Notes under the pieces: generated by a model
Told to the model about the DNA's origin: nothing
What the model saw: the letters and a program-made list of their open reading frames with translations, nothing else
Database searches by the model: none
Source of the DNA: Rhodoferax sp.
Lineage (GTDB): Bacteria; Pseudomonadota; Gammaproteobacteria; Burkholderiales; Burkholderiaceae_C
DNA: 57,754 nucleotides
Reading direction: 5' to 3'
Assembly (NCBI RefSeq): GCF_025354435.1
Contig: NZ_JANXMU010000051.1
Span: 1-57,754, forward strand
In this document: in pieces, positions 1 through 57,754 of the stretch
How the letters are laid out: each line of letters begins with the position of its first letter
How positions within the stretch are numbered: position 1 is the first letter of the stretch
Position numbers and translations under genes: made by a program

Positions 1-45
1 GGGGTGTACCGTCCAAATGAACAACTTTGGGAATCTGTCGCAAGC

Positions 46-82
46 TGTGGATAACTGGTGGCTTATGCAAAAACTATCCACA
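46..82. promoter_or_regulatory. Pair of DnaA-box-like 9-mers
   Basis: TGTGGATAA at 46-54 is an exact reverse-complement DnaA box (TTATCCACA), and CTATCCACA at 74-82 matches it with one mismatch on the plus strand. They face each other just upstream of the glutaredoxin-like gene. They could bind DnaA as a regulatory or titration site. Two sites alone do not make an origin. Confidence 0.45.
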
Positions 83-147
83 GGCTTTGCCGGGCGCGGC
101 CATTCCTGGGCTGCGCTATGCTGCGTTTTTTATCTGGAGGTGGCCTG

Positions 148-516
148 ATGCCCCGTTCGATCCTGGAAGAAGCCCACATCCACCCAGCAATCCGCGATAA
201 GGTCACCACATCGCAGCGCAGCATCGTGCAAGAGGTACAGGCGGCAGTGGCGGCCCATATGGTGGTGGTGGTGGGGATGCGGGCCAATCCGTTTCCGCGT
301 AAGGCCCGCAAAGCGCTGGATGCGGCGCAGGTGCCGCACCATTACCTGGAGTACGGCAGCTACCTGGGCATGTGGCGTGAGCGCGGCGCTCTGAAGATGT
401 GGACCGGCTGGCCCACCTTGCCCATGGTGTTTGTGCGGGGCACACTGGTGGGCGGGTTCACCGATCTGGAAAAGCTCATCCAGACCGGCGAGCTGGCCAA
501 GCTCTTGGCCCGCTGA
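148..516 (+). CDS. Glutaredoxin-fold protein without cysteines
   Basis: The 122-residue protein ends in a glutaredoxin-like module: the strand VVVVG, then where the CxxC/CxxS redox motif should sit the residues RANPFPRK, then the helix KARKALD, the loop GWPTLPMVFV with the cis-Pro TLP, and the GGFTDL glutathione-site signature typical of Grx. There is no cysteine anywhere in the protein, so it cannot do thiol redox chemistry. It may bind glutathione or act as a scaffold. I chose the ATG at 148 because GGAGGT lies about 8 bases upstream; an upstream in-frame ATG at 58 has no such site and would add 30 residues of poor similarity. It stands alone upstream of a convergent gene. Confidence 0.7.
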   Translation: MPRSILEEAHIHPAIRDKVTTSQRSIVQEVQAAVAAHMVVVVGMRANPFPRKARKALDAAQVPHHYLEYGSYLGMWRERGALKMWTGWPTLPMVFVRGTLVGGFTDLEKLIQTGELAKLLAR

Positions 517-542
517 CGGTTACGTCCTGAAGGCTATAAAAA

Positions 543-1028
543 TCAGCCCTTGTGCGGAGGGCGGCCATCGGGACCGCCGCCAGGGCCACCGCGCATGTGG
601 GGCATGGCGTGCGCGTCAAACACTTTTTGCTGCTCGGGGCTGAGCGCGGCGTAGAAGACCTTGGTGGCATCGGCGCGTTTGTCCATTTCAGCATCGCGCT
701 CGGTCCGCATGGCGCGCATTTTGTCGATGCGTTCGGGCGTGGTCAGCTTCTCAAAGTCGGCCTTGTCGGGCCGTGGGCCTTTGGCGGGCGGCTGCATGCT
801 GGTGGTGAAGCTGGTCCACGCGCCCTCTTGGGCGGCTGTAATTTTCAGCTGCGCCTTCAACGCCGCCTGGCGCTTGAGCATGTGCTCTTGCATTTTGGCC
901 GGATCGTGCTGGGCCATGCCGGCTGGCGGTGGTGGCGGTTCAGTGGCGGCGGCAAAAGCCATGCCGCCCAGGGAGGCCAACAGACCGGCTAAAACAAGAC
1001 TTTTGAAAGGTGTACGGGGGGATGGCAT
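543..1028 (-). CDS. Periplasmic Spy/CpxP-like LTXXQ-motif protein
   Basis: A 161-residue exported protein: a hydrophobic signal peptide covers residues 1-26 (cleavage near AFAAA), followed by a Pro-rich spacer and a charged, Met/Lys/Glu-rich helical body. The body holds an AAQEGAWTSF helix and, near residue 100, LTTPERIDKMR, which resembles the LTxxQ repeats of the Spy/CpxP periplasmic chaperone family. A second repeat-like stretch, LSPEQQKVFD, follows near residue 133. The C-terminus is Gly/Pro/His rich. The start has an AGGAG site 7 bases upstream. It is convergent with the glutaredoxin-like gene. Spy-like proteins act as ATP-independent chaperones or envelope-stress/metal sensors; which applies here cannot be told. 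Confidence 0.75.
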   Translation of the reverse strand: MPSPRTPFKSLVLAGLLASLGGMAFAAATEPPPPPAGMAQHDPAKMQEHMLKRQAALKAQLKITAAQEGAWTSFTTSMQPPAKGPRPDKADFEKLTTPERIDKMRAMRTERDAEMDKRADATKVFYAALSPEQQKVFDAHAMPHMRGGPGGGPDGRPPHKG

Positions 1029-1349
1029 GTGCGAACTCCTGAAAAATAATAAGGACTTTCGCCTGCTGCCGGGATTGGCGACAGGTTAGAGACGAGTGTG
1101 GATTCCTTATGTAAAGCCGCCATTGCCCCGGAATAGGCCTTTGTAAAGATGCACACCCCCAGGCTTGCCCACTGCGTGTAGCAGCGCCAACCCCCTTGCA
1201 GGGGGCAACACCAGCAGCTTGGCAAAGCCAGTTCTGCGGTGTTTCTAAAGGACGTGCATTCTGCCTATTGGCCTCAGGCATGAAAAGAACCTCGCCCCTG
1301 TAACGGCGACAATCACGGGCTCTTGTGAATCAACGCAGAAAGAATTCCC
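1029..1349. other. Intergenic region between divergent genes
   Basis: This 321-base gap lies between the LTXXQ gene (minus) and rdgC (plus). It contains a reverse-orientation copy of a short intergenic repeat (1154-1210) whose core is a CCCCC/GGGGG hairpin with loop TTGCA at 1191-1205. No ORF in it looks like a gene. Confidence 0.6.
1154..1210 (-). repeat. Intergenic repeat family B, copy 1
   Basis: Read on the minus strand this begins with a GC hairpin (CCCCCTGCAAGGGGG), continues through a GGCGCTGC stretch, and ends in AAGCCTGGGGGT. The copy at 18397-18447 has the same order: C-run/G-run hairpin, GCGCAGC, then CAGCCTGGGGGT. Confidence 0.55.
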
Positions 1350-2309
1350 GTGTTTAAAAATGTGATGGTGTACCGCATTGGCCCTGGCTGGGCCGCTGAC
1401 CTGCTGGCGATTGAAACTGCGCTGGACAAAGACCGTTTTGTGGAATGTGGCGCAAGCCAGGAAATGTCGGTCGGCTGGACCGAGCCGCGTGGCGCGGCGA
1501 ATGGCCCGCTGCTGGAGTCGGTGGGTGGCCAGCTGATTTTGAAGCTGATGTTTGAAAGCAAGGCCGTGCCCAGTTCGGTGATCAAACGCAAGCTAGAAGA
1601 GCGCCTGGCCCAAATCGAGGCCACCACCGGCCGCAAACCTGGCAAAAAAGAGCGCAAAGAGATCAGCGAAGACGTGAAACTGTCGCTGCTACCCATGGCC
1701 TTTACCAAGCGCGGCGCAGTGCTGGTGTGGATCGACCCCGCCGCCCTGGTGCTGGTGGTGGATGCCGGTAGCCAGGGCCGCGCCGACGAGGTGATCACTG
1801 CGCTGGTCAAGGCGATTGACGGCTTTGCCGTGCTGCAAATCAACACCAGCCTGTCGCCCGCCACCGCAATGGCCAACTGGCTGACCACGCAGGAGCCGCC
1901 CGCCGGTTTCAGCATCGACCGCGAGTGCGAACTCAAGGCCGCCGACGAATCCAAATCGGTCGTCAAGTACGCCCGCCACGCGCTGGACATCGACGAGGTG
2001 CGCCAGCACGTGGCCGACGGCAAGCTGCCCACCAAGCTGGCTATGACCTGGGAGGGCCGAGTGTCCTTTGTGCTCACCGAGAGCCTGCAGGTCAAAAAGG
2101 TGACCTTCCTGGACGGCGTGTTCGACGGTACTTCGCAGGAAAAAGAAGACGGCTTCGATGCCGATGCGGCCATCGCCACCGGCGAAATGCGCCAGATGAT
2201 CCCCGACCTGCTGATCGCCTTGGGTGGCGAAATGGCGTTGGGCGAGGCTGGCACCAAGCCGGATGCTGCACCGCTGCAGCCGGTGAACCTAGCCGAATCG
2301 CCTTTTTAA
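1350..2309 (+). CDS. rdgC: Recombination-associated protein RdgC
   Basis: The 319-residue product matches RdgC in length and layout: N-terminus FKNVMVYRIG, the central GRKPGKKERKEISEDVK segment that is the RdgC signature, SLLPMAF, and a C-terminal domain with VKKVTFLDGVFD. RdgC is a nucleoid-associated protein that forms ring-shaped dimers on double-stranded DNA and restrains RecA-dependent strand exchange; in Neisseria it affects pilin variation. The start is a GTG at 1350 in a purine-rich context (AGAAAG). A large ORF on the opposite strand is a coding shadow. The gene appears to be a single transcription unit. Confidence 0.95.
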   Translation: MFKNVMVYRIGPGWAADLLAIETALDKDRFVECGASQEMSVGWTEPRGAANGPLLESVGGQLILKLMFESKAVPSSVIKRKLEERLAQIEATTGRKPGKKERKEISEDVKLSLLPMAFTKRGAVLVWIDPAALVLVVDAGSQGRADEVITALVKAIDGFAVLQINTSLSPATAMANWLTTQEPPAGFSIDRECELKAADESKSVVKYARHALDIDEVRQHVADGKLPTKLAMTWEGRVSFVLTESLQVKKVTFLDGVFDGTSQEKEDGFDADAAIATGEMRQMIPDLLIALGGEMALGEAGTKPDAAPLQPVNLAESPF

Positions 2310-2340
2310 GCGTGATAATGTCTTATCCGCCGGTCGAATA

Positions 2341-2376
2341 AGCACGAGTAGCTATTATTTATATAGCATTGATGGC
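2341..2376. repeat. Intergenic repeat family A, partial copy
   Basis: Contains GAGTAGCTATTATTTATATAGC and a GGCC end, the arms of the family A palindrome, but lacks the middle CTAGCG/CGCTAG pair. Confidence 0.4.
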
Positions 2377-2414
2377 CTTTTTCACACACCGACCCGGGTT
2401 AGCAAAAGGACACC

Positions 2415-3326
2415 ACGACTCCCAAGACGATTTTTATCACCGGCACCAATTCTAGCTTTGGCAAAGCCACTGTGGAGCGATTTGCCCAGGCAGGCTGAAG
2501 GGTGGCCGTGACTGTCAGAGACTTGGGCGCACCCCCCGGTCTGTTCAAGGACCTGCCCAGCGTCACGCTGTTTGCCTTGGATGTGACCGATTTTGCCCAG
2601 GTGCAAGCCGTGGCCAAGGAGGCCGTCCGCCAGTTCGGCAGCATTGACGTGGTGGTCAACTATGCCGGTTACTGCCTGATGGGGCCCACCGAGACCACCA
2701 GCATGGAACAAATCCAGTAGCAGTACGCCACCAATGTGTTTGGCGTATTTGCGGTGACCAAGGCCTTCACACCGCACTTTCGCGCCAACAACCAGGGCCG
2801 CTTCATCAACATCGCATCCGCCAGCGCGCAGTTCAAATACCCGTTTATTGCTGCCTAAGGCAGCAGCAAATGGGCGGTGCGCGGTATGACGGAAAGCCAG
2901 GACATCGAGCTGGCCCCCTACAACATCGAGGTCAAGACCATCTACCCCGGCCTGCATGCCACAAAGATATTTACCAAGCTCGACAGCGCCTCGGATGCCC
3001 ACCACCCGGCCATGCGGTTCTATCAAAAATATTTCGATACCTTCAACTCCGCCCAGACTGCGCTGACCCACGCCACCGCGCCCAGCAACATCGCCAACGC
3101 GGTTTTTACCACTGCAACGATATCCCGGGGCCCGCTGCACATCGTCTTTGGCGGTGATGCCAAGCTGTATGCTTTCTTCAAGAAAATACTGTCACAACGC
3201 GCCTTCCAAAGCATTCAAACCCGCAGCACCCTGCAACCCTTGTCGAAGCTGGAAATCGCGTTCGCCAAATGGATGTTTGGCTCCAATACCCGCCCGCTTG
3301 AAGTGGTGCTGGACACCCCCGCGTAA
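2415..3326 (+). pseudogene. Decayed short-chain dehydrogenase (SDR)
   Basis: One uninterrupted reading frame of about 303 codons gives a recognisable classical SDR, but it is broken four times with no frameshift. The initiator is ACG at 2415 (an ATG position, with AAAGGA upstream). TGA at 2496-2498 falls where Trp is usual before RVAVTVRD. TAG at 2718-2720 precedes QYATNVFG. TAA at 2856-2858 falls at the catalytic Tyr of YxxxK (AA-stop-GSSKWAVRG). Other motifs remain: TGTNSSFGKAT (cofactor loop), VVNYAG, and NIASASAQ with the catalytic Ser. The C-terminal third is open to the natural stop, so decay appears recent. It sits next to another decayed gene for an AraC regulator, a common partner. 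Confidence 0.85.
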
Positions 3327-3329
3327 CAC

Positions 3330-4345
3330 ATGGCCATGGTGGCTGACAGAATCCCGCTCCCCTGCATCGGCTTGGCCCGGGTGGCCTACCTGGGGTTGAA
3401 CGTAGACCAGGTTTTGCGCCTGGTCCATATCCCGCACAGCGTGCGCCAGCAAGCCCGGATGGCGCTGACCACCCGCCAACACTTCGCGCTGTGAAGCGCC
3501 ATCGAAATGCTGGCGAGCGATGCCTTGGTGGGCCTGCGCATCGGTGGCCATGCCCGGCCCGACCAGTTCGACCCGGCCTCTTTCGCCGCCTTGCACTCGG
3601 CCAACTTTGGCGAGGCCTTGCAACGGCTGGCGCGCTATAAACGCCTGTCGTGCCCGGAAGACATCTGCATGGTGCAAACCGGCAACCAGATGACTATTTC
3701 CTTTCATTGGCTACGCGCACAGGGCCAGGCACCCTGGTGTTGACGGACGCTGCCTTTGTCGCCATCCAATTGCTCCTGCACAGCGGCACCGGCCAAGCGC
3801 TAGCGCCGCTGTGGCTAGAGTTGAGCCACCCGCCGGGCGACACGTCTGCCGACGCCCAGCACTATGCCCGGTACTTTGGCTGCGAGGTCCGCATGGGTGC
3901 GGTGCAAGACGTGCTGGTGTACCCCCGGGCTACGCTGGACAACACCCTTTGCCACGGGTAATCCTGATCTTGTGGCGGCCCTGCTGCCGGGTTTGGACCA
4001 GCAGTTGGATGCCGCCGCACCCCAGGCCTTGGACCAGCAGGTCAAGTCGGTGCTGGCCCAGATGATGCACGGCGAACGCCCCAGTATCGAGGCCACTGCC
4101 CGCCACCTGTGCCTGAGCCCGCGCACCCTGCAACGCCGCCTGACGGAGATGCACACCAGCTACCAACCCATCCTCGACGAGGTCCGCCTGGACGTAGCCC
4201 AAAGCTGTTGGCCCACACCCCGATGGACCCCGGAGAAATTGCCTTCTATCTCGGCTTTGAAGAGGTCAATTCTTTTCAGCGCGCCTTCCACAAGTGGCAG
4301 TGGATGACACCCACATAGTGGCGCATGGCGGTGCATAACCCCTGA
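3330..4345 (+). pseudogene. Decayed AraC-family regulator (arabinose-binding-domain type)
   Basis: Reading across frames gives a full AraC/OruR-like regulator: an N-terminal ligand-binding domain (from MAMVADRIPLP to WLELSHPP) and a C-terminal double helix-turn-helix (ARHLCLSPRTLQRRL, then IAFYLGFEEVNSFQRAFHKW). Damage: TGA at 3492-3494; a one-base loss near 3735 (after GQ, frame 0 to 2); a shift back near 3945; a one-base loss in an A-run near 4200 (CAAAGC where CAAAAGC would keep AQKLLAHTP in frame); and TAG at 4316-4318 in the usual TPTQWR ending. After that stop the frame runs WRMAVHNP to TGA at 4343-4345. It starts 3 bases after the SDR pseudogene and was probably co-transcribed with it. 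Confidence 0.85.
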
Positions 4346-4445
4346 TGGAACAGTTTTAAATTCCAAGGAGAAATAGGACTTTGGAGCAAGCACTACATTT
4401 GCTAACAGCATTATTTACGATGGTGACTCGAGAATTCCCTCATTT

Positions 4446-5726
4446 TTAAGCTTCGACATAGATTGCGCGAAAGTCGTTGATGTTGGTGAAAGTGGGGCCA
4501 GTTAAAACCAGGCCTTCAATCGCAGCAAAAAAGCTGCCACTGTCGTTGTCGCATAGGGCGCTGTGTGGATCCAGGCCGCGTCTTCTTGCGCGGGCCAAAC
4601 TGTCAGGTGCTACCCATGCGCCAGCAGCTCCAGCATTGCCGTCAAGGCCGTCTGTGCCCGCTGAAAGCGCGTGGATTCTTGGGTGACCATCGAGTGCGAT
4701 TGCCAATGCCAGGGCAAATTCGGTATTGCGACCACCGCGACCCTTGCCTGTGACGGTCACGGTGGCTTCGCCGCCAGACAAAATCAGGCAGGGTGGTTTG
4801 AAAGGGTGGCCACGCTCCGCTACGCTCAGCGCAATAGCGGCGTGGGCTAAGGCCAGTTCGCGGGCTTCGCCCTCCATGGCATCAGATAGCACGTGACAGG
4901 GCACCTTGTGCTGCGTCGCCAATAAGCTAGCCGCAGCGAGTCCATCCCAGGCACAACTGACCAGATGACAGGTATGGCCTGACAGTCGTGGGTCTTCAGG
5001 TTTGATGGATTCCCAGTCGGCAGCCTCCAGGGCGCTACGGAGTTCGGTCGGTATTTCGATGCCGTAATGCACCAGCAAGGCCAATGCATCGTGGCAGGTG
5101 CTGGAGTCTGCCAACGTGGGGCCAGAGGCGACCAGGGCTGGATCGTCCCCCGGAATGTCGGAGATGACCAGTGACACTACCTTTGCGGGATAAGCCTGTG
5201 CCGCCAACCGTCCGCCCTTGATGGCCGAGAGGTGCCGTCGTACGGTGTTGATCTCACGGATTGGTGCACCTTTAAGCAGTAATGCACGCGTGATACGCTG
5301 CTTTTCTTGCAATAACAGGCCTGCCGTCGGCAAACAGCACAAAGCCGATCCTCCCCCTGAAACCAAGGCGATCACCAGATCATCTTTGGTTAAACCCGAG
5401 ATCGCTTGAAGTAGTTGCTCTGCGGCCTGTATGCTGCTTGCATCGGGTACCGGGTGGCTGCCTTCGATGCACCGGATGTGGTTTAGCGGCAAAGATGCGC
5501 CTGTGGGCACTACCACTACGCCTTCAAGCGGCTTCGGGTAGTGCAGTTCAACCGCATGCGCCATGGCGGCGGCGGCCTTGCCAAGGCCCACCACCACGAT
5601 GCGGCCCGATGGCGCGCTAGGTAAATATGCAGGAACGACTTTCAATGGATTGGCAGCAGCCAGTGCGGCTTGGTACAACTGAAGCTGCAATTCAATTTGG
5701 GACGGTATCTGTACAGGTGAAGTCAT
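4446..5726 (-). CDS. Glycerate 2-kinase (MOFRL family)
   Basis: The 426-residue protein has the two-domain layout of class II glycerate kinases (GckA/TtuD): GKAAAAMAHA near the N-terminus, GSHPVPD, the Gly-rich ALVSGGGSALCC loop, REINTVRRHLSAIKGGRL, ISDIPGDDPALVASGPT, and the C-terminal MOFRL region with GGRNTEFALALA and SAGTDGLDG. These enzymes phosphorylate D-glycerate with ATP to 2-phosphoglycerate, feeding lower glycolysis directly. The ATG at 5726 overlaps the upstream stop as ATGA, which fixes the start and indicates translational coupling. It is the last gene of the operon. With the GH63 hydrolase upstream its glycerate most likely comes from a glycosyl-glycerate. Confidence 0.93.
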   Translation of the reverse strand: MTSPVQIPSQIELQLQLYQAALAAANPLKVVPAYLPSAPSGRIVVVGLGKAAAAMAHAVELHYPKPLEGVVVVPTGASLPLNHIRCIEGSHPVPDASSIQAAEQLLQAISGLTKDDLVIALVSGGGSALCCLPTAGLLLQEKQRITRALLLKGAPIREINTVRRHLSAIKGGRLAAQAYPAKVVSLVISDIPGDDPALVASGPTLADSSTCHDALALLVHYGIEIPTELRSALEAADWESIKPEDPRLSGHTCHLVSCAWDGLAAASLLATQHKVPCHVLSDAMEGEARELALAHAAIALSVAERGHPFKPPCLILSGGEATVTVTGKGRGGRNTEFALALAIALDGHPRIHALSAGTDGLDGNAGAAGAWVAPDSLARARRRGLDPHSALCDNDSGSFFAAIEGLVLTGPTFTNINDFRAIYVEA

Positions 5727-6961
5727 AGACTTTGCTGTTTGGAGGGAGTTGTGACCAAGTCGTTTAGGCCGATTAGCGCTCGCCAAACATCGTAGCAAGC
5801 GCCCATGTTGTGGTAATCGACCTTGCCCGCAGGACTCTTCTCGCGCGTAAGGTTGAAGTTCTCACCCGTCAAGATGCGAAACCACGCACCCTGTTGGTGG
5901 TCCACAAAATGTTGCCAGCAGTAATCCCAGATGCGCTCGTACCAAGTCCAGTACATCGGGTCTCCAGTGCGTAGCGCCAGGAGGGCGGCGGCGGCTATGG
6001 ATTCGGCTTGTACCCAATGGTATTTAGCGGGGTCGCAAATGGCACCATCTGGAGCAAAGCCGTAATGGATGCCGCCATGCACGCCATCCCAGGCGGTGTG
6101 CATGGCGCGGTCAAACAGTTCGCGTGCTTTGGGGATGTGCCATGGACGGGGCATATGAACATCCAATTGGCATAGTAGCTTGCTCCACTCGGTGAAATGG
6201 CCCGGCTGGTATCCCCAGGGGCGAAAGATGTTGGAGCGGTCTTCCCGGTTGTAGTCCCAATCGGGTGACCAGTCTGCCCGGTAATGTTCCCAAACACCGC
6301 CGTCAGCCAGCGCAGCCTGCCGGACGGTGATGTTGTGCGCCAGCAATTCGGCCCGTGCCAGATAGTGTGGTTCACGGGTAGTTTCAAAGGCGGCAATGAG
6401 CGCTTCGCAGGTATGCATATTGGCGTTCTGGCCGCGGTAGCCGGACAGCACCCCGGCTGGCGAGGCGTCGTCTGCGTATAGCCCGGCATGCGCATCGAAA
6501 AACTGCTGCTCTGCCAGTGCGTAAGTGGACTGCAGCAACTCTGCCGCGCCCCCGATCCCTATGCGTTGGGCACGCGCCGCCGCCAACATGACAAAGGCCA
6601 GACCGTACATGTGGCGGGTTCGGTCGAGCGGCGCGGCTTGCCCATGGTCCCAACGGAGGGTCCAGTGGAAGCCTGGAGATTCGGCATCTCTGAATGCATT
6701 CTCCAAAAATTGCAAGGCGTGTGCGGCCCGTTCCTTGTACTCCGGTTTGCCACCGAGTTCAAAAGCCGTGGCGCAGGTGATGACAAAGCGTGTGGCACTG
6801 ACAAGATGGCGCGTGGTACGGTCGTAGACCGTGCCATCGTCCAGATAGAAGTGGTACATGCCACCGCTGGGGTCAACAGACTGTGGACCATAAAACGACA
6901 TGACATCCAGTACATGGGAACGCAGAAAATCCGGCGATCGGAAATCAGGGTGTGTGGTCAT
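5723..6961 (-). CDS. AGE-family sugar isomerase (mannose isomerase-like)
   Basis: The 412-residue protein belongs to the N-acylglucosamine 2-epimerase superfamily, an (alpha/alpha)6 barrel. Recognisable segments are SATRFV near residue 55, WTLRWDHGQ, RHMYGLAF, NANMHTCEALIAAFE, FRPWGYQPGHFTEWSKLL, and the His-bearing KYHWVQAESIAAA and KVDYHNMGACYDVWRAL, which correspond to active-site histidines of mannose/YihS-type aldose-ketose isomerases. Those enzymes interconvert mannose and fructose; relatives act on glucose, cellobiose, sulfoquinovose or GlcNAc. Both ends overlap neighbours by ATGA (GH63 upstream, glycerate kinase downstream). The context suggests D-mannose released by the hydrolase as substrate. 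No fructokinase is present in the window. Confidence 0.88.
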   Translation of the reverse strand: MTTHPDFRSPDFLRSHVLDVMSFYGPQSVDPSGGMYHFYLDDGTVYDRTTRHLVSATRFVITCATAFELGGKPEYKERAAHALQFLENAFRDAESPGFHWTLRWDHGQAAPLDRTRHMYGLAFVMLAAARAQRIGIGGAAELLQSTYALAEQQFFDAHAGLYADDASPAGVLSGYRGQNANMHTCEALIAAFETTREPHYLARAELLAHNITVRQAALADGGVWEHYRADWSPDWDYNREDRSNIFRPWGYQPGHFTEWSKLLCQLDVHMPRPWHIPKARELFDRAMHTAWDGVHGGIHYGFAPDGAICDPAKYHWVQAESIAAAALLALRTGDPMYWTWYERIWDYCWQHFVDHQQGAWFRILTGENFNLTREKSPAGKVDYHNMGACYDVWRALIGLNDLVTTPSKQQSL

Positions 6962-8292
6962 GGTTGCTGGGTTTTCTGGGTTTCGAACAAGATGAGCGCA
7001 ATAGCGGCGGTCCAGGAGAAATCAGGGCCACCCAAGCCCTCACCGGTATTCGGGCAAAAGTACTCGAATGGTCCCGATTGCTGGATCAGCCGCAAGCAAT
7101 CTGTGCGCAGACGTTGAGCCTGCGCTGCATGGCCGCATTCGGCCAGTCCCTCAGCCACCAGCCAATTGATATGCGGCCAAACCGCACCACGCCAATAGCG
7201 CCGGGGGTCCCAGCCTGGCTCACTCGGGTGGGTCGATGTCAGGCTGAAAAGGCTGGCATCTACATGCGCATCCAGGTGCTGCAGCAAAATGGCTGATTTT
7301 TGGGTATCGGCATCTCCGGTAAATACCTGGCCATACCAGGCCAAAAATGCCGCATGTGTTTTCTGCTCCAGACGCTGACCACTGCGCGTGTCCAGGCTGA
7401 CGTGCCGCCCCAGGGGCGTTGACCACAAACGGTCGATGGCGATGCAACCACGTGCATGCCAGCCACGCAGTTCTTGCGCTTCATCTGCCAAGCCCAGCAC
7501 GTCACACAGGTGTGCCAGATCCACATTGGCGCGCAGCAAAATGGCATTCAATGCAAAGTCAACAATACGCAGCGGACATTCATCGTAGATCTTTCGGGCA
7601 TCGAATTTGCATTCGCGGAAGAAGTCCAGCAAGTACACAAAACGGTCGTACTCTGCCTTGTGCGGCCGCATGCTGGCATCGACGACACCGGTGTCACGGC
7701 GCTGGTAGGCGCGGGTAGCGGCGGGTACCGCAGCCAATGCCGCATCCCAGGCGGGAGAGTTGTCGCTACCGGTTTCCCAGGGGTGGTAGCTGACCACCAG
7801 GCCTGTGTTTTCGGGGTCGCGGTCGCGGTACCACCATCGGTGCCACGCCATGAGTTGGGGCACGATGGTGCGGATATGTTGGTCGGCCTCCCCAGTGCGA
7901 CTACGCTCGTACATTTTGCGCACCATGGTGGCCAGCAACGGTGGCTGGGAGATGCTGGTTGTGGGGGGCGACAAGTGGCTGCCACCCCATTCCTTGGGAC
8001 CGGGGAAGTAGGAGTCTGCGGGCTTGTGGAAGACAATGCTGGGTACCAGGCCATTGTCCCATTGGCCTGACAGCAGTAATTCGACTTCCTGCCAGGCGCG
8101 TGGCTCGTCAAAAGTTTGCCAGCCTACGGCGTTGATAGCGGCGTCCCAGTTCCACTGGAACGGATAGAGGCGCGCAGACGGCACGGTGTAACCACCACGG
8201 TCATTGTTGCGCAGGATCTGTTGGTATTGCGCGGCCAGCGATGCTTCTTCTGAAGTACGCGCAGGATTGGAAGCGGAAATTGGCGTGTTCAT
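6958..8292 (-). CDS. GH63 mannosyl-/glucosylglycerate hydrolase
   Basis: The 444-residue protein matches the compact bacterial GH63 mannosylglycerate/glucosylglycerate hydrolases (MGH, GgH) in size and motifs: PSARLYPFQWNWDAA, QWDNGLVPSI, the acid-bearing HPWETGSDNSPAWD (Asp177, in the place of the known catalytic Asp), YWRGAVWPHINWL, and the C-terminal FEYFCPNTGEGLGG followed by FSWTAA with the catalytic Glu region. Such enzymes split alpha-glycosyl-D-glycerate into hexose and D-glycerate. No signal peptide is visible, so it acts on imported substrate. I chose the ATG at 8292; a TTG at 8304 adds four residues and has no better ribosome site. It overlaps the isomerase gene by ATGA. Confidence 0.88.
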   Translation of the reverse strand: MNTPISASNPARTSEEASLAAQYQQILRNNDRGGYTVPSARLYPFQWNWDAAINAVGWQTFDEPRAWQEVELLLSGQWDNGLVPSIVFHKPADSYFPGPKEWGGSHLSPPTTSISQPPLLATMVRKMYERSRTGEADQHIRTIVPQLMAWHRWWYRDRDPENTGLVVSYHPWETGSDNSPAWDAALAAVPAATRAYQRRDTGVVDASMRPHKAEYDRFVYLLDFFRECKFDARKIYDECPLRIVDFALNAILLRANVDLAHLCDVLGLADEAQELRGWHARGCIAIDRLWSTPLGRHVSLDTRSGQRLEQKTHAAFLAWYGQVFTGDADTQKSAILLQHLDAHVDASLFSLTSTHPSEPGWDPRRYWRGAVWPHINWLVAEGLAECGHAAQAQRLRTDCLRLIQQSGPFEYFCPNTGEGLGGPDFSWTAAIALILFETQKTQQP

Positions 8293-8319
8293 GGTGTGGG
8301 TCAATACAGGTTCTGGGTG

Positions 8320-9351
8320 CTAGTGGTGCGTTGCAGGTGTTGCAAGTAACTGGTCCTGAGCGTCATACCAACGCACATGTTCTGGCGCGACGGAAACGGG
8401 CAACAAGTCGCCTGCGCAGATGCGGTGGTGGTTGGGCAGGGACAGGCGTATTTTTTCGCCACCCAGCTCGCCATTGATTTGTTGTTTTTCACCCAGTGCC
8501 TCCACCACGCGGACCTTCACGCTGACTTGGCTTTGACCAGGTATGAAGTATTCAGGTCGAATACCTGCGCGCACTGCCTGGGCGGGGGCCGCGGTGGATG
8601 AGAGCGATACAGCTACATCGACTGGCATGAAGTTCATTGGCGGGTTGCCGATAAAGCTGCCGACGAAAGCCGTTTTGGGGTATTCATATACCTCCATAGG
8701 CGAGGCAAACTGCACGATTTCTCCGGCATGCATAACGGCGATGCGGTCGGCCAGACTCATGGCTTCGACCTGGTCATGGGTGACGTAGATGGTCGTGGTC
8801 TTGGTTTCTTGCAGCAGTGCCTTCAACTCGGTGCGCATCTCCAGACGCAGCAGGGCATCCAGGTTAGACAATGGTTCATCCATAAGCAGTACGTCGGGCG
8901 ACATGGCCAGGGCACGGGCTACCGCTACGCGCTGGCGCTGGCCACCAGATAGCTGGCCGGCATAGCGGCCAAGCAGGTGTTCAATGTGCATCAGCTTGGC
9001 GGCCCGCTGAACCTGTACATCAATGTTGGCTGCCGATTCTTTTGCCATTTTCAACCCGAAACCGATGTTCTGGCCGATGGTCATGTGCGGGAATACCGCG
9101 TAGTTTTGAAACACCATGGCAATCTTGCGCTTGCCTGGCGACAAACCATTGACGCGGCGATCGCCGATCATGAGCTCCCCGGCCGATTCGGTTTCCAGCC
9201 CTGCCAGGATGCGCAGCAGCGTTGTCTTGCCGCAGCCCGAGGGGCCAAGCAAAACGCAAAATTCCTGGTCGCGTACATCGAGCGAAACGGATTTGAGGAT
9301 GTGTGTGCTCATGAAATCTTTTTTCACGGCATTGATGGAAATGCGAGACAT
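8320..9351 (-). CDS. Sugar ABC transporter ATP-binding protein (MalK/UgpC type)
   Basis: The 343-residue ATPase has Walker A GPSGCGKTT (residues 36-44), Q-loop VFQNYAVFPHM, signature LSGGQRQRVAVARAL, Walker B VLLMDEPLSNLDA, the switch His in YVTHDQVEAM, and a C-terminal TOBE-like regulatory domain (AGIRPEYF onward). This is the CUT1/MalK arrangement. It powers import with the two permeases and binding protein encoded just upstream. There is a 77-base gap after the second permease gene and 27 bases before the hydrolase gene. Like other MalK-type ATPases it may serve as the only ATPase of the importer. Confidence 0.95.
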   Translation of the reverse strand: MSRISINAVKKDFMSTHILKSVSLDVRDQEFCVLLGPSGCGKTTLLRILAGLETESAGELMIGDRRVNGLSPGKRKIAMVFQNYAVFPHMTIGQNIGFGLKMAKESAANIDVQVQRAAKLMHIEHLLGRYAGQLSGGQRQRVAVARALAMSPDVLLMDEPLSNLDALLRLEMRTELKALLQETKTTTIYVTHDQVEAMSLADRIAVMHAGEIVQFASPMEVYEYPKTAFVGSFIGNPPMNFMPVDVAVSLSSTAAPAQAVRAGIRPEYFIPGQSQVSVKVRVVEALGEKQQINGELGGEKIRLSLPNHHRICAGDLLPVSVAPEHVRWYDAQDQLLATPATHH

Positions 9352-9428
9352 AAGCTCTGTCCTTGGAAATAGCGTTGTACGTTGGGACTAGGCCTGCGGG
9401 TCACCGGCCTGTTGCGATGCGGCAAGCC

Positions 9429-10274
9429 TTATCGGTTGCTGATGCCCCACATGCTGAAGAGGTACTTGCGCACCAAAAAGATAAACACGATCGGCGGCAC
9501 GATCATCAAAAAAGCACCGGCAAACCGGAAATGCAGCGGTGCTTCCTCCAAGGTGGTGAACAGGAACGCTGTGAGCGTGCGTTCATGCAAGGTCAGCAGC
9601 GTGGCCGCAAAAACCTCATTCCACGAAATCACGAACGAGAAGATCATCGTGGCCACAATCCCTGGTAGCGCTAAAGGTACAACGATGCGGGCGAATGCCC
9701 CTAGCGAAGAGCATCCCAGGGTTAAGGCCGCTTCCTCCAGTTCACGTGGAATCCCCATGAACAGGCTGGATGTCACCAAGATCGCAAAAGGCAGAGCCAA
9801 TGCGGTGTGTACCACCGCCACACCAAACACAGTGTCGTAAATGCCCCATTCAATAAAGCGGGTGATCAGCGGTAAAGCCAAGATCGCCAAGGGGAATGCC
9901 CGTGTCATCACGATGATCAAACGGTAGAGCTGGTCACCGCGAAACAAGTAGCGCGCCAGCGCATAGCCAGCAGGTGCACCCAGCAAGGTGGCCATCACCA
10001 TAGTAAGGCTGGCGACTTTGACGCTGTTAAGCAACGCGGGCCACACACCTGCAAACCCAATGAAATACTTCAAGGTATCCAGTGTGTAAGCATCCGTGGC
10101 AAAAAAGCTTTTGGGCCATGACAGGATTTGCGCCTTGGTAGACAGTGCCGACAGCGCGATCAATACCACAGGCAGCAGCCACAGTGCTGTAAACAGAACT
10201 GCACCCAGCGTAAGCCATGAGGCCCGTCCGCCTGGCACCAGCACGGGTTTGGTCGGCAATGATGCGGTGCTCAT
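9429..10274 (-). CDS. Sugar ABC transporter permease (MalG-like)
   Basis: A 281-residue inner-membrane protein with six hydrophobic segments. It carries the EAA loop ELEEAALTLGCSSLGAFARIVVPLALPG that docks on the ATPase, and a C-terminal MIVPPIVFIFLVRKYL segment. The ATG at 10274 overlaps the stop of the preceding permease gene as ATGA, which argues against a longer upstream-extended frame whose extra 41 residues are not membrane-like. It is the second permease of the predicted glycosylglycerate importer. Confidence 0.93.
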   Translation of the reverse strand: MSTASLPTKPVLVPGGRASWLTLGAVLFTALWLLPVVLIALSALSTKAQILSWPKSFFATDAYTLDTLKYFIGFAGVWPALLNSVKVASLTMVMATLLGAPAGYALARYLFRGDQLYRLIIVMTRAFPLAILALPLITRFIEWGIYDTVFGVAVVHTALALPFAILVTSSLFMGIPRELEEAALTLGCSSLGAFARIVVPLALPGIVATMIFSFVISWNEVFAATLLTLHERTLTAFLFTTLEEAPLHFRFAGAFLMIVPPIVFIFLVRKYLFSMWGISNR

Positions 10275-11119
10275 GACAGGGTCTCCCGGCGTACGTTCAA
10301 GGTTTTCATAAACACCAACGTGGCAGCGATCGATAGACCCAGAATCACCATCGCATAAGCTGCGGCCACATGGCTGTTCTGGTAGGCGTTTTGCCACTGG
10401 TAGGCCTCGCCCACCAGGACCGAGTAGTCGCGCCCTGCAAGTGCAAAGACCACGGCGAAAACTTCAAAAGCCATCACCGTGCGCAAGATCAACGCGGTCT
10501 GCAAACTGGGTTTTATCAACGGCAGCGTAACGTGCCAGAAACGCTGCCATGCTGTCGCGCCGAAGACGCGGGCTGCCTCGTCATACTCTTTGGGAATCAC
10601 CTGCAGGCCCGACACAATGATGATCAGCACGATAGGTGTGGCGCGCCAGACTTCGGCCACCACAATGGCAATAAACAAGGTCGTGGGCGACAGGTAGGAC
10701 AGCATATCCAAAGGGCCAGTGGTGAGGCCTATTCCATTCAAAAAACTCGGTAAAAAGCCGCGTTGTGTAAGGATGGCTAGCCACACCAGGCCGGCGGCTA
10801 GGTCAGAGATACCCAGTGGCAAGGCCCAGGCATACAAAAATCCTTGGCGACCAAAAGGCAGCTTGCCCAGCATGTAGCCGAGCCCCAGAGAGAGGCTGAT
10901 TTGCAAAGGCACTACCACCGCGACTAAGCTTAGCGTGTTGCGCATGGAGAGCGAAAAATTCGCATCGGTAGCCATTTTGGTCAGGAACGACAGTGTCCAG
11001 CCGCCATCGTCACCGCGCAGAGCAATCAGCACGGTTTCTGCCAGCGGCCATACCAGCACCAGCACGAGAAATAGTGCGCTGGGCAAAATCAGCGCATAGG
11101 GGGTGAATGAACGGTTCAT
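10271..11119 (-). CDS. Sugar ABC transporter permease (MalF/UgpA-like)
   Basis: A 282-residue membrane protein with an N-terminal segment FTPYALILPSALFLVLVLVWP typical of UgpA-like permeases, five further hydrophobic spans, and the EAA loop EYDEAARVFGATAWQRFWHVTLPLIKP. The ATG at 11119 lies 11 bases after the binding-protein stop; a TTG nine codons upstream is a less likely start. It pairs with the MalG-like partner through an ATGA overlap. Confidence 0.92.
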   Translation of the reverse strand: MNRSFTPYALILPSALFLVLVLVWPLAETVLIALRGDDGGWTLSFLTKMATDANFSLSMRNTLSLVAVVVPLQISLSLGLGYMLGKLPFGRQGFLYAWALPLGISDLAAGLVWLAILTQRGFLPSFLNGIGLTTGPLDMLSYLSPTTLFIAIVVAEVWRATPIVLIIIVSGLQVIPKEYDEAARVFGATAWQRFWHVTLPLIKPSLQTALILRTVMAFEVFAVVFALAGRDYSVLVGEAYQWQNAYQNSHVAAAYAMVILGLSIAATLVFMKTLNVRRETLS

Positions 11120-11130
11120 AGCATTGCCAT

Positions 11131-12426
11131 TCAGTCCACCGAGCAATGCGTGCCCTGTGTCTTGTCAGGTGCCCAGCAAGGAATTTTCACTTCGTCCAGC
11201 AACGCCTTCATCGCTTCACCCTGGGCCTTCAAGACACCCGCAATGTCTTCGCGGCGCAGCACGATGCGCTGGAAAGCGTCCAGGTAAATCTTGTTGAATT
11301 CACCTCCCTTCGCACCCAAGCCCACAGGCACCGTGGCGGCCCTAGCGTCCTTGGCGCCGGATTGTTGCTCCAGCGCATTAGCAACCATCGCAATACCTTC
11401 ACCAAGTTTCACTTCTGTGGTTTTCACCACCGGATAAAAGCCGGTTTCTGCCAGGGTGATAGCCTGAGTGGTGGATCTCGTCAGGTGGTCAATGAGCCGG
11501 CCAGCAGCCTCCTTGTCGGGCGCAGACTTGGGGATCGACAGGCCCGCCAACACCAACATATAGCCACGTCCACGTGGTCCAGCGGGTGCGGGAAAAGCCA
11601 CAAAATCACCGGGTTTTTCCTTCAAAGCAGGCAGTAGCCGCGCTGCATGGTCAAAGGCAATCCACACTTCGCCGCTGGCCATAGGTTCTTCCATGAAGCC
11701 GTAGGCGGTTGACCTTGCATTGGTGTATTGCCACAGATCCCTAAAGTCCGCCCACATCTTTTGCGCATCAACCGAGCGGAAAGTGCGTGCCATACCCCCC
11801 GTGTAGCTGGGGTATAGATAGCCCTGGAAGAAGCGGTGCATCAAACCCTTGGGGCCTGCGGGGAAACCCAGCTTGGCCTCACCCGTTGCATCCTTGATGG
11901 CTTTCGCCCATTGCTTGAGCTGGTCGTATGTCAAGGCGTTGATATCAGCACCCTTTGGCAGGTAGGGCAAAGCTTTTTTGTTGGCCATCATGATGTAGCT
12001 GCTGTACATCCAGGGAACCATCCGTTGGCGCTCGCCGCCGAAGGTGCCAACGCTGGTGAATGCACTGTTGAAGCTGCGGGTTTTGGCCAGACTGGCATAC
12101 AACGCATCCAGATCGGAAAGTGCGCCTTTGTCATTCAGCGTTGCCAGGCTACTATCAAGAGCCCCCGCCACGCCAACCTGCCCTTTGCCGGCCGCCACTT
12201 CGGCAAGCAAGCGAGTCAGGAACGGCCCGTCGTCCTCTGGCGTGAACTTCACGGTATCGGACATGCCCTTGAGAATGACGTTGCGTACCTTGTCGGCCTC
12301 ATCTACTGGCCTGAGTTGCGTGGATACAAAATTGACCTCTGCGGCCCAGGTAGGCTTGGCCACCGTACCGCAAAGAAGACTGACCGCCCATGCGCAGGCG
12401 ATGACGTAGTTGCTAAATTTTTTCAT
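11131..12426 (-). CDS. Sugar ABC transporter substrate-binding protein
   Basis: The 431-residue protein starts with a Sec signal peptide (residues 1-28, cleavage near TWAA) followed by an extracellular-solute-binding family 1 fold: an N-terminal lobe with VRNVILKGMSDTVKFTPEDDGPFL, the conserved GEVWIAFDHAARLLPAL hinge region, and AGLSIPKSAPDKEAAGRLIDHLT near the C-terminus, typical of MalE-like proteins. It would deliver the substrate in the periplasm to the two permeases. It lies 26 bases after the porin gene in the same operon. Substrate identity is inferred only from the intracellular enzymes. Confidence 0.93.
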   Translation of the reverse strand: MKKFSNYVIACAWAVSLLCGTVAKPTWAAEVNFVSTQLRPVDEADKVRNVILKGMSDTVKFTPEDDGPFLTRLLAEVAAGKGQVGVAGALDSSLATLNDKGALSDLDALYASLAKTRSFNSAFTSVGTFGGERQRMVPWMYSSYIMMANKKALPYLPKGADINALTYDQLKQWAKAIKDATGEAKLGFPAGPKGLMHRFFQGYLYPSYTGGMARTFRSVDAQKMWADFRDLWQYTNARSTAYGFMEEPMASGEVWIAFDHAARLLPALKEKPGDFVAFPAPAGPRGRGYMLVLAGLSIPKSAPDKEAAGRLIDHLTRSTTQAITLAETGFYPVVKTTEVKLGEGIAMVANALEQQSGAKDARAATVPVGLGAKGGEFNKIYLDAFQRIVLRREDIAGVLKAQGEAMKALLDEVKIPCWAPDKTQGTHCSVD

Positions 12427-12452
12427 AGCTGTCGCCGTATGGTTGTGTTGGA

Positions 12453-13679
12453 TTAAAAAATGTAGATGGCACCAACACTGATGCCTCGCAGATCATTGCC
12501 TGGCTTGAGAACGCCATAGCCATTGGTGCCGAAGTTGTAGTTGGCGTTGGCTCCGTTACGCAGTTGGGTCATGAAGCCGTAGACCGAAAACTGTTTGTCA
12601 ACGGCGTAGTCGTAACCCAGAACCAGTTGGCGGGCACCGCTATCGGGTCCCTTGACCAGGGCCAGCGTGCCACTGCAGGAGTTGAAAGTTGCGGAAGCGT
12701 TGGGTGTTCCGCAGACCACGGTGCCGTTCGGTGCGCTGCCTCCCACATTGCCTGCGTGGCCATAGCGCATCACTACTTTTCCAGAGCCTACATAGACGTT
12801 GCCCGTGATGGTTGCAAATGGTCGCGTCACCGTACTCCCTCCGGCCGCTTCATAGCGGAAGACATTGGCGCCAGCACCGATGTCACCAATTCCTTCAAAC
12901 ACGTATTTGGCGCCCAGACGGATGGCGCTGTCTCCTAGCCCTGTTGTGCCTGAATAACGCACATTCTGGTGAAGCTCATAACCCAAGCCTGCAGAAAACG
13001 GTCCCTTTGCGTAGGTTAGCGCAGTAGAAATGACCCGCCCCTTGCGCGCTGAGTTGGCAGGGGCATCACTCCCTACCGAGCCGTCTGCGTTCGGTAAGCC
13101 AAGTTGTACGGCCACACCAAAACCGGACATATTGGGACTGTCGTATCGCAACGACTTTTGCTGGCGCCGGGTGAAACCGATTAGTTTGTCTTCCCCACCC
13201 ATCATCTGAATTTCACCGTCATCGGCAATCCCCGTGGCATAGAAGACATCGGTGTAAGAACCCATTTGCTTCACCGGCGTATCGATGCGTCCAGCCCGCA
13301 GTCGGCCAAACGCTCCCGTAGCGCCAAGCCAGTTTTCCCTGCCTGCCAGGTTGCCAGATCCGGCTGTAGGGTTCAGGCTGGAATCAATAAACACCTCACC
13401 CGTAATGCCGTTGGGCAACAGGCGACTGAAAGTGAAATTAATACGGGATGCATTAGCACCGAAGACGCGGTCTACGGAGCCAGCCAAACCAGGGTCGTTG
13501 GCCCCGCCAGGCGTGTAGCCGGACACGCTGGTGTGGTCGTACGACACATTCAAACGCCCACCGATCTGTAGCGTATTTCCCGCGTACTCCAATTTGAACT
13601 GGGCCTGGGCAAGCGCCGAGGCTGCTGCGAGTGCTACGCCAAAGGCGGATTGAATTTTTAGTTTGTTGAAAAAGTGCAT
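12453..13679 (-). CDS. Outer-membrane porin (Burkholderiales type)
   Basis: The 408-residue protein is a general trimeric porin of the Gram-negative Porin_4 type: signal peptide (residues 1-25, ending ALAQA), first strand FKLEYAGNTLQIGGRLNVSYDH, repeated amphipathic strands, GLGYELHQNVRYSG, and a terminal aromatic residue in VGAIYIF as needed for BAM insertion. The ATG at 13679 has AGGAGA upstream; an in-frame start 22 codons earlier lacks this. As first gene of the operon it is expected to admit the osmolyte through the outer membrane. A LacI-type palindrome lies upstream. Confidence 0.93.
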   Translation of the reverse strand: MHFFNKLKIQSAFGVALAAASALAQAQFKLEYAGNTLQIGGRLNVSYDHTSVSGYTPGGANDPGLAGSVDRVFGANASRINFTFSRLLPNGITGEVFIDSSLNPTAGSGNLAGRENWLGATGAFGRLRAGRIDTPVKQMGSYTDVFYATGIADDGEIQMMGGEDKLIGFTRRQQKSLRYDSPNMSGFGVAVQLGLPNADGSVGSDAPANSARKGRVISTALTYAKGPFSAGLGYELHQNVRYSGTTGLGDSAIRLGAKYVFEGIGDIGAGANVFRYEAAGGSTVTRPFATITGNVYVGSGKVVMRYGHAGNVGGSAPNGTVVCGTPNASATFNSCSGTLALVKGPDSGARQLVLGYDYAVDKQFSVYGFMTQLRNGANANYNFGTNGYGVLKPGNDLRGISVGAIYIF

Positions 13680-13714
13680 TTTCTGGTCTCCTGTTGGATT
13701 TTTAACGTGTTTAC

Positions 13715-13726
13715 AAAAACGTTTTT
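13715..13726. promoter_or_regulatory. Candidate LacI-family operator, porin side
   Basis: AAAAACGTTTTT is a perfect 12-base palindrome with the central CG typical of LacI/GalR operators, 36 bases upstream of the porin start and facing the divergent lacI-type gene. A one-base variant lies at 13860-13871. Confidence 0.6.
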
Positions 13727-13765
13727 GGAATGAGGTGTATTGCACCTTTTTTGCTTATTTTTGTC

Positions 13766-13787
13766 ATCCCCGTAAAAACCCGGGGAT
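13766..13787. other. Hairpin in divergent promoter region
   Basis: ATCCCCG and CGGGGAT form a 7-base inverted repeat around an 8-base AC-rich loop, between the porin and LacI genes. It could be a regulator site or an RNA hairpin in one leader. Confidence 0.35.
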
Positions 13788-13859
13788 AGCGCCCCTCATA
13801 CCAGCCGGAAGCAGTCTGTTCACCTCAACAGTCCCTTGCCCAGGCACTGCGTAAAATCC

Positions 13860-13871
13860 AAAAAGGTTTTT
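13860..13871. promoter_or_regulatory. Candidate LacI-family operator, regulator side
   Basis: AAAAAGGTTTTT differs by one central base from the perfect palindrome at 13715-13726 and lies 24 bases before the LacI-family ATG. The centres are 145 bases apart, compatible with looping or autoregulation. Confidence 0.45.
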
Positions 13872-13895
13872 ATTCTTCAGCCACCCACCACATTC

Positions 13896-14930
13896 ATGTC
13901 CATCGTTCTACTCGCCAAGGCCCTAAATTTGTCGGTATCTACCGTCTCGCGGGCGCTGAATGGCTATGACGACGTTGCCGCCGATACACGCCAGCGCGTG
14001 GTAGCCATGGCCAAGGAGATGAACTACCGGCCCAATCCGGGAGCGCGGCGGCTGGTGTCAGGCACGACCCGGGCCATCGGTGTCACATTGCCGATGCTGG
14101 AGGCGGGCGACGAGTTCATTGACTGGATGTACTCGGGCCTGCTCGCTGGTGTATCAGCCGCACTGGATGGTTCTGGCTACTACCTGTTTGCCACCAGCGC
14201 GGGGAGCCGGGGCATGGAGAGTGAAATGGCGCTGTACCGCAACTTCATCGAAGGCCGCTGGGCAGATGCATTACTGTTTGTTCGAACCCACACCAATGAC
14301 CCGCGCGTCAAACTGGCGCAGGAAGCAGATATCCCTTTTGTGACCTACGGGCGCACCGAAAGTACCGAGCCGTATACCTGGATCGATACTGACAACGAAG
14401 GCGCATTTGCTATGGCCGTCAACCGCCAGCTAGGTTTTGGGCACCGGCGCATCGCTTTGCTGAACGGGCCATCAGAATACTATTTTGCACACCTGCGTGC
14501 GTTGGGCTATAGCCGCACGTTACAGGCTGCTGGGGTTGAAGTGGACCCTTTACTTATCAAGGAAGGGCAATTAACAGTCCAAAGTGGCTACAACCTTACG
14601 ATGCAGTTGCTCAACCACCCTAATCGGCCAACCTCCATCGTGTGCGCAGTGGACAGCATGGCCTTTGGGGCTATGGCAGCGTGCCGAGAAAGCGGGTTGG
14701 TGGTGGGGCGCGATATCTCCATCATTGGCTATAGCAACTCGCCCATATCGCCATTTTGCGACCCCCCTTTGACTACGATCGAACACCGAGTATTTGAAAA
14801 TGGTCGACATGTCGGCGATGCCTTGCTCCGGCTTTTGAACGGTAACACTCAGGTAGCGAGCGGCTATTTGGAACGCGTAACCTTGGTTCCCAGGGCATCC
14901 GATGGGCCACGAAACAACGTACAAAAATAA
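13896..14930 (+). CDS. LacI-family transcriptional regulator
   Basis: The 344-residue protein has the N-terminal LacI helix-turn-helix and hinge (LAKALNLSVSTVSRALNG, then NYRPNPGARRLVSG) followed by a periplasmic-binding-like effector domain (GVTLPML, TYGRTEST, GFGHRRIALLNGP, IVCAVDSMAFGAMAA, IIGYSNSP). The ATG at 13896 puts the helix-turn-helix at the very N-terminus as usual; an upstream frame from 13836 would add 20 odd residues. It is divergent from the porin-ABC-hydrolase operon with two palindromes in the shared region. It is probably the sugar-responsive repressor of that operon and of itself. Confidence 0.93.
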   Translation: MSIVLLAKALNLSVSTVSRALNGYDDVAADTRQRVVAMAKEMNYRPNPGARRLVSGTTRAIGVTLPMLEAGDEFIDWMYSGLLAGVSAALDGSGYYLFATSAGSRGMESEMALYRNFIEGRWADALLFVRTHTNDPRVKLAQEADIPFVTYGRTESTEPYTWIDTDNEGAFAMAVNRQLGFGHRRIALLNGPSEYYFAHLRALGYSRTLQAAGVEVDPLLIKEGQLTVQSGYNLTMQLLNHPNRPTSIVCAVDSMAFGAMAACRESGLVVGRDISIIGYSNSPISPFCDPPLTTIEHRVFENGRHVGDALLRLLNGNTQVASGYLERVTLVPRASDGPRNNVQK

Positions 14931-14980
14931 GGCTCTAGCGTATGTACTACCTGCGCTAGTAGCTATATAAATAATAGCAA
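14931..14980. repeat. Intergenic repeat family A copy
   Basis: CTAGCG at 14935-14940 pairs with CGCTAG at 14953-14958, flanked by GGCT on the left and AGTAGCTATATAAATAATAGCA on the right. It lies between the convergent LacI and racemase genes and could act as a bidirectional terminator hairpin. Confidence 0.65.
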
Positions 14981-14986
14981 TCCGGT

Positions 14987-15718
14987 TCAGCGCCCTGACA
15001 GCGCCATCAGCGCGGGTGACAGGCCGACCCACGCACCGGGCAAGCCGGTATCGGTGGGCATGCCATCAACCCACATCTGTGCCTGGCGGGCACCGGCCAG
15101 CACGCTGTCGATGACCGGCACGCTGACTTCGCTTTGGATCTGGGCGGCCATACCCGCCAGACCGGCACCGCCCAGAATCACGGCTTGCACACCGTGCTGC
15201 TCGGCCACCGTGCGGCAGGCGGTGGCCAGCAGGGCGCGGGCGGCGACCGGGTCGGCCGCCAGTTCGGCACCGGTGGCTTCGACCGTGTGGATGTGGACCA
15301 GTTGCTCGCCATAGCCCAGGCTGTGGGCCAGGCGCTGCAGCATCGGCTTCCAGGCCACACCGCCGGTAACCACGGCAAAGCGGCCATGCTGTGCGGCCTC
15401 GAAAAATGCGGCCTCGGCCAGGCCGGTAATCGGGGCGGCGCTGCATTCGCGCAAGGCCAGCAAACCCGGGTCGCCAAAACAGCCGATCAGCACCGCGTCG
15501 GGGGTCGGGCCGCCGTCCGCCCGCCACGCCGCCCAGGCATCCAGCGTGGCGTGTGCGGCAATGGCGTAGCTGGCCTCAGAGGAGATATAGCGGGCACCGA
15601 AACGTGCAGTCACCATGTGCACCGCCACATCCGGGCCGCTGGCCTGCAGGATGTGGGTGCGCAGCAGCGCGGTGACGCTGTCGCTGGTATTGGGGTTGAT
15701 GACCAGCAGGTGGCGCAT
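14987..15718 (-). CDS. Asp/Glu/hydantoin-type racemase
   Basis: The 243-residue protein fits the two-domain Asp/Glu/hydantoin racemase family: N-terminal LLVINPNTSDSVTALL, first catalytic-Cys segment VLIGCFGDPGLLALRE, GLAEAAFFEAA, FAVVTGG, and a second half with AVILGGAGLAG, where many members have a second Cys; here Ala/Gly occupy that region. Hydantoin racemases interconvert 5-substituted hydantoin enantiomers, while relatives act as allantoin racemases or maleate isomerases. The ATG at 15718 is 4 bases after the GntR stop. The missing second Cys makes racemase activity uncertain. It is last in the importer cluster. Confidence 0.8.
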   Translation of the reverse strand: MRHLLVINPNTSDSVTALLRTHILQASGPDVAVHMVTARFGARYISSEASYAIAAHATLDAWAAWRADGGPTPDAVLIGCFGDPGLLALRECSAAPITGLAEAAFFEAAQHGRFAVVTGGVAWKPMLQRLAHSLGYGEQLVHIHTVEATGAELAADPVAARALLATACRTVAEQHGVQAVILGGAGLAGMAAQIQSEVSVPVIDSVLAGARQAQMWVDGMPTDTGLPGAWVGLSPALMALSGR

Positions 15719-15722
15719 GGGG

Positions 15723-16436
15723 TCAAGCGGCCTTTCCAAACAACTCGATCAGGTCGGGGGAGGTGGTGGCGACCGCACCAAAATGCACCTGCGCCTCCAG
15801 GTGCGCCAGGTGTTCGCGCATCAAACGGGTGGCGGCTTCCACGTCGCGCAGGCGGATGGCATCCAGCACCGAGCGGTGTTCGCGGCAGCCGCAGCCACCG
15901 GCCCAGCTGTTCGGGTCGGCCACGCTGACCGGGCCCCAGGTCATCAAAATCAGCGAGGTGCGCGACACCAGTTCGCGCAGGATACGGCCCAGGGTTTGCT
16001 GCCCGGCGCGCTCGGCAATCGTCAGGTGAAAGTCGCCCGACATGCGGATGGCGTGGCGCATATCGCCCTTGGCCCGGGCGGCCTCTTCTTCGGCAATGAA
16101 ATGGGCCAGCACGGCGATGTCGGCCGGGGTGGCGATGGCCATGAAGCGCTCCAGCAGCGGCGGCTCGACCAGGCGGCGGGCTTCAAAGACTTCACGGGCT
16201 TCCTGCTCGGTGGGCTGGGCCACGCAGGCCCCGCGGTTGGGGGTAAGGGTCACGATCTGCTCGTTGGCCAGCCGCACCAGCACCGGCCGGATGCGGGTGC
16301 GCGACACGCCGAAGGCGGTGCCGAGTTTGTCTTCCACCAGCTTGGTGCCGGGCTGGAGCCGGTGGTCCAGGATGGCGGAGACGATGCGCTCGTAAATTTC
16401 ACTGTCGCTGAGCGTGGGAACGGGGGCTGTGGACAC
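15723..16436 (-). CDS. GntR-family regulator (FCD domain)
   Basis: The 237-residue protein has an N-terminal winged helix (LSDSEIYERIVSAILDHRLQPGTKLVEDKLGTAFGVSRTRIRPVLVRL) and an FCD ligand domain (EVFEARRLVEPPLLERF, MSGDFHLTIAERAG, EHRSVLDAIRLRDVEAATRLMREHL with metal-type His). The predicted start is GTG at 16436, overlapping the permease stop (TAGTG); an upstream in-frame extension inside the permease gene is Arg/His-rich shadow sequence. FadR-type FCD regulators respond to small organic acids and usually repress the genes they sit with. Confidence 0.88.
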   Translation of the reverse strand: MSTAPVPTLSDSEIYERIVSAILDHRLQPGTKLVEDKLGTAFGVSRTRIRPVLVRLANEQIVTLTPNRGACVAQPTEQEAREVFEARRLVEPPLLERFMAIATPADIAVLAHFIAEEEAARAKGDMRHAIRMSGDFHLTIAERAGQQTLGRILRELVSRTSLILMTWGPVSVADPNSWAGGCGCREHRSVLDAIRLRDVEAATRLMREHLAHLEAQVHFGAVATTSPDLIELFGKAA

Positions 16437-17308
16437 TATGAACGGCCTTTTTGTTTGCGTCCCAAGAACTTTACCAGCAGCAAGGTGATGCCCATCACGA
16501 TGAGCGACACCACGGTGGTGACGGTGCCGATGGCGTAGATCGACGGCGTGGTGACGGTGGTGGTCAGGCCTTGCAGCTCCAGCGGCAAGGTGTTGACATC
16601 GCCAATCGCCTGCGAGGTGCGGGCAATTTCGTCCCAGCTCAGGGTGAAGCCGAACATGCCGATGCCGACCACCGAAGGCGCAATCAGCGGCAGCACCACG
16701 TGCTTGAAGCTCTGCCACGGCGTGGCACCCAGGTCGCGGGCGGCCTCCTCGTAGGCCGGGTTAAAGCGGTTGAAGATGGCAAACATGATCAGCAGGCCGA
16801 AGGGCAGGGTCCAGGTGAGGTGCGCGCCCAGCGCCGAGGTGAACAGGCCCAGGGCGGTGCCGTAATTGTCCAGCGTGTCCTGCATGCCCAAAAATTCCAG
16901 CGCGTGCTTGATGCCGCCGTCGAGCAGGCGGAACTCCAGCCCGATCCCTAACGAGACGATGATGGACGGCATGATCAGGCTGGCAATCACGATGAAAAAC
17001 AGCGTATTGCCGCCGGCCAATTTTTTGCGGAAGGCCAGGCCGGCCAGCACCGAGAACACCACCGTGCAGGCCATCACCGCCAGGCCCAGGCCCAGCGAGC
17101 GGCGCAGAGCCGCGCCAATGTCCACCACGCCCAGGCCTTCGGCCAGCTTGGCAAACCAGTGCAGCGACAGGCCGCGCAGCGGAAAGGTCAAACCCCCTTC
17201 GGGGCCCTGGAAGCTGAGGATGAAGATGACGAACATCGGGCCGTACATGAACAGCACGAAAAAGGCGAAAACAAAGGCCAAAGGCACAAAACCGGGTGCG
17301 CGTTTCAT
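16436..17308 (-). CDS. ABC transporter permease (PotC-like)
   Basis: A 290-residue inner-membrane protein with about six hydrophobic spans, starting PGFVPLAFVFAFFVLFMYGPM, and the EAA loop YEEAARDLGATPWQSFKHVVLPLIAPS. It resembles PotC/YdcV permeases of the polyamine/opine/phosphonate importer class. It starts one base after the stop of the PotB-like gene. Confidence 0.92.
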   Translation of the reverse strand: MKRAPGFVPLAFVFAFFVLFMYGPMFVIFILSFQGPEGGLTFPLRGLSLHWFAKLAEGLGVVDIGAALRRSLGLGLAVMACTVVFSVLAGLAFRKKLAGGNTLFFIVIASLIMPSIIVSLGIGLEFRLLDGGIKHALEFLGMQDTLDNYGTALGLFTSALGAHLTWTLPFGLLIMFAIFNRFNPAYEEAARDLGATPWQSFKHVVLPLIAPSVVGIGMFGFTLSWDEIARTSQAIGDVNTLPLELQGLTTTVTTPSIYAIGTVTTVVSLIVMGITLLLVKFLGRKQKGRS

Positions 17309-17309
17309 C

Positions 17310-18221
17310 TCATAGCTCCTTACGGATATCGACCAGCCGGGTCAGCGCCCAGATGATCATCAACACGATGGCCAGCAGGATCACCGCATTGGCGGCGGCC
17401 AGGGGAAATTGCAGGTACGAGGTTTGCACCTGGATGATCTTGCCGATGGAGGCGATCTGCTGGCCGCCCATCACGCCTACGGTGACGAAGTCGCCCATCA
17501 CAATGGTGATGACGAAGATGGAGCCGATGATGATGCCGGTGCGCGACAGCGGCACGATCACATTCCACAGGGTTTGCCAGCCGCTGGCACCGCTGTCGTT
17601 GGCGGCCTCCAGCAGGTTGCGGTCGATGCGCATCATGCTGTTGAAGATGGGCACGATCATGAACATGGTGTAGAGGTGCACAAAGGCCAGCGTGACCGAA
17701 AAGTCCGAAAACAGCAGCCACTCGATCGGCTGGTCGACCAGCCCGGCCCCCACCAGCCCTTGGTTCACCAAGCCGTTGCGTCCCAGCAGCGGCACCCAGG
17801 AGATCATGCGGATCACGTTGGAGGTCCAGAACGGAATGGTGCACAGCACAAACAGCAGCGTCTGCGTGCCCGAGGACTGGATGTGGAAAGCCAGAAAGTA
17901 CGACACCGCAAAGCCCAGCACCAGGGTGATGAGCCAGACCATGAAGCAAAATTTGAAGGTGGACAAATACGTCTTCAGGGTGACGCACATCTCGCTGGTG
18001 TTGCCACAGCCGTCAAAAATCGAGATGTAGTTTTTGAAGGTAAAGCCGGGCAGCAACTCGTATTCGTTGAAGTCCCAAAAGCTGACCATGAGGATCAGCG
18101 CCAGCGGCACCAGAAAGAATACCGCAAACACCGCCGTCAGCGGCGTGGCCTGCCACCAGGCGGACAGGCTGCGGCCAGGCGCGGGGGTCGGTGAAGGAAG
18201 TGGGGCGCTAGGTGTGCTCAT
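17310..18221 (-). CDS. ABC transporter permease (PotB-like)
   Basis: A 303-residue membrane protein with PotB/YdcU layout: first span TAVFAVFFLVPLALILMVSFWDF, a periplasmic loop containing two Cys (CGNTSEMCV), further spans and the EAA loop LLEAANDSGASGWQTLWNVIVPLS. It forms the importer channel with the PotC-like protein. A 242-base gap separates it from the binding-protein gene upstream. Confidence 0.92.
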   Translation of the reverse strand: MSTPSAPLPSPTPAPGRSLSAWWQATPLTAVFAVFFLVPLALILMVSFWDFNEYELLPGFTFKNYISIFDGCGNTSEMCVTLKTYLSTFKFCFMVWLITLVLGFAVSYFLAFHIQSSGTQTLLFVLCTIPFWTSNVIRMISWVPLLGRNGLVNQGLVGAGLVDQPIEWLLFSDFSVTLAFVHLYTMFMIVPIFNSMMRIDRNLLEAANDSGASGWQTLWNVIVPLSRTGIIIGSIFVITIVMGDFVTVGVMGGQQIASIGKIIQVQTSYLQFPLAAANAVILLAIVLMIIWALTRLVDIRKEL

Positions 18222-18240
18222 GGATGGTGGTCCGCGTTAA

Positions 18241-18300
18241 CTATCAAAATCATAGCTAATGGCGTAGGTGGAACATATGCTAGAGGCCAATTTCTTATAA
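18241..18300. repeat. Intergenic repeat family A copy
   Basis: ATAGCTAATGGCGTAGGTGG followed by AACATATGCTAGAGGCC, with TTATAA beyond, a degenerate copy of the family A palindrome, between the binding-protein and permease genes of the same cluster. Confidence 0.55.
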
Positions 18301-18305
18301 ATCTT

Positions 18306-18333
18306 ACCGGGGCGAATAAATACCCCGGTTTTC
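18306..18333 (+). terminator. Hairpin with short T tail
   Basis: ACCGGGG (18306-18312) pairs with CCCCGGT (18323-18329) around a 10-base loop and is followed by TTTT on the plus strand. As both neighbouring genes run on the minus strand it may instead stabilise the upstream mRNA end. Confidence 0.4.
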
Positions 18334-18396
18334 CTAAGGCAAGCGCAGCGATGCCCCTTCGCAAACAACCGCGGAACCGGCTTTGCCGGGCCGCTG

Positions 18397-18447
18397 GTTG
18401 TGCCCCCTCACAGGGGGTGGGCGCAGCGCAGCACAGCCTGGGGGTCG
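18397..18447 (+). repeat. Intergenic repeat family B, copy 2
   Basis: A hairpin CCCCCTCACAGGGGG is followed by GGGCGCAGCGCAGC and CAGCCTGGGGGTCG; the same order, inverted, occurs at 1154-1210. Confidence 0.55.
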
Positions 18448-18463
18448 AATTTGTCTACGGCCT

Positions 18464-19747
18464 TCAGGCTGCGACAAATTCATTCCACTTTTGCACCATG
18501 TAGTTGTTCTCGTCCATCAGCGCGTTCCAGCAGGCGATGCCACCCATGCGGGCTTCGTAGCTGCCGCCATCGCGGATCGCGCCGGTCTTGGCCAGCACGT
18601 CGCCGTTCGGGCTCTTGATGTCCTGGGTGGCAGGCTTGCCTTCCATCCAGTAGGCCCACTCGTAGGCTTCCATCTTGGACTTGGCGGTGTCCAGCACGGC
18701 GCTGTAGTAGCCCTGGCGGTTCAGGTAGGCACCGGCCCAGCCGTCGAGGAACCAGTTGATGAACTCGTAAGCGCCGTCCAGGGTCTTGCCCTTCAAGGTG
18801 GCGGGCAGGCCGAAACCGGCAGCCCAGGCGCGGTACCCTTCCTTCAGCGGCTGGAAGGTGCAGGCGATGCCCTTGGTACGCACGGCGGTGACGGCAGGCG
18901 ACCACATCGACTGGATCACCACTTCGCCGGACGACATCAGATTGACGGACTCGTTGAAATCCTTCCACAGCGCACGGAACTGGCCTTGCTTTTTGGCTTC
19001 GATCAGGGTCTTGATGGTCAGGTCAATTTCCTTCTTGGTCATGTTGCCTTTGTCCGGGTATTTGTAGATGCCCATGGCTTCGACCACCATCGCCGCGTCC
19101 ATGATGCCGATGGAGGGGATGTTCAAAATCGCGGCCTTGCCCTTGAATTCGGGGTTCAGCAGTTCGGCCCAGGAGGTGATAGGGCGCTTGATCAGATCCG
19201 GGCGGATGCCCAGCGTGTCGGCGTTGTACACGGTAGGGATCAGCGACATAAACTGCGTCGGGGTCTTGGAGAACACCTTGGACTTTTCGCCCTCCAGATA
19301 GATCACCTTCTTGGGAGCCGTGCCCTGGTCGCCCACGACCTTGCCGTTGACCATGCCGGTGGTGAACAGGGTGGTGATCTTGTCAGCGTTTTTGATGCGC
19401 TTGACGTCGATGCCCTTGAGGTTGCCGGTGGGCACGATCTTCTTCAGCGAGAAGTATTCGGTGTCGATCAGGTCGAAGCTATTGGGTGCAGTCACGGCGC
19501 GTTTGGTCACGTCGTCGGTGGTCACGGCCACGTACTGGATGGTGATGCCGGTGTCGGCCTTGAATTTTTCGGCAATGGCTTTGTCCTGGTTCACCGCGGT
19601 GCCCAGGTAGCGCAAAACGATGGGTTCGGCAGAGTGCACGGCGGGGAAGATGCCGGTGGCCAAAATGCCTGCCGTGCCTTTGAGCAGCGAGCGGCGCTGC
19701 ATGGTGGCCTTCAGGGCATTGGTCGTTTCTGGAAGTACGTCGGACAT
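18464..19747 (-). CDS. ABC transporter substrate-binding protein (Tat-exported)
   Basis: The 427-residue protein begins with a twin-arginine signal (MQRRSLLKGTAGILATG, about 16 residues in, cleavage near VHSA), then a PotD/opine-type solute-binding fold: YLGTAVNQDKAIAEKF, VPTVYNADT-like LIPTVYNADTLGIRPD, NPEFKGKAAILNIPSIGIMDAA, EVVIQSMWSPAV and the C-terminal YMVQKWNEFVAA. The ATG at 19747 has AGGAG upstream. It belongs with the PotA-like ATPase 55 bases upstream and the two permeases downstream. The ligand is not evident; neighbours suggest a small cyclic or open-chain amide. Confidence 0.92.
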   Translation of the reverse strand: MSDVLPETTNALKATMQRRSLLKGTAGILATGIFPAVHSAEPIVLRYLGTAVNQDKAIAEKFKADTGITIQYVAVTTDDVTKRAVTAPNSFDLIDTEYFSLKKIVPTGNLKGIDVKRIKNADKITTLFTTGMVNGKVVGDQGTAPKKVIYLEGEKSKVFSKTPTQFMSLIPTVYNADTLGIRPDLIKRPITSWAELLNPEFKGKAAILNIPSIGIMDAAMVVEAMGIYKYPDKGNMTKKEIDLTIKTLIEAKKQGQFRALWKDFNESVNLMSSGEVVIQSMWSPAVTAVRTKGIACTFQPLKEGYRAWAAGFGLPATLKGKTLDGAYEFINWFLDGWAGAYLNRQGYYSAVLDTAKSKMEAYEWAYWMEGKPATQDIKSPNGDVLAKTGAIRDGGSYEARMGGIACWNALMDENNYMVQKWNEFVAA

Positions 19748-19802
19748 GGTCAAAACTCCTAAGGACAGCGGTTGAAAAGGAAAAAGGGAGCGCCTGAAAC
19801 CG

Positions 19803-20870
19803 TCAGGCAGCGGTGAGAACGGGAATACGCTCGCCCAACGGGTGGGCGGCATCGGCAGCCCAGGCCAGTTGCACGGGCTCGGCAACGCGGTAGGGGCGGG
19901 CGGCAAACTGGGCTTCGGACACCATCACCGAGAACTCGGCGGTGGAGCTGGCGGTTTGCGCCACGCCGGGTTTTTGCAGGCCCAGCAGCACGTAGGTGCC
20001 CTGGTACTCCACATCGCTGATCACAGCGCGGATATTGTTGGGGCCGTCGTGCAGGGCGGCTTCGGCGGGGATGATCTGCATGTGGTCGGTGCGCACACCG
20101 ATCTTGCCGCGCGGCGTGTCCAGCACGTTGTGTCCGCCCATGAAGCGCGCCACAAATTCGCTGGCCGGACGGTTATAGATCTCATGTGGGCTGCCCACTT
20201 GCTCGATCAGCCCGTGGTTCATCACCACCATGGTGTCGGCCAGGGCCATGGCTTCTTCTTGCGAATGGGTGACGTGGATGAACGTCAGGCCCAGCTCCTT
20301 TTGCCAGCGGCGCAACTCGGCACGCATTTGGATCCGCAAGAAGGGGTCGAGGGCCGACAGGGGTTCGTCCAGCAGCAACACTTTGGGCTGGGTGATCAAG
20401 GCGCGGGCCAGGGCCACGCGCTGTTGCTGGCCACCGGACAGCTCGCTGGGCGTGCGTTCGGCCAGGTGGCCCATGGCCACGCGGTCCAGCAGGTCTTTGG
20501 CCTTGGCATGGCGCTCGGCCTTGTCCATGCCCTTCATTTTTAAGCTGAAGGCCACATTGTCCAGCGCGCTCAGGTGCGGGAACAGTGCAAAGCTCTGGAA
20601 CATCATGGCCGTGCCACGCGCGGCGGCGGGCAGATCGGTGATGTTGCGGTTTTCCAGCAAGATGTCGCCGCTGCTGACGGACTCGTGTCCGGCCACCATG
20701 CGCAGCGTAGTGCTTTTGCCGCAGCCGGACGGCCCCAGCAAACAGCAGTAGCTACCGCTGGCAATACGCAGGTTGATGCTGTCGACAGCGGGCTTGGCCG
20801 ATCCATAGCGCTTGGTCAGCGCGATGATTTCGATGGCCGAAGGTGCGGGGTAGGGGGTATTTGCGGACAT
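19803..20870 (-). CDS. ABC transporter ATP-binding protein (PotA-like)
   Basis: A 355-residue ATPase with Walker A LLGPSGCGKSTTLRM, Q-loop MMFQSFALFPHL, signature LSGGQQQRVALARAL, Walker B VLLLDEPLSALDPF, switch His VTHSQEEAMALADT, and a C-terminal TOBE_2-like region. This is the polyamine/opine importer ATPase type. It is the first gene of the four-gene importer unit, 160 bases after the CobW-type gene. Confidence 0.94.
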   Translation of the reverse strand: MSANTPYPAPSAIEIIALTKRYGSAKPAVDSINLRIASGSYCCLLGPSGCGKSTTLRMVAGHESVSSGDILLENRNITDLPAAARGTAMMFQSFALFPHLSALDNVAFSLKMKGMDKAERHAKAKDLLDRVAMGHLAERTPSELSGGQQQRVALARALITQPKVLLLDEPLSALDPFLRIQMRAELRRWQKELGLTFIHVTHSQEEAMALADTMVVMNHGLIEQVGSPHEIYNRPASEFVARFMGGHNVLDTPRGKIGVRTDHMQIIPAEAALHDGPNNIRAVISDVEYQGTYVLLGLQKPGVAQTASSTAEFSVMVSEAQFAARPYRVAEPVQLAWAADAAHPLGERIPVLTAA

Positions 20871-21031
20871 GCCGCTGCCTTATGCATAGATCGTGCCAGC
20901 TTTGTTGGCAATTTGGCTGATTTCCGTATACAAAATGGCACCGGCGCTGTAAGGCGACCCCAAAGCCGGTTTATTTTGGTGCGTGGCGGCCCTGTGCTGG
21001 CTTGTTTCTACCCCGGGCAACACCGTGTTCT

Positions 21032-22075
21032 CTAGAACTGCGCCAGATACGCCAGCAGCGATGCCTCGATGGCCGAGGGCTCCAGCCCGTGGACGATAAA
21101 AACCAGGCGCGACTGCCGGTCGTCGTCGGGCCAGCGGTCCAGATGGGTGGGCGGATACACCATTTTCTGCACCCCGTGCAAGACCACCGGCGTGTCCGCG
21201 CCTTCCACATTCAGCAGGCCTTTAACCCGCAGGACTTTGTCGCCGTGGGCATGGAGTAACAGCGACAGCCACACGCCAAAGACCGTCCAGTTGATGGCCT
21301 CGGGCAGGCTCAACACAAACGACTGGATGCCCCGCGGGTGCATAACGGGTTCGGCCAGGTCTTGAGACGGCGTTCGCCCTGCATTTCCTATGGCCAGGTA
21401 CTGGCGCTGGTGTGCAAACTGCAGCCAGCGACCGACTTCCTGGCTCTGGATGGCACTGTCAAACACATTGTCTCCCAGCAGCTGGGCCGCGCTCAGGTCC
21501 ACATTGTCGGCTCTGACGGTGTCCGCGGTGGGGTTGACGGCGTGCAGCTGCTGCACCAGTGCGTCCACCGCCTCCGGGGCGGCTAGGTCCAGCTTGGTCA
21601 ATACCAGCCTATCGGCCACGGCGGCCTGTTTCAGGCATTCCGGGTACTGCGCCAGATTGCGGCTGCCGTTGAGCGCATCCACAGTGGTGACCACATTGCC
21701 CATGCGAAAGTGGTGTTGCAAAACCCGGTCATACAGGATGGTGGCGACCACCGGTACCGGATCGGCCAAGCCCGTGGTTTCGATCACCACGCGAATGAAC
21801 GGGGGCACCAGACCGCTTTCACGCCGCTCAAACAGGCCGCGCAGGGCACTGGCCAGGTCGCCCCGGATGGTGCAGCAAATGCAGCCGGATGCCAGCAGCA
21901 CCATGTCGCCGTCGATGCGATCCACCAGATGGTGGTCGATGCCGATGGCGCCAAACTCATTGATCAGCACCGCACACTGGCTGAACAAGGGGTCGCGCAG
22001 CAAGCGGTTGAGCAAGCTGGTTTTGCCCGAGCCCAAAAAGCCGGTGAGGACGTTGACCGGGATCGCGCTTGTCAC
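21032..22075 (-). CDS. CobW-type G3E GTPase (metallochaperone)
   Basis: The 347-residue protein has the G3E GTPase core: Walker A TGFLGSGKT (residues 11-19), Walker B-like VVIETTGLADP, base-recognition TKLD, and the metal-binding GCICC (Cys65, Cys67, Cys68), then a CobW C-terminal domain (GIQSFVLSLPEAINW onward). Such proteins bind Zn or Co and hand metal to client enzymes. The GTG at 22075 overlaps the stop of the small CxxC protein gene as GTGA, which sets the start. Located three genes after a metal-dependent deacetylase/imidase, a plausible client. Confidence 0.9.
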   Translation of the reverse strand: MTSAIPVNVLTGFLGSGKTSLLNRLLRDPLFSQCAVLINEFGAIGIDHHLVDRIDGDMVLLASGCICCTIRGDLASALRGLFERRESGLVPPFIRVVIETTGLADPVPVVATILYDRVLQHHFRMGNVVTTVDALNGSRNLAQYPECLKQAAVADRLVLTKLDLAAPEAVDALVQQLHAVNPTADTVRADNVDLSAAQLLGDNVFDSAIQSQEVGRWLQFAHQRQYLAIGNAGRTPSQDLAEPVMHPRGIQSFVLSLPEAINWTVFGVWLSLLLHAHGDKVLRVKGLLNVEGADTPVVLHGVQKMVYPPTHLDRWPDDDRQSRLVFIVHGLEPSAIEASLLAYLAQF

Positions 22076-22377
22076 CCGACAGCACCCGGTACCGGCAGGA
22101 CCAAGGGGTCGATGCCGCGCCCGGTCATCTCCTGCACGGCTTGCCAAATGTGCGGCAGGCTGTCCACCACCTGCTGCTTTCCTGTGGGGCCCAGCACCAG
22201 AAAGAAGCGCCCTTGCCAGTCGCTGACGGTCACCCGGGTGGGGCGCAACACTTGGTTAATGACCTTGATGCGCTGGGCCCGTTCAGCGCGCCGGGTGGGT
22301 GCAGAAGCGGTATGGATGCGGCCCGTGCCACTGCTCCAATGCTCTTCACCGCCCAAAGACCCACAGATGCCGCACAT
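22072..22377 (-). CDS. Small MCGICG-type protein of unknown function
   Basis: A 101-residue protein starting MCGICGSLGGEEHW, with a CxxC pair (Cys2, Cys5) directly at the N-terminus and no other cysteine; the rest is a compact RxxRIKVINQVLRPTRVTVSDW and GRFFLVLGPTGKQQVVDSL region with one long helix near the end. No family I can name. It is 31 bases after the imidase-like gene and its stop overlaps the CobW GTG start. The N-terminal MCGI resembles class II amidotransferase starts, but the remainder does not. The Cys pair and a following His suggest a metal or thiolate site serviced by the CobW protein. Confidence 0.75.
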   Translation of the reverse strand: MCGICGSLGGEEHWSSGTGRIHTASAPTRRAERAQRIKVINQVLRPTRVTVSDWQGRFFLVLGPTGKQQVVDSLPHIWQAVQEMTGRGIDPLVLPVPGAVG

Positions 22378-22408
22378 ATCGCTTTGGCCTCGCCTTACCT
22401 CGCCAGCA

Positions 22409-23293
22409 TCAGGCTTTGCTGCGGGGGAAGCGCGCCGCAAAGTCGTCGGCCATGGTGTCCATGGTGACAAAACGCACGCCGGGATGCGACTTGATGTACG
22501 CAAACAGCCGCTCCAGCATCAACAACACCTGCGGCCGACCCGCCACATCGGGGTGGATGGTGATGGGGAACACGGCGTAGTCGCATTCGCGGTAGACCCA
22601 GTCAAACTGGTCGCGCCACATTTGCTCGATGTCGCGCGGGTTCACAAAGCCATGGCTGTTGGGCGATTTTTTGATGAACATCATGGGCGGCAAATCATCC
22701 AGGTACCAGTTGGCCGGGATCTCGATCAGGTCGGTCTCGACCCCGCGCTGCAGCGGCACCATCCATTCATACGGCTTTTTGCCATAGTCAATCGGGGTCC
22801 AACTGTCACCTACCCGCACGTAGTAGGGGTGGAAGTCGTTGTGCATCAGCGAATGGTCGTATTTGATGCCCTTCTTGACCAGCAACTCGTTGGTCACTTT
22901 GGAAAACTCCCACCAGGGCGCCACATAGCCCGTGGGGCGGCGGCCAGACAGCTTTTCCACCAGGTCTATGCATTTGTCCAGCACGACTTCTTCCTGCGCG
23001 GGGGTCATGGCAATTGGGTTTTCGTGGGAATAGCCGTGGATACCGATCTCGTGCCCGGCATCGGCCACCGCCTGCATTTGCGCCGGAAAAGTCTCGATCG
23101 AATGGCCTGGAATAAACCAGGTGGTCTTGATATCCATGCGCTCAAAAAGCTTCAGCAGCCGGGGTGAACCCACTTCGCCCGCAAACAGCCCGCGTGAAAT
23201 GTCATCGGGTGAATCCTCCCCGCCGTAAGAGCCCAACCAGCCCGCTACCGCGTCTACATCCACACCAAAACCACACAAAATGTCTTTTGCCAT
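22409..23293 (-). CDS. NodB-fold deacetylase / cyclic imidase (HpPgdA-like)
   Basis: The 294-residue protein is very close in motif order to the Helicobacter PgdA/cyclic imide hydrolase branch of the polysaccharide deacetylase family: [112 protein letters not shown]. Asp14, His86 and His90 fall at the metal-ligand positions known for this family. There is no signal peptide, so it is cytoplasmic. Family members hydrolyse cyclic imides or modify peptidoglycan. With a hydantoin-type racemase and importer downstream, a cyclic imide/ureide substrate is favoured. The ATG at 23293 has AAGGAG upstream. Confidence 0.88.
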
Positions 23294-23508
23294 TGCGCTT
23301 ATCTCCTTGCGTTTGCCTGAAACAACGGCCCCAGCAGGGGCCGGACGAAAAACGGGCCGACAGAGAATGCCGCCATACAGGCTACTAAGCATAGCCTGTG
23401 CCAGGCAAGACGCTAAGCCTTGTTAAATTGCGTACAAAAATGCACCTGTAATGTGCGCAAAATTAAGCCGCGCGTGGATTCGGCTCAGGTTTGGTGCAAA
23501 TGTGCGGG

Positions 23509-24153
23509 TCAAGCTGCCGCGATTTGCCGCAATGCCTGCTCAAACACCTCGGGCGGCTGACCGCCGGAGATCAGGTGCCGGTCATTGATGATGATGGCGG
23601 GTACCGAGTGGATACCTTGGCTGGTGTAGAACTGCTCGCGTTCACGCACGGCATCGGCAAATTCATTAGATTCCAGAATGGCCTGTGCCCGCACTGGGTC
23701 CAGCCCCACTTGTTCGGCCACCTGCACCAGCAAGGTATGGTCGCTGGGGTTTTGGCCCAGGGTGAAGTACGCATCGAATAACGCCTGCTTCAAAGCGTGC
23801 TGGTGGCCTTCAAGCTCGGCCCAGTGCAGCAATCGGTGTGCATCGAAGGTGTTGTAGATGCGGTTGCGCTGGCCCAGGTTGAACGTAAAGCCCAACTCGG
23901 CCCCACGGGCCCGGATGTTTTCTTTGTTGGCGGCCGCCTGCGCTGGGGTGGAGCCGTATTTGCGCGCCAAGTGCTCGGTGGTGTCTTCGCCTTCAGGGGC
24001 CATCTGGGGGTTGAGTTCAAACGGCTGGAAGTGCAATTCGGCCGTAATGCTGTCACCCACACGCGCCAGCGCCTGCTCTAGCGACTTCAAACCCACCACA
24101 CACCAGGGGCAGGACACATCCGAGACGAAATCAATTTTGAGTGAAGTAGCCAT
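23509..24153 (-). CDS. DsbA-family oxidoreductase (FrnE-like)
   Basis: A 214-residue thioredoxin-fold protein with active-site CPWC (Cys15, Cys18) right after the first strand, an inserted helical domain, and the cis-Pro loop SVPAIIINDRHLISGGQ. There is no signal peptide, so it acts in the cytoplasm, like FrnE/2-hydroxychromene-isomerase-related DsbA proteins linked to oxidative-stress tolerance or polyketide formation. It stands alone, next to the gene-free region with DnaA boxes. Confidence 0.9.
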   Translation of the reverse strand: MATSLKIDFVSDVSCPWCVVGLKSLEQALARVGDSITAELHFQPFELNPQMAPEGEDTTEHLARKYGSTPAQAAANKENIRARGAELGFTFNLGQRNRIYNTFDAHRLLHWAELEGHQHALKQALFDAYFTLGQNPSDHTLLVQVAEQVGLDPVRAQAILESNEFADAVREREQFYTSQGIHSVPAIIINDRHLISGGQPPEVFEQALRQIAAA

Positions 24154-24204
24154 ATTTTTTCCTTGTCTTGAAAAGCTGTGGATAGAGCTGGCATAACCAG
24201 GCAG

Positions 24205-24213
24205 TTATCCACA
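24205..24213 (+). promoter_or_regulatory. Exact DnaA box
   Basis: TTATCCACA, the consensus DnaA 9-mer, with the near-match TGTGGATAG in opposite orientation 20 bases to its left. Confidence 0.65.
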
Positions 24214-24347
24214 GGCAACGCGATAACTTAAAAGTTGTTCATTTTGGCGTGACACCAGAAAAGCAGGGTCACGCACACCTGGCAACACGGGATAAGCTGT
24301 TGATTAAAAAGGATAAAACAGGCTTACCCACAGAAGAGCCGTGTGCT

Positions 24348-24362
24348 TACTACTACTACTAT
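24348..24362. promoter_or_regulatory. DnaA-trio-like repeat
   Basis: TACTACTACTACTAT; the complementary strand gives four 3'-GAT-5' trios, the single-strand DnaA contact motif found beside DnaA boxes in bacterial origins. Confidence 0.5.
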
Positions 24363-25020
24363 GTATTAATAGAACCATTAGAAGAATAGCCAAACACAAA
24401 GTCCGTTGGGATTCAGTGGATTTTTAGCTTACCCAATGTAGTTTTCAGGCCCCTTTCTTTGCAAAACAGGAAAGTCGCGGCCGCCATTCCATCTCGTACG
24501 GCTTTGTGCACCTGTTGGTACATACTTTTGCACGCCCTTGATTTGGGGTTAAGAGCTTTTTTTTGTAAATTGTTGATATAAAACAACAAATTAGTACAAA
24601 TACTTAGTTCAGCTAAGTAACTAAATTACTACAGTTCTTTTTGTCCGAAAGTGCTCCACAAACCGCATATAAAGCGAATTTTGTGAGTGAAAGAGGCGGG
24701 GATTTCTGCGTTCTCCTGTTTCGTCTTGTTTCTTTCAAGAACGTAAAAACTGTACGTACGATGAAATTTTTGTAACAAACTTACATAATCTTCAAAGAAA
24801 TTTACAGAGCGTTTACACAACCAGTCTGAAAGACCTTGTGGTGAGAAAGTAGGTGGCAGCGGGGATTGGTTTTGTGCCACGAAGGGCAAAAGCAAAGGGT
24901 GCAGTTCAGTAAGCCTGAATTTTCAGGATTTCGTGGCTGGGGGTTTCCTCCGGTCAACTTTAGCCACACCCAGTTGGGTGTTCAAAGTCGTTACTTAAAA
25001 GACCAACGGAGATAACAAAG

Positions 25021-26286
25021 ATGAAGTTCTTTACATTACGTGCCACCGTCGCCGCAGCGTCGTTGTTGGCGGCAGGTGGCCATGCTTTTGCCCAGGCGGC
25101 GAACGATGTGCCTGTGGATGCCACGCTGGAAAAGCAGATCACCCAGGTGGTCAAGAAGGTCACGGACGCCACGGGTCTGGAATTCACCGGCTACTTGCGC
25201 AGCGGTTTTTATTCGTCTGCCAATGGCCAGGCCAAAGGCCAGTACCAACTGGGCGGCAGCTTGAGCCACTACCGCTTGGGCAATGAAGGCGACAACTACT
25301 TTGAAGTCTTGATCGGCAAAAACTGGGATCTGGGCGGAGGCGTGAAGTGGGGTGTCCATTGGATGCCCAACTACTACAACGGCACCACCGGTACGCCGCA
25401 AATCTATTCTGACATCACCGGCCTGAGCTTTGCGCCGAACGTCAGCTTTTGGGCTGGTCAGCGTTTCCACCGTGTCCAGGACATCCACATCATCGACCAA
25501 TGGCTGATGCAGGATGGTGACAACTACGGTGCGGGTGCCGACGGTATTGATGTCGGTTTTGGCAAGCTGAACCTCGCGGTGTACAGCGATGGCAACTCTG
25601 ACAACAAAAACAACACCACCAACAATGCCCGCCGTGCCAACTTCCAGTGGCGCGATCTGCCGGTTAATCCCGGTGGCAAGCTGACCCTGACCGGCGGCAT
25701 TGTGAACGGTACGTTTGCCCAGGGCTCCAACGGTGGCGCATTGGGCCTGTTGCATAACCAAGCCGACTTCATTGTTCCGGGTCTGACCAACTCCTTCTTC
25801 TTGCAGGGATCGACTGGCCATGCGGACATTGATGGCAAGTTCTACAACCTGGACACTGCCGGTGTGCCTGCCCTGGGTGCCAAACAAAGCCGTATCATTG
25901 AATCCATCAATTGGCAAAGCGGTGTATTTGGTGGCCAGGCTCTGGTGGGTTATCAAACCATCAAGCCCGACAACGGCGTAACCACCAAAGACGTATCTTT
26001 GGGTGGACGTGTGTCCTACGGCGTGGCCAAGAACGTCAAGCTCTTGGGTGAACTGGGTCTGACCCAGCGCAAGATTGACGGGCAAGACAAACAAAACCTG
26101 ACCAAGGGTACGTTTGCCGTGGCCTTCTCGCCCAATACCGACTTCTGGACCCGTCCTGAGTTCCGTATCTACGCTACCCGTGCCAACTGGAACGATGCAG
26201 CCGCTGCTGCGGCACCCACCGGTGGTGCTCTCTTTGGCCGTACCAAGGCCACTACGGTTGGCGTGCAAGTGGAAGCTTGGTGGTAA
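25021..26286 (+). CDS. lamB: Maltoporin-family (LamB) carbohydrate porin
   Basis: The 421-residue protein has a signal peptide (1-24, ending HAFAQA), a short helical segment, then LamB hallmarks: FTGYLRSGF, HYRLGNEGDNYFEVLIGKNW, FWAGQRFHRVQDIHIIDQWLM (matching the AGKRFYxRHDVHMIDFYYW strand), DGIDVGFGKLNLAVYSD, NPGGKLTLTGGIV and the terminal aromatic EAWW. It forms a trimeric sugar channel in the outer membrane. No maltose transporter genes flank it. A clear terminator follows, so it is probably monocistronic. A GGAG site lies about 12 bases before the ATG. Confidence 0.88.
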   Translation: MKFFTLRATVAAASLLAAGGHAFAQAANDVPVDATLEKQITQVVKKVTDATGLEFTGYLRSGFYSSANGQAKGQYQLGGSLSHYRLGNEGDNYFEVLIGKNWDLGGGVKWGVHWMPNYYNGTTGTPQIYSDITGLSFAPNVSFWAGQRFHRVQDIHIIDQWLMQDGDNYGAGADGIDVGFGKLNLAVYSDGNSDNKNNTTNNARRANFQWRDLPVNPGGKLTLTGGIVNGTFAQGSNGGALGLLHNQADFIVPGLTNSFFLQGSTGHADIDGKFYNLDTAGVPALGAKQSRIIESINWQSGVFGGQALVGYQTIKPDNGVTTKDVSLGGRVSYGVAKNVKLLGELGLTQRKIDGQDKQNLTKGTFAVAFSPNTDFWTRPEFRIYATRANWNDAAAAAAPTGGALFGRTKATTVGVQVEAWW

Positions 26287-26315
26287 GCCCTTAGTTTTGT
26301 GAGAAGCTGAGTCGG

Positions 26316-26363
26316 GCCCAGGTGCATGCTGTTGGAATCAACGGTGTCCACCTGGGCTTTTTT
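26316..26363 (+). terminator. Rho-independent terminator after lamB-like gene
   Basis: GCCCAGGTG (26316-26324) pairs with CACCTGGGC (26349-26357) across a 24-base loop and is followed by TTTTTT. Confidence 0.8.
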
Positions 26364-26406
26364 GTGTGTGCCGGGACTGATGTAAGTCCCGAGTGAAATG
26401 GAACCT

Positions 26407-27240
26407 ATGAGAAAAGCCAAGCAATGGATCGCCACGGCGGTCTGCGCCGCAAGCCTGGTGGCTGCGTCCGGTGCCAATGCGGGTCTGTTCGATGGGCTGT
26501 TTGGTGGCGGTAAGGCCGGTGATGCCAGCCAGCCAGACCAGCGGACCGTCTGGAACATCCACGACTTCTCCAGCATCCAGCTGGTGGCACGCGAAGCCGG
26601 TGCCCCCGACAATCGGCATCCAGCGGTGATGGACACCAGAACCCTGCAGCAATTGCTGGAGTCGGTCCGTATTCCGGGTGCCAAGGTCCCTGTGGAGCTG
26701 GTGACGGGCTCCGAGGCCGAGCAACTTGCCGAACCCCTGTCGCAGGCCCTGGCCAGTGCTACGCCGGGCCAGGACGTGTTGCTGGTCAGCAGCGAGCGCC
26801 GCGTCCGTAACTCGATTGAACCTCCTACGGCAGTTACTGCCCGCATTTTTGTCAATGCCGAGGGTTTGCAACTTGTGGTGCGCGACGCGCGGTTCAATTT
26901 TTATGACAACTGGCGCGGTACCGGCGTGACGCCGACCTTCCGTTACGGTTCGCGCAATGGCGCGGGTTCTGCCCAGCTGCAAAGCGTGCTGGCGACCAGC
27001 CACCGTGCCGACTGGCTGACGTTCCCGCTCACTGCGGGCATGACATCGGCCATTGCCCCCACCCTGGTGAAAGCTGCCGCGCCTGTAGTCGCTGTGGCCC
27101 CAGTACCCGTTGTGCGCAACGCGTCTTTCTTTGATGCACAAGAACTGCGCCTGCAGAAACTGAAAAGCCTGCGCGAAAAAGACCTGATCACCGACCAGGA
27201 ATACCAGCAAAAGCGCCAGGAAATCCTGAAAGACATGTGA
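26407..27240 (+). CDS. Exported SHOCT-domain protein
   Basis: A 277-residue protein with a signal peptide ending near GANAG, then a Gly/Phe-rich LFDGLFGGG stretch, a globular middle region (residues 35-190) that I do not recognise, a hydrophobic Ala/Val/Pro linker, and a C-terminal SHOCT motif (ELRLQKLKSLREKDLITDQEYQQKRQEIL), a short oligomerisation helix hairpin. An ATG three codons earlier, at 26398, is an alternative start and neither has a strong ribosome site. It follows the lamB-like gene after a terminator. A MalM-like role was considered because of position, but I see no supporting motif. Confidence 0.75.
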   Translation: MRKAKQWIATAVCAASLVAASGANAGLFDGLFGGGKAGDASQPDQRTVWNIHDFSSIQLVAREAGAPDNRHPAVMDTRTLQQLLESVRIPGAKVPVELVTGSEAEQLAEPLSQALASATPGQDVLLVSSERRVRNSIEPPTAVTARIFVNAEGLQLVVRDARFNFYDNWRGTGVTPTFRYGSRNGAGSAQLQSVLATSHRADWLTFPLTAGMTSAIAPTLVKAAAPVVAVAPVPVVRNASFFDAQELRLQKLKSLREKDLITDQEYQQKRQEILKDM

Positions 27241-27247
27241 ACCTGAC

Positions 27248-27306
27248 TGCTATTTTTTATATAGCTACTAGTGCAGGTGGAACATGCGCTAGCAGCCTAA
27301 AAAGCA
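27248..27306. repeat. Intergenic repeat family A copy
   Basis: TGCTATTTTTTATATAGCTACTAGTGCAGGTGG then AACATGCGCTAGCAGCC, one of the fullest copies; ACTAGTGC pairs imperfectly with GCGCTAGC. It sits between convergent genes. Confidence 0.65.
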
Positions 27307-27319
27307 ATAGAAGTCCAGG

Positions 27320-27595
27320 TTAAATGGATTCAGGTTGGGTCGCGATTTCCAGTTGCGTCAGGTAGTGCATGGCGTGAAGGTTGCTGCTGCCACACATGTC
27401 TTGCGCGGGCTGCAGCTGGCCGCATACCGCCGGGCGCTCTGGCTGGCCAAAAATACGGCACAGGTTGGTCGCGTCGAGTTGCACGCAGCGCACCCCGGCC
27501 GGTTTGCTGATGCCATTGACTACCGGCATGCCGGGGATGGGCGAGCTGATGCTGGGGGCAATGCAGCAGGCACCGCAGCCTAGTCTGCATTCCAT
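27320..27595 (-). CDS. YkgJ-family cysteine-cluster protein
   Basis: A 91-residue protein with eight cysteines in the YkgJ/Fe-S or zinc cluster pattern: MECRLGCGACC at the N-terminus, then GVRCVQLD, NLCRIF, PAVCGQL and DMCGSS. The typical pattern CxxCGxCC...C...RP..C is present. The role of this family is unclear; it is thought to bind Zn or an Fe-S cluster. It is 54 bases downstream of the FMN reductase gene, possibly co-transcribed, though a family A-like sequence lies between. Confidence 0.85.
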   Translation of the reverse strand: MECRLGCGACCIAPSISSPIPGMPVVNGISKPAGVRCVQLDATNLCRIFGQPERPAVCGQLQPAQDMCGSSNLHAMHYLTQLEIATQPESI

Positions 27596-27603
27596 GGGGT
27601 TAC

Positions 27604-27655
27604 TCTATATTTGATAGCCGCTTGTGCTGATTGGACCAGCGCAAGAAGCTTATTC
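27604..27655. repeat. Intergenic repeat family A variant
   Basis: TGATAGCCGCTTGTGCTGATTGG ACCAGCGCAAG: a variant in which the arms are TGTGCTG/CAGCGCA; compare the variant near 55165-55215. Confidence 0.35.
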
Positions 27656-28231
27656 GGCTTGAAACTTACGGGCGGCCCACAGGACCTGGTCGATCACGGC
27701 TTGCACGCTGGCGCGATGGGCTTCCTGCTTTAAATTGCCGTCTTCGGCAAACGCATCGAACGCCCGGCCCAGCGCGAATTGCTTGGGGGCCACCCAGCAT
27801 TGCATATTGGCCATCAGCGGCGACAGGTGGGTTAGCGAGCGCAAACCCCCCAGCCCGCCCGGCGAGGCGCTCAACAGGCCCAACACCTTGCCAGTGAAGG
27901 AGCGGAAACCGTCTTTCCACACCGGGTCGGTCTTGACAGGACTGGAGGCCCAGTCGATGGTGTTCTTCAGCAGCGCGGGATAGCTGCCGTTGTACTCAGG
28001 CGCGCAAATGATCCAGGCCGGGTGCGCGAACATGATTTCTTTCAGGCGCAGCACGTCGGCGGGCGTGCCCTCGGCCTCCAGGTCGGCGTTGTACATGGGG
28101 ATGTCGAAGTCGGCCAGCTCGATGTGGGTGACCTCGGCACCCGCTGTCGTGGCGATGCGGGCGGTGGCCTGGGCCAGTTGGCGGTTGTACGACTGTTTGC
28201 GGGTGCTGCCCGCGAATAGGAGTGTTTTCAT
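27650..28231 (-). CDS. NADPH-dependent FMN reductase
   Basis: The 193-residue flavodoxin-fold protein has the FMN phosphate loop GSTRKQSYNRQLA (residues 8-20), APEYNGSYPALLKNTIDWAS (flavin/quinone site) and LLSASPGGLGGLRSL (isoalloxazine loop), the standard order in NAD(P)H:FMN/quinone/chromate reductases. Its ATG overlaps the stop of the yjjJ-like gene (ATGA), so the two are translated together. Confidence 0.92.
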   Translation of the reverse strand: MKTLLFAGSTRKQSYNRQLAQATARIATTAGAEVTHIELADFDIPMYNADLEAEGTPADVLRLKEIMFAHPAWIICAPEYNGSYPALLKNTIDWASSPVKTDPVWKDGFRSFTGKVLGLLSASPGGLGGLRSLTHLSPLMANMQCWVAPKQFALGRAFDAFAEDGNLKQEAHRASVQAVIDQVLWAARKFQAE

Positions 28232-29532
28232 ACAGCAGATTGCACCATAGTTCGGGCCAAACCCTGCAACGCCGGGCTGACCTGCGGGTGCTCGGCCAGC
28301 AGCGACCAGAACTGCTGGGCAGCGGCCATGGCGTTAGCATTGGCCCAAAAGCCATCGGTGGCAAACGCGGCGTAGTCCAGAGCGCCGGTCTGGGCATCGG
28401 GCTGGTAGCGCATGGGCAGCATGCCGTAGACCGGGGCCAGGGCGAAGCGGCCTTTGGCGATGTCTTTCAAGCTATCGCCAAGGGCCAACAGGCCCAGGTT
28501 GCCGGCATGCATAGCGGTATTGCCGACCAAGCGGCCAAATTGCAGCCGGAACAGCGCCTGCAGCGCATCGTCTGCCGACAGCCGCCCTTGCCGCGCCAAC
28601 GCATCGCAGGTGGCGGCCCAGTGCTGGTAGCCGCCGGGCACAAAGGCCGCGTGCGCCGCACCCACCGAAACCACATGCTGGCGGCCCGCGCTGCCGATGC
28701 GGTCAAACCTTTGGCTGACCAAATAAGTGCGGTTGTGGCTGTGCACCACCTCGCAGGCCGCCACCTGCTGGCCGTAGCTTTGCAGTACCTGCAGACACAG
28801 GGCTTCGGCATGCAGCAGGTCGTGCCAGCGCTCGCCAAACGGCGTGCCACGCGGGGGCGAGAACTTCACCAGCACCGGTGTGCCGAGGTGGTTGGTGGCC
28901 AAAAATTTGGGTTGACCGCCCGCTATGGACGAGCCCGCAGGCAAGGTATGGGCGATGCTGTGGGCCAGCGCGTCCAGCGCCAGGCCCAGGTCGGGCCCGG
29001 GTGGGGGCAGGGCAGGCAAAGCGGTGGCTGCGTGCAGGTGCCCCAGCACCAGGGCCCCTGGCGCGTCGTGTAAATGCAAGGCGGCGGTCAGCGTGGCCTG
29101 CAGGTCCCAGTGGTCGGGGTTGCCGGGCACGCCGTAGCCCGTCAGGCTCTGCGCCAGCAGGCGGCCTAAAAACCCCTGCGCTTGCAGTGGCAACAGGTAC
29201 CACGGCAAGCCGGTGGTGGACAGCACGTCCAGCCCAGGTGCCTCGATATGGATATGGTCCCGGGCCAGCAGGCTCAAATGCCCCAAGGGTTGGGCCCGGC
29301 CTGCGCTGTCCACCCGCCACAGCGGTTGCTGTGCGGCACTGCCTGCAATCGGCTGAGGTAGAGCGTAGCGGGCGCTTTTGCCCTGGCCTAGGGTGAGCAC
29401 CTGGCCCGGTAACTGGCCCAGCAGGCGCGACACCGTGGACTGGCTTTTGCCCAAGGCCTTCTGGAGATCCGCCGAGCGGGACGCGCCATGGCTTTGCAAA
29501 TGCAATAAAAGTGCTTCGGTATCGGCTGACAT
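28228..29532 (-). CDS. yjjJ: YjjJ/HipA-like protein, probable pseudokinase
   Basis: The 434-residue protein has the YjjJ layout: an N-terminal winged helix (ADLQKALGKSQSTVSRLL), a HipA N-terminal subdomain, then the HipA kinase fold with SSIAGGQPKFLA, ATP-site LVKFSP (Lys223), hinge RFDR and LVGN. Two residues central to catalysis are replaced. The GNTDxHxxN loop reads GNTAMHAGN (Ala340), and the metal-binding YD motif reads VYGMLPM (Gly370). In HipA these are Asp309 and Asp332. A toxin-like Ser/Thr kinase is therefore expected to be inactive and may act as a DNA-binding or scaffold protein. The ATG at 29532 is favoured over a frame 13 codons longer. Overlaps the FMN reductase start. Confidence 0.82.
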   Translation of the reverse strand: MSADTEALLLHLQSHGASRSADLQKALGKSQSTVSRLLGQLPGQVLTLGQGKSARYALPQPIAGSAAQQPLWRVDSAGRAQPLGHLSLLARDHIHIEAPGLDVLSTTGLPWYLLPLQAQGFLGRLLAQSLTGYGVPGNPDHWDLQATLTAALHLHDAPGALVLGHLHAATALPALPPPGPDLGLALDALAHSIAHTLPAGSSIAGGQPKFLATNHLGTPVLVKFSPPRGTPFGERWHDLLHAEALCLQVLQSYGQQVAACEVVHSHNRTYLVSQRFDRIGSAGRQHVVSVGAAHAAFVPGGYQHWAATCDALARQGRLSADDALQALFRLQFGRLVGNTAMHAGNLGLLALGDSLKDIAKGRFALAPVYGMLPMRYQPDAQTGALDYAAFATDGFWANANAMAAAQQFWSLLAEHPQVSPALQGLARTMVQSAV

Positions 29533-29586
29533 GATAAATAAAAAAATCGTATGAATTATCTTTTTAATCAACAGGTTACACGTATT

Positions 29587-30546
29587 TTAACTACCAAGTA
29601 AATAGTATTTGATAGGATAAACAGGATTGTCACGCCCTTGCCGGTAGCCCTTGGGCGTCTGCCCGTACTGCGCCCTAAAGCTATGGATAAAGTAGCTGGG
29701 GTTGGCGTAACCGCAGGCCCAGGCCACCTCTTTCACCGCCAGCGCGCTCTCGGCCAGCAGGCGGGCGGCGCGGGCCATGCGCATGCGGTTGATGTAGGCC
29801 ACCAGGGCTTCCTGCGTCTGTTGGCGGAACAGGTGTGACAAATAGTCTGCCGTGCAGCCGCATTGCTGGGCCAGGCCGCGCACGCTCAAATCCGCATCGC
29901 CCAGTTGGTTTTGCACCAGTACCCGCACCTTGGTGACCCAGGCGGATTCGGGGGCGGTGTGCGGGTCGATATCGGCCAGCGCGCGCAGCACCCCGGCAGT
30001 GGCTGCGGCCACCAGGGCGCGGATTTGCAGCGTGGCCCATTCGGGCTGCATGTTCTGGCCCAGCCGGGCCGCGTCGGCCAGCCAGTCGTGGATGTGGCGG
30101 GCCTGCGGGTGTTGGCGCATCTCTAGGTGGCGTATGCCGGGCTTGCCGGTGTGGATTTCTTGCGCCAGATGGCAGGTGAGGGCGTGGGCCTCGGCGTAGA
30201 CCACCAGGTTGGCAAACGGCTGGGCGGGCGCGGCGCGCACCTGCTCGGCATGCAGCAACTGCGGCGGCATCAGCAGCGCCTCACCGGGGCCCAGGGTCAG
30301 CGTGCCGTGCGGCAGGCAAAAGTCGGTCCAGCCGCCGGTTTGCAGGAACAGCTCGGGGCCGACGTGGAAGTGGCCCTCGCCGCGCTCCACTGGGGCCCCC
30401 CCGGGCAGGTGCACCACCAGGCTGCCCACCATGGCGCGCCTTAAGAAGTCGCCCAGGTGCTGGCGCATGGCCACTGCGTCCTGTGCCGCAGATGCTGCCG
30501 GGGCGGCGGCATACAGGGGCGAGTCGACTTGCAGTCTATGTTCCAT
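29587..30546 (-). CDS. AraC-family transcriptional regulator
   Basis: The 319-residue protein has an N-terminal cupin-like sensor domain ([30 protein letters not shown]) and a C-terminal AraC double helix-turn-helix ([25 protein letters not shown], then [33 protein letters not shown]). It is divergent from the ThuA-Gfo/Idh/MocA pair with 111 bases between, so it is the likely activator of those genes, responding to a sugar or derivative. Confidence 0.92.
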
Positions 30547-30657
30547 GTTTTTTGCTATTCATTGCGGATTTTTGGCAGCATTTTGGCTGGCAGCAGGGTG
30601 CTGGCAGGCTTAGAGTCTAGGCCACACAACCCATTACCCCACGCCAGGAGCACCCTA

Positions 30658-31461
30658 GTGAAAACCCGTATTTCTGTTATTGTCTGGAACGAATTCCGCC
30701 ACGAACGCGAAAACGCCGCCGTCGGTGCTATCTATCCCGAAGGTCTGCACACCACCATTGCCAACGCACTGGCCGCCACCCCCGGCCTGAACCCCGGTGC
30801 CCTGCCGCTGGACACCAGTACCGCCACGCTGGATGAGGCCGAGCACGGCCTGAGCGAAGCCCGCCTGGCCAGCTGTGACGTGCTGATTTGGTGGGGCCAC
30901 AAGGTGCACAATCTGGTGGACGATGCGGTGGTCGACCAGGTGCAAAAGCGCGTGCTGGAAGGCATGGGTTTGATCGTGCTGCATTCCGGCCATTTCAGCA
31001 AAATCTTCCGCCGCATGATGGGCACCAACTGCTCGCTGAAATGGCGCGAGGCGCACGAAAAAGAACGTCTGTGGGTGGTCGAACCCTCGCACCCTATCGC
31101 CGCCGGTCTGGGCGAATATTTCGAGTTGCCCAATGAAGAGATGTACGGCGAGCGCTTCGACATTCCGCAGCCCGACAGCACGGTGTTCATCTCGTGGTTC
31201 GAGGGTGGCGAGGTGTTCCGCTCCGGCTGCTGCTGGGAGCGCGGCCATGGCCGCATCTTCTACTTCCGCCCTGGCCACGAGGCCTACCCCACCTACCACG
31301 ACAAAAACGTGCAGCGCGTGATCGCCAACGCCGTGCAGTGGGCCGCGCCCCGCGTCAACATCGTGGACGTGTGCCCTAATGCTGCGCCGCTGGAGACCAT
31401 CAGCCCCAAAGCCGGTTTCACCAACGTCGGCATCACCCAGACCAAGGCGGATTTGGTATGA
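30658..31461 (+). CDS. ThuA-domain sugar-utilisation protein
   Basis: A 267-residue ThuA-like protein (class I glutamine-amidotransferase-like fold): [97 protein letters not shown]. ThuA, with its partner ThuB, is linked to trehalose/sucrose use via 3-keto derivatives in rhizobia. The GTG at 30658 has CAGGAG upstream. It overlaps the following oxidoreductase gene by 4 bases. Confidence 0.9.
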
Positions 31462-32525
31462 GCGAAACCATGAAAAAACTGCGTGTTGGCGTGATCGGTC
31501 TGGGCATGGGCCGCGCCCACATCAAAGGCTGGCAAGAGCACCCGAACGTGGAAGTGGTGGCCTTGGCTGACCCCGACGCGGCACGCTTGACCAAGGTGGG
31601 TGACGAGTTCAGCGTGGCAGGCCGTTATGCCTCTGCCGAAGAAATGCTGGCGACCGAGCGGCTGGACGTGGTCAGCGTCTGCACCCCCAATAAGTTTCAC
31701 ATGGAACTGACCTTGGCCGCGCTGGCCGCAGGCTGCCACGTGCTGTGCGAAAAGCCCATGGCCATGAACGCCCAAGAGAGCCGCCAGATGCTGGAAGCCG
31801 CCAAAGACGCGGGCAAGCGGCTGATGATCAACTTCTCGTACCGCTTCAGCGCCGCATCCCGGGCCCTGAAGGCCCAGGTGGATGCCGGCTTGTTTGGCGA
31901 CTTCTACTTTGGTCGCAGCGTCTGGCACCGCCGCCGTGGTATGCCTGGCTTTGGTGGCTGGTTTGGCACCAAGGCGCTGGCCGGGGGCGGCCCGTTGATC
32001 GACCTGGGTGTGCACCGCCTGGACCTGGCCCTGTGGCTGATGGGCTACCCGCAACCCACCTGGGTGATGGGCAGCACCTACAACCCCATCGCCAGCGGCC
32101 TGGCCCAGAAGGCCGGCAAGACCTTTGATGTGGAAGACCTGGCTGCTGGGTTCATCCGCTTCGATACCGGTGCTACGTTGGCCCTGGAGGCCTCCTGGGC
32201 CGCCAACATCCAGGAGGCTGAGCTGATGGAAACCCGGCTGCTGGGCACCAAGGCTGGGCTGCTGCAAAAGAATCTGGGCGGTGGCTACACCTTCGACGCG
32301 CAGGTGTTCACCGAAGTCAACGGTGCGCCGGTGGACATGCACCTGTGCCCGCCCACCTTAGAGGCCCAATCGGCCATGTTCGATTACGCCGAGGCCATCC
32401 TCACCGGCACGCCGCACCCGGCGGGCGGCGACGAGGGGCTGGTGGTAATGCAAATTCTGGACGCGCTGTACGAGAGTGCGCGCACGGGCAAGCCGGTGCA
32501 GATCCACCCTGGCGCTGGCCAATAG
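31458..32525 (+). CDS. Gfo/Idh/MocA-family oxidoreductase
   Basis: The 355-residue NAD(P)-dependent dehydrogenase has the N-terminal Rossmann motif [30 protein letters not shown], the catalytic CEKPMAMN motif (EKP Lys), and [24 protein letters not shown] with the catalytic Asp/His pair. Together with ThuA it probably oxidises or isomerises a sugar or inositol-like compound. The ATGA overlap with thuA shows translational coupling. Alternative start codons within the first few codons cannot be excluded. Confidence 0.93.
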
Positions 32526-32600
32526 CCTTGTTACACGGTGGTCATGGGATCGGCTTAACATGCGCCTTTATTTTGCCACACCCCCACAGGAGCACCTCCC

Positions 32601-33650
32601 ATGACCACCGCCCACGGCTACGCCGCTACCTCCCCCACGACCCCTCTGGCCCCCTTCAGCTTCGAACGCCGCACCCCTGGCGCACAGGACGTGGCGCTGG
32701 ATGTTTTGTACTGCGGGGTTTGCCATTCCGACCTGCACACGGCCCGCAACGAGTGGCAGAACACCGTGTACCCCAGCGTACCCGGCCATGAAATCGTCGG
32801 CCGCGTCACGGCGGTGGGCGATCTGGTCAGTAAATTCAAGGTGGGTGACCTGGTCGGTATTGGCTGCATGGTCGATAGCTGCCAGCACTGCGCACCCTGT
32901 GTCGAAGGCCTGGAGCAGTACTGCGACAACGGTTTTACCGGCACCTACAACGGCCCGGTGTTCCCCAACGGCACCAACACCTATGGCGGCTATTCCAACC
33001 ACATGGTGGTGCGCGAATCCTTCGTGCTGCGCATCTCCCACGGGCTGGACGACCTGGCCGCGGTAGCCCCGCTGTTGTGCGCGGGCATCACCACCTATTC
33101 GCCACTGCGCCAGTGGAAAGTGGGCCCCGGCCAGAAGGTCGGCATCGTTGGCCTGGGTGGCTTGGGCCATATGGGCGTGAAGATCGCTGCCGCCATGGGC
33201 GCGCACGTGGTGCTGTTCACCACCTCCGAGAGCAAGCGTGCAGATGCCTTGCGCCTGGGCGCCAAGGAAGTCGTGGTGTCCAAGAACGCCGACGAGATGG
33301 CCGCCCACGCCAACAGCTTTGACTTCATCCTCAACACCGTCGCCGCTGCGCACAACCTGGATGCCTTCTTGGGCCTGCTCAAGCTGGACGGCACCATGAC
33401 CCTGGTCGGCGCGCCAGAAACCCCGCACCCGTCCCCCAATGTGTTTGGCCTGATTTTCAAGCGCCGCCGCCTGGCCGGTTCGCTGATCGGCGGCATTGCA
33501 GAGACCCAGGAGATGCTGGACTTCTGCGCCCAGCACGGCATCGTGTCGGACATCGAAACCATCCCCATGGACCAGATTGAAACCGCCTACACCCGCATGC
33601 TGAAAAGCGATGTGAAGTACCGCTTCGTCATTGACATGGCCACGCTATAG
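32601..33650 (+). CDS. Zinc alcohol dehydrogenase (YahK/cinnamyl type)
   Basis: The 349-residue MDR-family enzyme has catalytic zinc ligands in CGVCHSDLH (Cys41), GHEIVGRV (His-Glu) and LLCAGIT, structural zinc cysteines in DSCQHCAPCVEGLEQYC, and the NADP-type nucleotide loop GIVGLGGLGHMGVK. It matches YahK/AdhC-type aldehyde reductases, which reduce aldehydes with NADPH. AGGAG precedes the ATG. It follows the Gfo gene by 75 bases and may be transcribed separately. Confidence 0.94.
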   Translation: MTTAHGYAATSPTTPLAPFSFERRTPGAQDVALDVLYCGVCHSDLHTARNEWQNTVYPSVPGHEIVGRVTAVGDLVSKFKVGDLVGIGCMVDSCQHCAPCVEGLEQYCDNGFTGTYNGPVFPNGTNTYGGYSNHMVVRESFVLRISHGLDDLAAVAPLLCAGITTYSPLRQWKVGPGQKVGIVGLGGLGHMGVKIAAAMGAHVVLFTTSESKRADALRLGAKEVVVSKNADEMAAHANSFDFILNTVAAAHNLDAFLGLLKLDGTMTLVGAPETPHPSPNVFGLIFKRRRLAGSLIGGIAETQEMLDFCAQHGIVSDIETIPMDQIETAYTRMLKSDVKYRFVIDMATL

Positions 33651-33677
33651 TTTTCAGGCCTTTTTTCAGGCATAAAA

Positions 33678-33716
33678 ATAGCTGCTAGCGTAAATTTAAC
33701 CTACGCTAGCAGCTAT
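33678..33716. terminator. Perfect 15-bp inverted repeat between convergent genes (family A)
   Basis: ATAGCTGCTAGCGTA (33678-33692) pairs perfectly with TACGCTAGCAGCTAT (33702-33716) around a 9-base AT loop. It lies between the convergent alcohol dehydrogenase and CorA-type genes, so it probably terminates both. It is the most symmetrical copy of repeat family A. Confidence 0.7.
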
Positions 33717-33734
33717 CAAAATATACTAATTTTT

Positions 33735-34775
33735 CTATTTTTTCCGATATACGTACAACCCGGCCAGCGCGGTAAACACCACGATGATCGCCACCACCAC
33801 GAAGAAGCCGTGCTGGTGGTCGGCCAGGGGGATGCCGCCCACATTCATACCCAGCAGCCCGGCCACGATGTTGATCGGCAGGGCCAGCATGGTGACCACG
33901 GTCAGGGTGAAGACGCTCTGATTGGTCTGCTCGCTCACCTGGGCGGCGATTTCTTCCTGCAGCAGCTTGATGCGTTCTTTCAGCTCCGACATGTTGCGGA
34001 TGGTCAGCGAAAACTCTTCGGTGGCCTGGCGCACCGCTTCCAGGTCGTGCTCGCTGATCCACGGCGGCGGCAGGCGCAGCAGCCGAAACAAGGCCCCCGG
34101 TTCGGGCGCCAGCAGGCGCTGCAGGCGCACCAACACGCGGCGCAGTTTGCCCAGGTCGGCGCGGCGGTTGTGCAGGCGACCCACCAAAAACTTGTCTTCG
34201 ATGGCATCTACCTGCACCGTGGTTTCGCGCACGATGTGCACCAGCACGTCGCCTTGCTCCATCAGCAACTGGTTCAGAAACGCCACCGACGAGGCCAGCG
34301 GCTTGCCGTGCTTGACGGCATCGCGCATGCGGTCGATGGAACGCAGCGGGTGCGAGCGGGCGCTGAGGGCCATGTGCGGGCCCACGTTGAGCCACAGGCT
34401 GGCGATCTCGGCTGGGTCGAAGGCGAACTCGAACGCCACATCGTTGACCACCGCGATCAGCGTGTCGTGCGCGTCCTCGATGCGGGTAGAGCGGGAGCCC
34501 GCGTGCAGCGCCTCGAAGAACTCGGGCACGGCATCCAGGTGCTTGCGGATGCAGGCCTCGGCCGCCGCGTCACTCAGGTTGAAGTGCAGCCACACGAAAT
34601 CGGCCACGCCCTTGGGGGTGTCGCTGCGCAGCCAGGCCGCGGCTTCGGCCAGGTCCACTGGCACGCCGGGCGCACCATTTTCAAACCGGTAGCCGCAGAG
34701 CAGGCCGGTTTTGTCGGCACCGTAGGTGATTTGCACGGTGCTAGGCCGCCAGGGCCAATGTGCCACGTGGAACAC
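33735..34775 (-). CDS. CorA/ZntB-family divalent metal transporter
   Basis: The protein (346 residues from this start) has a large cytoplasmic N-domain, long coiled helices (LRRVLVRLQRLL; IRNMSELKERIKLLQEEI) and two C-terminal membrane segments joined by the family signature GMNVGGIPL: TLTVVTMLALPINIVAGLLGMNVG and GFFVVVAIIVVFTALAGLYV. The GMNVGG with Ile-Pro resembles ZntB zinc transporters more than Mg-specific CorA. Both candidate starts are GTG, here at 34775 or 51 bases downstream at 34724, and neither has a clear ribosome site. If the shorter start is right, the parS-like site at 34759-34774 would be intergenic. Confidence 0.88.
   Translation of the reverse strand: MFHVAHWPWRPSTVQITYGADKTGLLCGYRFENGAPGVPVDLAEAAAWLRSDTPKGVADFVWLHFNLSDAAAEACIRKHLDAVPEFFEALHAGSRSTRIEDAHDTLIAVVNDVAFEFAFDPAEIASLWLNVGPHMALSARSHPLRSIDRMRDAVKHGKPLASSVAFLNQLLMEQGDVLVHIVRETTVQVDAIEDKFLVGRLHNRRADLGKLRRVLVRLQRLLAPEPGALFRLLRLPPPWISEHDLEAVRQATEEFSLTIRNMSELKERIKLLQEEIAAQVSEQTNQSVFTLTVVTMLALPINIVAGLLGMNVGGIPLADHQHGFFVVVAIIVVFTALAGLYVYRKK
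34759..34774. promoter_or_regulatory. Near-match parS site
   Basis: TGTGCCACGTGGAACA matches the parS pattern TGTTNCACGTGNAACA except at the fourth base. It is 3.4 kb from the exact site in mnmG. Confidence 0.45.
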
Positions 34776-34917
34776 ATCGCACCGGGGTGGTTACTGGAGT
34801 CATGGAAAAGCACCGTGGGTAAACTGCCCAGTGTCTTACCGCTGCGTGACAAAGGCGTGACAGGCGTATGGCAGCGAATTTGTAAAAAATCGGTTTCTTG
34901 TGTTGGCCGGGCCAGCA

Positions 34918-34945
34918 CAAGCAGCTATTTTTTACATAGCAAACC
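34918..34945. repeat. Intergenic repeat family A, fragment
   Basis: AAGCAGCTATTTTTTACATAGC, an arm of family A only. Confidence 0.3.
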
Positions 34946-34955
34946 TCAGTACGGT

Positions 34956-35888
34956 TTAGTGCGCCTTCTTGCCCCGCACGCGCTGCACCAGCAGTACCCC
35001 GGCCAGCACCACCGCACCGGCCACCACCCCGGCGATGCCGTCCAGCAGCGTTGGAGCCACGGTTTGCAGCAGGCCGCCCACACCCGGCAGCGCCGCAGCC
35101 GACTGGGTGATGGCTTCAATGCCATGGTGCAGGGCAGGCCAGCCGTGCGTCAATATGCCGCCGCCCACCAGGAACATGGCGGCGGTGCCCACCACCGATA
35201 GCGTCTTCATCATCCAGGGCGCAAACGCCAGAATGCCGCGACCCAGGCTGCGCTGCCAGGCGCTGTTTTGCTGCGTGAGGTACAGGCCGCCATCGTCCAG
35301 CTTGACGATGGCGGCCACCAGGCCGTACACGCCCACCGTCATCACCACCGCAATGGTGGTCAACACGCTGAGCTGGGTGCTGAAGCCGCTGCCCTGCACC
35401 GTGCCCAAGGTGATGGCGATGATCTCGGCCGACAGGATGAAGTCGGTGCGCACCGCGCCTTTGATCTTGTCCTGCTCCAGCGCCACCAGGTCGATAGCCG
35501 GGTTGGCCACCGCGGCCACCAGCGCGCTGTGTTCTGCGGCCACGGCATCGGCGCTGTGCATGAAGGGATGGGCTAGCTTCTCAAAGCCTTCAAAGCACAG
35601 ATAGGCACCGCCCACCATCAGCAGCGGGGTTACTGCCCAGGGGGCAACGGCGCTGATGGCCAGCGCGGCGGGCACCAGAATCAACTTGTTGCGAAACGAT
35701 CCCTTGCACACGGCCCACACCACCGGCAGCTCGCGCTCGGCGCGCACGCCGCTGACCTGCTGCGCGTTTAGCGCCAGGTCGTCGCCCAGCACCCCGGTGG
35801 TCTTCTTGGCCGCCACCTTGGTCAGCAAGGTGACATCGTCCAGGATGGAGGCAATATCGTCGATCAGCGCAAGCAGGCTAGAGGCCAT
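34956..35888 (-). CDS. yedI: DUF808 membrane protein (YedI-like)
   Basis: The 310-residue protein begins MASSLLALIDDIASILDDVT, the DUF808/YedI signature, and has ALAISAVAPWAVTPLLMVGGAYLCFEGFEKL, FILSAEIIAITLG and several further hydrophobic segments, in all about six membrane spans. The ATG at 35888 is preferred to a frame 10 codons longer. The function of the family is not established. Confidence 0.9.
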   Translation of the reverse strand: MASSLLALIDDIASILDDVTLLTKVAAKKTTGVLGDDLALNAQQVSGVRAERELPVVWAVCKGSFRNKLILVPAALAISAVAPWAVTPLLMVGGAYLCFEGFEKLAHPFMHSADAVAAEHSALVAAVANPAIDLVALEQDKIKGAVRTDFILSAEIIAITLGTVQGSGFSTQLSVLTTIAVVMTVGVYGLVAAIVKLDDGGLYLTQQNSAWQRSLGRGILAFAPWMMKTLSVVGTAAMFLVGGGILTHGWPALHHGIEAITQSAAALPGVGGLLQTVAPTLLDGIAGVVAGAVVLAGVLLVQRVRGKKAH

Positions 35889-35962
35889 GGGGGAGTTTTC
35901 CAAACAGGGCCGCTGCACCGCGCGGCGGCATGGAGAGATTGTCGCTGGACGGTAAAGTCATA

Positions 35963-36025
35963 TGCCAAATAGACTATTGGTGCATATTCCGCCTACGCAA
36001 GTAGCTATGAAAACAGGAGCTAAGG
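35963..36025. repeat. Intergenic repeat family A copy
   Basis: CCAAATAGACTATTGGTGCATATTCC then GCCTACGCAAGTAGCTATGAAAACAGGAGC: a degenerate copy in the gap before DUF808, just after the DUF2164 gene. Confidence 0.45.
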
Positions 36026-36292
36026 CTATTTGCGCTGTTTATCGGCCTTGTGCCAGTAGGTGAATGCGTCCTCGTGCACCTCGATGTCCACCTCCATCAC
36101 CCGCGCCTGCAGCTGGGCCTGCACATCGGCCACCGCCTGGTTGTAGACCAGCGGCCCGATTTCTTCGAGGAAAAAGCCCAGCAAACCCCCAGCGGCCACA
36201 TTGCCGATTTTCTCGTCCATGTGGGTCAGAAAGTAGCGCTCGATGGAGGCGATGGCCTGCTGGCGGGTGTCGGGGCGGATGGTGATGGGCAT
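36026..36292 (-). CDS. DUF2164 family protein
   Basis: An 88-residue protein with the features of DUF2164: ITIRPDTRQQAIASIERYFLTHMDEKIGN near the N-terminus, then GGLLGFFLEEIGPLVYNQAVADVQAQL. Function unknown. The ATG at 36292 lies 4 bases after the stop of the upstream gene, indicating a two-gene operon. A longer upstream frame overlaps that gene and is less likely. Confidence 0.85.
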   Translation of the reverse strand: MPITIRPDTRQQAIASIERYFLTHMDEKIGNVAAGGLLGFFLEEIGPLVYNQAVADVQAQLQARVMEVDIEVHEDAFTYWHKADKQRK

Positions 36293-36296
36293 GGGT

Positions 36297-36626
36297 TTAC
36301 TTGTTTGCAGCCAGATATTCTTGGGCTTTCTGGCCCACAAACTGCCGCCCCGGATTGCTGCCGCTGCACCATTCTGCGGGGCTGAACAGGGCAAACAGAC
36401 CGATCTTGGCCAGGGTGGGGATGGCCAGCTCCAACTCGCGTTCGATCTCGCCGCGCGCGTCTGCGCTGGCTGCGTTGTACAGCGCCACGTTGTGCAGCAT
36501 GGCGGCGACGGTGCCGGTCTGCACCTGGCTGCCGTCCTGCAGGGTCACGCGTGGCAGGGTTTCGCCCGCTGCCAGAATCTTCTGGTTGACGCGGGCCAGG
36601 ATGATGGCTTCGGTAGAGGAGGGCAT
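36297..36626 (-). CDS. Conserved hypothetical protein
   Basis: A 109-residue soluble protein that I recognise only as a conserved hypothetical: [87 protein letters not shown]. The N-terminal half looks helical. The ATG at 36626 has AAGGAA upstream. It is followed 4 bases later by the DUF2164 gene, with which it forms an operon, and is divergent from mnmG. Confidence 0.75.
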
Positions 36627-36787
36627 GGGTTTCCTTTCAGCGATGGCGGTACGCCAATGATAAGAGCCGGTGTTGCCGCAGGAAACCAGGGGGTTTATTA
36701 AAATGCTGGATTCCCCACCTGCCCGTGGACCCGCTATTTTGGCGCGGTTTGCCAGTGCTGGGGCTGGCACTGACAGAGGAAGAGCGT

Positions 36788-38761
36788 ATGTTGTACCCCC
36801 AAGAATTTGATGTGATCGTGGTTGGCGGTGGCCATGCCGGCACCGAGGCCGCGCTGGCCGCTGCGCGCATGGGCTGCAAAACCCTGCTGCTCACGCACAA
36901 CATCGAGACGCTGGGCCAGATGAGCTGCAACCCGTCCATCGGCGGCATCGGCAAGGGGCATTTGGTCAAAGAGGTGGATGCGCTGGGCGGGGCCATGGCC
37001 TTGGCCACCGACGAGGGCGGCATCCAGTTCCGCATCCTCAATTCCAGCAAAGGCCCGGCCGTGCGCGCCACGCGGGCCCAGGCCGACCGGGTGCTGTACA
37101 AGGCCGCTATTCGGCGCATGCTGGAAAACCAGCCGAATCTGTGGCTGTTCCAACAGGCCGTGGACGACCTGATGATCAAAGGCGACCGGGTGGTAGGCGC
37201 GGTGACGCAGGTCGGCATCCAGTTCCGCAGCCGCACCGTGGTGCTGACGGCGGGCACCTTCTTGGACGGCAAGATTCACGTCGGCCTGAACAACTACGCC
37301 GCAGGCCGCGCAGGCGACCCACCGGCGGTGTCGCTGAGCGCCCGGCTCAAGGAACTCAAGCTGCCCCAGGCCCGCCTGAAAACCGGCACGCCGCCGCGTA
37401 TCGACGGCCGCAGTATCGACTACAGCCAATTGGAAGAGCAGCCCGGCGACGGCATGCCCGGCGGCATGGGCGCGCAGATTCCGGTATTCAGCTTCATGGG
37501 CAACCGGGCGATGCACCCGGCGCAAATGCCGTGCTGGATCACCCACACCAATGCGCGCACGCACGAGATCATTCGCGCAGGCTTTGACCGCAGCCCCATG
37601 TTCACCGGCAAGATCGAGGGCGTGGGCCCGCGCTACTGCCCCAGCGTGGAAGACAAGGTGAACCGCTTTGCGGATAAGGACAGCCACCAGATCTTCCTGG
37701 AACCCGAGGGCCTGAACACCCATGAGATCTACCCCAACGGCATCTCCACCAGCCTGCCGTTCGACGTACAGTACGACCTGGTGCGCTCCATGAAGGGCAT
37801 GGAAAACGCCCACATCCTGCGCCCCGGTTACGCCATCGAATACGACTACTTCGACCCCCGCGCCTTGAAAACCAGCTTCGAAACCCGCGCCATCGGCGGC
37901 CTGTTCTTCGCGGGCCAGATTAACGGCACCACCGGCTACGAAGAGGCGGCGGCCCAAGGCCTGTTCGCCGGTATCAACGCTGCGTTGCAATGCCGTGGCG
38001 AAGCCTCCTGGCTGCCGGGCCGCGACCAGGCCTACCTGGGTGTGCTGGTCGACGACCTGATCACCAAGGGCGTGACCGAGCCCTACCGCATGTTCACCAG
38101 CCGCGCCGAGTTCCGCCTGCAGCTGCGCGAAGACAACGCCGACATGCGCCTTACCGAGATGGGCCGCCATATGGGCCTGGTAGACGATGCCCGCTGGGAG
38201 TCATTCAACCGCAAGCGGGAGGCTGTTTCACGTGAAACAGAGCGCCTGCGCAGCCTGTGGATCAGCCCCAAGAACCTGGCGGTGGCCGAGGCCGAGCGGG
38301 TGCTGGGCAAAGCCATCGAACACGAGTACAGCTTGGCCGAGCTGCTGCGCCGCCCGGATGTGCACTACGACGGGTTGATGTCGCTGGCCGGTGCCAAGTT
38401 CGCCGTGCCCGAGTTCGCCCCCGGTGTTCCACGTGAAACAGCCGAGGCCGACTTTGTAGCCGCCGTACTGGAGCAGGTGGACATCAACGCCAAGTACTCG
38501 GGTTACATCGAACGCCAAAAGTCCGAGATCGACCGCGCCGCCCACTACGAGCACCTGAAGATCCCCTCCGACCTGGACTACCTGCAGGTCAGCGCCCTGA
38601 GCTATGAGGTGCGCCACACCCTCAACAAACACCGGCCCGAAACGCTGGGCCTGGCCTCGCGCATGTCGGGCGTGACCCCGGCGGCCATTTCGCTGCTGCT
38701 GGTGCATTTGAAGAAGCTGGGCTGGAAGGACCGGCCTACGGTGGAGGAGGCGGTTGCATGA
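36788..38761 (+). CDS. mnmG: tRNA uridine-5-carboxymethylaminomethyl modification enzyme MnmG
   Basis: The 657-residue FAD enzyme (GidA) has the dinucleotide loop [13 protein letters not shown] (residues 11-23), [24 protein letters not shown], the [13 protein letters not shown] motif, [19 protein letters not shown], and the C-terminal helical region that binds MnmE. With MnmE it makes the cmnm5U34 wobble base of several tRNAs. The ATG at 36788 has GAGGAAG upstream. It overlaps rsmG by ATGA. Two exact parS sites lie in its coding sequence, at 38224 and 38425. Confidence 0.98.
38224..38239. promoter_or_regulatory. parS site (within mnmG)
   Basis: TGTTTCACGTGAAACA, the exact 16-bp Spo0J/ParB consensus palindrome, inside mnmG and about 3.2 kb before the parB gene. 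Confidence 0.93.
38425..38440. promoter_or_regulatory. parS site (within mnmG)
   Basis: TGTTCCACGTGAAACA, parS consensus with the permitted C at the variable position, 201 bases from the neighbouring site. Confidence 0.92.
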
Positions 38762-39411
38762 GCGATCGTTTGGAGATACTGACCCGCAGCACCGCGCAGC
38801 TCGGTCTCACCCTGTCGGACGCACAGCACCAGACCCTGCTGCGTTATCTGGACCTAATTCTGAAGTGGAACAAGGTTTACAACCTGACCTCCCTGCGTGA
38901 CCCAGCCGAAGCGCTGACCCACCACCTGATCGACAGCCTGGCCGCCGTGCCGCCGTTGCTGCGCCATTTGGCGGGACGCGAAGATGCCAAGCTGCTGGAT
39001 GTAGGTTCCGGCGCTGGCCTGCCCGGCGTGGTGTTCGCCATCTGCTGCCCGCAGTTGCAAGTGCGCTGTGTCGACACCGTCGGCAAGAAGGCCGCATTTG
39101 TGCAGCAGGCCGCGCTGGAACTGAAGCTGCCTAACCTGCGTGGCGTGCACGCCCGGGTCGAGAGCCTGACCGAAAAGTTCGACGTGGTCAGCGCCCGGGC
39201 GTTTGCCTCGCTGGTCGATTTCACCACTTGGTCGGTCGGCGCGCTGGCCGGGCAGGGCGTGTGGCTGGCCATGAAGGCCAAGCACCCCGACGCAGAAATC
39301 GCCGCGTTGTCCGCTTCGGTAGAGGTGTTTCACGTGGAACAACTCAGCGTGCCAGGGCTGGGCGCAGAGCGTTGCATTATCTGGATGCGCTCTAAAAATA
39401 CTCTCGCGTAA
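38758..39411 (+). CDS. rsmG: 16S rRNA m7G527 methyltransferase RsmG
   Basis: The 217-residue protein (GidB) has [28 protein letters not shown], the SAM loop [53 protein letters not shown]. It methylates N7 of G527 in 16S rRNA. It overlaps mnmG by 4 bases, as is general in bacteria. A parS site is embedded near its 3' end. Confidence 0.97.
39326..39341. promoter_or_regulatory. parS site (within rsmG)
   Basis: TGTTTCACGTGGAACA, parS consensus with the permitted G at the second variable position, in the last third of rsmG. Confidence 0.92.
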
Positions 39412-39435
39412 ACTTGCCTCCTCACACGCGAGGAG
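39403..39435 (+). promoter_or_regulatory. Leader able to mask the ribosome site of the LysE gene
   Basis: The ribosome site GAGGAG (39430-39435) pairs with CTCCTC (39418-39423) over a 6-base loop. Alternatively ACGCGAG (39426-39432) pairs with CTCGCGT (39403-39409). The two hairpins are mutually exclusive and both cover the ribosome site. Confidence 0.4.
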
Positions 39436-39441
39436 TTCCCC

Positions 39442-40056
39442 ATGTTCGGCATTGCAAATTACGCCGCGTTCGTCGCGGCCATCATCGTTTTTTTGATGAT
39501 CCCAGGCCCGGGTAATTTGGCGCTCATCACCTCCACCAGCAAGGGCGGCATCCGGGGCGGCCTGGCCGCTACCCTGGGCGTGATCCTGGGCGACCAGGTG
39601 CTGATGTGGACGGCGGTGGCCGGAGTGGCGGCCTTGCTGGCCAGCTACCCGGTGGCGTTTGCGGCGGTGCAGTGGCTGGGTGCGGCTTACCTGGCCTACC
39701 TGGGAGGCAAGATGCTGCTGGCCAAGGCGGGCGATGCGCCTATTTTGAACATCAAGCCATCCCACTTTCTGCGCCAGGCCCTGGTCATCACCCTGCTGAA
39801 CCCCAAGGCCATCGTGTTCTACATGGCGTTTTTTCCGTTGTTTGTGGACCCGGCCCACCACCAGGGCTTGCTGACTTTTGCGGTGATGGCATTGACGATT
39901 GCCGCGCTGACCTTGGTCTACGGCCTGGTCGCCACCTTGTTGACCCATTTTCTGGCCGAGCGCATACGTGCGAACCCGGTCGTGTCCCGCGTGCTGAACA
40001 AGCTGGCGGGCGTATTCCTCATTGGCTTTGGCGTGAAGCTGGCGCTGTCTAAATAA
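39442..40056 (+). CDS. LysE/RhtB-family amino-acid exporter
   Basis: A 204-residue inner-membrane protein with about six spans and the LysE/RhtB signature: FLMIPGPGNLALITSTSKGGIRGGL, LGVILGDQVLMW, WLGAAYLAYLGGKML, FLRQALVITLLNPKAIVFYMAFFPLFV. Members export amino acids or homoserine lactones; the substrate is not evident. It starts 30 bases after rsmG with a GAGGAG site that may be sequestered in a hairpin, and ends 14 bases before parA, so all could be one operon. Confidence 0.92.
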   Translation: MFGIANYAAFVAAIIVFLMIPGPGNLALITSTSKGGIRGGLAATLGVILGDQVLMWTAVAGVAALLASYPVAFAAVQWLGAAYLAYLGGKMLLAKAGDAPILNIKPSHFLRQALVITLLNPKAIVFYMAFFPLFVDPAHHQGLLTFAVMALTIAALTLVYGLVATLLTHFLAERIRANPVVSRVLNKLAGVFLIGFGVKLALSK

Positions 40057-40070
40057 TTTGAAAGTGCCGC

Positions 40071-40838
40071 ATGGCTAAAGTTTTTTGTGTTGCCAACCAA
40101 AAGGGCGGGGTCGGCAAAACCACCACCACCGTGAATCTGGCCGCGGGTCTGGCCAAGGTGGGGCAGCGCGTGTTGATGATCGACCTGGACCCGCAGGGCA
40201 ACGCCACCATGGGCTCGGGTGTGGACAAGCGCACGCTGGAGCTCACGGTGTACGACGTGCTGCTCGAATCCAGCAGCATTGCCGAAGCCCGCGTAAAAGC
40301 CGAGAAGTGCGGCTACGACGTGCTCGGCTCCAGCCGCGAACTCAGCGGCGCCGAGGTCGAGCTGGTGACCATGGAGCGCCGCGAAAAGCGCCTGCAGGCC
40401 GCCATCGCCACGGTGGCTGCCGAATACGACTTTGTGTTGATCGACTGCCCGCCTAGTTTGTCGATGTTGACGCTGAACGGCCTGTGCGCCGCCAACGGCG
40501 TGATCGTGCCCATGCAGTGCGAATACTTTGCGCTGGAAGGCCTGACCGACCTGGTCAACACCATCAAGCAGGTGCACGCCAACCTGAACAAAGACCTGCA
40601 AATCATCGGTCTGCTGCGCGTGATGTTCGACCCCCGCATCACCCTGCAGCAACAGGTGAGCGAGCAGCTCAAGGCCCACTTTGCCGACAAGGTGTTCAAC
40701 ACCGTGATCCCGCGCAACGTGCGCCTGGCCGAAGCACCCAGCTACGGTTTGCCCGGCGTGGTGTTCGACCCGGCGGCCAAGGGCAGCGTGGCCTACGTCG
40801 AATTCGCCCAAGAGATGGTCGATCGGATCAAGGCCTGA
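40071..40838 (+). CDS. parA: Chromosome-partitioning ATPase ParA (Soj)
   Basis: The 255-residue protein has the deviant Walker A VANQKGGVGKTTTTVNLAA (signature Lys11 and Lys16), LMIDLDPQGNATMG, LIDCPPSLSMLTLNGLCA and the C-terminal RNVRLAEAPSYGLPG. The lack of an N-terminal DNA-binding extension is typical of chromosomal type Ib-like ParA. It drives segregation of the origin region with ParB and parS. A family A repeat and a small hydrolase gene separate it from parB, an inserted feature in what is usually an adjacent pair. Confidence 0.97.
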   Translation: MAKVFCVANQKGGVGKTTTTVNLAAGLAKVGQRVLMIDLDPQGNATMGSGVDKRTLELTVYDVLLESSSIAEARVKAEKCGYDVLGSSRELSGAEVELVTMERREKRLQAAIATVAAEYDFVLIDCPPSLSMLTLNGLCAANGVIVPMQCEYFALEGLTDLVNTIKQVHANLNKDLQIIGLLRVMFDPRITLQQQVSEQLKAHFADKVFNTVIPRNVRLAEAPSYGLPGVVFDPAAKGSVAYVEFAQEMVDRIKA

Positions 40839-40841
40839 ATT

Positions 40842-40902
40842 TATAAAAAATAGGCCTCTAGTGCAAATAACATCTACGCTAGTAGCTATATAAATAATAG
40901 CA
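40842..40902. repeat. Intergenic repeat family A copy
   Basis: TTATAAAAAATAGGCCTCTAGTGC, then CATCTACGCTAGTAGCTATATAAATAATAGCA, a nearly complete copy between parA and the hydrolase gene. Confidence 0.65.
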
Positions 40903-40903
40903 A

Positions 40904-41437
40904 ATGACAATTCCTTGCGTTCTGCTCCTTCCCGGCTGGCAAGACTCCGGCCCTGGCCACTGGCAAACCCTGTGGGAAGCCGAATTTGGTGACCTGCGCG
41001 TCACCCAGCACGACTGGATGCGCCCGCTGCGCGGTGATTGGATCACCCGGCTGGAAGAAGTGGTGCAGGAGCAAGACGGGCCGGTGTGGCTGGCCGCGCA
41101 CAGCCTGGGCTGCCATTTGGTGGCGGCGTGGGCGGCGGTTTCCCACAGTACGGCCAAGGTGCAGGGGGCATTATTGGTGGCACCGCCCGATACGGCCCAG
41201 CCCGACTACCCGCCCCAGCTGCACCGTTGGGCCGTGCCGGTGCTGGGCAAGCTGCCGTTTGCATCCACGCTGGTGGCCTCTACCGACGACCCGTACTGCA
41301 GCCTGGCAGCCGCCGAAAAATACGCCCAGCACTGGGGCGCGGCGCTGCACAACATCGGCCCGCGCGGCCACATCAATGCCGAATCCGGCCTGGGCGACTG
41401 GCCGCAGGGCAGGGCGCTATTGCTCGCAAATATTTAG
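40904..41437 (+). CDS. RBBP9/YdeN-type serine hydrolase
   Basis: The 177-residue alpha/beta-hydrolase has LLPGWQDSGPGHWQTLWE, nucleophile AHSLGC (Ser67), an acid in STDDPYC, and a terminal His in GPRGHINAESGLGDWP. This is the YdeN/RBBP9 family, small esterases with poorly known substrates. It is inserted between parA and parB, 13 bases before parB. Confidence 0.9.
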   Translation: MTIPCVLLLPGWQDSGPGHWQTLWEAEFGDLRVTQHDWMRPLRGDWITRLEEVVQEQDGPVWLAAHSLGCHLVAAWAAVSHSTAKVQGALLVAPPDTAQPDYPPQLHRWAVPVLGKLPFASTLVASTDDPYCSLAAAEKYAQHWGAALHNIGPRGHINAESGLGDWPQGRALLLANI

Positions 41438-41450
41438 AAAGCACAAGACT

Positions 41451-42371
41451 ATGGCAACCCCCAAACGCAAAGGCCTGGGCATGGGCCTGGATGCCCTGCT
41501 CGGCCCCAAGGTCGTCGATCCCACGCCACTGGAAACGGGCTTGCCCACCGTCTTGCTGCTGAGCGACCTGGTGCCTGGCCAGTACCAGCCGCGCACCCGC
41601 ATGGACGAGGGCGCGCTGTACGAGCTGGCCGAGAGCATCAAGGCCCAGGGCATCATGCAGCCGATTTTGGTGCGCCAACTGGCCAGCGGGGACAACGCTG
41701 GCAAGTACGAGATCATCGCCGGGGAGCGCCGTTTCCGCGCCGCCCGCATCGCCGGGCTGGACCGCGTGCCGGTGCTGGTGCGCGACGTGCCCGACGAATC
41801 GGCCGCGGCCATGGCGTTGATCGAAAACATCCAGCGCGAAGACCTGAACCCGCTGGAAGAAGCCCAAGGCCTGCAGCGCCTGGTGAAAGAATTCGCCATG
41901 ACGCACGAGCAGGCGGCCCAGGCCGTGGGCCGCTCGCGCAGCGCCGCCAGCAACCTGCTGCGGCTGCTGAACCTGGCTGACCCGGTGCAGACCATGCTGA
42001 TGGCGGGCGACCTGGACATGGGCCACGCCCGTGCCCTGCTGGCACTTGACCGGGCCACCCAGATCAGCGCGGGCAGCCAGATCGCCGCCAAGAAAATGTC
42101 GGTGCGCGAGGCCGAAAGTCTGGTCAAAAAACTCAGCGCCGAGTTCTCGCTCACGCCCTCGCCCAAGGCTGCCAAAGAGAAGTCGCGCGACCTGAAACGG
42201 GTGGAAGAAGAGCTGTCGGACCTGCTGATGGCCGAGGTGGACATCCGCATTAAAAAGCGCGTCAAACGCCACGGAAAGTTCGAGGAAATGGGCGAAGTGG
42301 TGCTGCAGTTTGGCTCGCTGGACGAGCTCAACGGCCTGGTCGAAAAACTCACGCGCAGCGCGGCGCACTGA
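41451..42371 (+). CDS. parB: Chromosome-partitioning protein ParB (Spo0J)
   Basis: The 306-residue protein has MATPKRKGLGMGLDALLG, the CTP-binding/clamp motif IIAGERRFRAAR, ENIQREDLNPLEEAQG, the helix-turn-helix MTHEQAAQAVGRSRSAASNLLRL and a C-terminal dimer domain. It binds parS and spreads as a CTP-driven clamp. The parS sites lie 2-4 kb upstream. The ATG at 41451 follows GAAAG; the long frame that starts in the hydrolase gene is a shadow. Confidence 0.97.
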   Translation: MATPKRKGLGMGLDALLGPKVVDPTPLETGLPTVLLLSDLVPGQYQPRTRMDEGALYELAESIKAQGIMQPILVRQLASGDNAGKYEIIAGERRFRAARIAGLDRVPVLVRDVPDESAAAMALIENIQREDLNPLEEAQGLQRLVKEFAMTHEQAAQAVGRSRSAASNLLRLLNLADPVQTMLMAGDLDMGHARALLALDRATQISAGSQIAAKKMSVREAESLVKKLSAEFSLTPSPKAAKEKSRDLKRVEEELSDLLMAEVDIRIKKRVKRHGKFEEMGEVVLQFGSLDELNGLVEKLTRSAAH

Positions 42372-42375
42372 ACCG

Positions 42376-43095
42376 GTGTTGCGCTGGCCCCTGCCCGCGT
42401 TGCTCGCCTGGGGCGGTGCCTGGGCGCTGTTCACCACGCTGCTGCAGCTGGGTCTGCCAGGCATCGCCGCGCTGCTGCTGGCTACCGCCGGGGGCGCGGC
42501 CTGTAGCCTGCTGGGTGCCACCTGGTGGCGGCGCGGGCTGATTGCGGCGGGTTTTCCGCTGTCGCTGGCGCTGTCGGGCACGGCGGCGCTGCCCGCTTGG
42601 GCCTGGCTGCTGCCACTGGCCTTGCTGCTGCTGGTTTACCCATTGAACGCCTGGCGTGATGCCCCGCTGTTTCCCACGCCCGTACGGGCTTTGCAGGGCC
42701 TGGCGGCGGCGATTCCCTTACCCGAGGGTGCCCTGGTGCTGGATGCTGGTTGCGGCCTGGGCCACGGCCTGCAGGCCCTGCGCCTGGCCTACCCGCAGGC
42801 CCGGCTGCACGGCCTGGAGTGGAGCTGGCCGCTGCGCGCTGTGTGCGCCCTACGCTGCCCCTGGGCCCGCGTGCGCCAGGGCGACATCTGGCGCGCCGAC
42901 TGGGCACCTTACGCGTTGGTCTACCTGTTCCAGCGGCCCGAGAGCATGGCCCGTGCCTTTGCCAAGGCCCAGGCGCAGATGCAGTCGGGCGCGTGGTTGG
43001 TGAGCTTGGAGTTTGAGGTGGTGGGCGTGGTGGCTACCGGGCGGTTGCATGCCCCGGACGGGCGGGCGGTGTGGCTGTACCGGGTGCCGGCCTAA
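42376..43095 (+). CDS. Membrane-anchored SAM-dependent methyltransferase
   Basis: A 239-residue protein with three or four hydrophobic segments in the first 90 residues (WPLPALLAWGGAWALFTTLLQLG, LPGIAALLLATAGGAACSLL, LIAAGFPLSLALSGTAALPAWAWLLPLALLLLV) followed by a class I methyltransferase core: motif I ALVLDAGCGLGHGLQAL, motif II LHGLEWSWPLRAV, and DIWRADWAPYALVYLFQRPE. The GTG at 42376 is 4 bases after the parB stop, so it is likely co-transcribed. Its target is unknown. A membrane-anchored methyltransferase could act on a lipid, quinone or membrane protein. Confidence 0.8.
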   Translation: MLRWPLPALLAWGGAWALFTTLLQLGLPGIAALLLATAGGAACSLLGATWWRRGLIAAGFPLSLALSGTAALPAWAWLLPLALLLLVYPLNAWRDAPLFPTPVRALQGLAAAIPLPEGALVLDAGCGLGHGLQALRLAYPQARLHGLEWSWPLRAVCALRCPWARVRQGDIWRADWAPYALVYLFQRPESMARAFAKAQAQMQSGAWLVSLEFEVVGVVATGRLHAPDGRAVWLYRVPA

Positions 43096-43130
43096 AACGG
43101 CATAGGACAACGCTGAGCTACGGGCCATGA

Positions 43131-43156
43131 AAAAAGCCTCCCGCAGGAGGCTTTTT
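43131..43156. terminator. Bidirectional Rho-independent terminator
   Basis: AAAAAGCCTCC, loop CGCA, GGAGGCTTTTT: a strong hairpin with A tract on one side and T tract on the other, between convergent transcription units. Confidence 0.93.
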
Positions 43157-43173
43157 AAAAGGGCGGCGGTGGT

Positions 43174-43995
43174 TTACTGGCTTACTTTGAGTACGCCCCC
43201 TTTGCCCAGGCCGCCCTTGACTTCTTGTGCCTTGTAGTTGCGCAGTGAAATTACCATGCTGTTGTAGGCATCGACAAAAGCCGATACCGTGGCTTTGCCC
43301 GCTGGCGTGCGTGAAAAGCCGCCCAGGCCGGCTGCTGCACCGCCGCCAAAGGCACCCAGCGCGGCACCGTAGTTGGTGGCGGTGGAGTTGCCTTCGGAGA
43401 TGGCGATTTACACCGACGACCGGATGTCGAACAGCGACAGCGTAACGACTGAGGACTTGCTTTCCAGTGAGCCCGCGACGGCACCCATCCCACGGCCGAG
43501 CAGGCCGCCCAACGCGCCTGCGATCTTGCCGGTGGATTCGTTGTCAATAACGATGGCCGGGTCCAGGAAGTAATCAGCCGCTACGCGTTGGCCTTTTTGT
43601 TGTTGCGAACCGGCGCGGAACTCGCCCGAATTGCGTTGCTTGTCGGTGATTGCCGAGAGCTTGCTTTCCATGCGGTTATTGCCGATGGAGGTGATCACGA
43701 AGCAGTTGGATTGCTGTACCGCCAGGTGCAACAGGGGTTCGATGCTGGTGACTTGGGTGGCTGCGCCAAAGCTGGCATACCAATCCTTGCCACGGCCATC
43801 GTCTACCGCCAGTGTGCCCAATGGTGCTGCGCAACGCTCCAGGCTGGAACTGGCCCCTGCGCTGGTACCGCCAGCTGCACCGCCCTGGACGGCAGTGGGG
43901 GCATTGCCCGCGGTGATTTGGCCGCCGCCGCACCCAGCGAGCGCGAGGCTACAGGTCAGGGCGGCCCAACGGAAGATTTTTTGCGATGTGTGCAT
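43174..43995 (-). pseudogene. CsgG-like lipoprotein gene with in-frame TAA
   Basis: From the ATG at 43995 the frame encodes a lipoprotein (MHTSQKIFRWAALTCSLALAGCGGG, lipobox LAGC) with a CsgG/HfaB-like core (TSIEPLLHLAVQQSNCFVITS, GGLLGRGMGAVAGSLESKSSVVTLSLFDIRSSV). It then hits TAA at 43408-43410. The same frame continues for 77 further codons with clearly protein-like IAISEGNSTATNYG, AGLGGFSRTPAGKATVSAFVDAYNSMVIS, and ends at TAA 43174-43176. A single C-to-T change from CAA (Gln) would make the stop. The truncated product would be 195 residues. CsgG-type lipoproteins form outer-membrane secretion channels. The product may be non-functional, or two pieces may work; I favour loss of function. 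Confidence 0.75.
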
Positions 43996-44044
43996 GGCTA
44001 AGTCTTTCAAAGCGAAGGTTGCAGGTTGGAAAAATAAATCCAGA

Positions 44045-44623
44045 TCAACGGTAGTACCAGCCGGAAGGGCCCCAGGCCCAGTAGTAGACGTAACCGGTTG
44101 CCCACCAGCCGTACCACGATTGGCGGTAGGTTTCGCGCCACCAGTAGTTCTCTTGGTCGGTCTTTTTGGCAGCCTGGGCTTCGGCCAGCAGCTTTTTGGC
44201 TTCTTTGTTACCACTGCCCGAGGCGAGCAGCAGCCATTTTTCAGCCTCTTGTGGATCGGAGCCCATTTCTTCCAGGCCCATCAGGTAGAAGCGGCCCAGG
44301 GCCAGTTGCGCCTGCTGGTTGCCATGGTCGCCGGCCTCGCGCACCCAGCGCAGTGCCTGGTAACTGTCGCGCTTGATGCCGTCACCTCGGAAGTAGCGCA
44401 GACCCAGGTCGAAGGCAGCTTTGGGGTCTTTGTTTGCCAGTTGCGTCAGAGCGGCAATGCGGCGGGTCTCTTCTGGATTCGCATCAAAGGTGGCATCCAA
44501 AGTGGCCGAATTGCGGGGCCGGTCGGAGCAGCCCATATCGTCACAAATGCGGATGGTTTTCTCGGCCGTCTGGGCACCTGCGGCCAGCGAGGCCAGCAGG
44601 AACGAAAGGAGCAAAAATTTCAT
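44045..44623 (-). CDS. Exported Sel1-repeat protein
   Basis: The 192-residue protein has a signal peptide (1-19, ending AAGA), a CDDMGC cysteine pair, then two or three Sel1-type TPR repeats (AAFDLGLRYFRGDGIKRDSYQALRWVREAGDHGNQQAQLALGRFYLMG; AEKWLLLASGSGNKEAKKLLAEA) and a Trp/Tyr-rich tail (YWWRETYRQSWYGWWATGYVYYW). Sel1 proteins act as protein-interaction scaffolds. It lies 49 bases upstream of the CsgG-like gene in the same direction and may work with it at the cell surface. Confidence 0.82.
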   Translation of the reverse strand: MKFLLLSFLLASLAAGAQTAEKTIRICDDMGCSDRPRNSATLDATFDANPEETRRIAALTQLANKDPKAAFDLGLRYFRGDGIKRDSYQALRWVREAGDHGNQQAQLALGRFYLMGLEEMGSDPQEAEKWLLLASGSGNKEAKKLLAEAQAAKKTDQENYWWRETYRQSWYGWWATGYVYYWAWGPSGWYYR

Positions 44624-44839
44624 AAAAATTCCTTCAACTTTATTATTGTATTCAAAACAGATACTAAAGTTTACATGCCTGGGCTTCCCGGGGGGAGAGT
44701 AAGTTTCTGATTAACCGGGTTGCAAACCACTACGCCGACAAACCAATAGGCTGGCGCGCGCAGCGGCGCAATGCGGGCCCAGGGCCGCTGGATAGAATTA
44801 GCCTATGGAAGAACCCCACGCCCCCCACCTGGTCGCTGA

Positions 44840-46120
44840 ATGCCCCGCATTCTGATCGCGACGCGGGGCTCGTTCGGCGACTTTCATCCCTTTTTGGGCG
44901 TGGCCCAAGTGCTGCGCCAGCGCGGGCACGCGGTGGTCTTTGTGACCAATGCGCACAACCTGGACGGCATCTGCAAAGAGGGTTTCGATGCCCATGCCTT
45001 CGATGCCCACGATGCGCTCACGGATGCGCCGCGCCCGGAAACCGCAGGTCTTCCGATAGATGGCAGCAGCCGAGGCAGTCAGCGCATGCTGCGCCGACTC
45101 GGCGGCCAGTTGCTGGCCGAATACACCCTGATCCACCGTCTGGCCCGAAGCGCCGACATGCTGGTGGGGGCGCAAACCAGCCTGGCCTTGCCTTTGGTGG
45201 CCCGGGTGCTGCAGCGGCCCTGGGTGTTTGCCGCGGTGTCGCCCATGGCGTTTTTGTCGATGGATGATCCACCCTACGTGCATGGCCTGCGCACCGTGCG
45301 GCGTGGTGGGCCGTTGCCGGATTGGCTGCGCAGAGCTTGTATGCATTTGCTGCGCTTTGCCACCGCACAAAATATCCTGGGTTACCGTCCGCTGGAAAAG
45401 CGCCTGGGCCTGGAGCCCCGGCATCCGCTGTTTGAAGCGCGCTATTCCCCGCACGGCAATCTGGCGCTGTTTTCTTCCTTGCTGGCGGCACCCCAGGCCG
45501 ACTGGCCGGTGCCGGTCGTCCCATGCGGATTCACCTTTTTTACGCCGCAAGGCAACGCTCCCGAGGATGCGGCGCTGGCCGACTTTTTGGCTGCCGGGCC
45601 GCCGCCGGTGGTGTTCACCCTGGGCTCGGTATCGCGCGCGTCACCACGCGGGTTTTACCGCCACGCGATGGCGGCCTGTGCTGCGTTGGGCTTGCGCGCC
45701 GTGCTGGTCAAAAAAACCTCGGTAGATCTGGGGCCGCTGCCCGATACCGTGTTTGCCGCCAACTTTGCGCCGTACGCCCAGTTGTTTGCCCAGGCCCGCG
45801 CGGTGGTGCACCACGGCGGTGTTGGCACGATTGCGCAATGCCTGCGCTGGGGCCAGCCGCAGCTGGTAGTGCCGCTGGCGCTGGACCAGTTTGACAATGC
45901 CTTTCGTACCCAGGCGCTGGGATGTGCCCGCGTGCTGCCGTTTGGCCAGGTGAACACCGAGCGCCTCACGGCCGAATTGCAAGCCCTGCTGGCCGACCCT
46001 GCACCCACCCACCGTGCCCAGCACCTGGCGCGCGCGATGGCGCAAGAGCACGGTGCCGAGGTGGCGGCGGATGCAATAGAACGGCTGTGTCCAAGCCCGG
46101 CGGCGTCAACATATTCTTAG
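44840..46120 (+). CDS. Glycosyltransferase (UGT/MGT-like, GT1 family)
   Basis: The 426-residue protein has the GT-B fold of GT1 enzymes: N-terminal RILIATRGSFGDFHPFLGVAQVLRQRGHAVVFVTN, C-terminal VVFTLGSVSR, LRAVLVKK and the nucleotide-sugar motif VVHHGGVGTIAQCLRWGQPQLVVPLALDQFDNA. Such enzymes transfer glucose, rhamnose or a similar sugar to lipids, sterols or secondary metabolites. Starts 216 bases after the Sel1 gene on the other strand. Confidence 0.93.
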   Translation: MPRILIATRGSFGDFHPFLGVAQVLRQRGHAVVFVTNAHNLDGICKEGFDAHAFDAHDALTDAPRPETAGLPIDGSSRGSQRMLRRLGGQLLAEYTLIHRLARSADMLVGAQTSLALPLVARVLQRPWVFAAVSPMAFLSMDDPPYVHGLRTVRRGGPLPDWLRRACMHLLRFATAQNILGYRPLEKRLGLEPRHPLFEARYSPHGNLALFSSLLAAPQADWPVPVVPCGFTFFTPQGNAPEDAALADFLAAGPPPVVFTLGSVSRASPRGFYRHAMAACAALGLRAVLVKKTSVDLGPLPDTVFAANFAPYAQLFAQARAVVHHGGVGTIAQCLRWGQPQLVVPLALDQFDNAFRTQALGCARVLPFGQVNTERLTAELQALLADPAPTHRAQHLARAMAQEHGAEVAADAIERLCPSPAASTYS

Positions 46121-46173
46121 ATATCGCCCTGGTGGTAGCGCCTAAGATGTGGAGTACGTTGAAAGACTTTTCC

Positions 46174-47073
46174 ATGCATTACCTCCAATTTGCATTGTGG
46201 GCAGTGGCTGGGGTGGTGGCGAGCGGTGTCCAGGCGCAGAGCCTTTTTTCTGTATCCACACTGCCCGGTTTATCCCCGGCACATCCGGTGCCCGTGCTGC
46301 AGCGCGGGCCCTTGCAGCCACCGCTGCGCTACCGCGTCATCGTGTTGGCGGGTGCGGGCTGCTCCGGCATGGCACCGGTGGCGGGCACCTACTTTGCCGG
46401 TTTACCGCATGCCCAAGTGTTGGTGCTGCACAAGCCGGGCGCCGACCCGAACGCAGGGCTGGAGCCAGCGGTCTGTCCCACCGGCTTTAACCAGCGCGAC
46501 CAGCTGGTCCGTTGGCAGGAAAGTGCCCGTGCCGCCCTGCGTGCCGATGCCTCGAAACAGGTGGGCAGCGCCCCGGTGCGGCAGCTGCTGGTGGGCATCG
46601 CCGACGGTGTGGATTTGTTACCCGCGCTGGCCACCGAGGTGCCCCATCTGGCCGGGCTGGTGCTGCTCTCCGGCTCTGGGCTGGACCCGCGGGAGGCGGG
46701 TCTTCTACAGGCGCAGCGCAGCGGCCAGCTCGCCGCCTGGCAATCGCTGGACCAGGCCCAGCGCTCCGATTCCGCCGACAGCACCAAAGTGCAGGGCCAT
46801 AGCCTGCGCTACTGGCGGGACCAGTGGCGCTGGCATACGGCCAAGCCCTTGATCGACTCGCCCTGGCCCATCTTGCAGATTTGGGGCGATGCCGATGCGC
46901 GGGTGCCAGCGGCCGCTTACCTGCGTTTCGCCGAACGCGCTGCGGGCCGTGTCGCACCCCTGTGCACCCGCCAGGTTGCCGCTGGCGACCCCGGTTTACA
47001 GCAGGTCTGGGCATGGCTGGAGAAGTGGGCGCAGGTGCCGGCGCAAGGGTTGTGCGAAGCCACGCTGCCTTGA
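46174..47073 (+). CDS. Exported alpha/beta-hydrolase-like protein lacking the nucleophile
   Basis: A 299-residue protein with a signal peptide (1-22, ending GVQAQ), then a hydrolase-like core: VIVLAGAGCSGMAPVAGTYFAGL, RQLLVGIADGVDLLPALATEVPHLAGLVLLSGSGLDP, LQIWGDADARVP. In place of the usual GxSxG elbow it reads GIADG, so the catalytic Ser is missing. The acid (GDAD) is kept, and the end of the protein has no clear catalytic His. An ATG 9 codons upstream at 46147 is an alternative start. Follows the glycosyltransferase by 53 bases. Confidence 0.7.
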   Translation: MHYLQFALWAVAGVVASGVQAQSLFSVSTLPGLSPAHPVPVLQRGPLQPPLRYRVIVLAGAGCSGMAPVAGTYFAGLPHAQVLVLHKPGADPNAGLEPAVCPTGFNQRDQLVRWQESARAALRADASKQVGSAPVRQLLVGIADGVDLLPALATEVPHLAGLVLLSGSGLDPREAGLLQAQRSGQLAAWQSLDQAQRSDSADSTKVQGHSLRYWRDQWRWHTAKPLIDSPWPILQIWGDADARVPAAAYLRFAERAAGRVAPLCTRQVAAGDPGLQQVWAWLEKWAQVPAQGLCEATLP

Positions 47074-47094
47074 TGCGGTTACTCCTGATTTAGG

Positions 47095-47150
47095 AGCGAT
47101 TAGTGTAGGTTTTATCTACGCTGGAGGCCTATTTGGCACTTATAAATAGG
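47095..47150. repeat. Intergenic repeat family A copy
   Basis: GATTAGTGTAGGTTTTATCTACGCTGGAGGCCTATTTGGC with an AATAGG end: GTGTAG pairs with CTACGC imperfectly. Confidence 0.5.
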
Positions 47151-47153
47151 GCC

Positions 47154-48554
47154 TTACAGCCTGAAAATCTTACCCGGATTCAGGATGTTCAGCGGGTCCA
47201 GCGCCTGCTTGATGGCGCGCATCATGGCCACTGCGCCATCTCCGGCTTCGGTGACCAAGAAGTCCATCTTGTGCAGGCCGATGCCGTGCTCGCCGCTGCA
47301 GGTGCCGTCCAGCGCCAGGGCGCGGGTCACCAGGGCGTGGTTCAGGGCTTCGGCTTTCTCCCTTTCCTCGGCGCTGTCGGGGTCGATCAAATAGCCGAAG
47401 TGGAAGTTGCCGTCGCCCACGTGGCCGACCAGAAAGTAGGGGATGCCGGACGCATCCGCCTCGGCCACCGAATCCAGCAGGCAGTCGGCCAGCCGCGAGA
47501 TGGGCACGCAGGTGTCGGTGGAGATGGCTTTGCAGCCGGGGCGCGACTGCACGGCGGCAAAGTAGGCGTTGTGCCGGGCCGTCCACAGGCGGGTGCGTTC
47601 CTCGGGCGTGCTGGCCCACTCGAACGCTTGGCCACCATGGTCGGAGGCAATCTCTTGCACCAGCTCAGCCTGCTCCTTGACGCCGGTGGGCGAGCCGTGG
47701 AACTCCATCAGCAGCATGGGTTCTTCGCGCAAACCGAGTTTGGCGTAGGCGTTGACCATGCGCACGGTGTTGGCGTCGATCAGCTCCACCCGGGCGATGG
47801 GTACGCCCAGTTGGATCACCTGGATGGTGGTGCGCACGGCGGCTTCGATGCTGGGGAACGAGCAGATGGCCGCCGAGATGGCCTCGGGCAGCGGGTAGAT
47901 TTTGAGGGTGACTTCGGTGACCACGCCCAGCGTGCCCTCGCTGCCCACCATCAGCCGCGTCAGGTCGTAGCCCGCGCTGGATTTTTTGGCGCGGGTGCCG
48001 GTGCGGATGGTGTCGCCGCGGGCCGTCACCACCTCTAGCGCCAGTACGTTTTCGCGCATGGTGCCGTAGCGCACGGCGTTGGTGCCGCTGGCCCGGGTGG
48101 CGCACATGCCACCAATGGACGCGTCCGCGCCGGGGTCGATGGGGAAGAACAGGCCGGTGTGTTTGATGGCCTCGTTGAGCTGCTTGCGCGTCACGCCGGG
48201 CTGCACCGTGACGGTGAGGTCGTCGGCATTGATGCTCAGGATGGCGTTCATGCGGGCCACATCCAGGCTGATGCCACCTTGCACCGCCAGCAAATGCCCT
48301 TCCAGCGACGAGCCCACGCCGAAGGGGATGATTGGCACAGCGTGGCTGGCAGCGAGTTTCACCGCATCGGCCACGTCGGCCGTGCTCTGGGCAAACACCA
48401 CGGCGGCAGGCGGCGGCACCGAGAACGCCGATTCGTCGCGCCCATGGTGCTCACGCACCGCCAGCGCCGTGCTGAACTGTGCGCCGAAGCGGCTTTGCAA
48501 GGCATCCACCAGAACGTCGGGAAGAGGGCGGATAGCGAAGGTCGGAGCATGCAT
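47154..48554 (-). CDS. FAD-linked oxidase (D-lactate/2-hydroxyacid dehydrogenase type)
   Basis: The 466-residue flavoprotein has the PCMH/FAD_binding_4 domain (FGVGSSLEGHLLAVQGGISLD, VTVQPGVTRKQLN, DPGADASIGGMCATRASG, GYDLTRLMVGSEGTLGVVTEV) and a C-terminal FAD-oxidase domain (GHVGDGNFHFGYLID with the His flavin/metal site, SGEHGIGLHKMDFL, DPLNILNPGKIF). This is the layout of LDHD/GlcD-type D-2-hydroxyacid dehydrogenases that pass electrons to quinone or cytochrome. The specific hydroxyacid cannot be told. It is divergent from the cobalamin adenosyltransferase gene. Confidence 0.92.
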   Translation of the reverse strand: MHAPTFAIRPLPDVLVDALQSRFGAQFSTALAVREHHGRDESAFSVPPPAAVVFAQSTADVADAVKLAASHAVPIIPFGVGSSLEGHLLAVQGGISLDVARMNAILSINADDLTVTVQPGVTRKQLNEAIKHTGLFFPIDPGADASIGGMCATRASGTNAVRYGTMRENVLALEVVTARGDTIRTGTRAKKSSAGYDLTRLMVGSEGTLGVVTEVTLKIYPLPEAISAAICSFPSIEAAVRTTIQVIQLGVPIARVELIDANTVRMVNAYAKLGLREEPMLLMEFHGSPTGVKEQAELVQEIASDHGGQAFEWASTPEERTRLWTARHNAYFAAVQSRPGCKAISTDTCVPISRLADCLLDSVAEADASGIPYFLVGHVGDGNFHFGYLIDPDSAEEREKAEALNHALVTRALALDGTCSGEHGIGLHKMDFLVTEAGDGAVAMMRAIKQALDPLNILNPGKIFRL

Positions 48555-48618
48555 GGGGGTATTCCGGTTAAAAGGATTTCACAGACAATTCTCCCCCTAT
48601 TCACACGAAGGACACGCT

Positions 48619-49185
48619 ATGGCGAATCGCCTGACACAGATCGCCACCCGCACCGGCGACAACGGCACCACCGGCCTGGGCGACAACACCCGCGTCTCCA
48701 AAAACAGCCTGCGCGTACACGCGATGGGCGATGTGGACGAGCTCAACAGCCACATCGGCCTGCTGCTGTGCGAGCCCATGCCCGAGGGTGTGCGTGCGCT
48801 GCTGGTGGAGGTGCAGCACCAGCTGTTCAACCTAGGCGGCGAGCTGTCCATCCCCGGCTTTGAGCTGCTCAAGCCCGAGGCTGTGCTGGCCCTGGACCAG
48901 GCCCTGGCCGAGCACAACGCCACGCTGCCCCGGCTGGCCGAATTCATCCTGCCCGCAGGCACCCGTGCCGCGTCGCAAGCCCACGTCTGCCGCACCGTGG
49001 CCCGCCGTGCCGAACGCACCGTGGTGGCGCTGGAGCAGCAGGACGCATTGAAAGACACGCCCCGGCACTACCTGAACCGCCTGAGCGACCTGCTGTTTGT
49101 GCTGGCCCGGGTGCTGAACCGCGTGGACGGGGGGGATGACGTGTACTGGAAGAGCGAACGCCTGGCGCGGGATGCGGCGGTTTGA
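48619..49185 (+). CDS. Cob(I)alamin adenosyltransferase (PduO type)
   Basis: The 188-residue protein has the PduO signature ATRTGDNGTTGLGDNTRVSKNSLRVHAMGDVDELNSHIGLLL, LFNLGGELSIPG, PAGTRAASQAHVCRTVARRAERTVVAL and LNRLSDLLFVLARVLNR. It transfers the adenosyl group of ATP to cob(I)alamin, making coenzyme B12. The ATG at 48619 follows a GAAGGA site. No B12-dependent enzyme is in the window. Confidence 0.95.
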   Translation: MANRLTQIATRTGDNGTTGLGDNTRVSKNSLRVHAMGDVDELNSHIGLLLCEPMPEGVRALLVEVQHQLFNLGGELSIPGFELLKPEAVLALDQALAEHNATLPRLAEFILPAGTRAASQAHVCRTVARRAERTVVALEQQDALKDTPRHYLNRLSDLLFVLARVLNRVDGGDDVYWKSERLARDAAV

Positions 49186-49189
49186 ATGC

Positions 49190-49243
49190 TCTTATATTAG
49201 TAGCTACTAGCGTAGATTGAATATGCGCTGGAGGCACTTTTTA
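49190..49243. repeat. Intergenic repeat family A copy
   Basis: CTCTTATATTAGTAGCTACTAGCGTAGATTG then AATATGCGCTGGAGGC, between the adenosyltransferase and the convergent LysR gene. Confidence 0.6.
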
Positions 49244-49272
49244 CTTAAATTTTTGGTGCAAGCACCTCTACC

Positions 49273-50199
49273 CTAACCTGCGTGCGCCAACCGCAAGCAC
49301 TCCTGCAGCGCCCGTGTCGCCCGTGACGGCTCGGGGGTGCGCCGGGCGATGGCCAGAAACTGGCATTCGTAGCGGAACAGCGTGGGCTGCACGGCCCGCA
49401 TCTGGCCTTTTTGCACAAAGCCTTCGGCGTAGTGGTCGGGCAGAAAACCCAGGTACAGGCCTGACAGGATCAGCGTGGCGATGGACTCCTGGTCGAAGCC
49501 AGTGGCCTTGCGCGGCAGGCGTTCACGCTGGCTGATTTCCATGTTCGGGGAGTGCTGGCCCAGCCCGGCAAACGGGTAGCGGCGCAGGTCGTCCCAGCCC
49601 ATGCCCTGCATGTCCTGGCCAAACAGCGGGTGCTGCACGCTGCAGTAGAGGTGCATGGTTTCGCCAAACAGCGCGTCGTAGGCCAGGCTGTCGGAGTGGC
49701 GGTGGCTGGGGATGATGCCCAGGTGAAAGCTGCCGTCCATCACCCCGCGCTCGATGGCGTGGATGGTGGCCACGTGCAGGCACAGGCTGACCTCTGGGGC
49801 CAGCGCTGCAAACCGGGCAATCGCCGCACTGATGCGGGCCTGCGGGTTGCTGGCGGTCTTGTCGAACACCGCCAGGTGCAGCTCCCCGCCCATGCGGTGG
49901 TGCAGCGCATCCACGCTGGCGCGGAAGGCATCGGCCCCGGCCAGCAGGCGCAGCGTCTCGGTGTAGATCTGCTGGCCCTCGGGGGTCAGCGCAAAGCCGC
50001 TGCGGCCGCGTCGGCACAGGGTCAGGCCGAGGCGGGTTTCCAGGTCCTTGACGTGGCGACTCACGGTGGAGGTGCCGATGTTCAGCTCCAGCTCGGCCGC
50101 CGCCATGCCCCCGCACTCGACCACGCTTTTGAACACCCGCAGCAGGCGGATGTCCATGTCGGTCAACTGGCCCAGCACGGCTTTGTTCTTTACTTGCAT
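49273..50199 (-). CDS. LysR-family transcriptional regulator
   Basis: The 308-residue protein has an N-terminal LysR helix-turn-helix (MDIRLLRVFKSVVECGGMAAAELELNIGTSTVSRHVKDLETRLGLTLCRRGRSGFALTPEGQQIY) and a periplasmic-binding-like effector domain (FHLGIIPSHRHSDSL, YLGFLPDHYAEGFV). It is divergent from the omega-amino-acid aminotransferase gene with 91 bases between the starts, so it is the likely regulator of it. Confidence 0.93.
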   Translation of the reverse strand: MQVKNKAVLGQLTDMDIRLLRVFKSVVECGGMAAAELELNIGTSTVSRHVKDLETRLGLTLCRRGRSGFALTPEGQQIYTETLRLLAGADAFRASVDALHHRMGGELHLAVFDKTASNPQARISAAIARFAALAPEVSLCLHVATIHAIERGVMDGSFHLGIIPSHRHSDSLAYDALFGETMHLYCSVQHPLFGQDMQGMGWDDLRRYPFAGLGQHSPNMEISQRERLPRKATGFDQESIATLILSGLYLGFLPDHYAEGFVQKGQMRAVQPTLFRYECQFLAIARRTPEPSRATRALQECLRLAHAG

Positions 50200-50290
50200 A
50201 TTCTGCTAACTACAGAGTGGTATTTAACTCTTTATGAGAGTAACAGGGGCGGCCAGAATCCGCCTATTCTTTTTCAATCTGGAGCGCGCC

Positions 50291-51646
50291 ATGGACATGA
50301 CCGATACCCAACAACTGCAGCAAGCTGTACGTCCCCGTACGGATGCCGCATGGCTCAACGCGCACTGGATGCCCTACACCGGCAACCGCAACTTCAAGGC
50401 CGACCCGCGCATCATCACCAGCGCCAAGGGTTGCTACTACACCGACATCGACGGCCGCCAGATTCTGGATGGCCTGTCGGGCCTGTGGTGTTCCGGCCTG
50501 GGCCATGGCCGCGCCGAGTTGACGGCCGCCGCCACCCGCCAGATGGCCACGCTGGACTACGCGCCTGCGTTCCAGTTCGGCCACCCGTTGTCGTTCGAGC
50601 TGGCCAACAAGCTGGTCGAACTAACCCCGGACGGCCTGGACCACGTGTTCTTCACCGGCTCCGGTTCCGAAGCCGCCGATACCTCGCTGAAGATGGCGCG
50701 CGCCTACTGGCGCACCAAGGGCCAGGCCAGCAAGACCCGTTTCATTGGCCGCGAAAAGGGCTACCACGGTGTGGGCTTTGGCGGCATCTCGGTGGGCGGC
50801 ATCGGTGCCAACCGCAAGATGTTTGGCGAAGCCTTGCAGGCCGACCACCTGCCGCACACCCAGCTCAAAAGCAACGCGTTCTCGCGCGGCATGCCGAAGA
50901 CCGGCGTGGAACTGGCCGACGAGCTGCTGGACCTGATCACGCTGCACGATGCCAGCAACATCGCGGCGGTGATCGTCGAACCCATGTCCGGCTCGGCCGG
51001 TGTGGTGGTGCCGCCGGTGGGCTACCTGCAGCGCCTGCGCGAGATCTGCACCGCGCACAACATTCTGCTGATTTTTGACGAAGTGATCACCGGCTTTGGC
51101 CGCATGGGCGCGATGAGCGGTGCCGAGGCCTTTGGCATCACGCCCGACATCATGAACGTGGCCAAGCAGATCACTAACGGCTCCCAGCCCATGGGCGCGG
51201 TGCTGGTCGGCAAGGAAATTTACGACACCTTCATGCACGCCGGTGCGCCCGACTACATGCTGGAATTCGCCCACGGCTACACCTACTCGGCCCACCCCGT
51301 GGCCTGCGCCGTGGCCCTGGCCACGCTGGACATTCTGGTGAAAGAGGACATGCCCCAGCGCGTGCGCGCCATCGCCCCGCGTTTCGAAAACGCCGTGCAC
51401 AGCCTGCAAGGTGCCAAGCATGTCACCGACATCCGCAACTACGGCCTGGCCAGCGGCGTTACCCTGGCCGCCTACCCCGGCGAGCCCGCCCGCCGCCCGT
51501 ATGAAGTGGCGATGGCGATGTGGAAGAAGGGCTTCTACGTGCGCTACGGTGCGGACACCATCCAGATGGCCCCGCCGTTTGTCATCACCGCGGCCGAAAT
51601 CGACAGCATGGTGAATGCACTGGGCGAAGTTCTGAACGCGAACTGA
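50291..51646 (+). CDS. Omega-amino acid:pyruvate aminotransferase (class III)
   Basis: The 451-residue PLP enzyme has AHWMPYTGNRNFKADPRI, DGLSGLWCSGLGHG, VFFTGSGSEAADTSLKMARAYW, IFDEVITGFGRMG and the PLP Lys in NVAKQITNGSQPMGAV (Lys292), plus the FAHGYTYSAHPVACAVALATLDIL signature. This is the beta-alanine/omega-amino acid:pyruvate transaminase branch, which converts beta-alanine or other omega-amino acids and pyruvate to the semialdehyde and alanine. The ATG at 50291 follows GGAG; an ATG two codons later is possible. Confidence 0.94.
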   Translation: MDMTDTQQLQQAVRPRTDAAWLNAHWMPYTGNRNFKADPRIITSAKGCYYTDIDGRQILDGLSGLWCSGLGHGRAELTAAATRQMATLDYAPAFQFGHPLSFELANKLVELTPDGLDHVFFTGSGSEAADTSLKMARAYWRTKGQASKTRFIGREKGYHGVGFGGISVGGIGANRKMFGEALQADHLPHTQLKSNAFSRGMPKTGVELADELLDLITLHDASNIAAVIVEPMSGSAGVVVPPVGYLQRLREICTAHNILLIFDEVITGFGRMGAMSGAEAFGITPDIMNVAKQITNGSQPMGAVLVGKEIYDTFMHAGAPDYMLEFAHGYTYSAHPVACAVALATLDILVKEDMPQRVRAIAPRFENAVHSLQGAKHVTDIRNYGLASGVTLAAYPGEPARRPYEVAMAMWKKGFYVRYGADTIQMAPPFVITAAEIDSMVNALGEVLNAN

Positions 51647-51807
51647 GCGTACAGCTCTGGGGCTGTGTATGCCGTAGGCGGCTATAAAGCCCCAAGTCTT
51701 TTAGGCAGCCCGTGCAGATAGCGTGGGCGTAAATGGCTACGTTTTTTGTAGTTTTTATGCAGAAGGATGGGCCCTTGGGTGGGTGTACTTAAAGTTACAT
51801 CCGCAGT

Positions 51808-54800
51808 ATGGTGGAGCCCCGCGTGGTGATACCAGGCCGCGCCACTCCAGCCCACTGCATGCCCATCGACCCACCGCCTTCCGCGGACCTCCGGCCTCGC
51901 ACGGTGGCCACGCCTTCTGTGATACAGGCCTTTGAGGTCCAGCTGCGCCTGCTCAACCGCTGGACTGGCATTTGCGCCTGCCTGTGGCTGGTGCTGGTGT
52001 TTACCGTGGCGCAGTGGCTGTCGGGCCGCATCGTGGACGCGCAGATTGCCGACAACGTGGCGGTGGCCCAGAGCGATGCCTTCAGCACGGCCCGCATCAT
52101 CGACCGCAAGTTTTCCGAGGTGGCCACGGTGGCCGCGCTGCTGGCCCAGCAGACCGCGGTACAGGAGTTGCTGGGCGAGGCCAACCCGCAGGCGGCGCGC
52201 CTGCTGGGCATGTCCGAGGCCGACCGGCAGGCCAAGCTGGCCGGCGACCCGTATGTGCGCTTTCTGGGCGATAGCCTGGAGCAGACCCGCCAGCGGCAGG
52301 AGTACAGCCATGTGTTTGTTGTCAACGTGGCGGGCCTGGTGGTGGCCACCAGCGACTGGCGGCAGCCCGGCAGCCTGCTCGGCCAAACCTACCTGGCCCG
52401 CAGCGACTTCAACGATGCCATGGCGCATGGTGTGGGCGAGCTGTTCACCGTCGGCCAGGGCCTGAGCAGCTATGCCAACCAGCCGGGATTTTTTTATGCG
52501 CTGCGGGCCGACCGCGACGAAGTACCCCAGGGCGTGGTGGTCATCAAGCACGATGCCAGCGCGCTGGCCTCCTTGTTGTCAGGCCACCAGATTGCCCTGG
52601 TGGTGGACCGCGCGGGCACCGTGGTCAGCGCCTCGCGCAGCGACTTCATGCTGCGCCACGTTGGCCCGCTGGCACCGGTGCCGCCTGCCACGGCGCAAAT
52701 GGCCCGGATCCCGGTGCTGCGCCCGGCCCACCTGCTGCATCCCAGCCATTGGGAGGTGGACGGCAACCCCTACTTGGTTAACCGCGTGCCGCTGGCCGAG
52801 CCCGGCTACCAGATGCTGGCCCTGGACCCACTGGATGCGGTGGAGCCCATGGTGCGCTGGCACTACTCGCTGGCGGCCCTGGTGGCCGCCCTGGGGTTGG
52901 GCCTGATCTTGCTGCTCAGCCGCATTGCCAGCCAAGTGATGCGCCATCGCCACACCGGCCTGCGCTTGGCGGCCGAGCATGCGGCCACCCTGCAGGCCAT
53001 GCTCGACAGCATCCCGACCCCGGTGTTCTACAAAGACACCGAAACCCGCTTTCTGGGCTGCAACCAGGCCTACGAACATGCGTTTGGCCTGTCGGCCCAG
53101 GCCCTGCTGGGCACCACGGTGATCGAGCTGGAATTCATCCCGCTGCCGCGGCGCCAGGTGATCCAGAGCGAGCAGCTCACCATCATCGCCACCAACTCTG
53201 CGATACGCCGGGAAGAGACTTTTCTGTTTGCCGACGGCAAGCCGCACACCACCCTGTACTCCATCAACCCCTTCCACCACCCCGATGGCCGGGTGGCCGG
53301 GCTGGTGGGCGTGCTGGTGGACGTGAGCGAACTCACCCAGGTGCAGGCCGAGCTGCGCCAGGCCAAGGAAGTTGCCGAAGAGGCCACCCAGGCCAAGTCC
53401 ATGTTCCTGGCCAATATGAGCCACGAGATCCGCACCCCGATGAACGCCGTCATCGGCCTGTCGCACCTGGCGCTGAGGACGCAGTTGAACACCACCCAGC
53501 GCGACTACATCGGCAAGATCCACCGCGCGGGCGTGGCGCTGCTGGGCATCATCAACGACATACTGGATTTTTCTAAACTTGAGGCCGACAAGCTTGAGGT
53601 GGAGCAGGTGCCGTTCCGGCTTGACGAGGTGCTCAACCACAGCTCCACGTTGCTGGCCGAGCGCATGGCCGACAAAGGCCTGGCCCTGGTGTTCGACGTG
53701 GCCTCTGAAGTCGCTCCGGCCCTGGTGGGTGATCCGTTGCGTCTGGGCCAGATACTGACCAACCTGCTCAGCAACGCCGCCAAGTTCACCGACAAAGGCC
53801 TGGTCACTGTGGCCGTGCACACCGTGGACAAGGCCCCCGAGCGGGTGCAACTGCGCTTTGACGTGCGCGACACCGGCATCGGTATGACCGCCGCGCAGAC
53901 GGCCAAACTGTTCCAGGCCTTCAGCCAGGCCGACGGCTCGGTGACCCGCAAATACGGTGGCACCGGCCTGGGCCTGGCCATCACCCGCGGCCTGGTGGAA
54001 CGCATGGGCGGCGACATTAGCGTGCACAGCGAGCCCGGCGTGGGCAGCTGCTTTAGCTTCCACATCTGGTTCGGCCTGGCCGACCCGGCCACGCTGCCCG
54101 CCACGGTGGATCCGGCCCAGGCCCGGCTGGACGGCTTACGCCTGCTGCTGGCCGAAGACAACGACATCAACCAGCAAATTGCGGTGGAGCTACTGCAGGC
54201 CGCCGGGGCCGAGGTGGTGGTGGCCGACAACGGCCGCATCGCACTCGACCTGCTGGCCGCCGCTGCGCCCGACCATTTCCACGCCGTGCTGATGGATCTG
54301 CAAATGCCAGAAGTGGGCGGGCTGGAAGCCACCCAGCAGATCCGCGCCAACCCCCGTTATGCCGACCTGCCCGTCATCGCCATGACCGCCCACGCTCTGC
54401 GCGAAGAGCGCGAGCGCTGCCTGGCGGTGGGCATGGTGGAGCACCTCACCAAGCCACTGGACCCGCCCACGCTGTTGCAGACCGTGCTGCGCTGGGCCAG
54501 GCCTGCCAGCGCAGGGGCCAGCACTGCCCCGCGCCCGGCAGCCGCCCCCGCCGCCGTGCCGACCTGGTCTGCCATGCCCGGCCTGGACACCGCCGCTGGC
54601 ATGCGCCGCGTGGCGGGCAATGAAAAGCTCTATCTGCGGCTGCTGCAGCAGTTTGTGCAACACCACGCCAATGCCCCCCAGCGTGCCCAGGAGGCACTGG
54701 CCCAGGGCGACATGGCCACCCTGCAGCGCGTAGTGCACACCGCCAAGGGCGTGGCGGGCAACATTGGCCTGACCGACCTGGCTGCCGCCGCGCTAGCGCT

Positions 54801-55158
54801 GGAAGAGGCGCTGCACCAGGGCGGTGATGTGGCTACCGCCATGGCCCGCCTGCAGACCGAAAACACCCGCGGTCTGGCCGCCCTGCGCAGCTTGCTGGTC
54901 GAGCGCGTGGCCGAGCCGGCGGTGGAAGAGGCCGTACCTGCCGTCGCCAGCGCCGATGCCCGTGCCCTGGGCCAGCAACTGCTGCGCCTGCTGGCCGACA
55001 GCGACGGCGATGCCGTCGAACTGGTGCTGGAGCACGCCGCCAGCCTGCGCAGCCTGTTCGCCCCCGGCAGCTACCCGGCCTTCCAGACGGCCGTCACCGG
55101 CTTTGACTTCGAGCTCGCCGCCGACCAGCTACAGGCGGCGCTGGCGCGAGGGGCCTGA
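51808..55158 (+). CDS. Hybrid sensor histidine kinase with REC and HPt domains
   Basis: The 1116-residue protein has a membrane segment at about 54-72, a large extracytoplasmic sensor region to about 350, a second membrane segment (about 352-372), a PAS domain (about 389-515), a coiled linker, then HisKA with NMSHEIRTPMNA (His539), an HATPase domain (GLTNLLSNAAKF-type LTNLLSNAAKF, DTGIGM, GGTGLGLAI), a receiver domain (LLLAEDNDIN; Asp830 in VLMDLQMPEVGG) and a C-terminal HPt domain (His977 in VVHTAKGVAGN). This is a BarA/EvgS-type phosphorelay kinase. No cognate regulator lies nearby. The true start could be the ATG at 51859, as neither has a good ribosome site. Confidence 0.92.
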   Translation: MVEPRVVIPGRATPAHCMPIDPPPSADLRPRTVATPSVIQAFEVQLRLLNRWTGICACLWLVLVFTVAQWLSGRIVDAQIADNVAVAQSDAFSTARIIDRKFSEVATVAALLAQQTAVQELLGEANPQAARLLGMSEADRQAKLAGDPYVRFLGDSLEQTRQRQEYSHVFVVNVAGLVVATSDWRQPGSLLGQTYLARSDFNDAMAHGVGELFTVGQGLSSYANQPGFFYALRADRDEVPQGVVVIKHDASALASLLSGHQIALVVDRAGTVVSASRSDFMLRHVGPLAPVPPATAQMARIPVLRPAHLLHPSHWEVDGNPYLVNRVPLAEPGYQMLALDPLDAVEPMVRWHYSLAALVAALGLGLILLLSRIASQVMRHRHTGLRLAAEHAATLQAMLDSIPTPVFYKDTETRFLGCNQAYEHAFGLSAQALLGTTVIELEFIPLPRRQVIQSEQLTIIATNSAIRREETFLFADGKPHTTLYSINPFHHPDGRVAGLVGVLVDVSELTQVQAELRQAKEVAEEATQAKSMFLANMSHEIRTPMNAVIGLSHLALRTQLNTTQRDYIGKIHRAGVALLGIINDILDFSKLEADKLEVEQVPFRLDEVLNHSSTLLAERMADKGLALVFDVASEVAPALVGDPLRLGQILTNLLSNAAKFTDKGLVTVAVHTVDKAPERVQLRFDVRDTGIGMTAAQTAKLFQAFSQADGSVTRKYGGTGLGLAITRGLVERMGGDISVHSEPGVGSCFSFHIWFGLADPATLPATVDPAQARLDGLRLLLAEDNDINQQIAVELLQAAGAEVVVADNGRIALDLLAAAAPDHFHAVLMDLQMPEVGGLEATQQIRANPRYADLPVIAMTAHALREERERCLAVGMVEHLTKPLDPPTLLQTVLRWARPASAGASTAPRPAAAPAAVPTWSAMPGLDTAAGMRRVAGNEKLYLRLLQQFVQHHANAPQRAQEALAQGDMATLQRVVHTAKGVAGNIGLTDLAAAALALEEALHQGGDVATAMARLQTENTRGLAALRSLLVERVAEPAVEEAVPAVASADARALGQQLLRLLADSDGDAVELVLEHAASLRSLFAPGSYPAFQTAVTGFDFELAADQLQAALARGA

Positions 55159-55164
55159 GACCAT

Positions 55165-55215
55165 ACTTTTTATAGCTTCTCATGCTGATCCAATCAGCAC
55201 AGGATGCCGATTTGG
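55165..55215. repeat. Intergenic repeat family A variant
   Basis: TTTTTATAGCTTCTCATGCTGATCCAATCAGCA, related to the variant near 27604-27655 (TGCTGAT / ATCAGCA arms), after the histidine kinase and before the convergent EamA gene. Confidence 0.4.
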
Positions 55216-55225
55216 TTCATGATTT

Positions 55226-56119
55226 TTACGGTGTAACCACCAGCTCTTTGGTGCGCTCCTGCCGCACCACCCACAGCCCGAAAGCGATCACGATGGCCCC
55301 GCCCAGCAGGGTGCTGTGGTCGGGCGCGGTGTGCCACAACACGCCGTCCAGCGCCATGCCCCAGGCCAGCGCGGTGTACTCGAACGGCGCCACCACGGCC
55401 GCCTGCCCGTAGCGGAACGCCTGGGTGATGGCCAGCTGCCCGGCAAAGCCGCTCACGGCAATCACCGCCAGCACCGGCGCGTCGGTGGGCAGCACCGCCA
55501 CCCAGTGCGGCCAGGCCAGCACCCCGGCCCCCAGCGCCAGTCCGCTGGTGCCCCAGAACACCAGGGCTGCGCTGGAGTCGGTGCGGCTCAGCACCCGCCC
55601 GGTCACGGCCGATACCGCGTAGCACACGGCCGAGCCCAGTACCGCCAGCGCGCCCAGCGACAAAAAGGCCTCCTGGTCGGGCCGCAGCGCCACCACCACG
55701 CCACACAGCCCGCCCGCCAGCGCCCACCAGTGGCGGGGCCGCACGCGTTCCTTCAGCACCGGAATCGACAGCACCGTGATCAGCAGCGGGGCGATAAAAA
55801 AGATGGTGTAGGCCTCGGCCAGCCCCAGCGTGCGCAGCGCCGTCACAAACAGCGACAGCATGGTCACCCCAATGACCATGCGCAGCAAATGCAGTGGCCA
55901 ACGCACCTTCCACAGGCTGGGCACCTCCTTGCGCCACAGCACGTACAAGGCCACCAGCGGCAGCGCCACCAGCCCGCGCATCGAGGCCACCTGCAGAGGC
56001 GGGTAGTGGTGGCTCAGGGTTTTCAGGGCGGCATCCATCATCGAGAAGGAACCCACGGCAATCACCATGGCCAGGATGCCGCGCAAATTGGCGGCGGAAA
56101 CAGAAGCAGGGGTTGGCAA
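55226..56119 (-). CDS. EamA-family (DMT) transporter
   Basis: A 297-residue inner-membrane protein made of two EamA repeats and about ten spans: N-terminal NLRGILAMVIAVGSFSMMDAALKTLSHHYPPLQVASMRGLVALP and the second repeat AVLGSAVCYAVSAVTGRVLSRTDSSAALVFWGTSGLALGAG, with the C-terminal LLGGAIVIAFGLWVV. These proteins export or import metabolites; the substrate is unknown. A long minus-strand ORF in another frame is a shadow. Confidence 0.9.
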   Translation of the reverse strand: MPTPASVSAANLRGILAMVIAVGSFSMMDAALKTLSHHYPPLQVASMRGLVALPLVALYVLWRKEVPSLWKVRWPLHLLRMVIGVTMLSLFVTALRTLGLAEAYTIFFIAPLLITVLSIPVLKERVRPRHWWALAGGLCGVVVALRPDQEAFLSLGALAVLGSAVCYAVSAVTGRVLSRTDSSAALVFWGTSGLALGAGVLAWPHWVAVLPTDAPVLAVIAVSGFAGQLAITQAFRYGQAAVVAPFEYTALAWGMALDGVLWHTAPDHSTLLGGAIVIAFGLWVVRQERTKELVVTP

Positions 56120-56195
56120 GCGAGAGACTCCAGGGACGCAAGGCGTGGTTTATAACGGTCTTCCTTTATATCGCTAACCCATTACTGGATTACCC

Positions 56196-56621
56196 ATGCC
56201 CATCTGGAAGCAGCCCTTCAGCGTCGAAATCTGTACCGCGGGTGCCATCGGCACCGCCATCGCCCACCTGGGCATCGAGTTTCTGGAGGTGGGCGACGAC
56301 TTCGTGCGTGCCCGCGTGCCGGTGGACCACCGCACCCGCCAGCCCTATGGCCTGTTGCACGGCGGGGTCAGCGTGGTGCTGGCCGAAACGCTAGGCTCTA
56401 TCGGTGCCATGTATGCCGCCCCCGAGGGCCACCGCGCCGTGGGCCTGGACATCAACGCCAACCACCTGCGCGGCGCCACCAGCGGCTGGGTCACCGGCAC
56501 CGCCCGCCCCATCCACATCGGCCGCACCACCCAGGTCTGGGCCATCGAGCTGGTGGACGATGCAGGCAACCTGACCTGCGTGTCGCGCATCACGGTAGCG
56601 ATACTGGCACCGAGGGTTTAA
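56196..56621 (+). CDS. Hotdog-fold acyl-CoA thioesterase (YdiI/EntH-like)
   Basis: The 141-residue protein has the hotdog thioesterase motif RQPYGLLHGGVSVVLAETLGSIGAM with the catalytic Glu of the PaaI/YdiI group, and GLDINANHLRGATSG. It hydrolyses an acyl-CoA; the exact substrate (DHNA-CoA, benzoyl-CoA or other) is not known. It is divergent from EamA and is followed by a family A repeat. Confidence 0.9.
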   Translation: MPIWKQPFSVEICTAGAIGTAIAHLGIEFLEVGDDFVRARVPVDHRTRQPYGLLHGGVSVVLAETLGSIGAMYAAPEGHRAVGLDINANHLRGATSGWVTGTARPIHIGRTTQVWAIELVDDAGNLTCVSRITVAILAPRV

Positions 56622-56672
56622 GATAAAAAGTGGCTCTAGCACAGGTTGTATAAGCGCTAGCAGCTATGGTAT
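56622..56672. repeat. Intergenic repeat family A copy
   Basis: ATAAAAAGTGGCTCTAGCACAGGTTG then TATAAGCGCTAGCAGCTATGGTATCAG, a nearly full copy between two plus-strand genes. Confidence 0.6.
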
Positions 56673-56826
56673 CAGGAGCAAAAAAGGCAAGATACTCAGG
56701 CGGTTGGCGCGGGCATGGTGGCTATGCCATAGCGTCAAGTGCAACTGTATGGTGCAGCCTGCGCGTCTGGTGCTCGGCGCAAGCCTTGCGCATACTCTTG
56801 GCTATCCCATCCCAAAAAGGCACCCC

Positions 56827-57537
56827 ATGCAAGAACCATCACCCTCCACCCCGTCCATTCTTCTCGTCGGCGCCTCGCGTGGCCTGGGCTACGCCATGGC
56901 CCAGGAGTTCCTGCAGCGCGGATGGAGTGTGGTGGGCACTGTGCGCGCAGGCGCACGCACCCTGCTGCACGACCTGGCAGACGCAAGCCAAGGCCGACTG
57001 GCGGTCGAAGTGGTGGATATCACCGAGGCCCGGCAGCTGGTGGATTTGCGCACCCGACTGTCCTCCCGCCGCTTCGATATTCTGTTTGTCAACGCGGGTA
57101 CCGCGAACCGCAACCAGGACGAGACGATCGCCGAGGTGTCTACCGAAGAGTTCGTGCATGTGATGGTCACCAACGCGCTCAGTCCCATGCGGGCCATTGA
57201 AACGCTGCAAGAGCTGGTCACCGAGAAAGGACTGATCGGCATCATGTCCTCCGGCCAAGGCAGCGTCAGTAACAACGTCCACGGTGGCCACGAAGTCTAC
57301 CGAGGCACCAAAGCCGCGCTGAATACCTACATGCGAAGCTACGCTGCCCGCCAAGCCAAGAGTGGGCGCGCGCTGTTGCTGTTGGCCCCAGGCTGGATTC
57401 GCACCGGGCTGGGAGGGCCGGACGCGCCCCTCACTACCGAGCGAGCCATCCCCGATATTGTGGGTGCCGTCATCGCCCAGCAAGGCAAGCCGGGTCTGCA
57501 GTACCTCGACCGCATGGGGAAGACCGTGCCCTGGTGA
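56827..57537 (+). CDS. Short-chain dehydrogenase (SDR)
   Basis: A 236-residue SDR with the cofactor loop LLVGASRGLGYAMAQEFL, VVDITEARQL, DILFVNAGTAN, GIMSSGQGSV, and the YxxxK pair in EVYRGTKAALN. All catalytic elements are kept, unlike the decayed SDR near 2.4 kb. NADP preference is suggested by the Arg in ASRGLG. The substrate is unknown. I chose the ATG at 56827, the start that puts the loop near residue 15. Confidence 0.9.
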   Translation: MQEPSPSTPSILLVGASRGLGYAMAQEFLQRGWSVVGTVRAGARTLLHDLADASQGRLAVEVVDITEARQLVDLRTRLSSRRFDILFVNAGTANRNQDETIAEVSTEEFVHVMVTNALSPMRAIETLQELVTEKGLIGIMSSGQGSVSNNVHGGHEVYRGTKAALNTYMRSYAARQAKSGRALLLLAPGWIRTGLGGPDAPLTTERAIPDIVGAVIAQQGKPGLQYLDRMGKTVPW

Positions 57538-57754
57538 GGCCACCAATCTCTCAATCTTTATCCCCCAGGTTGGAACCCGCAACCCTGGCGGCGCGGGTGG
57601 TACGGCTGTGGCCAAGGCTTAAGGCAATGCTGAACAAGGCCATTCAAAATGGCTCTTCCGGGGTACTGATAACAAGAATGCGCCGAATCCGGCCAAAACG
57701 AGTCGTTTTCTAACCCCTTGGGGCTAGGTTCGCGGGCCTTTGGGCCCACTTTGC
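57538..57754. other. Unannotated right end
   Basis: The last 217 bases contain no ORF I can support. They hold GCGGGCCTTTGGGCCC, a small GC palindrome, at the very end. Any gene here is cut off by the window edge. Confidence 0.5.

Follow-up and report, generated by a model that had tools for sequence, protein, structure and literature searches.

A predicted LacI-controlled operon for scavenging glycosylglycerate osmolytes in a Rhodoferax genome

A 57,754-nt stretch of Rhodoferax sp. DNA (contig NZ_JANXMU010000051.1; hereafter the window) carries eight genes on one strand and a divergent lacI gene that probably form a LacI-repressed operon for scavenging 2-O-alpha-glycosyl-D-glycerate osmolytes. 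Mannosylglycerate (MG) is most likely a physiological substrate, with glucosylglycerate (GG) taken too. The parts are of known kinds; their combination looks new. Bacteria, archaea and algae use glycosylglycerates as osmolytes, and to our knowledge the uptake of these compounds by heterotrophs is poorly described.

Gene organization and the predicted operator

All eight minus-strand genes and lacI were confirmed in the window by an open reading frame check and by Pfam (Table 1), with coordinates that assume ATG starts and Pfam scores that all exceed the gathering cut-off. From the porin to the glycerate kinase the intergenic distances are 26, 11, -4, 77, 27, -4 and -4 nt, and all three -4 junctions read ATGA. 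The tight coupling of eight same-strand genes claimed in a preliminary description is thus borne out by coordinates, junction reading and Pfam. A simple scan for sigma-70-like promoters upstream of the operon had no hit, and promoter and terminator scans gave nothing exceeding shuffled controls.

Table 1. Features of the predicted operon and its surroundings (window coordinates)
Feature	Coordinates	Strand	Evidence
Variable slot between rdgC and racemase/ABC block, holding the operon	2312..15002		Same-genus comparison, G+C
Class II glycerate 2-kinase gene	4446..5726	-	Pfam DUF4147 270 bits, MOFRL 127 bits; ATGA overlap with isomerase
AGE-family isomerase gene, probably D-mannose isomerase	5723..6961	-	Pfam GlcNAc_2-epim 317 bits; ATGA overlap with GH63
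GH63 glycosylglycerate hydrolase gene (by homology)	6958..8292	-	Pfam MGH1-like_GH 338 bits
MalK/UgpC-type ATPase of importer	8320..9351	-	Pfam ABC_tran 116 bits
ABC importer permease 2	9429..10274	-	Pfam BPD_transp_1 66.3 bits; ATGA overlap with permease 1
ABC importer permease 1	10271..11119	-	Pfam BPD_transp_1 60.8 bits
Solute-binding protein, ABC importer	11131..12426	-	Pfam SBP_bac_8 77.9 bits
Outer-membrane porin gene	12453..13679	-	Pfam Porin_4 103.5 bits
Predicted LacI operator CAAAAACGTTTTTG	13714..13727		Palindrome, 34 nt before porin start codon
lacI-type repressor gene	13896..14930	+	ATG start checked; Pfam LacI 41.6 bits, Peripla_BP_3 107.5 bits

The consensus CAAAANCGNTTTTG has a single match in the 4.66 Mb genome, the palindrome CAAAAACGTTTTTG, and the reversed pattern has none. 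Without mismatch, the consensus also occurs within the 330 nt upstream of the LacI helix-turn-helix in 13 of 52 relatives, against 0 of 52 for the reversed control, in a scan that missed an exact site in locus L074 found in another listing. LacI homologues are found close to GH63 genes in relatives. We infer that the palindrome is operator-like and is the site of the LacI repressor; it may define a glycosylglycerate regulon. A generic LacI pattern with two mismatches, which gave 29 matches against a chance mean of 23.9, had been dropped for the palindrome.

Enzymes, importer and proposed route

By homology, the hydrolase is a GH63 glycosylglycerate hydrolase. Its match to the MGH1-like model (PF22422) spans model positions 1-356 of 356, and its nearest solved relative is the mannosylglycerate hydrolase of Thermus thermophilus (370 bits to 2z07/4wva by phmmer, against at most 222 bits to mycobacterial glucosylglycerate hydrolase (GgH) entries), which, compared as an enzyme only, shares the family and the catalytic pair. 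Residues were mapped by eye through the phmmer alignment, and 17 of the 19 mapped substrate contacts of Mycolicibacterium hassiacum GgH, an enzyme thought to mobilise an internal store (PMC6608630), are kept. Catalytic Asp177 and Glu410 are present, and the five direct polar glycerate contacts of the solved enzyme (Tyr36, Trp40, Tyr88, Arg216 and Tyr375; PMC6608630 section 3.5.2) are all kept, here as Tyr43, Trp47, Tyr95, Arg209 and Tyr366. With the ATG at 8292 as start, Asp177 lies in HPWETGSDNSP, as the preliminary description had read it. Two mycobacterial residues differ: His78 is Ser85 in the window (21 aligned rows: 18 His, 2 Gln and the Ser of the window), and Gln434 is Phe in the window, in all 21 rows whatever their neighbours, and in Thermus. 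Among the residues near the C2 hydroxyl named in PMC6608630, Gln434 alone differs; because it is Phe in every row, we rejected the GH63 residues as proof of MG. The protein scores 341.5 bits against the NCBIfam glucosylglycerate hydrolase equivalog NF047898 (cut-off 550) and is therefore not filed there. Characterised GH63 enzymes hydrolyse both MG and GG (PMC6608630 sections 3.1 and 4).

The AGE enzyme is probably a D-mannose isomerase, judging from its protein sequence. The best solved match (467 bits by phmmer) is 3gt5, labelled N-acetylglucosamine 2-epimerase, for which we know of no assay. Its score to 5x32, named a D-mannose isomerase in a passage of PMC7762179, is 440 bits; among solved AGE enzymes whose activity is known, this proven mannose isomerase is the closest, with YihS-type enzymes reaching at most 131 bits and cellobiose epimerases at most 75. 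The histidine motifs pointed out in the preliminary description align, read by eye, with those of 5x32. Its score against the D-mannose isomerase equivalog NF051846 is 189.8 bits (cut-off 600), and it is therefore not filed under that equivalog. A related enzyme, the one studied in PMC7762179 itself, turns 67.9% of mannose into fructose versus 5.4% of glucose. In a tree of AGE proteins the window's enzyme lies closest to same-family isomerases that are not part of GH63 clusters; the 34 unlinked isomerases included were those returned as loci, a subset of the matches. By eye and without family search, the genes beside these nearest isomerases look like glucose-catabolism genes (15 neighbourhoods inspected), so the enzyme may have a role on glucose or fructose.

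The glycerate 2-kinase combines DUF4147 with MOFRL, as in class II, and scores 270 bits to 2b8n by phmmer; against two NCBIfam equivalogs it falls below the cut-offs (227 of 550 and 178 of 670 bits). It is one of three MOFRL genes in the genome, which also encodes PfkB and ROK kinases. One ROK kinase matches, at 418 bits, the kinase encoded directly after GH63 in Polaromonas, and the best fructokinase candidate reaches 126 bits against a cut-off of 450.

Within the importer, the ATPase scores 390 bits against NCBIfam UgpC, below the cut-off of 432. The binding protein is 45-57% identical to 26 chosen relatives. Its sequence matched the PDB weakly, with iron-binding proteins as two of the three hits, and we therefore turned to its predicted fold (AlphaFold pLDDT 90.9). 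The top Foldseek matches of this predicted structure are glycoside-, maltose- and UgpB-type binding proteins, with probability 1.00 and TM by query of 0.60-0.72 among the 50 matches listed, consistent with a sugar-binding-protein fold. The openly licensed literature searched yielded no characterised ABC importer for glycosylglycerates. The importer-GH63 set offers a candidate glycosylglycerate transporter family, and the binding protein could be used for ligand tests.

In the proposed route, the porin would pass the anionic glycoside through the outer membrane and the binding protein would deliver it to the ABC importer. Cleavage by the GH63 hydrolase in the cytoplasm would then give D-glycerate and a hexose, and the glycerate 2-kinase would yield 2-phosphoglycerate. 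With MG, the AGE enzyme would convert mannose to fructose for phosphorylation by a fructokinase encoded elsewhere; with GG, the glucose would be handled by a ROK kinase whose gene also lies elsewhere. The repressor would sit on the single operator and be released when the glycoside or a product appears.

Recurrence in relatives and comparison with known systems

To place the operon among its relatives, we kept the best 80 of at least 580 GH63 relatives, a sample that leans to the window's nearer kin, and added 20 neighbourhoods from 28 other genomes with a GH63 match. Of these 100 loci 97 were analysed, L113, L114 and L123 being removed as copies of L034, L058 and L091; near-copies remain (L078/L079 and L050/L053/L054). 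The GH63 tree leaves out L113, L114, L116 and L117 and includes L123. Genes in these loci were taken as mechanically called reading frames no more than 8.5 kb from GH63 and were scored, at bit thresholds that we set, against genes of the window or against individually chosen kinases and transporters; PfkB matches near L034 and L112 (55 and 61 bits), for example, fall below the threshold of 200. Some loci are truncated at the end of a contig, so absences are soft.

In 42 of the 97 relatives GH63 has a homologous importer nearby, always including the two permeases and the ATPase, and the set is found in Rhizobiales, Rhodobacterales-type and Burkholderiales genomes. Meiothermus has the importer-GH63 set as well, and also importer homologues alongside a phosphorylase that shares 46% identity with E. 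coli YcjM. The gene-order search suggested in the preliminary description thus recovered binding protein-permease-permease-ATPase-GH63 in these 42 relatives and in Meiothermus, a recurrence beyond chance; none of the 42 importer-bearing relatives has the isomerase within 8.5 kb. Import by an ABC system rather than the PTS of E. coli, also proposed there, agrees with the importer genes present but is not peculiar to this Rhodoferax genome. The broader idea of a self-contained operon for glycosylglycerate import and catabolism is supported by the gene families, the gene order and the recurring importer-GH63 set.

Eight of the 97 loci, all gammaproteobacterial, have an AGE isomerase too. A fructokinase-like kinase, which by joining GH63 and the isomerase would complete the path from mannose to fructose 6-phosphate, is found in four of these eight versus none of the 89 others (two of the four were checked against NCBIfam). 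Because the window's nearest isomerases lie outside GH63 clusters while the eight gammaproteobacterial clusters also pair the two genes, the tree and neighbourhoods indicate that the two genes were brought together more than once; this favours mannose as a product and MG as one substrate. The gammaproteobacterial clusters, with glycerate kinase in six of eight and fructokinase in some, resemble the window in GH63 and isomerase; they differ in that a TonB receptor and SSS sodium symporter take the place of porin and ABC importer, and a ROK-type regulator that of LacI.

The mngR-mngA-mngB system of E. coli takes up and cleaves MG, as the window operon would, through a PTS and a GH38 mannosidase and with no ABC importer; by Pfam, the PTS permease and GH38 mannosidase are both absent from the operon's eight genes. 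Closer in layout is E. coli ycjMNOPQRSTUV-ompG with its repressor YcjW, which, as far as the relevant part of PMC6599011 describes it, shares a LacI regulator, an ABC importer, a porin and a glycosylglycerate-splitting enzyme. YcjW and one or both E. coli permeases match the window's LacI and permeases, and YcjN has no match to the window binding protein at E 1e-5. In contrast to the window, the ycj cluster has a phosphorylase in place of the GH63 hydrolase and no annotated AGE isomerase or glycerate kinase. Literature searches on MG with red algae, a regulon or an ABC transporter found nothing on this operon; PMC5507952, consulted for a regulon reconstruction, does no more than name the compound in the passage concerned.

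Substrate and alternative readings

The preliminary description favoured the mannosyl over the glucosyl form. The repeated GH63-isomerase pairing, with its fructokinase-like kinases, strengthens this preference, but the strict choice between the two is weakened by the dual-substrate GH63 enzymes (PMC6608630), by the importer found with a YcjM-like phosphorylase, by two Woeseiaceae clusters that hold both isomerase and YcjM-like phosphorylase, and by the lack of an isomerase beside the same importer in relatives. The argument that glucose would not need an isomerase holds if the enzyme is a mannose isomerase, as predicted, and fails otherwise. We consider it unlikely that the operon serves GG alone, with the isomerase incidental or acting on glucose or fructose. 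Such a role would fit the Meiothermus phosphorylase, since PMC8950772 counts YcjM among the characterised GG phosphorylases, the apparent glucose-catabolism genes beside the nearest isomerases, and the five same-family importer relatives with a ROK kinase and no isomerase (L034, L041, L058, L112 and L117); bacteria and cyanobacterial consortia, moreover, use GG as an osmolyte (PMC6599011 and PMC5507952). It is at odds with the 4 nt overlap of the isomerase gene with GH63, with the repeated coupling of the two, and with the poor conversion of glucose by the related isomerase (PMC7762179). Comparison of the ROK kinases did not distinguish their sugar, and relatives L045 and L115 have the importer with no ROK gene nearby.

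It is improbable that the hydrolase instead has a different small alpha-glycoside as its substrate, for example trehalose or glucosylglycerol. A 61-bit match to Pfam Trehalase and the names of similar plasmid genes ('trehalase family glycosidase' or 'neutral trehalase' in 12 of 15 rows listed, with 87 further records) point that way; against it stand the far higher MGH1-like score, the conserved glycerate contacts, the presence of a glycerate kinase both within the operon and close to GH63 in 19 of 97 relatives, and the inactivity of the mycobacterial enzyme on glucosylglycerol and glucosylglycolate (PMC6608630 section 4). The trehalase labels make the pathway easy to overlook in annotation. 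Least credible is the reading that an importer for one sugar has come by chance to lie beside enzymes for another. The isomerase, glycerate kinase and porin do lie outside the commonly conserved importer-GH63 set, but the same-strand reading frames overlap, and GH63 and the isomerase are rare in the phylum genomes sampled (18 of 398 and 14 of 299, this genome included), yet occur together in the window and at the eight GH63 loci. An importer with unrelated enzymes was rejected on the overlapping frames and repeated pairings.

More tentatively, and with rather more doubt than confidence, we suggest that glycosylglycerate scavenging forms a widespread regulon, its genes often mislabelled, under a conserved LacI repressor and operator and with exchangeable importer and hexose modules. 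Here a mannose branch, made up of the isomerase and the glycerate kinase, would have taken the place of a ROK glucose branch in the operon. A GG cassette would in this way have become one for MG, or for MG and GG together, in a slot that in relatives is occupied by another sugar cassette or by next to nothing. In all four same-genus genomes compared (of seven others), the flanks of the slot are matched and the slot itself, replaced or nearly empty there, is unmatched apart from weak ATPase similarity in three. The G+C content of the slot is 0.572, versus 0.61-0.64 outside.

Operon layout and gene neighbours of GH63

Gene and family searches of the window bore out the preliminary description of the operon in its gene list, its family assignments, its overlaps and the placing of Asp177 in the GH63 protein. 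In order, the genes encode a porin, a solute-binding protein, two permeases, an ATPase, the GH63 hydrolase, an AGE-family isomerase (AGE, a probable D-mannose isomerase) and a class II glycerate 2-kinase (GK), with junctions of 26, 11, -4, 77, 27, -4 and -4 nt, and ATGA at all three -4 junctions. All these parts belong to kinds already known, and the known system nearest to the whole is the E. coli ycj operon (PMC6599011), with a LacI regulator, ABC importer genes, a glucosylglycerate (GG) phosphorylase and the porin OmpG; its binding protein does not match that of the window at E 1e-5. We found no description of the window's gene combination in the literature searched. A structure model of the window binding protein (pLDDT 90.9, built with 27 sequences) resembles binding proteins for beta-glycosides and maltose and those of UgpB type; among the 50 matches listed, TM by query is 0.60-0.72 and identity 13-20%. 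The modelled fold fits a small glycoside or glycerol-ester-like ligand and names none.

At E 1e-20, 7 of 299 family genomes have a GH63 relative, as do 6 of 369 genomes from the class and 18 of 398 from the phylum, each count including the window's own genome; the three same-genus genomes in the family search lack one. The preliminary description had proposed seeking this gene order in related genomes, and its importer half recurs: among 97 relatives (best 80 of at least 580 loci plus 20 more neighbourhoods, less three copies), a window-type binding protein lies within 8.5 kb of GH63 in 42, and all 42 also have both permeases and the ATPase. Importer and AGE occur together in 0 of the 97; among the loci examined the two are combined in the window alone. 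By the bit thresholds we chose, 8 relatives have AGE near GH63 and 19 have GK; ROK kinases are near in 10 relatives and fructokinase-like PfkB kinases in 4, all four of the latter among the 8 AGE loci. Five same-family relatives (L034, L041, L058, L112, L117) carry the importer with a ROK kinase, which in L034 directly follows GH63, the position held by AGE and GK in the window, and two loci (L045, L115) have the importer with neither ROK kinase nor AGE/GK. On a Catenovulum adriaticum plasmid (L214), the genes after GH63 encode a 396-aa protein without a name and a distant member of the AGE family (26 bits against the window AGE).

Coordinates of features in the window and in related loci
Feature	Locus	Position	Strand	Remark
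Operon	window	13679 to 4446	minus	porin to GK
ATPase of importer	window		minus	MalK/UgpC-type
lacI gene	window	13896-14930		divergent from operon
Palindrome CAAAAACGTTTTTG	window	13714-13727		14 bases; 34 nt ahead of porin start codon
Slot	window	2312-15002		
Slot	L209	2332-13855		other cassette, same-genus genome
Slot	L210	2360-14183		other cassette, same-genus genome
Gene remnants	window	2877-4307		between rdgC and operon
Fragment	window	2877-3326		no Pfam match; dehydrogenase-like by eye
AraC-type remnant, N-terminal domain	window	3650-3961		
AraC-type remnant, helix-turn-helix	window	3864-4307		frame differs from N-terminal domain
Low-G+C step	window	24001-26000		
LacI gene closest to window's	L108	8869-9996		inside TonB/SSS-type GH63 cluster
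TonB-SSS-GK-GH63 cluster	L214	9252-11589		Catenovulum adriaticum plasmid
Importer, GH63, YcjM-like phosphorylase	L215	1778-10022		CRISPR-associated genes alongside

Mannosylglycerate and glucosylglycerate as probable substrates

The GH63 protein scores 370 bits against the Thermus mannosylglycerate (MG) hydrolase and at most 222 bits against mycobacterial GG hydrolase entries. When the substrate contacts of the mycobacterial structure, as given in PMC6608630, were transferred by eye via the GH63 alignment, 17 of 19 proved identical in the window, as did both catalytic residues. The two differences are Gln434 to Phe425 (Phe in 21 of 21 aligned rows and in Thermus) and His78 to Ser85 (Ser in the window alone among the 21 rows). 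According to the same paper (PMC6608630), the enzymes of Thermus and Selaginella cleave MG and GG about equally efficiently, and that of mycobacteria prefers GG almost tenfold; the hydrolase therefore leaves the choice undecided. Separately, 12 of the 15 records listed for glycosylglycerate-type GH63 hydrolases on plasmids bear the label trehalase family glycosidase or neutral trehalase.

The case for MG comes from the isomerase. Its closest structure is 3gt5, labelled N-acetylglucosamine 2-epimerase, and it is also close to 5x32, which PMC7762179 names as the Marinomonas D-mannose isomerase; the paper reports that a related enzyme converted 67.9% of mannose to fructose but 5.4% of glucose. 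In the GH63 tree the window stands beside an Opitutae MAG (100/93), then five Burkholderiales importer loci (100/92), with the gammaproteobacterial AGE loci as a neighbouring group. The AGE tree (43 rows) places the window isomerase with three same-family isomerases (100/99), whose neighbourhoods hold no GH63; the gammaproteobacterial GH63-linked isomerases lie apart, and that of L044 adjoins unlinked ones. Well-supported branches require at least three changes between GH63-linked and unlinked. We count this repeated recruitment of the same enzyme kind beside GH63 as our best evidence for mannose as a product. In two AGE loci (L036, L039) a kinase between GH63 and AGE best matches the NCBIfam fructokinase model, at 216 and 215 bits (below the cut-off of 450). 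Among 15 neighbourhoods examined, PfkB-type kinases adjoin clade isomerases in L185, L186, L187, L190 and L191, and those in L180, L181 and L183 stand beside genes resembling glucose catabolism, judged by eye. The window's own genome (4.66 Mb, 89 contigs) has seven PfkB matches, six ROK matches (two within one gene), three copies of the MOFRL glycerate kinase and no PF02685 glucokinase that we could find. The best fructokinase candidate among three PfkB genes scored is on contig C55 (126 bits), and a ROK protein on contig C42 matches the kinase at the Polaromonas GH63 locus with 418 bits.

Evidence for GG comes from phosphorylases. A Meiothermus taiwanensis plasmid (L215) carries genes for LacI, a binding protein that shares 50% identity with that of the window, permeases, an ATPase and GH63, and then one for a 'sugar phosphorylase' with 46% identity to E. 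coli YcjM (513 bits), which reaches 166 bits at best against solved sucrose or glucosylglycerol phosphorylases. PMC8950772 lists YcjM as a glucosylglycerate phosphorylase. Searching the 100 loci and another three on plasmids with YcjM yielded five homologues, in L215 and the Woeseiaceae loci L033, L037, L042 and L043; L033 and L042 have GH63, AGE and the phosphorylase in one cluster and are candidate dual MG/GG loci. From this distribution, some hosts seem to use such clusters for GG and others for both compounds, and we therefore read the window operon as one for glycosylglycerate scavenging, with MG a likely and GG a probable substrate.

Possible origin of the regulator and of the cassette

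The consensus CAAAANCGNTTTTG has a single match in the 4.66-Mb genome, at the palindrome ahead of the porin gene (reversed control 0). Scanning 330 nt before the LacI helix-turn-helix codons recovered it without mismatch in 13 of 52 relatives having a LacI gene near GH63 (reversed pattern 0 of 52); in 16 further relatives, tallied by eye, the best site is exactly CCAAAACGTTTTGG, and the rest have a weaker site or lack one. Exact sites accompany both importer types and TonB-type clusters. The window LacI scores highest, at 410 bits, against the LacI in L108, from a gammaproteobacterial MAG whose cluster is of TonB/SSS type, vs 278 to 305 bits against those of Burkholderiales importer loci, and CAAAAACGTTTTTG is identical letter for letter in L108 and L065. 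The regulator may thus derive from a different cluster type, which adds to the signs of a composite operon.

In all four same-genus genomes compared, out of seven available (G243, G1035, G162, G039), the window matched on the rdgC side and again from about 15003 onward, and the stretch between did not match, except for weak ATPase similarity in three of the four. Other DNA fills the slot over about 11.5 kb in G243 and 11.8 kb in G1035, and the slot holds about 1.3 kb in G162 and 0.8 kb in G039; that of G243 encodes a GH2 enzyme, an ArsR-type regulator and a hybrid histidine kinase (Pfam), with a recognisable ABC ATPase. Together with a G+C of 0.572 in the slot vs 0.61 to 0.64 outside, this comparison suggests a swappable cassette, gained in the window's genome or lost in the others. 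Elsewhere in the window, one 2-kb step has a G+C of 0.498, vs about 0.59-0.60 in the flanking steps.
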